DNA of 34,395 nucleotides. It comes from a virus. Every line of letters starts with the position of its first letter. Positions within the stretch are counted from its first letter, which is position 1. Location of the stretch: positions 1 through 34,395 of IMG/VR virus record IMGVR_UViG_3300007725_000011. The stretch is one strand, 5' to 3'. Shown here piece by piece: positions 1 through 34,395 of this stretch. The translations under genes were made by a program, and so were the position numbers. The notes beneath the pieces are model-generated. The model was not told the origin of the DNA. It did no database searches and saw only the letters and a program-made list of their open reading frames with translations.

Positions 1-3000
1 ACATCCAACTGAATGAATGTTGTTTTGTATGCCCAGTCAACAAAGTCTTGCTCTGATAATACATAATTTATCATTGCGAACCACAACTGATTAAAGTAAG
101 GCAAATATGTACCCACAAATACATCATTTCGCAGCAATTCAATCAACGTATGAATATCGTATGAATAATCTATATCCCACGAATATTCATCCCATGCCGA
201 CATATCCCAAGCGTTTTTAGATGATTTATCCCATAGTAGGTCATTAAATTCCATTGTAGAATTTTTCTTCTCTACTAGATTCCACTCAGTACCTGTCCAT
301 TGATGTAGCTCAGATATATCTCTGCCATCTATTGGATTGAATTCTGGAACCTTAACAAGAGTATGGCGTGTTGTGTCTACGTCATCCAACGCAGCCATAC
401 GAGATACTACAAGAGTATGTGATTGTTCTGGAACACGGGCAGGACTAACATAATCAATCCATTTCCACAAGAATCCAAATCGCTCAAACTTAACAATATT
501 ACCAGGAGAAACTTCATCAACAACATTGATTGTCTTGATTAATCTATTGAGAACCGATACGAATTCTCTTCTTGCCTCATTCACATCAACAAACCATGAT
601 TGATACAATTCACGGTCGTTTCCGTATTTGTTAAATTCGTGCAAATTGATATCAGGCAATCTATTTCTTCTGACAAATGGATCTCTTTTTATCCAGCAAC
701 GTTTAAGAGTTTGTATTTCCCACGCATCAGTCACATCAACGTCTTTGATACAAATGTACTCTGTTCTATTATAGAATACTTTGTTTCCTATTACATATTG
801 CTGGCCAGGTTGCCATTCAGTTTCACTTGTTGATATTGTTTCTTCTGGTCTATCTTCTATTTCGTATCCAGAAAGATTGTCTCGTAATCCTTCATACCAG
901 AACTGCGGAATAGTATCAACATCTTCTGCAATTTCTCTCCAACTAGTATGTGCGTGTCCTTCTAACATGCGATTTATTTGTACCACAGTGTTATCATTAT
1001 TTACATACGCTTTCACGTTGGCTAAAATTAACTGATTGTCTGAAACTGCCGCGCACCAGGAGATACCATTAGCCGTTGGATTATCTATTATGCTCGCTAT
1101 TTGGTTTGCTGTCAAGTGTCGTTTAGGGTCTTCTATGGTTTGTTTATTTTTAACCCAGAAGTAATAAACATTGTCGTATTGCGCTGTAATATGATTCCAT
1201 TCAGTACTTTCGGTGTAATAGTACACATCTTCTTTTAACGCCGGATCATAAACTTTATATGCTTCGCCAGATGCCACTTTGCCTATAACTTCCTTATTTT
1301 TCTCAGCGGCTTTTTCCCATTCGTCAGGCGGTACATCACTCACTACCCATTCGTATATGTCAATGCTCGAGAAATAAAACTGTTTGCCCCACATATTGGC
1401 ATTGTATTCGCCACTACCTTGTGTATAATCAAAGTAGATAGCAGCACTCGTATCCCACCACACCGTGCCAATTTGCTCTTCACCCCATGCCGACCTAGGT
1501 GTACCTTCAAAAGAAATATCAGTACTGTTTGTATACACAGCCAAATCTATAGGAGATTTGATATCTATTTCTCTGTCTGCTACGCCTGGTATTTTACCTC
1601 GCAATGGGTCAAATACTTCTAGCTCAAACGATGACCTTGCTGATTTGCCATTATACAACGAAACATTCATAATATCATCATTTGTTGAGCGAGTTTCGGT
1701 TATACGCACAGGCTGAGAATTCAATCGCGTCACTGTGTTACCTGTGTCAGGTGTTTCCATACCATACACATATGTTCCAGTTTGTATTGAATCTTGGCCA
1801 ACTGGGGTGACAAATACCAAATCATCCAATTGGTAGTTGTATAGTGAGGTATCCACAACATAATCGTGTTCTCTGAATCTGCTACTACGCATAACAAATA
1901 TAGAAGGACTTACACCACATTCATCAATGTACATATCAATGTAAAAAGCTCTAGGGTCAAGCGCATCTACACGAGTGACTTTATGTATACCATCTACACT
2001 AGGAATAGTAGTAGAATTCACAATCATTACGTAATCACCAGCTCTCAGATTATGTGCTGTATTAATCGTGATTTGAGCATCATTGCCATCACTCGTAGTA
2101 TTACCCGCACAAATAGAACACGAGTCTGGAGAATCACTATAGAAATTTAAATTCATAAATTTGTAGAAGTTCCAGCTATTGTATCGTACTTGTGTCGTTG
2201 AATTCAAGGTACTATATTCAAATTCAGAATCGTCTGTCACCCATATGCTTGACAGCAACGGGTCTTCATGTGATACATCTTTCCACTCGCTAATGACAAA
2301 ATCATTAGATATAACATCCGACAAAGAACTTACAATCGTTATATTATCGCCATTATCATTTACATCTGTGGCAGATATACCCATATTATTTAGAAATTCG
2401 TCTGAACCAATTTCTAAATATTCTGTGGAACTGGTTATTGCCAAATACCCATCTATTTCAGCAGCGGTTATTTCTATTCCACTGTCAGAAAATGCGGCAT
2501 TCATCTTACTAACGATATCTCCCACAGGACTAAATGAGTCAATATTTGTTTCAACAGCATTAAACGTCTGGGCAATAATTCCTATATCGTCCAATATAGA
2601 CTGTGTTCCGCCTATAGTCACCTGTGATTCGTTAGTTGATAACAACAGTCTACCGGCTGATTCAGAAGCGATAACTGTTTGTCCTACTTGGTCATTAATT
2701 CGTGTGATTATCTCAGGCAACTCAATTTCAGTATGTACATACACTAATGTTGTGCCACCTGTATATGTACCTGCTGTGAGTCCCAATGCTCCATTAGCAC
2801 TTCCAGCACCAATAACAAGCTCTTGTGAAGAACCCGGCACGGTGCCACGAATTTTAAATCTGTTGTCAGGGTCTAAAAATACAAACACATTAGGAACAGT
2901 ATTTTCTATTCTGTCTTTTATTTCAGTGTAATTTTTTGTATTAATAGGTTTGAATTTAAATACAACATCAGAATAACCTTCATCCGCATAAAATTCTTGG

Positions 3001-6000
3001 ACATAGCCTTCTTGTGCATATCCATTATTAGGTATGCCAGGGGCAGTGGCAAAAGTAACACTGTTTGTGCCAACATTCACTGTATAATCAACATTCTGTA
3101 CCAATGGCGTGCCATCTACAGTCACTTCATTCACAACAATTTCAAAAGGTGTGCTACCGTAATCACCCAAAGCAGTATTCAATGCGAATACTGTTTTTTC
3201 ACCATCAGCATATGCTAATTCGTCACCAATGACAGGCGCGTCTGCCTCGGCTAAATCAACGGTAATATCATTTATAGTTAAGTATCTTTCTGTAAATGTA
3301 TCGGCGATAACAGGCGATATTGCTCCTGCCGGTGTGACAGGATATTCAGAATCTTGTGGTACCTGTATTTTCTTTTCCATAGAAATGACAGAGTTGTTAA
3401 TTATCAGTCTTGCTCCATCTTGACTTAACACCACAGGATTTGTTATACTGCCTAATATAGAAATAGGTTCTGTACCGGATACATTTGTACCGAATGTTAC
3501 GGTAGTATAAGATGAATCTGTATTATCTCTAAAAATGGCAGTTGAACCATATGGCATAGTAGGATATCTTACAGCACTCGCAATTTGAGCAATATCAGTT
3601 TGTGCGTTTAATCCAGTTGCTTGTACTATACATTCATACAGTTTTCCATCTTTGCGAACAAGGTCGCCTTTTTTGTAACTTGTGTATGTGTTCCATGTTT
3701 CTATATCTGTGCCAGACATTTGACTGAACAATCCTGGTATATCACTAACCTTCTTCGCAACAAAGTCAGCCTCATCTACTAATAAATCACCTGCTGTTCT
3801 TAATTGCAAATCACGCTCAACAAATGGTACTAATTCAAAATCAGGTTTTGAACCATTAACATATCTTGGACGATTAGGTGCCAAAATACTATTTGTTACA
3901 ATATCTACACCTGTGCCAGTCGGCTGGTCAACAAAGTTTAACAACTGTTGTTTGTCTTTTATTTCTGTTCGTCTAATCTCAAACTCAGTGGCATCAAAGT
4001 TTCTAACATCACCGAACATGTTCTCACGGAACATCCATATTTCACGAGACTTGACATTTTTATCACCTACCTCGTAGGATGCCAATGTATCAGCAAATGT
4101 CAATGAGTTAGTTGTACCTTTATCACGGATAATACCTTTGTACATTTCGTTGGCTGTAATCTGAGATATTCCCAAATCTTCAATCCATTCTTGTGTTATA
4201 TTGCCATTAGTCAAGCGCTCTGCTTTTTCAATAGACGCATTAAATTTATTAGTATTAACATCGTAATAGTCTCTAATGTTATCAACACTTGTGTCCCAGT
4301 TTTGAACAATCTTATCATCAAAGATTAGATATCCTGGCGCTTTGCGCTTACCGTACCAATCTTTTGTTCTTTGACCTTTCATTATCAATCGTGGTTGTCT
4401 TCTCTGAAGTACATCATCATAGATAGTACTGTTAAAGTCAGTCACATTGTTGAACACAACCATGTGTTCAAAATCAGTTACCGCGAATGTTACACTGCCT
4501 AAATCACCACCATAACTGACAACAGTTTGTGTTTCATCACGAGTTATCAGTAATTCTTCCAACGGTATAGTTCTGCCGTTTGTATCAAGGACACCGTTTG
4601 TTTGTCTGGATAGTGAGTTTAGTTCCAATATAGTACCATGTCCAGGTTGGAACATTATTTCCGAGCCAATTGGCAATGTCAATTGCGAATCTACTGCTGA
4701 ACTCATTGCCCAACGAGCAAAGTCATACGCATAGTCATCTATTCCACGAAGTAAATCATATCCAGCATCTTTAACAAATTGAAGATTGCCACGAATAAAG
4801 TTATAAACATCCTGAATACGCTTGAACTTTGTACCGTATTCTGCTATACTTGCTGGTTTAACAAACTTTTTATATTTCTTAACAGTAGCACCGCTGTCGC
4901 CTATTGTCACAACTTCAACATTACTGGTGTATGATAAATCTGCTTCATAAAAATAAAATTGTTGTTTGTTAGGACTAAATCCAAATACACTATAACCAGA
5001 ATCCGTCTTAACAATTCTAAAAGATGATGCTGTTATCAAATCAGTAGGTTTGCCTTGATACATAATCAAGTCATAATCAAAGCTTGCTAATGCGATAGAA
5101 CCTTGACGACTACTTTCCGTTTTAAATTCTAATAGATTTTTCGCCGAAAATCCACCAATCTTTTGCGACAATCTTGTTTCTACATTTTTAACTTGCTCAC
5201 TGAAGCTTTGCGTAGATTCAATTTTTGTTATATAATTATATATGATTTGGTCTAATCCACGAGAAACATATTCAACAGTTTTAGTTTCAACTCTGACATT
5301 TAATCCAATGTTCCCTTCAGTTTCGCTATAGAAATCTACATCTGGTAATTGATTGTATTTTGTTCCACGGTTAGTCAAAGCAACGCCTGATACAATTCCT
5401 GTTTCTGGTAGAAGAGCAAATTCAGTTGTGGCATTATCTCCGTCAGTGTTATTGAATAACAACACTTGCGCATCATCAACTGTTACTACCTCAGAGTTAG
5501 GTATCACTCTGTCATTCTTCATAGAAATTCTACTAACAACCGTTGTCAAATCTCCGGCTCTCGCTGAATCAGTTAATTGATTCAATCCAAGCTCATCAGT
5601 GACAATTCCAGGATATGTTGTATAATCTGCTGAGCGAACTGTGCCTGGCACAAAAAACTCTGCCCATGCTTGTGCAGGAGATAGAGTAGTCAGTGTGCTA
5701 ATAAACGCCGCTTGTCCTAGAGCACTGTTACGCCAAATCATTTGTCCTTCTGACCAATCTTCAAATGTGTGTGCTTGTGCAAAATTCACATCAAACACTC
5801 TATTTGCTGGATTAGCGACTAATACATTAACTGGCCCAACTAACTCACCGTTAGTATCAACTGGACATTGTAGTATCCAGTCCCAGTAGTAACGAGCGTA
5901 ACGCAAATCTGTCTTGCCGGTCGTATCTGTTCTGCCATGTTTTAACGCATCAAGAAGAGCATTTCGTTTCGTAGGTTCAGTCCAACTATACAAGTCATCC

Positions 6001-9000
6001 CACCAGGTTGGCTTCTTGGCATGTCCTAACATATGCCACGGCGTTAGATGTGGTGTGTCAGTGTCAAACAATGTACGATAAGCCGCGCGCCAGTGTCCTG
6101 GCAAATTGCCCAAGTGTCCATCTACATTAATATGTCTATAGTTCCATGTCCAACCTTCCGTGTCATCTGAATCTGGAATAGAAACAGGAAGTTTATAGCC
6201 TGTGTCATTTGTCCATCGTACAAAGTGACGGTACATCAAATCGTTTTCAATGTCGTAATGTGTGTACCATTTAGAACGATGCTGTGAACCTCTTAACGAT
6301 GCAGGTATAACATATTCACCATCTACAAGTCCAGCGTATATTCTTTTTTCAATGTCATACAACACCGCAGCAATAGGGTCAAACGAAGGGCTTCGTGTGT
6401 CATTTAATATAACTTCAATATCACCATCAGTGTTTACTGGATATGTGTCTCCGTCGTGACAGTAAAGCACACCATTATGTACTTGTGGTTCATACACTGG
6501 ACCTAGCATAGATTTTGTCATACTAGGCGGAACATAACATGATTCATCCATCGGAATGTAGTGAATAGATATCGTAGAATCATTATTGCCGAACGAAGAC
6601 ACTATAGATTGATTCAATACAAGCTGATTTGCTACAACAGTGTAATCAGTATTCTTGATTAAAAGTTTTTCAATCAAATTGCCAGCAACATAACTTGTTA
6701 AATACACGTACAAATGGTCTTGAATGTTTTCGTCTTTATTGACTGTTTCACGCAGAGTAATATTTGTTTGTCCAATACTCAAAATAAATTCTTGAGGGTC
6801 AGTCGTATTCAAAAATAACATGTTGCTATTTTTATACGTGCTTGTGCCTCTACGTGTCAAAACATATTGATTAATTACATCATTAGTCAAATCTTTCACG
6901 GAGCTATATGATTTTGTGCTCCATAATCGTCTTGCTTGATTCTTAACACGTTCTTTAAATGCGTACCAATCTTTGCCTTGTTCCATCAAAGCATTAGTTA
7001 TATTGAAATCTGGCGTTGTTATTGTCAAACTATGCGGCAATATGTTGTAGTCATGAATTAATATCGTGCCGCCGTATTGTGGAAGCTGCGGCAATCTATG
7101 TGAATTATTTGTGCCTATAATTTGTCCATCTATCTCAGGAGATTGACGAATAATATCTGCCCAGTGGTCCAATGTTTCACTGACAGTTAATGTATCAACA
7201 GTTTTGTTATTAGAGTTATATTCAAAAATTTCAGGTATAGTTTCCGAAGTCTCTGTTGTATTATTTGTATCAACGTATTGTAAGTCTATGATATCTCCTT
7301 CAGAAATCAATTCAACAGGAATAGTTATTTTGTCTGATTGAATAACATACTCTCTAGGTCGGAGTACATTTCCATTAATTTTAACTTCATGTTTCTGAAT
7401 GCTGGCATCACGGTCACTGTATATTTTCATTGTTTTGCCGATAACGCCTATAGAAGGGTCGGCATGTACCAGTGCCACGTTTACTGTGTTGTATCTACTC
7501 GGAGTTACATATGAAAACGAATCAGCAGTAAAACCATTTGCATATAGCGGTGTTTCACCATCAACATAAAAAACTACAGCAGCGGAGTCATACAAGTTAT
7601 GAAATTCATATTCAGTGTCTGGTTCCAATTTAAGAAAAGGAGTTGGATCTTTTATCTCGTTATATGTACCATTTGAATATAATTCTGTTATTGTCCATAC
7701 ATCTTCTGCTTTTTTAGTTATAATAAATTCTTGAGATGTTTTCCATGTTTCCGAGCCAACACCGTAAAAAATAGCAGGCTCTTCCGCGTTAATAACTTCA
7801 ATTTGTTGTTTTTTATACGCAGTCAGAGGACGAGCCATAGAAACATAGTTTGTTCTGTTATCGCCGTCAATTTCAAAGAAATATAAACCTTGTATTTCTT
7901 TCCTGTCTATGTTTGAATTTAATACATCTCTTACTTTAGAAGTGTATCGTTCCACATGTAGATAGTTTTTAAATACTATGTCTGCGCTTGCGCCATTATC
8001 TCGGCGTGAGAGTGCGAAGCCTAACTCGGTATCAACAAAACCTGTTCCTTCTTCGTATCCAAATATTTTACTACCAGCAAAATCATTCACAGGATATTCA
8101 TCAAGCCATTTGCCAGTAGCATCTTTTAATCTAAACAAAGGTGCTTGGTTCATACGAACTTTTTCTTGTGGAATTTTTACAATGTTAGCATTAAATTCTA
8201 TAATAGGTCGTATTGCTTTTCTTTCTTTACGTATGTATTCATCAAAATCTATGCCAATTATTCCACACCATTCTTTGACAGCATCAATGTGTATCCAGTT
8301 ATTATTACGGCTCCATGCGGTATTATCTTCATCCGCTCGGTCTATAACAATGTAATCTTTGTCGTATGATTCCAATACAATGCTGCCCATATCCCACGCA
8401 GCTTCGCCAAAAGAAATTCCATCAATAGCATTCAAATCAGGCAATTGTGGATTATAATCAGCATTGTCCCATAAACCAGTAACAGCAACTGGACTACCCG
8501 GTGTTTCAAAATCATATACAAACTCACCGAGAGCATCCATTATTTTAATTAGCTTGATTTTTTTACCTACACCTGCTACCATGTAAGTACAATCGTCATA
8601 ATTAGATAGTCTTATACGCTGATTGTTTTGTAAATAAAATGAAACATCTGTGTCTTCCCAGAAATATTCTGCGCCTGATTCTACACGAGCTATATCTACT
8701 GTTGTTAACCCAGAGATAAACACAGGCATATCAGGCACCCACACATATGAGCTAGGATTAACAAACTTGTCATATGTTATTGGCGGTGCAAATGTATATG
8801 CCTGTGTAGCGTATGCCGCTCCGTGTGAATAACTGTCAGTGTTTGTTTTTATGGTATTAGCAATATCATCATATGTAATAACATTTTCTATCTGATTATC
8901 ACTGTATGAAACAATTGCAGGAGACAAATGTACATTGGTTCTGCGCTCGGCATGTGCTACTTCTGGTAGATATACATCATCAATATTTCTGTACTTACCG

Positions 9001-9209
9001 TCACGCTTGCCAATAAATGCGTCAATATCTTCCAAATCACCTTTACTCAACATTTGGTCAAGTGTGCTATCTAGCCATTTACGGTTGATAGGAGTATCAA
9101 ATGTTTTTGGCAAGTACGAAGATGTTTTTATGTAATTTGTTTTCTTAGCGCCTGCGCGTATTTTCTCCATCTCTTCGGTGATTTTGTTTGGTTTATATTT
9201 GTCTGACAT
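1..9209 (-). CDS. Giant virion structural protein, probable gp7-like baseplate wedge initiator (partial, C-terminus beyond window)
   Basis: An open frame starts at an ATG at 9209 and runs without a stop to the left edge, giving at least 3069 codons. It begins MSDKYKPNKITEEMEKIRAG. It lies 12 bases behind the gp6 gene, with AGG 9 bases before the ATG. In T4 the gene after gp6 is gp7, a wedge initiator of about 1030 aa, so position suggests a greatly enlarged gp7-like wedge or peripheral baseplate protein; this is inference. The visible sequence is rich in beta-type Asp/Asn/Thr/Tyr stretches. Two similar modules of the flagellar-hook-associated kind (pattern ITRINDQ...GRLLLST...DDIGI) lie near residues 2160-2280. 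The last visible part is Trp-rich (NAWDMSAWDEYSWD) and is followed by a hydrophobic aromatic segment (YFNQLWFAMINYV). Numerous small plus-strand ORFs in this interval are shadows. It could instead be a tail-fibre or whisker protein. Coding status is certain; the name is not. Confidence 0.85.
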   Translation of the reverse strand, partial: MSDKYKPNKITEEMEKIRAGAKKTNYIKTSSYLPKTFDTPINRKWLDSTLDQMLSKGDLEDIDAFIGKRDGKYRNIDDVYLPEVAHAERRTNVHLSPAIVSYSDNQIENVITYDDIANTIKTNTDSYSHGAAYATQAYTFAPPITYDKFVNPSSYVWVPDMPVFISGLTTVDIARVESGAEYFWEDTDVSFYLQNNQRIRLSNYDDCTYMVAGVGKKIKLIKIMDALGEFVYDFETPGSPVAVTGLWDNADYNPQLPDLNAIDGISFGEAAWDMGSIVLESYDKDYIVIDRADEDNTAWSRNNNWIHIDAVKEWCGIIGIDFDEYIRKERKAIRPIIEFNANIVKIPQEKVRMNQAPLFRLKDATGKWLDEYPVNDFAGSKIFGYEEGTGFVDTELGFALSRRDNGASADIVFKNYLHVERYTSKVRDVLNSNIDRKEIQGLYFFEIDGDNRTNYVSMARPLTAYKKQQIEVINAEEPAIFYGVGSETWKTSQEFIITKKAEDVWTITELYSNGTYNEIKDPTPFLKLEPDTEYEFHNLYDSAAVVFYVDGETPLYANGFTADSFSYVTPSRYNTVNVALVHADPSIGVIGKTMKIYSDRDASIQKHEVKINGNVLRPREYVIQSDKITIPVELISEGDIIDLQYVDTNNTTETSETIPEIFEYNSNNKTVDTLTVSETLDHWADIIRQSPEIDGQIIGTNNSHRLPQLPQYGGTILIHDYNILPHSLTITTPDFNITNALMEQGKDWYAFKERVKNQARRLWSTKSYSSVKDLTNDVINQYVLTRRGTSTYKNSNMLFLNTTDPQEFILSIGQTNITLRETVNKDENIQDHLYVYLTSYVAGNLIEKLLIKNTDYTVVANQLVLNQSIVSSFGNNDSTISIHYIPMDESCYVPPSMTKSMLGPVYEPQVHNGVLYCHDGDTYPVNTDGDIEVILNDTRSPSFDPIAAVLYDIEKRIYAGLVDGEYVIPASLRGSQHRSKWYTHYDIENDLMYRHFVRWTNDTGYKLPVSIPDSDDTEGWTWNYRHINVDGHLGNLPGHWRAAYRTLFDTDTPHLTPWHMLGHAKKPTWWDDLYSWTEPTKRNALLDALKHGRTDTTGKTDLRYARYYWDWILQCPVDTNGELVGPVNVLVANPANRVFDVNFAQAHTFEDWSEGQMIWRNSALGQAAFISTLTTLSPAQAWAEFFVPGTVRSADYTTYPGIVTDELGLNQLTDSARAGDLTTVVSRISMKNDRVIPNSEVVTVDDAQVLLFNNTDGDNATTEFALLPETGIVSGVALTNRGTKYNQLPDVDFYSETEGNIGLNVRVETKTVEYVSRGLDQIIYNYITKIESTQSFSEQVKNVETRLSQKIGGFSAKNLLEFKTESSRQGSIALASFDYDLIMYQGKPTDLITASSFRIVKTDSGYSVFGFSPNKQQFYFYEADLSYTSNVEVVTIGDSGATVKKYKKFVKPASIAEYGTKFKRIQDVYNFIRGNLQFVKDAGYDLLRGIDDYAYDFARWAMSSAVDSQLTLPIGSEIMFQPGHGTILELNSLSRQTNGVLDTNGRTIPLEELLITRDETQTVVSYGGDLGSVTFAVTDFEHMVVFNNVTDFNSTIYDDVLQRRQPRLIMKGQRTKDWYGKRKAPGYLIFDDKIVQNWDTSVDNIRDYYDVNTNKFNASIEKAERLTNGNITQEWIEDLGISQITANEMYKGIIRDKGTTNSLTFADTLASYEVGDKNVKSREIWMFRENMFGDVRNFDATEFEIRRTEIKDKQQLLNFVDQPTGTGVDIVTNSILAPNRPRYVNGSKPDFELVPFVERDLQLRTAGDLLVDEADFVAKKVSDIPGLFSQMSGTDIETWNTYTSYKKGDLVRKDGKLYECIVQATGLNAQTDIAQIASAVRYPTMPYGSTAIFRDNTDSSYTTVTFGTNVSGTEPISILGSITNPVVLSQDGARLIINNSVISMEKKIQVPQDSEYPVTPAGAISPVIADTFTERYLTINDITVDLAEADAPVIGDELAYADGEKTVFALNTALGDYGSTPFEIVVNEVTVDGTPLVQNVDYTVNVGTNSVTFATAPGIPNNGYAQEGYVQEFYADEGYSDVVFKFKPINTKNYTEIKDRIENTVPNVFVFLDPDNRFKIRGTVPGSSQELVIGAGSANGALGLTAGTYTGGTTLVYVHTEIELPEIITRINDQVGQTVIASESAGRLLLSTNESQVTIGGTQSILDDIGIIAQTFNAVETNIDSFSPVGDIVSKMNAAFSDSGIEITAAEIDGYLAITSSTEYLEIGSDEFLNNMGISATDVNDNGDNITIVSSLSDVISNDFVISEWKDVSHEDPLLSSIWVTDDSEFEYSTLNSTTQVRYNSWNFYKFMNLNFYSDSPDSCSICAGNTTSDGNDAQITINTAHNLRAGDYVMIVNSTTIPSVDGIHKVTRVDALDPRAFYIDMYIDECGVSPSIFVMRSSRFREHDYVVDTSLYNYQLDDLVFVTPVGQDSIQTGTYVYGMETPDTGNTVTRLNSQPVRITETRSTNDDIMNVSLYNGKSARSSFELEVFDPLRGKIPGVADREIDIKSPIDLAVYTNSTDISFEGTPRSAWGEEQIGTVWWDTSAAIYFDYTQGSGEYNANMWGKQFYFSSIDIYEWVVSDVPPDEWEKAAEKNKEVIGKVASGEAYKVYDPALKEDVYYYTESTEWNHITAQYDNVYYFWVKNKQTIEDPKRHLTANQIASIIDNPTANGISWCAAVSDNQLILANVKAYVNNDNTVVQINRMLEGHAHTSWREIAEDVDTIPQFWYEGLRDNLSGYEIEDRPEETISTSETEWQPGQQYVIGNKVFYNRTEYICIKDVDVTDAWEIQTLKRCWIKRDPFVRRNRLPDINLHEFNKYGNDRELYQSWFVDVNEARREFVSVLNRLIKTINVVDEVSPGNIVKFERFGFLWKWIDYVSPARVPEQSHTLVVSRMAALDDVDTTRHTLVKVPEFNPIDGRDISELHQWTGTEWNLVEKKNSTMEFNDLLWDKSSKNAWDMSAWDEYSWDIDYSYDIHTLIELLRNDVFVGTYLPYFNQLWFAMINYVLSEQDFVDWAYKTTFIQLD

Positions 9210-9221
9210 TTACTATGTACC

Positions 9222-12200
9222 TTACGCTGTCTTTATAGTTGAATCGTTGATGCTGTCAATAATATCTACGATATCTACGCCTACATCAGGAATAAAAATT
9301 TCATCTGTTTTTGCTTCAATTTGGAATAAATCACCAAATACACTGTTATTGAATTCTGGTATGATAACTAAACTACTCACAATGCCCGGCATTTTACCAT
9401 GTACATATGCTGCCAATTCTGTAAAGTAGAATGTTTCACCAAAATCCCAGTTAGACAAGTTAAAGAATTCTCCAACATACTGTACTACACGACTTCTTAT
9501 TTCATTATCAGTCATGTTTGAGCCAGCTACTTTAACTACACGAAGTCTGCCTCTATTTTCATAAGATGCTTTTGGTCCAAACAATGGACGATATCTAACT
9601 GGACGATAAATGATTTTATCACTCATTGCTTTCTTAGTATTTACTTGTTTGAATTGTTGGTTCAATTCATCAATAGTCGGCGGAACCGGCTCATCAATTA
9701 GACCACTCGTATCACGCAAATAATTTCTATACGCGGTGTCGTATGTTCTAGTCAATGCGAACACATCAACAATGTTTGTAAAACTTGGGTCAACTAGTTC
9801 ATTTTCTGCCGGCACATGGACCCATTCAAATCTGTTATTGAATGAGCTTTGATTATTTCCTAATATAGATAGAAACACATCAGGATTGTCTGGACGAGAA
9901 TCACGTTGTTTATCTTCAATAGCCAACGATACTTTATTGTTGTTTATCAATGAGTCTATATACACTGTATATTCTTTTATGTCATTGCCTTCATACATAA
10001 TAAATGTAGTCAAGTCTCTGGATTTCTTACGAGTATAAGAATCAAGAGCAGCTTCGTTATTTGTATTTGAAAACACTACTTCATTTGATTCAAGATATAT
10101 GTATGTATCATTAGTGTATATATAGTTTGTTTCTTCTGTGGCAACATAATCCACAAAGAATAACCAGCCTTCGTCTTCTAAACTAGCATCTGATTCAAAT
10201 ATCCACTGTCGTTTTAAATAATCGTAACTAGCAGAAAACGACTCGTTATTGTCTAATTTTGAAATGATATTGATTACTTCTTGTTCTGAAAAATCACGAT
10301 TAAACGCAGGATAAACCATTATTATTTCACTGCCTTGAGGAATATCAGCATCTAATGATATAGCTCCTATACCAGTAGATGTTTTGCCCGTAGGTAATCC
10401 AGCAACATTGTCTATGCCTAATCCGTTGTTGTTTATCGTAGAAATTCTTGCCCACAATTCTTCGCCGTCAGGTGTTAAAAATTTAACAAGTGCATCAGAA
10501 GTAACATGTTTTAAATAGTCAAATGAAGTTAATCCAACAGATTGAATACTATTATTTGAATTATCTGTTATATATCCAGTAGTGATATCTCCTAACGTTA
10601 TTACTTTTTGCCATACGTATGTTTTTTCATTGTAATCTGCATATAAAGCAGTAAATGCGTCACGATTCATATCGTAATATGTGTTAATTACATTTGGATT
10701 AGATAGAATAGGTTTTATATTTTCATTGTATATTCTATTAACGTCAGAATAAGAAGATTTTGTCACACCGATTGTTTCTTCTCGTGTGATTTTGCCATCT
10801 CTACCAAAAACATTAACATTAGTGTAAGCACCAGTAGGGTCATTGTAATCAATATAACGACTGTGACCACTGTGGGTACGATTTACACTTTTAATTTTAA
10901 GAATGTTACTACTCTGTGATATTAAATAACTGCTGTAGTCTGAAGCAGTTATCATTCTATCTTGCGTAGCATAAATTCTAGGCGCATTAGTCTTAATATC
11001 GTCTAATGTTTCACCAGCACTAGCATTAACAATAGATTCTTTTAATTTCACTACCATAGTTGCCGAATACGGATTACCATCAGCTCCAATGTATTGGAAT
11101 GTTATGCTGTTTGAACCTAAATCTTCTGGGCGTAAAACGTATGTGTCATTCAAACTGGTTCTGTACCAAATACGGAAACGACCACGAGGCAAGTTGCCAA
11201 ATCTTCTGTCGGCAAATTGTATACTTATCTTGTTATTTTCACGAGTCTTAACACTAAATATGTTACGCTCACCTTGCGATAACGCATTGTATGCTATGTT
11301 GCTGCCAAATACATTGTCTACTTTATACCATATCTCTTGTACATCGCCAGTGTCATTTATTCGTTGAACCCATACATCTGTTTCATTCACATTAGTTGCT
11401 TCAACATCTACCGATAGATTATCAATAGGCTCGTTGATATCTACATCTTTGTATTGCATTTCGCCTTGCTTAACGCCCACAAAGAAACCTGTATTTGCAC
11501 TAGTCACTCCAGTGCCATCATTTCTGTATAGAATAGAGAAAGCATTAGAAGGATTAGGCATTGTTTCCAATGGCAAATTTCTAGCCTTACTATATGACAA
11601 ACTAACAGCATTAAAAGACGCAGATGTACCTTGGACTGAACCACTTAAAGTAAAAAATATTTGGTCAGGAGTATTATTAATATTGTAGAATTGTGTGTTG
11701 ATACCACCAATACTGGCTTGCTTACGAGGCGAACCAAACTGATTATTAGGAGCCAATACAGCATTCATTACTGTAATAAAATCATCTAGATTATCAGCAT
11801 TAGCAGAATTTTCATAACGAATTTCTGTGCCCGCTAGACTTGTGCCCTGGCTGCCAATTACGGTTTCGTTAGTACGAATACTTGTTACTTTTAATAAACC
11901 TGAAGCAGCAAGATTTCGCCTAGATTGATAACCTAAAAACTCAGCAAGTTTATAAACCGCATCTTGTCTTTCTGCTGTAGAAAGAAAGTTGTTGCGGCTA
12001 TTCATATCAACACGGAATGCTAAGTTATGGCCAAACTGAGCAATCAAATCAAGAATAGCAACAAACTCTGCGCTTTCTATCCAGTCGTTGAAATTTTCTG
12101 GATAAGTTGAACGAACATAATTGACCATTGCTGAGCGAATGGTATCATAATCATATGCTTGAAGATTAGCATTGATGTAACTCTCGTAAATCGCAGTATA

Positions 12201-12245
12201 ATCTTCTGCTACGAATAATCTATTTTGTCTTACTGTTTGGGCCAT
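9222..12245 (-). CDS. gp6: Baseplate wedge protein gp6 (long form)
   Basis: This 1007-aa protein starts MAQTVRQNRLFVAEDYTAIYESYINANL two bases after the gp25 stop codon. gp6 forms the iris-like inner ring of the T4 baseplate, where paired copies clamp gp25 and gp53. The N-terminal part (WIESAEFVAILDLIAQFGHNLAFRVDMNSRNNFLSTAERQDAVYKLAEFLGY, about residues 56-107) is the typical helical start of T4-like gp6/gpJ wedge proteins. The C-terminal part (IRSRVVQYVGEFFNLSNWDFGETFYFTELAAYVHGKMPGIVSSLVIIP, about 920-970) resembles the gpJ-type segment that closes the ring. T4 gp6 is about 660 aa, so some 350 residues are additional, mostly in the beta-rich middle. The gp25-gp6-giant gene order supports the call. 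The start is fixed by the tight junction with gp25. Confidence 0.88.
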   Translation of the reverse strand: MAQTVRQNRLFVAEDYTAIYESYINANLQAYDYDTIRSAMVNYVRSTYPENFNDWIESAEFVAILDLIAQFGHNLAFRVDMNSRNNFLSTAERQDAVYKLAEFLGYQSRRNLAASGLLKVTSIRTNETVIGSQGTSLAGTEIRYENSANADNLDDFITVMNAVLAPNNQFGSPRKQASIGGINTQFYNINNTPDQIFFTLSGSVQGTSASFNAVSLSYSKARNLPLETMPNPSNAFSILYRNDGTGVTSANTGFFVGVKQGEMQYKDVDINEPIDNLSVDVEATNVNETDVWVQRINDTGDVQEIWYKVDNVFGSNIAYNALSQGERNIFSVKTRENNKISIQFADRRFGNLPRGRFRIWYRTSLNDTYVLRPEDLGSNSITFQYIGADGNPYSATMVVKLKESIVNASAGETLDDIKTNAPRIYATQDRMITASDYSSYLISQSSNILKIKSVNRTHSGHSRYIDYNDPTGAYTNVNVFGRDGKITREETIGVTKSSYSDVNRIYNENIKPILSNPNVINTYYDMNRDAFTALYADYNEKTYVWQKVITLGDITTGYITDNSNNSIQSVGLTSFDYLKHVTSDALVKFLTPDGEELWARISTINNNGLGIDNVAGLPTGKTSTGIGAISLDADIPQGSEIIMVYPAFNRDFSEQEVINIISKLDNNESFSASYDYLKRQWIFESDASLEDEGWLFFVDYVATEETNYIYTNDTYIYLESNEVVFSNTNNEAALDSYTRKKSRDLTTFIMYEGNDIKEYTVYIDSLINNNKVSLAIEDKQRDSRPDNPDVFLSILGNNQSSFNNRFEWVHVPAENELVDPSFTNIVDVFALTRTYDTAYRNYLRDTSGLIDEPVPPTIDELNQQFKQVNTKKAMSDKIIYRPVRYRPLFGPKASYENRGRLRVVKVAGSNMTDNEIRSRVVQYVGEFFNLSNWDFGETFYFTELAAYVHGKMPGIVSSLVIIPEFNNSVFGDLFQIEAKTDEIFIPDVGVDIVDIIDSINDSTIKTA

Positions 12246-12247
12246 AA

Positions 12248-12631
12248 TTAAAACTCTGAATTCTGTGACTCACGGTCAAATTTTATTTCAAGTTCGGTTT
12301 GGGTCGTAGTAGGCACATATAATAACTCTACACGCAATACCACCAAATGCTCATCCTCTATAACTGTCAGAGAATTATCCATTAACTGAAATCTAGGGTC
12401 ATACGAAACAACATCAATAACATCACGCTCAATTAAATCAACAGTGGCATCATCCAATGGCTGAAAAACGTAATAAGGCAAGTTGGAACCAAACTCAGGG
12501 TTTGTCCATTTCTCGCCTTTTCGTATCGCAAAGTGATTCAACAAGTCCTGTTTCGCCAACTCCATTCCCGTTAGCGGTAAGCTTGTTCTGTATCTGTCTC
12601 GTGTAGTATAACCAATTATTTTTTTGCTCAT
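12248..12631 (-). CDS. gp25: Baseplate wedge protein gp25
   Basis: A protein of 127 aa, close to the 132 aa of T4 gp25. The family hallmark is clear: KGEKWTNPEFGSNLPYYVFQPLDD (about residues 38-61), corresponding to the EFGS region of gp25-like proteins, followed by ERDVIDVVSYDPRFQL and a C-terminal beta strand (VVLRVELLYVPTTTQTELEIKF). gp25 is a wedge core protein that touches the sheath initiator site and nucleates sheath polymerisation in contractile tails; the fold resembles lysozyme only in name and carries no enzymatic residues. It is followed immediately by gp6, the same order as in other contractile injection systems. No late-promoter octamer is present directly upstream, so it is probably read from an upstream promoter. 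Confidence 0.93.
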   Translation of the reverse strand: MSKKIIGYTTRDRYRTSLPLTGMELAKQDLLNHFAIRKGEKWTNPEFGSNLPYYVFQPLDDATVDLIERDVIDVVSYDPRFQLMDNSLTVIEDEHLVVLRVELLYVPTTTQTELEIKFDRESQNSEF

Positions 12632-12662
12632 ACTTATATTTAGCTAAAAATTATAGTAGCTT

Positions 12663-13220
12663 TTAATGAGCAAATTCCATGTTAGCGGAGTAATGTATCA
12701 ATTCAGACGGCCAATCCAAGAATTCACTCCAACCAGTGTCTGGAATGTTTATCTTAAATATTTTTGCTCTGTTGTTTATTTGATACCAACTTGGATTATA
12801 TGGTTGTGTGATAGGTTTTATTAGTTTACTGCCTTTTTGTGTGTTACATGGGAAACAGGCAGTGGTACAGTTTTCCCAACTTGTGTCGCCGCCCAGACTT
12901 CTGGGATGTACGTGGTCAATTGTTAATTCACTAGATTCAAATCTTTCACCACAGTACTGACACCTGTAGTCATCCCGGACATACATGTTCCTCCGTGAAA
13001 ATTTGGCATTTCTAGGTCGCCGATGATAACGCCGTAACATCACCACACTGGGCATGTTCATTTTGAAATTTACACTGTTTATATAGATATCATCATAATG
13101 CTTTATGATATCCACTTTTTCTTGATAATACGCTTTTATAGCATTCTGCCAACTAATCGTGCTTAATGGCAGTAAACTTAAGGGCTGAGCATCGGCATTC
13201 AATAATAGTACACTTGACAT
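12663..13220 (-). CDS. Free-standing HNH endonuclease
   Basis: A protein of 185 aa. Two Cys pairs (C87/C90 in RCQYCGE and C122/C125 in ACFPCNTQKG) bracket the catalytic motif TIDHVHPRSLGG (Asp102, His103, His105) and the later Asn117 (WENC), the usual beta-beta-alpha metal finger of bacterial-type HNH nucleases. The N-terminus (VLLLNADAQPLSLLPLSTISWQNAIKAYYQEKVDII) matches the segment that precedes this HNH type in bacterial and phage homologues. It interrupts the baseplate genes between the lysozyme-fold gene and gp25. In T4-like phages such genes are usually homing endonucleases or packaging/repair accessories; which applies cannot be told here. A late-promoter-like GATAAATA lies 23 bases before its ATG, with a GAGAAG ribosome site, so it may be expressed separately. 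Confidence 0.88.
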   Translation of the reverse strand: MSSVLLLNADAQPLSLLPLSTISWQNAIKAYYQEKVDIIKHYDDIYINSVNFKMNMPSVVMLRRYHRRPRNAKFSRRNMYVRDDYRCQYCGERFESSELTIDHVHPRSLGGDTSWENCTTACFPCNTQKGSKLIKPITQPYNPSWYQINNRAKIFKINIPDTGWSEFLDWPSELIHYSANMEFAH

Positions 13221-13243
13221 GTATTTTCTTCTCGTTATAAAAA

Positions 13244-13251
13244 TATTTATC
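13244..13251 (-). promoter_or_regulatory. Candidate late promoter variant for the HNH gene
   Basis: On the minus strand the octamer GATAAATA starts directly after the stop codon of the lysozyme-fold gene and lies 23 bases before the HNH ATG. It differs from the T4 late consensus TATAAATA only at the first base. The spacing is nearly the same as at the clear late promoter in front of the baseplate operon (22 bases). No experimental support. Confidence 0.4.
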
Positions 13252-13968
13252 TTACGATGTACTTAATAATTTTACTATTTGTCTCATTCTACTTTGTGTC
13301 ATCTTAGGCAAAAATCTCTTAGTTTCAGAATAATATACATATTCTGCCTGTTGACGTTGAACAGGAGATAGTAACTCAGGATGACGTTTGCGAATCTCTT
13401 GCAATGATTGCTCACGGATATCCTCTCTTGATTTTGGCTGACCATAATCAGCTAACATTAAAATATTAGCTTCTTGGCGTCTAATAGACCGTTGGTAATT
13501 TGATTTTATCAAAGCCGTAGCAATGTAATCCCATTTACCTTGTTTTATATAATCTCCGATGTAGAATCGGTAGGTGCCCGTCCCCACATACTTGAAATCT
13601 CCTGTGAAGAAGTACAAACTGACCAAAGCATCATATTGTGTCTGACTTAACGCATTAACGCTTATAAGTCGTTTTAATTTACGCTCTGTTTCTTTCCAAC
13701 GACCTATGAATTCACTGTAGCTCGCTGATTCCGTTAACCCATTTGAATCAATTTGTGTTTCTGAACCATAACCTATTATAGTTTTTCCATCTTGAATCAC
13801 TTGGTAAGGATTCCATCCCATATATGCCAACGCAACTGAAATAACTTCTTTGCTAGATTCTAGTTCGGATAATTGGACCAAATCATATACCAACGAGCTA
13901 TTTTTAGGAACAAAAATATCCCATTCAATCAAATTATCTTCTGTTATCTCAGGCACTTGATTGAACAT
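13252..13968 (-). CDS. Lysozyme-fold baseplate-associated protein, probably catalytically degenerate
   Basis: A protein of 238 aa. Residues about 40-150 follow the T4-lysozyme-like (GH24) pattern: KTIIGYGS, then a helical region, then VNALSQTQYDALVSLYFFTG, the usual 'L-x-Q-x-x-F/Y-D-A-L-V-S' helix. The C-terminal half (RQEANILML to the end) is basic and unrecognised. The start overlaps the gp5 stop as TAATG, so the two are probably translationally coupled. In T4 this lysozyme domain is inserted in gp5 itself; here it is a separate protein. The active site looks lost: where T4 lysozyme has Glu11-Gly, this has Met50-Gly51; Asp60 may match Asp20; Thr26 is replaced by Ile; and His31 of GIGH is Ser69 (GYGS). 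It may therefore be structural, or may cut by another residue. The fold call is moderate and the loss of activity is inferred. Confidence 0.7.
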   Translation of the reverse strand: MFNQVPEITEDNLIEWDIFVPKNSSLVYDLVQLSELESSKEVISVALAYMGWNPYQVIQDGKTIIGYGSETQIDSNGLTESASYSEFIGRWKETERKLKRLISVNALSQTQYDALVSLYFFTGDFKYVGTGTYRFYIGDYIKQGKWDYIATALIKSNYQRSIRRQEANILMLADYGQPKSREDIREQSLQEIRKRHPELLSPVQRQQAEYVYYSETKRFLPKMTQSRMRQIVKLLSTS

Positions 13969-15224
13969 TACTTGAGGTCTCCCTTAGCTTTTGTCCAATC
14001 AGTTTGTTTAGCATTTACACCTTCCCATGGATGGTGCTCGGGAACACGATTAGCAATACTCACGGTAACGTTTCTGTTGGCAGGCAAATTATTCACAAAA
14101 GGAGCCAACGCATTAGCTGCCTGAGGACCATTCATATCAATTCGGTCAGCCGTTTCTATATGGTGGCGGCTACGAATGTTAGTTGTACCACCAGCAGTAG
14201 TTTTCCAATCACTTGCTACCAAAAAGTCCATATCACCCACAGTAGTTTCAACACGAATGCCTTGAGGACCTATTGCCTTGATATTGATGTTTTTGTCAGC
14301 TTGCATATTGATATCGCCTTTAGCATGAAGATTGAAATCATCCTCAGTGTGCATACTAATTTTGCCTTTAGCATAGATATCTATATTACCTTCATCATCT
14401 AATTCAATCCAACTACTGCCATCATGATTGTTTACAAATATGAACCTATTCGTGTCATCAATAAGTATTTGAGCGCCATCTTTTGACCTGATTCTAATAT
14501 TTTTACTGTTGCCACTTTCATCACCATCGTCCATAGTCAACACATGACCTTCCGCGGTAGTGATACCAAACACTTTGCTAGGTGTTTCTCGGCGAGCACT
14601 TGATGCGCTGTGACCCCTCGCAGCATCTTCATATAGTCCTTGCTCTTTCATCCATTTCATAGGATTAGGGTCGGCTGGTCTAACTTCTGGATTACTTAAA
14701 TCTTCTGGATTCTTTTCACCTGTTTGACCAGGAACAATAGCTCCTCCTTCATAAGCATCACCGCTCGCACGGCCGCCCATCATAAAGTTTCTGTCAAACG
14801 ACATTAATGAGCCTAAAAGAAAACCTTGCTCACTACTGGCTGAATACGCAACAAGTACCGTAGTACCAGGCGCTGGAGGTTGTGGCCACATACCGTATGA
14901 TTTTACCGTACCATTAATACTTGTTAAATCCTCGCCATATACTTCAACCGCACTTGAAACTTGTAGAGGGTCAGTGTGTCCTCCAAAAGGAGTGACTAAT
15001 TGAACAGCACGAAGTCCATCCATTCCTCTTTCATGTGGTGTCTCGGGAACTTTACTCGGAGCACCAAGGGCAGGTATATGTACGAATACTCTACCCATGT
15101 AAGTTTTATCTTGTGTATCCGCGACAACAGCCAGATAAAGATTACTCAGAACATTGATATAGTCTAAGTTTTCTTGGTGTCTCTGTGCTATGTTTTTATT
15201 TGTCGTCTTTTTTGTATATCCCAT
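13968..15224 (-). CDS. gp5: Baseplate central spike protein gp5 (without lysozyme domain)
   Basis: A protein of 418 aa (T4 gp5 is 575). Residues about 28-150 form the OB-fold of gp5/VgrG proteins (LYLAVVADTQDKTYMGRVFVHIP ... YGMWPQPPAPGTTVLVAY ... EQGFLLGSL). After a Pro/Gly-rich linker, residues about 235-370 show alternating short strands (IRIRSKDGAQILIDD, IDIYAKGKISMHTEDDFNLHAKGDINMQADKNINIKA), the repeat pattern of the trimeric triple-stranded beta-helix that pierces the outer membrane. The sequence ends with a short HHPWEGVNAK tail, a His-Pro-Trp element seen near the tip region of many phage spikes. The lysozyme domain that T4 carries between the OB-fold and helix is absent; a lysozyme-fold gene follows at a TAATG overlap. 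It is preceded by the 726-aa hub gene with 8 bases between. Confidence 0.9.
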   Translation of the reverse strand: MGYTKKTTNKNIAQRHQENLDYINVLSNLYLAVVADTQDKTYMGRVFVHIPALGAPSKVPETPHERGMDGLRAVQLVTPFGGHTDPLQVSSAVEVYGEDLTSINGTVKSYGMWPQPPAPGTTVLVAYSASSEQGFLLGSLMSFDRNFMMGGRASGDAYEGGAIVPGQTGEKNPEDLSNPEVRPADPNPMKWMKEQGLYEDAARGHSASSARRETPSKVFGITTAEGHVLTMDDGDESGNSKNIRIRSKDGAQILIDDTNRFIFVNNHDGSSWIELDDEGNIDIYAKGKISMHTEDDFNLHAKGDINMQADKNINIKAIGPQGIRVETTVGDMDFLVASDWKTTAGGTTNIRSRHHIETADRIDMNGPQAANALAPFVNNLPANRNVTVSIANRVPEHHPWEGVNAKQTDWTKAKGDLK

Positions 15225-15232
15225 AATAACCT

Positions 15233-17413
15233 TTATAATTGATCAAGTTGATTTGCTACAAGCGCAACGGCAGTATTAATCTCCCGTTGACATGTTAGTT
15301 GTTGTGTGAATTCACCGCCGGCGAATCGCGATTCTACGATGACTACACGATAAACACCACTGCTTACCATATCCATTTCTTTGCCAAATGGTTTATCAGG
15401 CTGAGCAATGTTTTCATCTGGATTATATGTAGCCAATGCTATCAGTACACCGCCGTGATACAAATATTTCTGTAATGATTCTTCGCTTGTACTATCTACT
15501 ATAGCCGCATCAACAGAAGAGCCAGACGATGGCGCTGTATCTAATACTGCACCAGGAGTACCTAACCAGAATGGGTCACCTTTTATACTTAGCTCCGCCT
15601 GAAGACCGTTAGATGCACGGTTGTGTAATTCTGCCAAACGAATAGAATCTATCGTAGCTCCTGCCAATTCTGGCGTAGTCATTTCTGTTATACGCAATAA
15701 CGCAGGATTCATAGAAACATAGTTATAATTTATAGATTCTACATATGACCTGCCGGTAGATACATTTAAATCTTCCAGATATCTCACTGCTCCATAACCA
15801 GGAGATGCCTGACTTGGAGGGAACTGCTCATATATCGTTGGATTCAATTCTCGTTCTAATGCATTGATAGGAGCATAAAACGATGTGATATCACTAGGAT
15901 TAACCACTGGTGGTGCAAGCCCGTTATCATTGTAATTCTGTACAATTCCACGTGCTTGACTTTCCTGATACAATTCATCAAACGTTGGAATATCTACTGC
16001 GAAATCATCTATCGTTTTTGGTTTATTCCTAGATGATTCCATTACAAAATTTGGCGGCAAAGGTGGCACAGATTGCGGTGTACTAATAGGACCTTCTTCC
16101 GTCTTAGAACCTGTTACCATTTGTGTGGCAGTAGGATATAACTTGCCGTCAATTGGATATTTTGCCGCTGCAAACATCATATTAAAATGTATCTCAAAAT
16201 CCAAAACTTCTGTGTTTTCACCTGAGTAAAGATATGTATATTTTTTTCTTATAGGCAAAGAATCAAATCTTGCTCGCTGTACTCCGGCATTTCTCAACTT
16301 ACTTTGTTGGTCAGCATATGATTTTTCAATATCACTATACTCTTGCGAAGTTGTAACTATGAATATTATTTCAGTTATTGGTTCGCCTGTCAATGCATCA
16401 GCGTCTTCTGTTACTTCAGTGGTGGATATAACCTGAACAATAGGCGTAGGTGTAATCGGGTCTGGCTTTTTAGTTTCTTGCCACTCTACAAATGCCGGGA
16501 CGTTTGCTTGTACTTTTTGTTTTATAAACTCAACTATGTTATTACCAGGTGCTAAGTCTTCGGTTAGTTTCTTCTCTACACCATGTGTCTCAGCAGGCGA
16601 AGGTTGTTTCTCACTTCTTAATCCACCCCATAAACTATCAACTACACTCGTAGGGAAAGGTACTATTTTGTTAATAGCTTCTGGAGTTTGAAGTAATTTT
16701 TGTAATGCGCCACTTCTAGCTCCTTGTTCATCTATCTCAATACGATATCTAAATGAAGAATTTCCAGAGTTACCATGCGCTGGCTGTGCTCGCAATCTAG
16801 GCACATACACATCATTCAATGTACTTTCAAGATTTTTTATAAAATCTCGCATAGTCTCTATATCATTAACACTTATTGTAGTTTCAACGACCGCTTTCTG
16901 GATAGCTGTAGTAGTTCGTGTAGCCGCCACAATATTATACATTGTGCCTCTAGTAGTGACTTTGGCATCTACCGACTGAATAGTGAGTGTGTATAAATGA
17001 ACACCTGGATATCTTTTAACTCTATCAGTACGATGGTCTCTGCCCAAAAATTCAATCTTCAAAACATACTGAGCACTTTGCATTGTTTGCCAACCAAAAT
17101 TGCCTGTATAAGATAGTATTCTATCCAAAAGTTTGAATGCTAGTGGTTCATGTAGGTCAAATTGTATGATACCTGTAGCCATGCCACCAGTACTACTCGC
17201 ACCCACAAGAGCACTTCGCATAAGAACATTGTCTATGGTATATCCACCAGTCACACCACTTTCAGCAATAATGATAGCATCTTTTTCACTGATACTGGCA
17301 TCATTTTTTAGTGGCGATGGGTCGTTGGAAATCGCACTTGATACCATGTATAGCGTCAAGTGATAAGTTCCTAAATCAACGGTAGAAAGCCAGTTTTCGC
17401 TTAGTTTTGCCAT
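15233..17413 (-). CDS. Large baseplate hub-like structural protein (gp27-type position)
   Basis: A protein of 726 aa beginning MAKLSENWLSTVDLGTYHLTLYMVSS. It starts at a TAATG overlap with gp53 and is followed by the gp5 spike gene. The N-terminal 200 residues read as a beta-barrel-type tail-tube/hub domain (IIQFDLHEPLAFKLLDRILSYTG, YVLKIEFLGRDHR). Residues about 265-345 are Pro/Thr-rich and probably exposed. A second folded part resumes near EYSDIEKSYADQQ (about 355), and the C-terminus (YLYHGGVLIALATYNP ... VSSGVYRVVIVESRFAGGEFTQQLTCQREINTAVAL) looks like the hub strand that carries the spike in T4 gp27 and related proteins. T4 gp27 is only 391 aa, so the identity is inferred from position next to gp5 and from this C-terminal pattern. 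I did not recognise it with certainty. Confidence 0.6.
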   Translation of the reverse strand: MAKLSENWLSTVDLGTYHLTLYMVSSAISNDPSPLKNDASISEKDAIIIAESGVTGGYTIDNVLMRSALVGASSTGGMATGIIQFDLHEPLAFKLLDRILSYTGNFGWQTMQSAQYVLKIEFLGRDHRTDRVKRYPGVHLYTLTIQSVDAKVTTRGTMYNIVAATRTTTAIQKAVVETTISVNDIETMRDFIKNLESTLNDVYVPRLRAQPAHGNSGNSSFRYRIEIDEQGARSGALQKLLQTPEAINKIVPFPTSVVDSLWGGLRSEKQPSPAETHGVEKKLTEDLAPGNNIVEFIKQKVQANVPAFVEWQETKKPDPITPTPIVQVISTTEVTEDADALTGEPITEIIFIVTTSQEYSDIEKSYADQQSKLRNAGVQRARFDSLPIRKKYTYLYSGENTEVLDFEIHFNMMFAAAKYPIDGKLYPTATQMVTGSKTEEGPISTPQSVPPLPPNFVMESSRNKPKTIDDFAVDIPTFDELYQESQARGIVQNYNDNGLAPPVVNPSDITSFYAPINALERELNPTIYEQFPPSQASPGYGAVRYLEDLNVSTGRSYVESINYNYVSMNPALLRITEMTTPELAGATIDSIRLAELHNRASNGLQAELSIKGDPFWLGTPGAVLDTAPSSGSSVDAAIVDSTSEESLQKYLYHGGVLIALATYNPDENIAQPDKPFGKEMDMVSSGVYRVVIVESRFAGGEFTQQLTCQREINTAVALVANQLDQL

Positions 17414-17694
17414 TATATAAATTTCGTCGGTACGGTTAATTCCAGACCCGCTTTAAAGTCAATGATTGGGTCTAACAGAGTATCTTGATTAAAGAATGCA
17501 AATACCCACCAGACTTTAGGATTGCCATAAAGCTCGTATGCTAACAAATCTGGTCGGTTCTCGTATTTATTATCTATAACAACCGTTGTAGTTTGATATG
17601 CGCTTATGTCGCCAACTGGGTCAGTCAAAACATCCAGATATCCTCTACGGGTAAATCCTGTCTTTCTATATAAACTGTCTTTTTTGTATTCCAT
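17413..17694 (-). CDS. gp53: Baseplate wedge protein gp53 (short form)
   Basis: A protein of 93 aa. The family motif is distinct: ENRPDLLAYELYGNPKVWWVFAFFNQDTLLDPIIDFKAGLELTVP (about residues 45-90), the same 'RPDLLA-YG-WWVFA-N-D-DPI-DF-G' pattern as T4 gp53, which is 196 aa. Only the LysM-like core is present; the T4 C-terminal part is missing. gp53 joins neighbouring wedges into the hexagonal baseplate. Both ends are TAATG overlaps, with the 213-aa gene upstream and the 726-aa gene downstream, indicating a tightly coupled operon. Confidence 0.88.
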   Translation of the reverse strand: MEYKKDSLYRKTGFTRRGYLDVLTDPVGDISAYQTTTVVIDNKYENRPDLLAYELYGNPKVWWVFAFFNQDTLLDPIIDFKAGLELTVPTKFI

Positions 17695-18335
17695 TATCCC
17701 CAGAATCCTCCACCGTTAAGTAATGCTCCTGACCTATACGCTCTCAAATCAAATTCTTTTTGTTTGACAGGAGCCACTTGTACAGCCAACTCTAAACTAG
17801 CCAGCCACATGGTAGGAACAGTGATATCACCCATAACATTGTCTGTGAATGTTATATAATCTGGCTCTTCAGACAACGCATAACTAAAGTTCTTCACTAC
17901 AACAGGTGTATTTTTGAAGTGTAATGCTCCATAAGCACTAAACAATAACACAGGCGGTGGTGCGCCTGCTGTTTTTAATTTCTTTGCTTCTAAACCAAAA
18001 TCCATCTTTGTCATAGATTTGAAAAACTGAAGAGCCGCGGCGCTCATGATAGCATCTTCTTCGTCTTGCGCAGTGAATGTTGCCTGAACAGATATGGTAG
18101 GATTTGCTGTATGAGAAAAATACTGCGCCTGATATATACTATGAGGTATATCGTATTCACCATATGCTGCGGCATGTGATATCTGAATAGTAGGCGTATA
18201 TGGGAATACCACACCGCCAAACTTTTGGAGATTTGACATAATCCCTTTACTGAACATAGATGTATTACCGACATCCTTGGCCACTAACTTAGCCTTCTGA
18301 TCTCTACCAACACCCTTTGAAAACACTTTTGCCAC
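17694..18335 (-). CDS. Baseplate/tail-tube initiator-like protein (gp54 or gp48 type)
   Basis: A protein of 213 aa, first gene of the leftward late operon. The start is GTG (GTG GCA AAA, MAKVFSKG) with GAGGA 7-8 bases upstream. The middle (FPYTPTIQISHAAAYGEYDIPHSIYQAQYFSHTANPTISVQATFTAQDEEDA) and the later segment PPPVLLFSAYGALHFKNTPVVVKNFSYALSEEPDYI follow the tail-tube-like beta fold of T4 gp48/gp54, the proteins that cap the hub and start tube polymerisation. It is shorter than either T4 protein (364 and 320 aa), so I cannot say which of the two it represents. Position directly ahead of gp53 and the hub genes fits. Confidence 0.6.
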   Translation of the reverse strand: MAKVFSKGVGRDQKAKLVAKDVGNTSMFSKGIMSNLQKFGGVVFPYTPTIQISHAAAYGEYDIPHSIYQAQYFSHTANPTISVQATFTAQDEEDAIMSAAALQFFKSMTKMDFGLEAKKLKTAGAPPPVLLFSAYGALHFKNTPVVVKNFSYALSEEPDYITFTDNVMGDITVPTMWLASLELAVQVAPVKQKEFDLRAYRSGALLNGGGFWG

Positions 18336-18357
18336 GGTTTTATCCTCATTAATATTG

Positions 18358-18365
18358 TATTTATA
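18358..18365 (-). promoter_or_regulatory. Late promoter for the baseplate operon
   Basis: On the minus strand this is the exact T4 late octamer TATAAATA, followed by C as in many late promoters. It lies 22 bases before the GTG start of the first baseplate gene. Late promoters of this type need only this -10 element, read by RNA polymerase carrying the gp55 sigma factor that is encoded on the opposite side of the same intergenic region. Confidence 0.85.
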
Positions 18366-18390
18366 CTCAAAAAAACATGCTCAAATTTAC

Positions 18391-18419
18391 TTGACATTCA
18401 TTCCAAAATGTTATATAAT
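18391..18419 (+). promoter_or_regulatory. Consensus sigma70 early promoter for gp55-gp47-gp46
   Basis: TTGACA at 18391-18396 and TATAAT at 18414-18419 are separated by exactly 17 bases: a perfect match to the bacterial housekeeping promoter. It faces the gp55 gene 70 bases downstream. This predicts transcription by the unmodified host polymerase early in infection. Confidence 0.88.
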
Positions 18420-18461
18420 GTACCAAAATAGTTACATAATGCGTAAAAATGCTATCTAATG
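18403..18461 (+). repeat. Three phased imperfect direct repeats over and behind the early promoter
   Basis: Three copies of an 18-19 base unit follow one another: AAAATGTTATATAATGTA, AAAATAGTTACATAATGCG and AAAATGCTATCTAATGTA. The shared TAATG cores are at 18416, 18437 and 18457, spaced 21 and 20 bases, which is two helical turns. The first unit contains the -10 element of the early promoter; the others lie in the 5' leader. They could be operator sites for a regulator or accessory -10-like elements. Confidence 0.65.
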
Positions 18462-18489
18462 TAACAAAACAAGGACCTTACATACCATA

Positions 18490-19380
18490 ATGGCTAAAGC
18501 ACAACACTACTTAACTAACAAAGAAATACTTAAAGAAATCCATAATAGTAAAATGTCATATTGCTGGCTAATGGATAAAAAATATCACATGTATGATATC
18601 ATCATCAATCACCTTGACGATATCAACGATAGTACCATCACAGAAGCCAAAGAAAACAAAGCAAAGAGACTACAACGACTTGCGCATGAAGAGCAAGTAA
18701 AACGGTGGGAAAGAGGTGAGCTAGACAAGAAAACAAAACCAAAAGCCGCTGATTTCGCTGTTGATCCAGAATCTATTTCTACTGAAGATATTGTTGTCCG
18801 TGTGATGACGTTTGACCACATTCCATTAGAAAAACGCAAAACTAATCCAAAATCAACCGCAGATAATCATAGTCGCTGTAACTTTCCTCCATTCAAACAA
18901 TATGCCATGATTAATGGCGAATGGACAGAAGTAGCCCGCAGTCATTGGAAGGGTGACTTGACAGATGGCAAGTTTAGTGTTACACATGGTAGAACGAATG
19001 AACGCCTAGCATTTATGTACATGAAACTTTGTGAACGATACTCACAACGTAGCAACTGGCGTGGTTACACATATGTTGACGAAATGCGAGGACAAGCTAT
19101 ACTTCAACTAACGCAGATTGGTCTCCAGTTTAACGAAGCTAAGAGTGATAATCCATTTGCTTACTACACAGCGGCTATCACTAACTCGTTTACTCGTGTA
19201 CTCAATCTAGAGAAACGTAGTCAGAATATTCGTGATGACCTACTAGAAGAGCAAGGCCTAGATCCAAGTTTCACACGCTCATTCAATGCTGAATGGGAAG
19301 GTATTCAAGACCGTGAAGGACTAGATAATTTTTACGGTAACAACAAAAAAGACGATTCAGAAGAGAAAGAGGAAGAATAA
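18490..19380 (+). CDS. gp55: Late-transcription sigma factor gp55 (extended)
   Basis: A protein of 296 aa. Residues about 170-250 (ERLAFMYMKLCERYSQRSNWRGYTYVDEMRGQAILQLTQIGLQFNEAKSDNPFAYYTAAITNSFTRVLNLEKRSQNIRDDLL) carry the conserved sigma region-2-like core of T4-like gp55, with the aromatic -10-contact helix (NPFAYYTAAITNSF). gp55 replaces sigma70 on host RNA polymerase and directs it to TATAAATA late promoters, several of which lie in this window. T4 gp55 is 185 aa; the extra length is an N-terminal domain containing a basic, charged helix (residues about 50-80) and a loop with conserved-looking CNFPPFKQYA. The C-terminal tail is very acidic (KKDDSEEKEEE), where T4 gp55 has the motif that binds the sliding clamp. 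The ribosome site is AAGGA, 14 bases upstream, a rather long spacing. First gene of the early operon. Confidence 0.9.
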   Translation: MAKAQHYLTNKEILKEIHNSKMSYCWLMDKKYHMYDIIINHLDDINDSTITEAKENKAKRLQRLAHEEQVKRWERGELDKKTKPKAADFAVDPESISTEDIVVRVMTFDHIPLEKRKTNPKSTADNHSRCNFPPFKQYAMINGEWTEVARSHWKGDLTDGKFSVTHGRTNERLAFMYMKLCERYSQRSNWRGYTYVDEMRGQAILQLTQIGLQFNEAKSDNPFAYYTAAITNSFTRVLNLEKRSQNIRDDLLEEQGLDPSFTRSFNAEWEGIQDREGLDNFYGNNKKDDSEEKEEE

Positions 19381-19381
19381 G

Positions 19382-20413
19382 TTGGCACAACTATTTGACG
19401 AAATCGTAATATGGACTGATATCCACTTTGGAATGAAGAATAACAGTAAAGCACATAACCAAGACTGTTACGATTTCACGAAATGGATGGTCGAAGAGTC
19501 AAAAAAGAGAAACATCAAAAAGGCGATATTCCTAGGTGATTGGCATCACCACCGTGCTACCATCAATGTCTCAACACTTAACTATACTATGAGAACATTA
19601 GAGCTATTAAATAGCTCATTTGACGAAGTGTATATGATTATGGGTAACCATGACCTGTACTATCGCGAAAAACGAGAAATCAACTCGTTGCCTATGGCCA
19701 AACTCTATCCAAATATTACTATCGTCAATGATGATATTCTTGTGAAAGATAATGTCGCTATCTGTCCTTGGTTAGTTGAAGATGAACATCATAAGATTTC
19801 TAAATTGAATGTGAAGTATATTTTTGGTCACTTTGAGTTACCACATTTCTATATGAATGCCATGGTACAAATGCCTGACCATGGAGGTGGACTTCGTGAA
19901 GAACATCTAAGTAAAGCAGACAAAGTATTCTCTGGTCATTTTCATAAACGACAAATAAAAGGCAATGTTGTATACACAGGGAATTGTTTTCCACATAACT
20001 ATGCCGATGCGTGGGACGATGAACGAGGTATTACTTTCTTTAAATGGGAAGGTGAGCCAGAGTTTGTTAATTGGCCAGATGCACCTAGTTACAAAACAAT
20101 TGAGATTAGCAAACTGGTAGAAGACCCAGACAAATATCTTGGTCCAAAAACACATTGTCGTATTTCACTTGATATCCCTATTACATATGAAGAAGCTAAC
20201 TACATCAAAGAAACATTCCAACAACAATATAACCTCCGCGAGATTGCGTTGGTACCTAGCAAAAAAGAAGAACACGCTAAAGAATGGAACGCGGACGAAA
20301 GTTTACACGTTGAAAGTGTTGACCAAATTGTACTCAACCAACTCAACGCAATTGAAAGCGAAACAATAAAACCCGCAGTACTCATTGACATATACAACAC
20401 ACTCCATGTATAA
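19382..20413 (+). CDS. gp47: Recombination endonuclease subunit gp47 (Mre11-like nuclease)
   Basis: A protein of 343 aa, like T4 gp47 (339 aa). All metallophosphoesterase motifs are visible in order: WTDIHFG (Asp13, His15), FLGDWHHH (about 50-57), MGNHDLYY (about 88), IFGHFE (about 148) and SGHFHKRQ (about 183). The C-terminal part is the capping/gp46-binding region. With gp46 it forms the Mre11-Rad50-type complex that resects double-strand ends for phage recombination-dependent replication and helps degrade host DNA. It starts one base after the gp55 stop with a TTG codon (TTG GCA CAA); AGGAAG lies 7-9 bases upstream, and no better start exists nearby because the first motif is at residue 13. 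Confidence 0.95.
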   Translation: MAQLFDEIVIWTDIHFGMKNNSKAHNQDCYDFTKWMVEESKKRNIKKAIFLGDWHHHRATINVSTLNYTMRTLELLNSSFDEVYMIMGNHDLYYREKREINSLPMAKLYPNITIVNDDILVKDNVAICPWLVEDEHHKISKLNVKYIFGHFELPHFYMNAMVQMPDHGGGLREEHLSKADKVFSGHFHKRQIKGNVVYTGNCFPHNYADAWDDERGITFFKWEGEPEFVNWPDAPSYKTIEISKLVEDPDKYLGPKTHCRISLDIPITYEEANYIKETFQQQYNLREIALVPSKKEEHAKEWNADESLHVESVDQIVLNQLNAIESETIKPAVLIDIYNTLHV

Positions 20414-20414
20414 T
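20385..20414 (+). promoter_or_regulatory. Sigma70-type promoter for gp46 inside the end of gp47
   Basis: TTGACA at 20385-20390 and TATAAT at 20409-20414 are separated by 18 bases. The -10 box covers the stop codon of gp47. The gp46 ATG follows 32 bases after it. Both boxes match the consensus exactly, so gp46 can probably be transcribed independently of gp55 and gp47. Confidence 0.75.
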
Positions 20415-20446
20415 AGTACATATTTTTCGTATAGATAAGGCATACA

Positions 20447-22225
20447 ATGGCACTTAACATAAAGAACATAACAGTAAAGAACTTTCTTTCAGTAGGTAAT
20501 GTGACACAGGCCGTAGAGTTTGACTCTGCTGGCCTGACTCTCGTCCTAGGGAACAATATGGACCTAGGCGGTGATGGTAGTCGCAACGGTACTGGCAAAA
20601 CAACAATCGTTAATGCTCTGTCATACGCATTGTTCGGTAACGCATTGGTCAATATCAAAGTTGGTAACCTAATCAACAAGACCAATGACAAACAAATGCT
20701 GGTCACTGTAGATTTTGAAAAGGATGGCGTAGAGTATCGTATTGAACGAGGACGTAAACCTAACGTGTTTAAGTTCCTTGTTGGCGGTGTTGACTCCATG
20801 GAAGGTGTGACTGATGAAATGCAAGGTGAAGGTAAACTTTCACAGATTGCTATTGAAAAAGTACTAGGTATGTCCCACATAATGTTCAAGCATATCGTGG
20901 CACTAAATACATACACTGAGCCTTTCTTGTCTATGCGAGCAAATGATGCTCGTGCTCTTATTGAGCAACTGCTAGGCATCACACAACTTTCCGAAAAGGC
21001 TGAGCTACTAAAGACTCTAATCAAAGAGTCTAAAGACCGTATCCAAGAAGAGACTTATCGCATTGATGGCATTAAAACTGCCAATGAGGCGATTGATAAA
21101 AGTATCAAAGATATGGAAAGACGACAGGCGATTTGGGCTAAAAAGAAACAAGAAAGCATTGATGAGCTAGCTAACAAAATTGTACATTTAGAACGCATAA
21201 ATGTAGATGAAGAGCTAAAATCGCATAAATTATATAAAGAGTTTAATGATAAGAAAACACAAATGGACACTCTCAACTCAGAGATTGCGAAACTTGTTAC
21301 TGTCATTGAACGTGAAGAAAAACGCTTGGCAAAAGCCAAAGCAGACTTGGATGCTACACTAGAGCACAAGTGTTACGCATGTGGCCAAGACCTACATGAC
21401 GAAGCACATGAAAAGATTGTAGTCACCAAGACAGATGCGGTAGCAGAAAGTGAGCAACAGTTAAGCGAAGATACTGCTTTGCTAGTTGAGTACAGAGAAG
21501 CCCTTGATTCGCTTGGAGAATTAGGTGAATGTCCTAAACTGGAATACAACACAGTTGAAGAGGCATATGAACACCAATCTAAGTTGGCTACTCTACAACA
21601 TCAACTAGAATCTAAGATTGAAGAATCTGACCCGTATGAGGAACAGATTCAAAGTCTTCGTGATACTGGTCTACAAGATATTTCGTGGGATGAGGTCAAT
21701 CGTCTAACTGAAATTCAAGACCACCAGAACTTTTTGTATAAACTGCTAACGAACAAAGACAGTTTTGTCCGTAAACGTATCATTGAACAGAATCTTGCGT
21801 TTATGAACAATCGCCTAGAACATTACATTACGAAGCTAGGTCTTCCACATGAGGTTCAGTTCCAGAGTGATCTTTCTGTAACTATCACTCAGTTGGGACA
21901 AGACCTTGACTTTGACAACCTGAGTCGCGGTGAACGTAATCGCTTGATTCTTGGTTTGTCTTGGGCATTCCGTGATGTATTTGAAAGTATGAATCATCCT
22001 ATCAATCTCGTTTGTATTGACGAATTGGTTGACAGTGGTATGGATAGTATTGGTGTTGAGAACGCATTGGGTGTTCTCAAAAAGATGGAGCGTGAACGCA
22101 ACAAGAATATTCTGTTGATTTCACACCGTGATGAACTTGTAGGACGAGTTAATAATGTTCTACAGGTTACAAAAGAAAACGGCTTCACTACATTTAATAC
22201 TGAGATAGAAGTTATTGATGCCTGA
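20447..22225 (+). CDS. gp46: Recombination endonuclease subunit gp46 (Rad50-like ATPase)
   Basis: A protein of 592 aa (T4 gp46 is 560). The N-terminal ATPase half has Walker A at residues 44-52 (GSRNGTGKT). Two coiled-coil arms (about 190-300 and 325-410) flank the zinc hook CYACG at residue 308, the tip where two Rad50 arms join through zinc. The C-terminal half has the ABC signature LSRGERNRLILGL and Walker B INLVCIDELVDSG, followed by the D-loop and the His switch (LLISHRDEL). It works with gp47 in end resection and recombination-dependent replication. It has its own sigma70-type promoter and an AAGG ribosome site; its end overlaps the next small gene by 8 bases. Confidence 0.96.
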   Translation: MALNIKNITVKNFLSVGNVTQAVEFDSAGLTLVLGNNMDLGGDGSRNGTGKTTIVNALSYALFGNALVNIKVGNLINKTNDKQMLVTVDFEKDGVEYRIERGRKPNVFKFLVGGVDSMEGVTDEMQGEGKLSQIAIEKVLGMSHIMFKHIVALNTYTEPFLSMRANDARALIEQLLGITQLSEKAELLKTLIKESKDRIQEETYRIDGIKTANEAIDKSIKDMERRQAIWAKKKQESIDELANKIVHLERINVDEELKSHKLYKEFNDKKTQMDTLNSEIAKLVTVIEREEKRLAKAKADLDATLEHKCYACGQDLHDEAHEKIVVTKTDAVAESEQQLSEDTALLVEYREALDSLGELGECPKLEYNTVEEAYEHQSKLATLQHQLESKIEESDPYEEQIQSLRDTGLQDISWDEVNRLTEIQDHQNFLYKLLTNKDSFVRKRIIEQNLAFMNNRLEHYITKLGLPHEVQFQSDLSVTITQLGQDLDFDNLSRGERNRLILGLSWAFRDVFESMNHPINLVCIDELVDSGMDSIGVENALGVLKKMERERNKNILLISHRDELVGRVNNVLQVTKENGFTTFNTEIEVIDA

Positions 22226-22427
22226 TAAAAAAGATAATGATATGACTGACTGGGAAATGAATGATTTACTCATTTACCAGTTGGCCAAACATATAGAAGA
22301 GAGTCCACATCCATATCAAGTAAAGGACCCACAGACAGATTTATTTGAATACGATGAAAAGATTTCGGTCGAAACCAGCAAATTAGGTATTGACATACTA
22401 CAAAAAATAAACGATAATGGCAAGTAA
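22218..22427 (+). CDS. Small unknown protein between gp46 and the nuclease gene
   Basis: An ORF of 69 aa from ATG 22218 (a TTG at 22215 directly before it is also possible). It starts inside the last codons of gp46 and ends inside the first codons of the next gene (overlaps of 8 and 11 bases), the tight packing typical of real phage genes. The protein is acidic, with no Cys pairs or membrane segment (DWEMNDLLIYQLAKHIEESPHPYQ). I do not recognise it. It sits between recombination genes and could be an accessory to them, but that is only context. Confidence 0.7.
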   Translation: MPDKKDNDMTDWEMNDLLIYQLAKHIEESPHPYQVKDPQTDLFEYDEKISVETSKLGIDILQKINDNGK

Positions 22428-22950
22428 GAGTAAAAACAAAGGAAAAGGATTTGAAAGAGAAGTCTGTAAAATTCTAGGTGAAATTTACAATGACAACTTT
22501 GAACGGGTTCCACACTCTGGCGCATTTGTAGGAGGTATTAATGCTTCCCGCAAAGCTACTCTTACTGAAAACCAAATTAAAGCATTCAAGGGCGATATCA
22601 TCCCTCCTGACGATTGGAAGTATTTCAATTGTGAGTGTAAAAATTATGCGGATTTTCCATTCCATCATCTGTTACAGGATAAGGCAATTCCTGTATTAGA
22701 AATGTGGTTGGAACAAACACTTGATGCGCATGACGAAAATGATATAGACTTATTATTCATGAAATTTGATCGCAAGGGTATTTACCTTGCTTTCCCAACT
22801 AATATCAACCAACATCTACTAACATCTAGACATATTATCTACGAATCAAAAAAGTATGGCGCATGGACTATAACGTTCTGGTCAGATTTTAAACAAATAT
22901 CAACCAATATAGAAAATTTAAAAAACTTAGCAATAAACGGCACAAACTAA
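22417..22950 (+). CDS. PD-(D/E)XK-type nuclease, Holliday-junction-resolvase-like
   Basis: A protein of 177 aa. The N-terminus KNKGKGFEREVCKILGEIYND has the helix with an early acidic residue typical of archaeal Hjc-type and other PD-(D/E)XK nucleases. It is followed by VPHSGAFVGG, then KGDIIPP (catalytic-type Asp, about residue 67) and FNCECKNY (Glu-x-Lys, about residue 76). This spacing of E, D and ExK is the PD-(D/E)XK active site. The remainder forms a mixed alpha/beta body (IDLLFMKFDRKGIYLAFP). Likely role: cutting of branched or otherwise structured DNA during recombination, given its position after gp47/gp46. The exact substrate cannot be read from the sequence. The start ATG overlaps the preceding gene by 11 bases. 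Confidence 0.72.
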   Translation: MASKSKNKGKGFEREVCKILGEIYNDNFERVPHSGAFVGGINASRKATLTENQIKAFKGDIIPPDDWKYFNCECKNYADFPFHHLLQDKAIPVLEMWLEQTLDAHDENDIDLLFMKFDRKGIYLAFPTNINQHLLTSRHIIYESKKYGAWTITFWSDFKQISTNIENLKNLAINGTN

Positions 22951-22954
22951 AAAA

Positions 22955-22984
22955 CTAATATCTACTAATATCTACTAATATCTA
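22955..22984 (+). repeat. Three perfect tandem copies of a 10-base unit
   Basis: CTAATATCTA is repeated three times without interruption at 22955, 22965 and 22975, starting four bases after the stop of the nuclease gene. The unit length is one helical turn, so the copies would lie on the same face of the DNA. A related sequence is present in the 3' part of the nuclease gene at 22812-22830. Confidence 0.9.
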
Positions 22985-23700
22985 GAATTTTTAAGACAGA
23001 AGCTCCGCAAAATTACTGTTGTGAAACAGTATGGCTCGGCTATCTAGCACCTTGTTATGCGAGACTTGAACACCTCGGCAAGGTTAAAGACTACTCACAG
23101 AACCCTTACAAACTAGACTCAAGGTTGACGGGCCAGTTATATATTCCGTTGCGAAATCCATTCTGATGTGAGATGGTAAGCTAACAGGTTTTCTAGTTAT
23201 CTGCTTCAATAGACTACCCTATCTTCGTGATAGGATGCCTTAAAAGACGACCCTACTGGTTAGCGCTTTTCTATTGTCGTAATGGTAGTAGTTACAGTAA
23301 TGTAATGAAAAAAGACCCGGCTCTGATGAACTATTGCAACCGGGAGTCCGTTCAATGTGGTACGATTCGCTATGAACACATGGACTGCGCTGGTAAAAGC
23401 AGCAAGTAATTGAGGTACAGCCCAACCGCCTCCCCTTCCGTAACTGTTAGGTTTGCTAATCGTATGTATTTTCTCCTTTGGGAGAGGTAGAGTTCTATTC
23501 TACCTTAGATACATTTTGGCCGCCATAGGCTAAGTGTATCTAAGGTAGAATAGAGACACACACATGTAGGAGTGACAAAAATATGTTACGGAATATATAA
23601 GAATCAGTGGAAAGGAATAAAAAGAGTGTTTAAGCGTAAGCGTATTAACAACGAAGCAATGCCATTGCGAGTTGTTTTGTCCGATAGGACAATTTACTGC
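22985..23700 (+). ncRNA. Putative large structured non-coding RNA
   Basis: From the end of the nuclease gene to 23765 there is no credible gene, which is exceptional in this tightly packed genome. The stretch instead holds many local inverted repeats. Examples on the plus strand: 23014-23031, a 7-bp stem with a GTGA (GNRA) tetraloop; 23049-23084, ACCTTG/CAAGGT enclosing CGAG/CTCG; 23218-23234, CCTATC/GATAGG; 23316-23344, CCCGG/CCGGG; 23389-23403, GCTG/CAGC; 23472-23485, TCTCC/GGAGA; 23494-23554, a 20-bp stem; 23647-23676, AACAAC/GTTGTT with a nested GCAA/TTGC stem; 23677-23692, TTGTCC/GGACAA with a GATA loop. The GNRA loop and nested stems favour the plus strand as the RNA. The ends are guesses. 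Length (570-720 nt) and phage setting recall the large ornate phage RNAs GOLLD and ROOL, but I did not recognise a consensus. Confidence 0.55.
23494..23554. repeat. 20-bp perfect inverted repeat with a structured loop
   Basis: The arms 23494-23513 and 23535-23554 are perfectly complementary over 20 bases (core CTATTCTACCTTAGATACA and its complement). The 21-base loop contains a second pairing, TTGGCC with GGCTAA, around GCCATA. There is no T-run after the second arm, so it does not look like an intrinsic terminator. It may be the longest stem of the putative RNA, an RNase III site, or a cruciform-forming site. Confidence 0.85.
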
Positions 23701-23765
23701 GACTAAATAGTGATACATTAATCTTTAAGCATCCGTGTGTCTAAAATATCCCTAGGAACTAATGA

Positions 23766-24212
23766 ATGAATTTTGAAGAATTTACTACTGCTTTTCTTAA
23801 GTGGTCTGAAGAAAAAATTGAAGCGAAAAAAGCAGATGGCTTTGCTGTATGTCCTTATGCGAGAAAAGCACGACTTGATAATAAACTCCAGTTCTTAGAT
23901 GCTCGTTCTGGTGACATGAGAGATATATTTCTCCAGTTTCAAAAAGATACGTATGAAGTAGGAATTGCGTGGATAGATGGGCGTAATTTGGATTTAGTAC
24001 ATGATGTGATTGAAGAGTTACATGAGGAGCATCCCGACTTGTTATACTTCATTAGTACGCCAGAATCAGGATTATTTGCTCAAAACTTCACTGGCTGTGT
24101 TTTTATACAGTTGCGTGATGATATTGTAGAAAAAAGAGGCCAACTACATAAGACAAGATATTATGATAGCTGGCCCGAGAAGTATTATAAAATGATTACA
24201 GGTAACGTTTAA
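23766..24212 (+). CDS. Conserved-looking protein of unknown function (148 aa)
   Basis: Begins MNFEEFTTAFLKWSEEKIEAKKADGFAVCPYARKARLDNKLQF. The 'CPYARKA' element near residue 30 resembles the CPFA/CPYA motif of small uncharacterised proteins such as the DUF1415 type, but I am not sure of membership. The rest is an alpha/beta protein without membrane segments (EVGIAWIDGRNLDLVHDVIEELHEEHPDLLYFIST). The ATG at 23766 is used because the overlapping ATG at 23762 runs into a stop after four codons; AGGA lies about 9 bases upstream. It is isolated on the plus strand after the putative RNA, and its stop codon overlaps the stop of the gp51-like frame on the other strand within the tetranucleotide TTAA. 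Confidence 0.8.
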   Translation: MNFEEFTTAFLKWSEEKIEAKKADGFAVCPYARKARLDNKLQFLDARSGDMRDIFLQFQKDTYEVGIAWIDGRNLDLVHDVIEELHEEHPDLLYFISTPESGLFAQNFTGCVFIQLRDDIVEKRGQLHKTRYYDSWPEKYYKMITGNV

Positions 24213-24445
24213 CGTCTTCTACTTTTCTTAGCGGCTTCGGCACGTTTTTCGTTTAAAAGATTGATACGTTCTACATATAATGCTACACTATTAACAGGCA
24301 TTCGCATTATATCCTCATAACTCAATGCTCCGTTACTATGTAGAATAATATCTAAATAACCTGCTTCAGCGTTTTTGAGTTCCTTTGTATATCTTTCAAC
24401 TATATCGTCTATTTCTTCCGGCCGACATGTAGCTATCAGCCTGCG
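24209..24445 (-). CDS. gp51: gp51-like tail-assembly segment in the -1 frame of gp26 (translated by frameshift)
   Basis: Reading on from the gp26 slippery site in the -1 frame gives 78 residues: RRLIATCRPEEIDDIVERYT, then an Asp/Glu/Lys helix, then LSYEDIMRMPVNSVALYVERINLLNEKRAEAAKKSRRR and TAA. The segment 'DIMRMPV...YVERIN' has the look of gp51 and other tail-assembly chaperone C-termini, and in T4 gene 51 lies next to gene 26. In this frame a TGA lies upstream in the gp26 region, and no ATG, GTG or TTG occurs before the TTG at Leu41 of the segment, so it has no normal start. I infer that it is made as a gp26-gp51 fusion of about 354 aa by a -1 frameshift. Alternatives are an unusual start (CTG or ATA next to the gp26 stop) or a sequencing error in the six-T run. 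Confidence 0.7.
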   Translation of the reverse strand, partial: RRLIATCRPEEIDDIVERYTKELKNAEAGYLDIILHSNGALSYEDIMRMPVNSVALYVERINLLNEKRAEAAKKSRRR

Positions 24446-25272
24446 AAAAAATTTGACATATCTAGCTCAACTTCTGTTGTCCATTCATGTCCGCATTCTT
24501 GGCAACGAGCCTTCATATTATTATTAATGCCACTTTGTCCCAATTCTTCTACTCGGTCACGAATCTTTTCATAATCTTCACGAGATATAGATTTTAACCA
24601 TTCGTGAATCATATCTTGGTCAGTAATTACTTCGCTGTCAGGAATAGTTACACCTGCTACACAGTTAGCAACCAAATCAACTGTCAATTCAGCAATCTCA
24701 ACAAAAGTCTTGCCAAAAATTTCATTTCTCTCGGCATCTTCCATATTAGATTGTGACATTAACGATTGAATCAATCTTTGTTGTTTTACTTGTTGAAGTT
24801 GAAGTAATGTACGGTCATGAAGATTAAATGGCTTGATATCTACTATGAACCCTTGGCTTAATTCCACACTTGTTTCTGCTGTGACAGATTTTGCAGACGC
24901 TAGTATTGTTGGACTATCAACCGTGAGCATATTCATACTCTGGCATGATGGACATTTAACATCTATGTCTAACTCATTTCCGTAACTCGCAGTACGAATA
25001 GCAAGCAAAATAACAATGAGGTCGCTCATCGGAACTTGGTCAGCGTCCTGTATGTCAGGACAACAACTTTTTATTAGTGCTCGTGTCGCTTCGCCATTGT
25101 ATAGAGCATCTGGAGTTTTTGTTATCAACTCATCCCTAGCAGTCATTGGATAGATGGCTAATTCACCGTCTATACTCAGTGTTGGCTTTGGATTATAAAA
25201 TCTCCCTCCTGATGGCAAGGAAATATAAAGGGCCGGCTTCCTATAAGCCGCTATTAAGGGATTAGTACTCAT
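24436..25272 (-). CDS. gp26: Baseplate hub assembly protein gp26 (tape-measure chaperone candidate)
   Basis: A protein of 278 aa starting MSTNPLIAAYRKPALYISLPSGGRFYNP, the conserved opening of gp26 in T4-like phages of the marine type; T4 gp26 is 208 aa. Further family features are LYNGEATRALIKSCCPDI (about 58-74) and LLAIRTASYGNEL. Two CxxC pairs, C107/C110 (KCPSCQS) and C257/C260 (RCQECGHEW), could together bind one zinc ion. In T4, gp26 and gp51 act in hub assembly around the tape-measure protein gp29. The gene has GGAG 7 bases before its ATG and an exact late promoter 44 bases upstream. It is divergent from a tape-measure-like gene. Near its end, T TTT TTC precedes GCA GGC TGA TAG, with two stops in a row. 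Confidence 0.9.
   Translation of the reverse strand: MSTNPLIAAYRKPALYISLPSGGRFYNPKPTLSIDGELAIYPMTARDELITKTPDALYNGEATRALIKSCCPDIQDADQVPMSDLIVILLAIRTASYGNELDIDVKCPSCQSMNMLTVDSPTILASAKSVTAETSVELSQGFIVDIKPFNLHDRTLLQLQQVKQQRLIQSLMSQSNMEDAERNEIFGKTFVEIAELTVDLVANCVAGVTIPDSEVITDQDMIHEWLKSISREDYEKIRDRVEELGQSGINNNMKARCQECGHEWTTEVELDMSNFFAG
24445..24451 (-). promoter_or_regulatory. Candidate -1 ribosomal frameshift site (T TTT TTC)
   Basis: In the gp26 frame the codons read AAT TTT TTC GCA GGC TGA TAG. The heptamer T TTT TTC fits the X XXY YYZ rule, and a slip by one base joins gp26 to the gp51-like frame. Only a weak 4-bp GGCT/GGCC hairpin follows a few bases downstream, and I see no Shine-Dalgarno-like stimulator in the 20 bases upstream. 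Confidence 0.6.
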
Positions 25273-25283
25273 GGTTTTCTCCG

Positions 25284-25291
25284 AATAAATA
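25284..25291 (+). promoter_or_regulatory. Candidate late promoter variant for the tape-measure genes
   Basis: AATAAATA followed by C, one mismatch (first base) from TATAAATA, 53 bases before the TTG start of the 1257-aa gene. The same variant recurs at 34043. It is the only late-type element seen in front of the rightward operon. Confidence 0.4.
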
Positions 25292-25316
25292 CAAGAACAT
25301 GTAAATGCGTGTATTG

Positions 25317-25324
25317 TATTTATA
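25317..25324 (-). promoter_or_regulatory. Late promoter for gp26/gp51
   Basis: An exact TATAAATA on the minus strand, followed by C, 44 bases before the gp26 ATG. It reads towards the candidate plus-strand late promoter at 25284, so the two transcripts would start facing each other. Confidence 0.82.
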
Positions 25325-25344
25325 CATTAAGTGGGTAGTTAATT

Positions 25345-28300
25345 TTGGACCAACAATCAGTAGATAATATATTTCAACAATATCCATGGGCTTCGGACTC
25401 AACCCTCAAAGCTATCATCATGGCGATTACCAATGATGAGCAAGTTGTACTGCGGGAATTGCGTCGGATAAAAAGAGATTTTGAAGAATTATCCGATTCA
25501 ACTGATAAGATGGATTCTTTACAACGGTCATTAAGTAGTTATGTATCCAAAGTTGGCGATACTGCTAAAAGTACAATGGGAACACTCACTCGTGATATAG
25601 ACCCTATCGCTGGTACTGCTGAGTTAATGGATACCGTTGCTAAAGCTTCAGAGGTTTTGGGTGATGCGTCAGAGGATATTCTAAAATCTGGCAGCAAACT
25701 TATAAAAAATCCATTTGCTAAAGGGTTACTAAAACTCACCGGCGGCGCAGCGGATTTATTAGGAAGCACTGCTGGTAAATTAGCTGCGGCAGGCGCTTTA
25801 GTTGGTAAAGCAATTTCATCATATGATGCTGAGATGCGAGCTTCTATTGATATGGGCGCTCTGAGCGATAATCTGGATGACTTCAATTTATTAAAAGACA
25901 ACGCCGCTGGATTAGGTATGAGTCTCCAGGAGTTATATGGTGCTATGGGCGATAGTATGTATGCATTCACTAACATGTCTGGCGGCAACACATACGATGC
26001 TCAACTTCAATTTACTAAATTCGTACATGCACTTAAAGATGGGCCAGAAGCAATAAATCGGCTGGGTTATTCTGTCGGAGAATTTTCCACGAGATTGGCA
26101 GAAGAAGCCAAGATGTTATATGATATCAGTGACTTGGATTCACTGAATCAACAAACACAGAAAAGAATTGCTGAGGCATTTACAACGTCTACTGAAATAG
26201 CGACCATGCTTGCCAATGTCACTGGTGACAAACGAAGCGAGTTATTGGCAGAACGTGAGCAAGCCAAAACAGATGTTGATATTGTCACCGCAATGAGAAT
26301 TAACCAAGAAGAGTTTCAAAAAATGTATGGCGAAGCTGGCCCGGCAATGGTTAATGAAGCATACGGAAACTTGGCAATGGCTGCTAAAATGCTTGGACCA
26401 GGATTACAAGAATTGATAATGGATGCAACGAAACGAGGCATTCAGAATACACGTTTTGATACCGATATAAAGAACGACATAGGAGAAGAATTAGCTACGC
26501 AATTATCAGCATTCCCTATGGAAACGCAAGAAATGATTCTAACGGCAATGCAGGCAGTAATTACTGACGCTGATTCGGCGGCAACTGATTCAATGTATAT
26601 GCTCCGACGATTCGGTGATGCGGCAAAAACACTCGCCAATCAGGATTTTGCTGATGCTCGTGGTAATGAATATTTTACAACATTCAATGAAAACTTAGCG
26701 CAGGCAAAGAACACTGTCAAGTTATTAAGCAAAAAATCATATGATGAATTAAAGGATGACCTTTTGAATGTCGGCACCCTAGCCGACACAGCGGATGACG
26801 CAATTGAGGTTATAGATGGAGCCAGAATATCATTGAGAAATATGTATTCTGCGATTATTCCTAAACATAGAAATCTTCAGGCATTCCTTGAGATATTTGA
26901 ATCATCACTAGGATTAAGTGTTTCTGCTATTACTACTATGTTGCCAAGTGGTACATTAGACCCAAAAGAAGCGGCTGAAGAGCAATTAGCAAATATGCTA
27001 AAAAAACAAGAAGCCGACCGCCAGGCTCTTGATGATATGAAACGATATCAAGAGATATTAGATAGACCTACATCATCAAATGCGAAAAAACGAGTAGCAC
27101 AAAAACGTATAGACCGAATTTTGTCAGAAAGACAGGTATCGGCTCAACAAGATTTAGAATTTAGTGCCAATCGCAAAATATCGTTGGGCGATGATGGCAA
27201 AACTGTAGTAGTGAAAAATCCAGACGGTTCAAAGTCTATAATGAATGTTAAAAAAGGCGAGACTGTTAATACTACCGCAGATGGAAAAGTATTCGTTACC
27301 ATGGATAGTAAAAAGTTAGTGCCTACTACCATGACCAATGCCGAAGTTCCTCTAACAAATTTGTTGTCGTTAATTGGCAAAGGCGAAGCGAGTGGCAGTT
27401 ATGATGCGAGTAATAATCCTACTGGTTCGGATTTAGATACAAGTAGGGGCGGTAAAAAGCTAACTGAGATGACTATTGCCGAGGTGATGTACTGGCAAAA
27501 TGAAGCGAGTCGCAGCGAAAGGTTAGGTGCGGTAGGCAAGTATCAAATGATACCTTCAACATTCAAGGAAGCAGTTGAACGAGGAGGATACGATAAAGAT
27601 GCTATCTTTAATGCTGAAATGCAGGATAAGATGGCAACTGATTGGTTCTTATTGGGTGGTGTTAAACGTCCTATGCTGTCTGCTTTCCTAAAAGGTACGC
27701 CATACAACGGTCGTGAAGTTTCCGTGGAGGAAGCAATGACTGCTGGAGCTATGGAATGGGCAGCATTGCCTGTGCCATATGATATGGCAGGAAGAAATCG
27801 TAGAGTTCGTGCGGGAGAATCATACTATGAAGGTGATGGTCAAAACTCTGCTAATATTAGTATTGATGCGTATAGAAAGGCATTGATTGACGCTAAGAAT
27901 CAATTAGCAAATAAATCGGAGCAGCCAAAACCTCAGAAAAAATCTGTGCCCGATATCAAAGAGCAAGTAGAAGATGTATTGACAAAAGACAAGTTGTCCG
28001 CGCCACCTGTTGTTGATGTAAAAGAGCAAGTAGAAGATGTATTGACTGAGAATAAGCCTTCGGATGTGCCTGTTGTTGATGTAAAAGGACAGGTCATAGA
28101 GGCATTAGATGAACACGAGACTAAAACTTCACAGGATATTCGCACGACCGACCAAAAAGAAGATAAAACAGAGACTCCTATTCCTTCACAGGCATCTGTG
28201 CCTGACATTAAAGAGCAAGTGGAAAGTGAATTAGAGAGACAAATAGTTGAGCCATCTTCTGAGCCAACGCCTCATATACCGTACAAAGACTTGACACTGG

Positions 28301-29118
28301 AAGCAAGGATACAGGCGGTAGAGGAAAGTATTCGTAGAAACAAGGCATACGAAAACCCTAACAAGAGAGTGATAAAAGCATTTGAAACCGAGTTAGCATC
28401 ACTGCGCCGAATGGAGGCGAAAAATGCCGAAGCGAGTATAAAACGCAGTGAAGAACAGTTAGTAGAGCAATCTGAAGAGACTATGCCTGATTTGTCAAGC
28501 ACTGTAGAGGTTGATATTCCTTCAACCTACAGTGAAGACAATCTTGCTGTAAATTTCGCTAAAGGTATAAATGAAGACTATGATTCTCATCAAGAAGAAA
28601 AATCGCAACCTAAAGTAAAAACAACACCTCAGCCGACGGCAGAGCAACGCTGGGAATACGAAGGTGAGTATTTGACTGAGGAAGAAATTAACAATAGATT
28701 TGGTTTAGGTCAAGATGAGATGGCCAATGAGAATATTGACCGGTTGGCATATGAAGCATCGGATGTATTAAATGATGCACTAGGGGAATTAATCAAAGCT
28801 AATACACCGCCGACTCCGAGTGAGTTTGGTGATACAACATATGGAAATCCGGCGGCAATGCCTCCTGCGTTTTCTTCTCCTAGTGGAAAGGCAATTCCTT
28901 CGGTTTATGACACTTCGCAGTATCCACAGTCTGCCACCGGGCAAGAAATTGAAGAAGAAAAGCGAAATTCTGAGAAACCTGAAACAGACTCAGTTGCAGA
29001 CATAACGGAATATTTGAAAAAATCAAATGCGTTGGATAATGAAATAAATCGCAGAATGCGAAATATAGGCACGACACTTCACCGTGCCAATGCGGCAGCA
29101 TATCAGAGGACAGTGTAA
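25345..29118 (+). CDS. Tape-measure-like tail protein with a muramidase-type domain
   Basis: A protein of 1257 aa. The start is TTG; its use is supported because WASDSTL at residues 15-21 matches WASESTL at 19-25 of the following protein. Residues about 40-560 are mainly helical, with a Gly/Ala/Leu-rich hydrophobic stretch near 125-165 (LLKLTGGAADLLGSTAGKLAAAGALVGKAI). Residues about 670-840 form a lysozyme-like domain resembling phage lambda R (GH104): LIGKGEASGSYDA (candidate catalytic Glu681) and GAVGKYQMIPSTFKEA (Tyr733), then AMEWAALP. The C-terminal third is charged and repetitive: four copies of a [IV]KxQVE/I-type unit (residues about 868-965) and long Glu/Lys helices. Likely role: tail tape measure or hub-lumen protein that opens peptidoglycan at injection. 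T4 gp29 has 590 aa and no such domain. The gene ends directly at the ATG of its apparent paralogue. Confidence 0.75.
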   Translation: MDQQSVDNIFQQYPWASDSTLKAIIMAITNDEQVVLRELRRIKRDFEELSDSTDKMDSLQRSLSSYVSKVGDTAKSTMGTLTRDIDPIAGTAELMDTVAKASEVLGDASEDILKSGSKLIKNPFAKGLLKLTGGAADLLGSTAGKLAAAGALVGKAISSYDAEMRASIDMGALSDNLDDFNLLKDNAAGLGMSLQELYGAMGDSMYAFTNMSGGNTYDAQLQFTKFVHALKDGPEAINRLGYSVGEFSTRLAEEAKMLYDISDLDSLNQQTQKRIAEAFTTSTEIATMLANVTGDKRSELLAEREQAKTDVDIVTAMRINQEEFQKMYGEAGPAMVNEAYGNLAMAAKMLGPGLQELIMDATKRGIQNTRFDTDIKNDIGEELATQLSAFPMETQEMILTAMQAVITDADSAATDSMYMLRRFGDAAKTLANQDFADARGNEYFTTFNENLAQAKNTVKLLSKKSYDELKDDLLNVGTLADTADDAIEVIDGARISLRNMYSAIIPKHRNLQAFLEIFESSLGLSVSAITTMLPSGTLDPKEAAEEQLANMLKKQEADRQALDDMKRYQEILDRPTSSNAKKRVAQKRIDRILSERQVSAQQDLEFSANRKISLGDDGKTVVVKNPDGSKSIMNVKKGETVNTTADGKVFVTMDSKKLVPTTMTNAEVPLTNLLSLIGKGEASGSYDASNNPTGSDLDTSRGGKKLTEMTIAEVMYWQNEASRSERLGAVGKYQMIPSTFKEAVERGGYDKDAIFNAEMQDKMATDWFLLGGVKRPMLSAFLKGTPYNGREVSVEEAMTAGAMEWAALPVPYDMAGRNRRVRAGESYYEGDGQNSANISIDAYRKALIDAKNQLANKSEQPKPQKKSVPDIKEQVEDVLTKDKLSAPPVVDVKEQVEDVLTENKPSDVPVVDVKGQVIEALDEHETKTSQDIRTTDQKEDKTETPIPSQASVPDIKEQVESELERQIVEPSSEPTPHIPYKDLTLEARIQAVEESIRRNKAYENPNKRVIKAFETELASLRRMEAKNAEASIKRSEEQLVEQSEETMPDLSSTVEVDIPSTYSEDNLAVNFAKGINEDYDSHQEEKSQPKVKTTPQPTAEQRWEYEGEYLTEEEINNRFGLGQDEMANENIDRLAYEASDVLNDALGELIKANTPPTPSEFGDTTYGNPAAMPPAFSSPSGKAIPSVYDTSQYPQSATGQEIEEEKRNSEKPETDSVADITEYLKKSNALDNEINRRMRNIGTTLHRANAAAYQRTV
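27946..28236 (+). repeat. Four imperfect coding repeats (KEQVEDVLT units)
   Basis: Within the 1257-aa gene the unit '[DI][IV]KEQVEDVLT' occurs at about 27952, 28015, 28078 (degenerate, VKGQVIEALD) and 28204 (IKEQVESELE). Copies 1 and 2 share 26 identical bases (27958-27983 and 28021-28046), 63 bases apart, which points to recent duplication. Confidence 0.8.
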
Positions 29119-32100
29119 ATGGCAACAAATAACATACGATTACCAGACGGTTCAACTATTGCGATACCAGCGTGGGCTTCGGAAAGTACTTTACAACAGT
29201 TGTTGATAGAGGCAAGAAAAAATAGTACTAATCACGAAATGGTAGAAAATGCCATTAGGTCACTTGATTTAGATTCTGAAGAGTTTCAAGATGCGTTAGC
29301 TAATTTAGATGGCGCTATCCGAGACGCGGCTAAAAAAGAGAAAGAAAAAAGTAAAGCAATCACTGATAAGTTAAGGTCTTCTGGTTCTAAAATAGCTGGC
29401 GCTTTAAACGATACTTCTCGTCCCTTAACAGGTATGACAAATGCTATGGGTGCTCTTGCTGAGGGTGCCGGAGGCGTCACATCCGAATTCCTAAAAGGCT
29501 CTAAATGGGCTAGTAAATTCGGCGATAAAGCATCTATGCTAGGCGATGTAGGTGTTGCGGCAGCTGGTACATTTATGACCTGGGTAGGTTGGAATGCCGC
29601 TAAAATGGAGCAATTTGCTGAAGCCCAGCAATCTATGATTGATAGTGGTGTCATATTCTTTGATACTTCAGGCGCATTCAACGATTTATATACTCAAGTT
29701 CAGCAAAATGGTATAACATATGCTCAATTAACTAATGTAGTTACACAATATGGATTTGGTATCGCTGGATTATCAAAAGGCGTGTCAGATGGTACTAAAG
29801 TATTTGCGGACTTAATAAGTGGTGACGAAGGCATACTCAAACTGTCAGATAAATTTGGCGACTATGGGTTATCACATGATGAATTGATGAATGTTTATGC
29901 CCAATACATTGAAACGCAAGTGCGTCAAGGAAGAATCAATGGTGACATTGAATCTAATAAAAATGCTCTAAACGAAAGCTTTAACAAATTGATGTTGGAA
30001 ACTACAGCGTATGCCAGTTTGACTGGTATGAATCGTAGTGCTGTTCTGAAGAGTATGTTAGACGGCATGAATGATGTAATGCGTGGTTCGGCATTAACAG
30101 ATTTAGAAAAATCCGGACACGGAGATGTTGCCACACGAGTAAATGAAACATTAAACGCTTTAGGTTTATTTGCTGAAATGTCAGGCGAGTCAGGAGCTAA
30201 GCCGTTGTTTGACCAGCTTCAAAAGGCGATGATTGAAGGCATAGCGGTTCATGCGGATAATCCTAGTCTATTCAACATAGAGCATCAACTATCTAACAAT
30301 CCAGCACTACAACAACTGGTTCGTCAATCGGGTTTATCTGACTTGTTGAATAGGGTAGGCAAAGGCGAAGAAGTAGCATTTGAAGAAATGACTGAATTTT
30401 TCAATGCAGGTAGATTTGCTGAGCAAGCGGACCAATTTGCTAAGTTATCTGGCAACACGAGTGAGTTGGCAGAGTTGGCATGGACATTATCTGTTGCTGA
30501 AAACGAAATAAGAAACAGAACCAAAGATGTAGGTGAAAAAATCAATGAAGCTGGTGGATTTTATGAGTATGTCAAGAGAACCGGCGAGTTGTCTGAAATA
30601 GCTGGACAATCTGTTGTTTCTATGAACAACATGACTACTACTTTCATACAAGCACAAGAAGCAATAACACTGGATTTACAGTCGTCTTCCGAGACAGTGA
30701 AGGAATTCACAGATATAATGCAGAAAGCGACCGATTGGGTCAAAAAAGCTGTGAATGGAACTGGTGATGACGTAACCGCACCGCCTACAAATGAATTGGA
30801 TATAAATTCACTTGACCCTTCTATGGATAGTTGGTGGAATGATGTGTTCTTGCCAGCCTCCGAAGGGTTGAATCCTATGCGGCCGCGAGTGGATACTAAC
30901 GCTAGTTATATTACTGAGCCTTATTATAGAAATTTCAACACTCAGGAAATAGAAGATGACGCATTTGCGGAAGAATTGAATGCTCAAATAGAGAAATTGA
31001 AATCTGAAGGCAAAACGACACAAGAAGCTAGGGCGGCTGTTGTACAACAATATGGCATAGAAAAACTCAAAGAAGCTGGCATGATTGGTCTGAGAGATTT
31101 CAGTAAGTATGCTAAAATAGTAGATGGTAAAGAGGTAGAAGTATCCAAGCAAGAATATGACTTGGCTGTTAAGCCTGAGGTTTTATTGCCGACTGTACAA
31201 CATGAATTAAAACCAGGCGAAAAAATAGAAGTTACTGATGAAAGAAACAATACACTGACTGAACCTGTTCAAGTAGAATACAACGATGTAACAAATTCCG
31301 ACACTGATGTACAACAACCTACTATTGTTGATATACGAGGATTTGATGATAATAATATTGAACCACCTAGAGTAGTTGTCACGAATGAACTTGAAAATCC
31401 AGAGATTGTTCCAAAAACTACTGTTGAGATACGAGAAAACACCGACTCCAGAATTGAACCAAAAGAATCTGTTCCAGTAGTACCAGAATCAGTAGATAGA
31501 AATGTTCAACCGACTATTGTTGAGATACCAGACCCTGTTCATACGAAATATTTAGAAACAACTGTTAATCTTGAGATGGAACAACCAGACGATGTAAAGG
31601 TTGAACATGAAATACTTCCTGCACCATCTCCAGCTACAATAAATGTGAATCATAATGTTGAACATGATGTTGATTCTGGGCCTGTTAATGTAGAGCACGA
31701 AATAGCTGAACCAGCCATTCAGACACGTCCTTCTGTTAAAACTGAAGAGGTATCATCTATCAACGATAGAGTAGCAAACGAAAATCTTCAGGTGAAAACA
31801 CCAAGGGAAACAGAGAAGCCAGAACCTATACAAACTACATCCAGAACGAAAGTTGAGCTTGTTACAAATGAAGAAAAAATAGCTGATGCGTTTATTACGG
31901 CTGCTGGTATCGTACAATCAATTCGTTCTGATAGTGATAATCCGGTATCTGGTCAAGTGTTGAATCAGTTCAAAGTGCGTCTGGATGATATGTACGATGA
32001 ATATGATGTAGGAGATACAAATAACGATAATAACATAGACATTCGTGATATAAAAGAAGCTTTACTTGGCAAAGAAACTATGTTAAAATTACTCAGTGAG

Positions 32101-32145
32101 ATGGAAAGTATTGTCGGCGAATTCAAAAAACTTCAAGCCGAATGA
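29119..32145 (+). CDS. Second tape-measure-like structural protein, paralogue of the upstream gene
   Basis: A protein of 1008 aa; its ATG follows the preceding stop with no gap, with AGAGGA upstream. Opening MATNNIRLPDGSTIAIPAWASESTLQQLLIEA shares the WAS[DE]STL element with the preceding protein and then a similar layout: charged helix, Gly/Ala-rich hydrophobic segment (DVGVAAAGTFMTWVGWNAA, about 143-162), and long helices (to about 550). No lysozyme-like motif is visible. Residues about 720-830 contain three degenerate repeats of about 32 residues (QPTIVDIR..., KTTVEIRE..., QPTIVEIP...). Near the C-terminus, residues 966-977 (DTNNDNNIDIRD) followed by IKEALLG form an EF-hand/dockerin-like calcium loop. 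Likely a hub or tape-measure component; function inferred from layout and position before the portal. Confidence 0.6.
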   Translation: MATNNIRLPDGSTIAIPAWASESTLQQLLIEARKNSTNHEMVENAIRSLDLDSEEFQDALANLDGAIRDAAKKEKEKSKAITDKLRSSGSKIAGALNDTSRPLTGMTNAMGALAEGAGGVTSEFLKGSKWASKFGDKASMLGDVGVAAAGTFMTWVGWNAAKMEQFAEAQQSMIDSGVIFFDTSGAFNDLYTQVQQNGITYAQLTNVVTQYGFGIAGLSKGVSDGTKVFADLISGDEGILKLSDKFGDYGLSHDELMNVYAQYIETQVRQGRINGDIESNKNALNESFNKLMLETTAYASLTGMNRSAVLKSMLDGMNDVMRGSALTDLEKSGHGDVATRVNETLNALGLFAEMSGESGAKPLFDQLQKAMIEGIAVHADNPSLFNIEHQLSNNPALQQLVRQSGLSDLLNRVGKGEEVAFEEMTEFFNAGRFAEQADQFAKLSGNTSELAELAWTLSVAENEIRNRTKDVGEKINEAGGFYEYVKRTGELSEIAGQSVVSMNNMTTTFIQAQEAITLDLQSSSETVKEFTDIMQKATDWVKKAVNGTGDDVTAPPTNELDINSLDPSMDSWWNDVFLPASEGLNPMRPRVDTNASYITEPYYRNFNTQEIEDDAFAEELNAQIEKLKSEGKTTQEARAAVVQQYGIEKLKEAGMIGLRDFSKYAKIVDGKEVEVSKQEYDLAVKPEVLLPTVQHELKPGEKIEVTDERNNTLTEPVQVEYNDVTNSDTDVQQPTIVDIRGFDDNNIEPPRVVVTNELENPEIVPKTTVEIRENTDSRIEPKESVPVVPESVDRNVQPTIVEIPDPVHTKYLETTVNLEMEQPDDVKVEHEILPAPSPATINVNHNVEHDVDSGPVNVEHEIAEPAIQTRPSVKTEEVSSINDRVANENLQVKTPRETEKPEPIQTTSRTKVELVTNEEKIADAFITAAGIVQSIRSDSDNPVSGQVLNQFKVRLDDMYDEYDVGDTNNDNNIDIRDIKEALLGKETMLKLLSEMESIVGEFKKLQAE
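31316..31540 (+). repeat. Three degenerate coding repeats, about 32 residues each
   Basis: Units begin at about 31316 (CAACCTACTATTGTTGATAT), 31412 (AAAACTACTGTTGAGATACG) and 31505 (CAACCGACTATTGTTGAGAT), a period of roughly 93-97 bases. The protein pattern is [QK]-[PT]-T-[IV]-V-[DE]-I followed by a variable Pro/Glu-rich stretch. Confidence 0.65.
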
Positions 32146-32160
32146 TAGAATTTATAATGA

Positions 32161-32168
32161 TATAAATA
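32161..32168 (+). promoter_or_regulatory. Late promoter for the portal gene
   Basis: An exact TATAAATA in the 53-base gap between the second tape-measure-like gene and the portal gene, 30 bases before the portal ATG. Confidence 0.85.
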
Positions 32169-32198
32169 AGACTATATTAGATTACTACAGGAAATAAA

Positions 32199-33863
32199 AT
32201 GTCTTGGAAAAAGCACTTCACCCGCTATGATGGCTCAGATGCGCCTAGAGCGAAAACAAATAGATGGCAGTCTTGGCTACCAGAGGTATATTCTGGGCAG
32301 CCTAACCGTATTGAGCGTTATGTTCAGTACGACCAAATGGACATGGATAGTGAGGTAAATGCGGCACTAGACACTATTGCTGAATTCGGCACACAGCCAG
32401 ATACAGAGACATTGCTGCCTTTCCGTATAAATTATAAAACAGAAATGACTGAATCAGAGGTACGAGCAATTGAAACTTCTCTGAAGCAGTGGTGTAACAT
32501 CAATGATTGGGAGCGCCGCGCATTCAATTTATATCGTTCAACTATTAAATACGGTGACCAGTTCTTTATTCGTGACCCTGAGACATGGAAACTTATTTGG
32601 GTTAATCCGGCAGATGTAACTAAAGCAGTTGTAAATGAGTCAAACGGTAAAGAAATTGACCAGTATATTATAAAAAATTTACAGTTGAATATGCAAGATT
32701 TGGTAGCAACTGATACTCGTAAAATTCAAAATGCTGGTATTCAAACACAAGCAGGTTACACTGCTAATCCTGGAACAACCGGCAACTGGCAAGGTACTGG
32801 TGCTAATAGCAATGAAGAATTCGCTGTTGATGCAAGTAATGTTGTTCATATTGCCCTAACTGACGGCATGAACATTGGCTGGCCTTTTGGTTCTTCTATA
32901 CTAGAAAACATCTTCAAAGTATACAAACAAAAAGAGCTATTAGAAGACTCAATTATTATCTATCGTGTACAACGAGCGCCAGAACGCCGTGTATTCTACA
33001 TTGATGTAGGTAACATGCCAGCGCACAAAGCAATGTCATTCGTAGAACGAGTTAAAAACGAAGTACACCAAACACGTATTCCTAACCGCACAGGCGGTGG
33101 TACAAATGTAATGGATGCTGCATACAATCCGCTATCTATCATGGAAGATTACTTCTTTGCCCAAACTGCTGAAGGTCGTGGCTCTAAAGTAGAAGTACTA
33201 CAGGGTGGTGATAACCTAGGCGAGATTGATGACTTAAAATACTTTAATAACAAGTTGATGCGTGGTCTTCGTGTTCCTAGCTCATACTTGCCTACTGGCC
33301 CAGAAGACGGCACTGCTCCATACAATGATGGCCGTGTTGGCACAGCATTGATTCAAGAATTCCGATTCTCAAAATACTGTGAACGACTACAGCAAATCAT
33401 GCTACCTGCTCTAGACAAAGAATTCAAACTATTCCTTAAAAATCGCGGCATTGAAATTCCTGCTGGCATGTACGATCTACAGTTTGGTGAGCCACAATCG
33501 TTCAGTCAATATCGTGATATTGAGTTGGATGCGGCTCGTGCTGGATTGTTCGGACAACTTGAAGGTGTTCCGTATCTTTCACGCCGATTCGCTCTTAAGA
33601 AGTATCTTGGTCTTACTGAAGATGAGATTACAGAGAACGAAGCTATGTGGCGTGAAGAGAATCGTGATGATTCGGCTCCAGAACAAGATGCCAAGGGTGA
33701 AATGGATGCTCTAGGACTTCGTGCTGGTGATATAGATAATTTTGAGCCAACAGAAGTGGATGATGAGTTTGGCGATGATGCGGCGGCTATGGATGACCAA
33801 GCGGCACAAGACTTTGATAGTCCTATTAGCGGGGCAGAAGGTGGAGAAGAAAATGAGATTTAA
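32199..33863 (+). CDS. gp20: Portal vertex protein gp20
   Basis: A protein of 554 aa (T4 gp20 is 524). Conserved portal stretches are plain: PNRIERYVQYDQMDMDSEVNAALDTIAEF (about 36-63), IKYGDQFFIRDP, VVHIALTDGMN, IIYRVQRAPERRVFYIDVGNMP (about 250-270), and KVEVLQGGDNLGEIDDLKYFNNKLMRGLRVPSSYLPTGPEDG (about 330-371). The last 60 residues are acidic and probably disordered. gp20 forms the dodecameric ring at one capsid vertex that starts head assembly, docks the terminase and passes DNA. It has GGAAAT as a weak ribosome site and its own late promoter. Its end overlaps the next small gene by 11 bases. Confidence 0.97.
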   Translation: MSWKKHFTRYDGSDAPRAKTNRWQSWLPEVYSGQPNRIERYVQYDQMDMDSEVNAALDTIAEFGTQPDTETLLPFRINYKTEMTESEVRAIETSLKQWCNINDWERRAFNLYRSTIKYGDQFFIRDPETWKLIWVNPADVTKAVVNESNGKEIDQYIIKNLQLNMQDLVATDTRKIQNAGIQTQAGYTANPGTTGNWQGTGANSNEEFAVDASNVVHIALTDGMNIGWPFGSSILENIFKVYKQKELLEDSIIIYRVQRAPERRVFYIDVGNMPAHKAMSFVERVKNEVHQTRIPNRTGGGTNVMDAAYNPLSIMEDYFFAQTAEGRGSKVEVLQGGDNLGEIDDLKYFNNKLMRGLRVPSSYLPTGPEDGTAPYNDGRVGTALIQEFRFSKYCERLQQIMLPALDKEFKLFLKNRGIEIPAGMYDLQFGEPQSFSQYRDIELDAARAGLFGQLEGVPYLSRRFALKKYLGLTEDEITENEAMWREENRDDSAPEQDAKGEMDALGLRAGDIDNFEPTEVDDEFGDDAAAMDDQAAQDFDSPISGAEGGEENEI

Positions 33864-34047
33864 TGAAGTAGAAAGAAGCGCAAAAGATGACGAATACGGC
33901 AAGTGGGAGATTGATGATACCCGCCGTCCCCGTTTGACATTGAAACATTTGAATAAAATGCGTAAGCGCAGAGCGGCTGCTGAGGCTGAACATGCTACTG
34001 AAGCGGAAAATTGGCGCGATATGTATGCGCAGGCACAGGGCGAATAA
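33853..34047 (+). CDS. Small basic unknown protein after the portal (64 aa)
   Basis: An ORF of 64 aa from ATG 33853, within the last codons of gp20, with GGAGA 6-8 bases upstream. An earlier in-frame ATG at 33742 would overlap the portal by 120 bases and is unlikely. Sequence MRFNEVERSAKDDEYGKWEI followed by RRPRLTLKHLNKMRKRRAAAEAEHATEAENWRDMYAQ: an acidic start, a basic helix and an Ala/Glu helix. In T4-like phages small prohead-core genes follow gene 20, so a role in head-core assembly is possible, but I do not recognise the family. Confidence 0.72.
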   Translation: MRFNEVERSAKDDEYGKWEIDDTRRPRLTLKHLNKMRKRRAAAEAEHATEAENWRDMYAQAQGE

Positions 34048-34050
34048 ATA
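34043..34050 (+). promoter_or_regulatory. Candidate late promoter variant at the end of the 64-aa gene
   Basis: AATAAATACTACT is one base from the extended T4 late consensus. It overlaps the stop codon of the 64-aa gene and precedes the terminator-like hairpin, an unhelpful place for a promoter of the next gene unless the hairpin is read through. Confidence 0.35.
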
Positions 34051-34085
34051 CTACTATAATCGTATTTTAAATGATTTTTTCTCAA

Positions 34086-34109
34086 AAAACGCGGTTTTAA
34101 CCGCGTTTT
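34086..34109. terminator. Intrinsic terminator, symmetric
   Basis: AAAACGCGGTT and AACCGCGTTTT are perfect complements around two T bases; the GC-rich core is followed by a T-run on the plus strand and, by symmetry, on the minus strand. It lies between the portal unit and the gp67-like gene. Confidence 0.8.
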
Positions 34110-34178
34110 GTCTTACTTACAACCAAAACACATTAAATATAAGTGTTATAACCTATCTATAGAAAAGGAGATTTACAA

Positions 34179-34395
34179 ATGAGTGCTCAAGACCGTTATA
34201 CAAAAATTATTGAGTCTCTAGTAAATGGTGAAGAAGCAAAAGCTTCAGACCTACTACATGAGGCTTTTGTTGAAAAAGCTCGCGAGATCTGGACAGACCT
34301 TGTTGAGCAAGATGAATTGGCTGAAGAGGAAATTGAAGACCTAGATGAAGGTTTTGAAGATGACCTTGAAGACGATGAAGATGAAATTGATACAG
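34179..34395 (+). CDS. Acidic prohead-core-like protein (gp67 type), partial
   Basis: Starts ATG at 34179 with a strong ribosome site AAGGAG 8 bases upstream and runs off the right edge after 72 codons. Sequence MSAQDRYTKIIESLVNGEEA, then SDLLHEAFVEKAREIWTDLVEQDE and a run of Glu/Asp. A short helical N-terminus with a strongly acidic C-terminus directly after gene 20 is what T4 gp67, a prohead core protein, looks like. gp67 helps form the scaffold inside the prohead and is cut by the gp21 protease. The call rests on position and composition, since the end is missing. Confidence 0.6.
   Translation, partial: MSAQDRYTKIIESLVNGEEAKASDLLHEAFVEKAREIWTDLVEQDELAEEEIEDLDEGFEDDLEDDEDEIDT

Follow-up and report, generated by a model that had tools for sequence, protein, structure and literature searches.

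A candidate family of large structured noncoding RNAs in a gene-free interval of T4-like and jumbo phages

The locus and its gene context

The window (the whole stretch of 34,395 nucleotides analysed here, IMG/VR record IMGVR_UViG_3300007725_000011) is a 34-kb piece of the genome of a marine T4-like phage and encodes SbcD/gp47, SbcC/gp46, gp25, gp53 and a portal protein. An HNH endonuclease ORF with a weak Endonuclease VII match (12663-13220, - strand) lies between gp25 and a lysozyme gene. In the ORF list an 815-bp gap (22951-23765) separates an ORF ending at 22950 from the next, which starts at 23766. The gap contains ORFs of 41-62 aa only and no credible gene, which bears out the gene-free stretch of about 800 bases reported in the preliminary description. 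Terminator and sigma-70 scans of the gap gave no informative signal; from a TTGACA-17-GATAAT site at 22390-22418, transcripts would begin beyond the nuclease ATG.

Nearly every IMG/VR contig with enough flanking sequence has the gene order gp47, gp46, one nuclease, sometimes another ORF, the RNA, and a baseplate-hub gene on the opposite strand. The nuclease beside the RNA in these contigs is either a SegE-like GIY-YIG or a PDDEXK_15 protein, never both. The slot after gp46 (22417-22950 in the window) appears to be a fixed site at which one nuclease fold has been replaced by another. Many phage records label proteins of PHROG 447 / Pfam PF19835 'NAD synthetase' (KM359505.1, 152334-152768, is one example), which looks wrong because these proteins match the Pfam SegE GIY-YIG endonuclease domain. 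At least four gene contexts occur: after gp46 and the nuclease; before the nuclease, with gp46 on the opposite strand (L032-L041); in Acidovorax phage ACP17, within the 660 bp that separate the gene for the terminase large subunit from its neighbour (annotated 'terminase DNA packaging'), on the strand opposite to both; and in Agrobacterium phage Atu_ph07, downstream of an IF3 gene. The nuclease is not adjacent to the RNA in ACP17, Atu_ph07 or Variovorax phage V45v66. Of 54 loci scanned with ARAGORN, 53 have no tRNA, nor does the window; the exception is L055, with one tRNA at a distance of 13 kb from the RNA. On that 166-kb phage contig a tRNA with a CTA anticodon (named Pyl by ARAGORN) lies beside an Rfam freshwater-2 RNA (13432-13505 and 13570-13650).

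Direct repeats of CTAAYA with a 10-11 bp period occur directly upstream of the RNA in about 20 loci (including L005, L007, L012, L032, L035 and L038) and are rare elsewhere in the same loci. Their period equals one helical turn, suggesting a DNA-binding regulator at the RNA start; they are perhaps phased sites for a phage transcription regulator. On the 3' side, L005, L007, L020 and relatives carry a T4-late-promoter-like [CGT]ATAAATA between the 3' hairpin and the 148-aa gene, a place at which the window has no such motif. Short hairpins with tandem G-A pairs and a GNRA loop (e.g. TTGATGAGCGCAAGCGAATCAA) occur in an AT-rich stretch 3' of the RNA in L061, L045, L115 and others.

The extent first proposed for the RNA, 22985-23700, is refined by the homologues to about 23107-23561. 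The 7-bp stem with a GUGA loop noted earlier is present, in a segment (22985-23106) found only in the window phage and in a 99.97% identical contig (L003); positions 23566-23765 are not conserved among homologues. The size of the RNA is about 350-580 nt. Features of the locus are collected in Table 1.

Table 1. Features of the interval and its flanks, in window coordinates
Feature	Position	Strand	Evidence or remark
PDDEXK_15 / RusA-like nuclease gene	22417-22950	+	Pfam PF24608, E 2.5e-25; PHROG 244; context, outside the RNA
Tandem direct repeats ACTAATATCT (CTAAYA, 10-bp period)	22954-22984	+	putative promoter or regulator element, 5' side of RNA
Private 5' extension with 7-bp GUGA hairpin (23014-23031)	22985-23106	+	non-conserved
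Conserved 5' domain	23107-23276	+	92.7% paired; 31.6-53.4% when slid
5'-domain pseudoknot, 23112-23117 with 23192-23197 (Pb hairpin loop)	23112-23197	+	89.6% paired; 3 of 6 pairs covary
5'-domain helix Pc	23127-23131/23146-23150	+	
5'-domain helix Pd	23158-23161/23173-23176	+	
5'-domain helix Pb	23185-23189/23199-23203	+	
5'-domain helix Pe	23207-23213/23270-23276	+	
5'-domain helix Pf	23218-23223/23229-23234	+	
Core matched by covariance models R1 and R2	23313-23469	+	R1 109 bits (window is a training sequence); covariation
Core helix H0	23316-23320/23340-23344	+	
Core helix H1	23346-23349/23382-23385 and 23355-23359/23377-23381	+	
Core pseudoknot, 23361-23367 with 23458-23464	23361-23464	+	covariation, 25 sequences
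Core helix H3	23385-23388/23399-23402	+	
Core helix H4	23411-23415/23429-23433	+	
Conserved hairpin H4, loop UACAGCCCAACCG (consensus UAYMGCNYAACCG)	23412-23432	+	
Core helix H5	23432-23437/23448-23453	+	
3' hairpin, 23 bp, near-perfect	23493-23554	+	homologous hairpin closes RNA in relatives (..GGCUAAGUGYGACY or variants)
Downstream ORF, 148 aa	23766-24212	+	context; in relatives other genes or convergent genes instead

Homologous RNAs in other phages

A protein search with the nuclease recruited 38 viral loci; most of the closer ones have a gap of ~400-900 bp at the equivalent place, and many contain conserved DNA inside it. A 21-nt pattern drawn from the most conserved hairpin matched at least 119 stretches, which share the hairpin RRGG-UAYMGCNYAACCG-CCYY and divide into two classes, class 1 with a TGCGTTG..GCAG hairpin and class 2 with CCGTTGTGAGTCAAGG. 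Covariance model R1, built from 25 class-1 cores, matches class-2 loci mostly end to end (E 1e-5 to 1e-9), as well as two loci without the exact pattern (L030, L037). With model R2, for which 36 sequences were used, 117 of the 119 listed pattern loci match, nearly all at full length, a figure to be read knowing that some of these loci trained R2 and that the pattern itself fixed 21 nt. The two exceptions, L111 and L131, have no full-length match to R1 or R2 and are regarded as chance pattern matches. Altogether a homologous RNA is found in at least about 120 IMG/VR phage contigs.

Homologues also occur, beside other genes, in three cultured phages: V45v66 (matched by R1, E 5e-4), Atu_ph07 (matched by R2, E 1e-5) and ACP17, whose membership follows from blastn to V45v66 (69% over 209 nt, E 4e-9) and from its anatomy, R2 giving only 7.8 bits. 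L032-L041 form a further, more divergent class, matched by R2 with an E-value of only 0.01. Searching the window region against cultured phages with blastn returned no match. Neither R1 nor R2 matched T4, P-SSM2, S-PM2, HTVC008M, Melnitz, KVP40, RaK2, PA5oct or others; ACP17 was likewise missed by R2, so these non-matches fall short of proving absence. The pattern also occurs in seven bacterial contigs (six Pseudomonas, one Clostridia MAG), which we take as chance because only a 19-21 nt motif matched R2 in the four that were scored. Upstream of the nuclease in the jumbo phages PA5oct (L167, 982-2494) and Phosso (L172, 1487-2500) lie gaps of 1-1.5 kb holding tiny ORFs at most; R2 gave no convincing match in the gaps beside these nucleases, even with filters off, and they may hold something other than this RNA.

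Coding potential and conserved structure

Across the 290-nt core, every one of the three forward frames is broken by at least two stops in all 36 non-redundant homologues, and its longest uninterrupted runs resemble those of shuffles, on which grounds coding potential was rejected; the conserved protein frame that the preliminary description had named as counter-evidence was sought in these homologues and is absent. Folding of 22985-23565 gives z = -2.5, with 0 of 100 shuffles as good. This value is due to the 3' hairpin: with it left out (22985-23486), z is +0.9 and 80 of 100 shuffles fold as well. Single-sequence folding energy was thus rejected as proof of structure, and stems counted by eye prove little alone. 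Of the nine or more stems so counted earlier, the GUGA hairpin is confirmed, and a 23-bp 3' hairpin is present as well; several of the stems that the eye picks out differ from the conserved helices, and the raw count alone is not above chance. The significance of the structure comes instead from covariation in homologues, as follows.

Covariation in the core was assessed on a MAFFT alignment (A4) of 25 diverse homologues, made blind to structure. Standard pairs fill 86.4% of 870 cells, a share that falls to 37.8-46.4% once the partner is slid by 1-3 columns, and changes on both sides of the pair appear in 24 of 36 pairs (170 such cells, against 21-62 in the slid controls); the structure was drawn from one member of the alignment (L100), which inflates the paired percentage more than the count of compensatory changes. 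Helix H1, which MAFFT aligns poorly, is only 61% paired on A4, and edges of neighbouring core helices compete. G-U is frequent among the conserved pairs, one H4 pair being A-U in 13 and G-U in 10. The loop of H4 may resemble the 16S decoding region.

The hallmark of the fold is a hairpin loop that pairs with a strand about 90 nt downstream, forming a pseudoknot of 7-14 bp whose strands enclose hairpins H3, H4 and H5. In the 25 sequences 93.9% of the cells of this helix are paired, with both-side changes in 7 of 8 pairs; across homologues its sequence changes completely while position and length persist. In the more distant Atu_ph07, V45v66, ACP17 and L038 the pseudoknot helix has 7-9 bp of unrelated sequence, and in L032 it has 10, including two G-U; relative to the H4 motif, the strands lie at -51 to -78 and +34 to +48. 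A 7-11 bp H1 stem stands beside the pseudoknot in four of these five; in ACP17, H1 was identified by eye as GGCCCAGCUGA..UCAGCGGGCC. Scored one sequence at a time against shuffles, the pseudoknot helix is mostly non-significant; its support comes from constant position and covariation.

The conserved 5' domain, with 37 pairs in seven helices, was compared among the eight window-type members, where its pairing exceeds that of slid controls (Table 1) and 17 of the 37 pairs show both-side changes, against 2-5 when slid; as in the core, the structure was taken from aligned members. By eye, its hairpin AAUCCGU..ACGGUAA is seen again in V45v66 and ACP17. In the short form of the RNA, the first helix takes in the final codons of the GIY-YIG nuclease ORF, and its pairs covary (CCCCC/GGGGG, CCCUC/GAGGG, UCCUC/GAGGA), as read by eye without controls. 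The check proposed at the outset, collecting homologues and looking for covarying pairs, has thus yielded two RNA regions with many compensatory changes and few in slid controls, supporting the large, undescribed structured RNA first suspected here.

Interpretation and alternative explanations

These comparisons show a conserved RNA fold under selection on the + strand, without a conserved protein frame and in several gene contexts. The same shape is kept with different letters in more than 100 phage genomes, which argues that evolution protects the folded RNA itself. We think it probable that the interval encodes a member of an undescribed family of large noncoding RNAs, present in many T4-like and jumbo phages and acting in trans as folded RNA. 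Transcription of such an RNA would begin at a start of its own, marked by the CTAAYA repeats, or else cleavage of the nuclease mRNA would release it. The independent transcript would then work in trans as a compact fold in which the loop-to-downstream pseudoknot encloses the conserved hairpin, a second pseudoknot sits in the 5' domain of window-type members and the 3' hairpin closes the molecule. Its likeliest mode of action would be to present the conserved H4 loop to a phage or host partner during infection; candidate partners are a protein, the ribosome or a nucleic acid.

The principal alternative is an element acting in cis that controls the stability, translation or termination of its neighbour; it would serve either as 3' UTR to the nuclease mRNA or as leader for the gene downstream. 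The RNA does share its strand with gp46 and the nuclease in most loci, its place after them is constant in most viral contigs, where a cis role is accordingly conceivable, and the covarying first helix of the short form draws on codons of the GIY-YIG gene. The neighbours on either side, however, change or are convergent, which argues against such a role, as do the antisense position in ACP17, the reversed order in L032-L041, the IF3 neighbour in Atu_ph07 and a size far beyond that of usual leaders; we judge a cis element unlikely. Still less probable is a DNA-level element (a replication origin, or a site for recombination or packaging) with inverted repeats that function as DNA: recombination genes adjoin and the upstream repeats are phased at 10-11 bp, but the conserved G-U pairs fit stems of RNA better than stems of DNA, and conserved loops and pseudoknots are kept on one strand, so that we give this reading hardly any weight.

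Size, pseudoknots, conserved loops and joining strands are all reminiscent of catalytic RNAs, and a homing-type GIY-YIG gene often adjoins, so an RNA that cleaves or splices itself, or one that has diverged from a known catalytic RNA, was considered. By Rfam, in the window and 17 homologous loci, it is neither an intron of group I or II nor an RNase P RNA, and self-cleaving families are unmatched too; it lies between genes rather than inside one, and on inspection the helix order is unlike the group I P3-P7 core; a ribozyme therefore seems very unlikely. A partner or guide RNA of the adjacent nuclease, in an OMEGA-like system, is more doubtful again. In nearly all viral contigs, inverted order included, one nuclease of either of two unrelated folds is found close to the RNA, but it is non-adjacent in the three cultured phages, SegE-like genes occur in hundreds of phages with no detectable RNA in those tested, and no RNA-guided nuclease of the PDDEXK_15 or SegE-like GIY-YIG kind is known. 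An OMEGA or HEARO guide RNA proper was rejected, the neighbour not being IscB/TnpB and Rfam HEARO giving no match in the window or the 17 loci.

Returning to a trans-acting RNA family, its presence in more than 100 phage contigs and three cultured phages makes transcript, structure, partners and deletion phenotype directly testable. Few large natural RNAs fold intricately, and several of them proved to be central machines or unprecedented structures. A bolder proposal, which we consider rather improbable, is that this RNA is the founding member of an ancient phage RNA machine (catalytic, nuclease-partner or cage-forming), kept by T4-like and jumbo phages whose hosts are marine and soil bacteria; an infection step now credited to proteins would then be done by RNA. 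More generally, covariation on viral contigs reveals RNA families in what Rfam-based annotation shows as empty space between genes.

Comparison with known RNA families

No Rfam 15 family overlaps the RNA at gathering score in the window or the 17 homologous loci, in keeping with the earlier remark that no consensus identified it; relaxed E-values brought chance matches only, in most of which the long 3' hairpin hit miRNA models. No description of the family was found in the open-access literature. By these comparisons it is a new RNA family, of detectable relation to none in the catalogue, and loosely of the kind of large structured phage RNAs.

Melnitz is a marine T4-like phage with a two-piece tmRNA (PMC9004378), likewise a structured RNA gene in such a phage. 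The window RNA differs in matching no tmRNA by ARAGORN or Rfam, on which grounds a tmRNA was rejected, and R1 and R2 find nothing in the Melnitz genome. Vibriophage ICP1 produces an abundant 800-nt RNA from a long gene-free interval away from tRNAs (PMC7567579), which resembles the window RNA by description. GOLLD (RF01998) is a large, pseudoknotted, phage-encoded noncoding RNA of unknown function, and ROOL, another large RNA of phages, has several pseudoknots, with no protein partner known (PMC12286853). GOLLD is often >800 nt and near tRNAs, whereas the window RNA is shorter, lacks a nearby tRNA in 53 of 54 loci and leaves the Rfam GOLLD model unmatched in the window and 17 loci; from ROOL, also without an Rfam match, it differs in lacking a tRNA island and in its helices and conserved loops. 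Of the likeness to GOLLD and ROOL drawn in the preliminary description, a relationship is unsupported by Rfam, and what holds is the general character of a large phage RNA.

Follow-up and report, generated by a model that had tools for sequence, protein, structure and literature searches.

Vladimirov, Gautam and Davidson (Virology 2022, 566:9-15) reportedly identified the two forms of a tail assembly chaperone (TAC) with T4 genes 26 and 51, and they are said to have found frameshifting in several further T4-like groups. PMC3004832 gives T4 gp26 and gp51 as chaperones of hub assembly, gp51 being required yet not present in the particle. Two later papers, in the passages that mention the 2022 study, cite it as follows: PRFect (PMC10885494) for some T4-like phages that have a short gene and a longer fused gene with no frameshift, and PMC12846349 for polyT frameshift signals within the TAC-N genes of T4-like phages. 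A literature search for work joining jumbo phages, frameshifting and the baseplate hub returned none.

The locus described here comes from a marine, uncultured T4-like phage, and the window is the whole 34,395-nt stretch of IMG/VR record IMGVR_UViG_3300007725_000011. It is very probably the TAC locus of a T4-like phage, encoding a short form and a frameshifted long form (Table 1).

Table 1. Coordinates of the chaperone locus and its neighbour in the window
Feature	Position	Strand	Basis or remark
gp26 homologue, short chaperone form, 278 aa	24436..25272	(-)	ORF and translation, PF12322, phrog_150, fold
Slippery heptamer T TTT TTC, in gp26 frame	24445..24451	(-)	kept in all relatives examined
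-1 continuation, 78 codons + TAA, putative gp51-like C-terminal domain of the long form	24209..24445	(-)	
Frameshifted long chaperone form, 354 aa, predicted product	24209..25272	(-)	-1 reading; PF12322 copy number
Candidate stimulatory hairpin, 7 bp	24420..24441	(-)	begins 3 nt past heptamer, overlaps gp26 stop codon
1257-aa ORF, probable tape-measure/tail protein, presumed chaperone client	25345..29118	(+)	position and length only

The gp26 gene and its -1 continuation

The gp26 ORF starts with ATG and ends at TGA (24438-24436) with TAG directly after, its 3' end reading AAT TTT TTC GCA GGC TGA TAG. The product matches the Pfam family PF12322, T4_baseplate (E 1.8e-22, 80.6 bits, cut-off 24.5), and PHROGs family phrog_150, 'baseplate hub' (E 2.4e-25), and is evidently a homologue of T4 gp26; the Pfam search returned no tail-chaperone family besides PF12322. 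Its AlphaFold model is confident (pLDDT 86.7) and resembles other gp26-type viral models, while sequence and fold searches of the PDB gave no real match and no fold match at E<=0.001. The protein also contains two CxxC motifs, at residues 107-110 and 257-260. Because C107, C257 and C260 are invariant among 17 relatives, these motifs suggest a zinc site.

A -1 slip on T TTT TTC (24451-24445) adds 78 codons, closed by TAA at 24211-24209. The end of gp26, the heptamer, the length of the continuation and the 278- and ~354-aa products proposed in the earlier note all proved exact when the sequence was re-read. AATTTTTTCGCAGGC occurs once in the window (0.00 expected). The stop-free stretch of the -1 frame spans 24466 to 24209 (85 codons). 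Its earliest ATG, GTG or TTG is a TTG at 24325, 47 codons in, which bears out the claim that the frame has no usable start before the middle of the segment. AlphaFold predicts a helical hairpin for the extension (pLDDT 86.0).

The heptamer is conserved at the nucleotide level

An in-frame TTTTTTC or a run of 7-8 T, followed by a -1 continuation, was present in 40/40 IMG/VR loci encoding relatives, at 29-100% identity over the best segment; the T run lies 10-22 nt upstream of the gp26 stop and the continuation extends 66-78 codons counted from that stop. A profile scan yielded at least 599 relatives, of which the best 80 were kept. These represent 70 distinct loci, some common to the 40-locus set, and all 70 contain the heptamer (67 TTTTTTC, 3 TTTTTTT) and the continuation. 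So do nine named jumbo-phage records (121Q, Atu_ph07, Phosso, PA5oct, RaK2, Vibrio 2.275.O, SCTP-2, XacN1 and Stenotrophomonas CM1) and four cyanophages (S-PM2, P-SSM3, S-CAM22 and ACG-2014g). Over all sets TTTTTTC or TTTTTTT is found 10-40 nt upstream of the gp26 stop, with a continuation of 59-84 codons where the contig end does not interrupt it. The comparison of homologous gp26/gp51 loci that had been proposed as a check thus finds both elements kept in more than 100 distinct loci. A 595-kb uncultured phage (L061, LR756511.1) encodes a very distant homologue of gp26 with T TTT TTC 70 nt upstream of the stop; the -1 frame there remains open and ends in a gp51-like segment.

The codon preceding Phe-Phe specifies any of nine amino acids (N, S, D, H, T, R, Y, A or G), yet its third base is T in every case, and the heptamer has TTT as its first Phe codon without exception; elsewhere in these gp26 genes TTC accounts for 81/286 Phe codons (28%). 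The invariant T-ending codon and TTT, despite the varied amino acids, point to selection on the nucleotide heptamer. Together with its X XXY YYZ form and zero-frame phase, this conservation is what a programmed -1 frameshift calls for, and the heptamer and its continuation are evidently not products of chance.

The same data bear on two other origins of the frame relation. Homopolymers are prone to error, so that the T run might be suspected of having been misread or misassembled, but the same relation recurs in more than 100 distinct loci, including those of isolated phages sequenced independently; this explanation, like that of a decayed in-frame fusion gene considered below, is refuted by the comparison and its probability is close to nil. 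Slippage could instead be transcriptional, since a polymerase may slip on runs of 6-8 T and some related loci have an 8-T run. The runs are mostly exactly six T followed by C, however, the classic ribosomal X XXY YYZ, always in zero-frame phase, and a transcriptional rather than ribosomal event is extremely improbable.

The -1 frame is under purifying selection

Within the region that is coding in the -1 frame only, dN/dS was 0.01-0.29 for most moderately diverged pairs, on which weight was placed because distant pairs were saturated; two close pairs with few synonymous changes gave ~0.7. Between S-CAM22 and ACG-2014g, 3, 1 and 24 changes in this region fall at codon positions 1, 2 and 3, respectively. 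From the low dN/dS and the strong third-position bias we conclude that the -1 frame is, by all appearances, translated and under purifying selection, which also argues against decay of a former fusion gene.

Translation of the extension might nevertheless begin at a start of its own, the extension being a separate small gp51-like gene whose translation is coupled to, or re-initiates at, the stop of gp26. Small CDSs are indeed annotated apart in 121Q, Phosso, S-PM2, P-SSM3 and XacN1. In 16/90 loci an ATG stands no more than 12 codons from the shift point, sometimes overlapping as ATGA, and re-initiation at these loci could yield an additional small protein. In contrast, no ATG, GTG or TTG lies upstream of the shift point or within 12 codons past it in the window or in 38 further loci. 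There is conservation of the codons following the slip (FFR), the heptamer does not vary, and T4 gp51 itself is a gp26 domain fused with the extension. As a general account, a separate gene is very unlikely. In four loci (L034, L038, L043 and L044) an ATG in the -1 frame overlaps the gp26 stop as ATGA, and a separate extension protein made by coupled re-initiation is possible there besides the frameshift product.

A candidate stimulatory hairpin was located in the window, with 96.8% of cells paired across nine sequences of the window's clade; none of its pairs shows two-sided changes among these nine. A downstream hairpin common to all clades was sought and not found, with z-scores taken from mononucleotide shuffles, a lenient null. 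The hairpin is suggestive as a frameshift stimulator for the window's clade alone, other clades differing.

The extension corresponds to the C-terminus of T4 gp51

The earlier note had linked the 78-aa segment to gp51 by its pattern of residues. Searches of Pfam, PHROGs and NCBIfam with this piece alone returned nothing useful; a phrog_28681 match (E 0.003 over 14 residues) was judged to be chance. Profile comparison by hhalign upholds the link. The extension scored 34.8 (window group) and 48.0 (cyanophages) against T4 gp51, exceeding all of 60 column-shuffled controls (maxima 18.8 and 21.6), and aligned with the C-terminal gp51 columns 222-255 and 206-248, respectively; it gave no hhalign match to T4 gp26. 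The full long form aligned over almost the whole of gp51, with scores of 58.0 and 116.9 against null maxima of 22.4 and 23.6.

The T4 gp26 and gp51 families also align with each other (probability 99.5%, E 3.1e-22), and by hmmscan gp26 residues 1-206 and gp51 residues 1-201 both match PF12322, beyond which ~48 residues of gp51 correspond to the extension. Because both proteins contain the domain and the extension matches the gp51 C-terminus, T4 gp26 is best read as the short form and T4 gp51 as a duplicate of that domain to which the extension is joined in frame.

One frameshifted gene or two genes

The window record contains one PF12322 copy; so does every one of 12 related contigs, between 57 and 436 kb in length, and so do seven named heptamer-type phages, which makes 20 heptamer-type records; SCTP-2 was left out of the count because its known copy falls under the search threshold. 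T4 and the RB43-like phage Xman, both without the T-run heptamer, contain two. At eight Straboviridae-type loci genes 26 and 51 are separate and no slippery T run ends gene 26. Relatives that lack the heptamer and encode gp51 in a separate ORF, which the earlier note had held to speak against a frameshift, do therefore occur, in the Straboviridae only (T4, RB49- and RB43-like, Aeromonas and Acinetobacter phages). Their gp51 is not the bare extension, however, but a second gp26-domain copy plus extension, which supports the two-form scheme.

Since PF12322 is single where the heptamer is present and double where it is absent, and the eight Straboviridae-type loci lack the T run, heptamer and second gene appear to be complementary in the sample examined. 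An ancestral frameshift with duplication of the gene in Straboviridae is the simpler reading of this unrooted comparison. The wider proposition, that the frameshift is the ancestral and near-universal route to the long form among T4-like phages outside Straboviridae, jumbo phages included, with clade-specific hairpins, a Straboviridae duplication and strict complementarity of copy number and heptamer, is somewhat favoured as a whole.

A model for the chaperone pair and its neighbour

The locus combines the features of a T4-like TAC, namely PF12322, a gp51-tail-like extension, the heptamer with a kept -1 frame, and a single domain copy. Most ribosomes would stop at the gp26 TGA to give the 278-aa short form (TAC-N), and a minority would slip -1 on T TTT TTC and read 78 codons more. 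The result would be the long form (TAC-NC) of 354 aa, with a predicted helical tail at its C-terminus as the counterpart of the T4 gp51 tail. As in the analogous lambda G/GT system, the two forms may coat the tape measure protein in tail or hub assembly, the long form acting on it through its extra domain. In Straboviridae such as T4 the same two products would come from the paralogous genes 26 (short) and 51 (long). We infer the occurrence and efficiency of slippage and the action on the tape measure; the presumed chaperone function draws on T4 genetics and on analogy.

The gene adjoining gp26, which had been called tape-measure-like, is present but is divergently transcribed, and its identity is argued from position and size; neither Pfam nor PHROGs gave a tape-measure family match for it. 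Most relatives whose flank is long enough have a long divergent ORF ahead of gp26, and the RaK2 counterpart is annotated as similar to tape measure protein. A domain within the ORF matches phrog_30077. It is followed by a second long, tail-like ORF (29119-32145, plus strand) with a similar N-terminus (PWASDSTL and PAWASESTL). In relative L012 the same ORFs are matched by both, suggesting that the two are paralogues.

Other parts of the window were also surveyed. One open frame, 3069 aa or more in length (3-9209, minus strand), runs off the left window end and adjoins the baseplate gene cluster. Within that cluster an ORF with an HNH-endonuclease-like motif (12663-13220, minus strand), possibly a homing endonuclease, lies between gp25-like and lysozyme-like genes. 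The ~800 nt between the RusA-like resolvase gene and the ORF at 23766 (22951-23765) contain no convincing ORF and no Rfam or tRNA match; a long inverted repeat formed by TCTATTCTACCTTAGATACA and its complement lies within them, at about 23494-23554.

Comparison with known systems

The core of this reading, a two-form chaperone made by frameshifting in T4-like phages, was already proposed in 2022. The link between T4-like hub assembly and the G/GT scheme, offered as new in the earlier note, had likewise been reported, as far as the passages of PMC10885494 and PMC12846349 that cite Vladimirov et al. 2022 convey. The present analysis may contribute breadth, with over 100 distinct loci that include those of jumbo phages, together with measurements of selection, slippage left unmarked in annotations, and the complementarity of heptamer and second gene. 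None of the annotated jumbo-phage or cyanophage records examined marks the slippage; all of them have the region as gp26 plus an unrelated fragment, or unannotated, and it can now be given a product structure and a likely function.

With the T4-like TAC (gp26 as TAC-N, gp51 as TAC-NC) the locus has the Pfam domain and the short/long pair in common; its own phage belongs to an uncultured marine group. T4 gp26 and gp51 become readable as the short and long members of one chaperone pair, which would make T4 hub-assembly genetics and lambda G/GT biochemistry directly comparable.

The cyanophages S-PM2, P-SSM3, S-CAM22 and ACG-2014g share an identical T TTT TTC, which in them lies 10 nt upstream of the stop codon of gp26; in S-PM2, S-CAM22 and ACG-2014g a large gene comes next. 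Their extension is 59-64 codons long, compared with 78 in the window, and their gp26 is shorter (236-238 aa). The annotated 'gp51' of cyanophages, that of S-PM2 for example, falls in the -1 continuation of gp26, as the window extension does. In other cyanophages annotators chose internal starts, producing 'gp51' entries of 31 to 61 aa, and the frameshift reading accounts for these short and erratic lengths.

The proposed parallel with lambda G/GT and P2 E/E' stands for the short/long scheme of lambda G/GT, the likeness being one of scheme rather than of demonstrated homology. In one respect the arrangement differs from lambda gpG/gpGT and P2 E/E': the chaperone gene of the window is directed away from the presumed tape measure gene.
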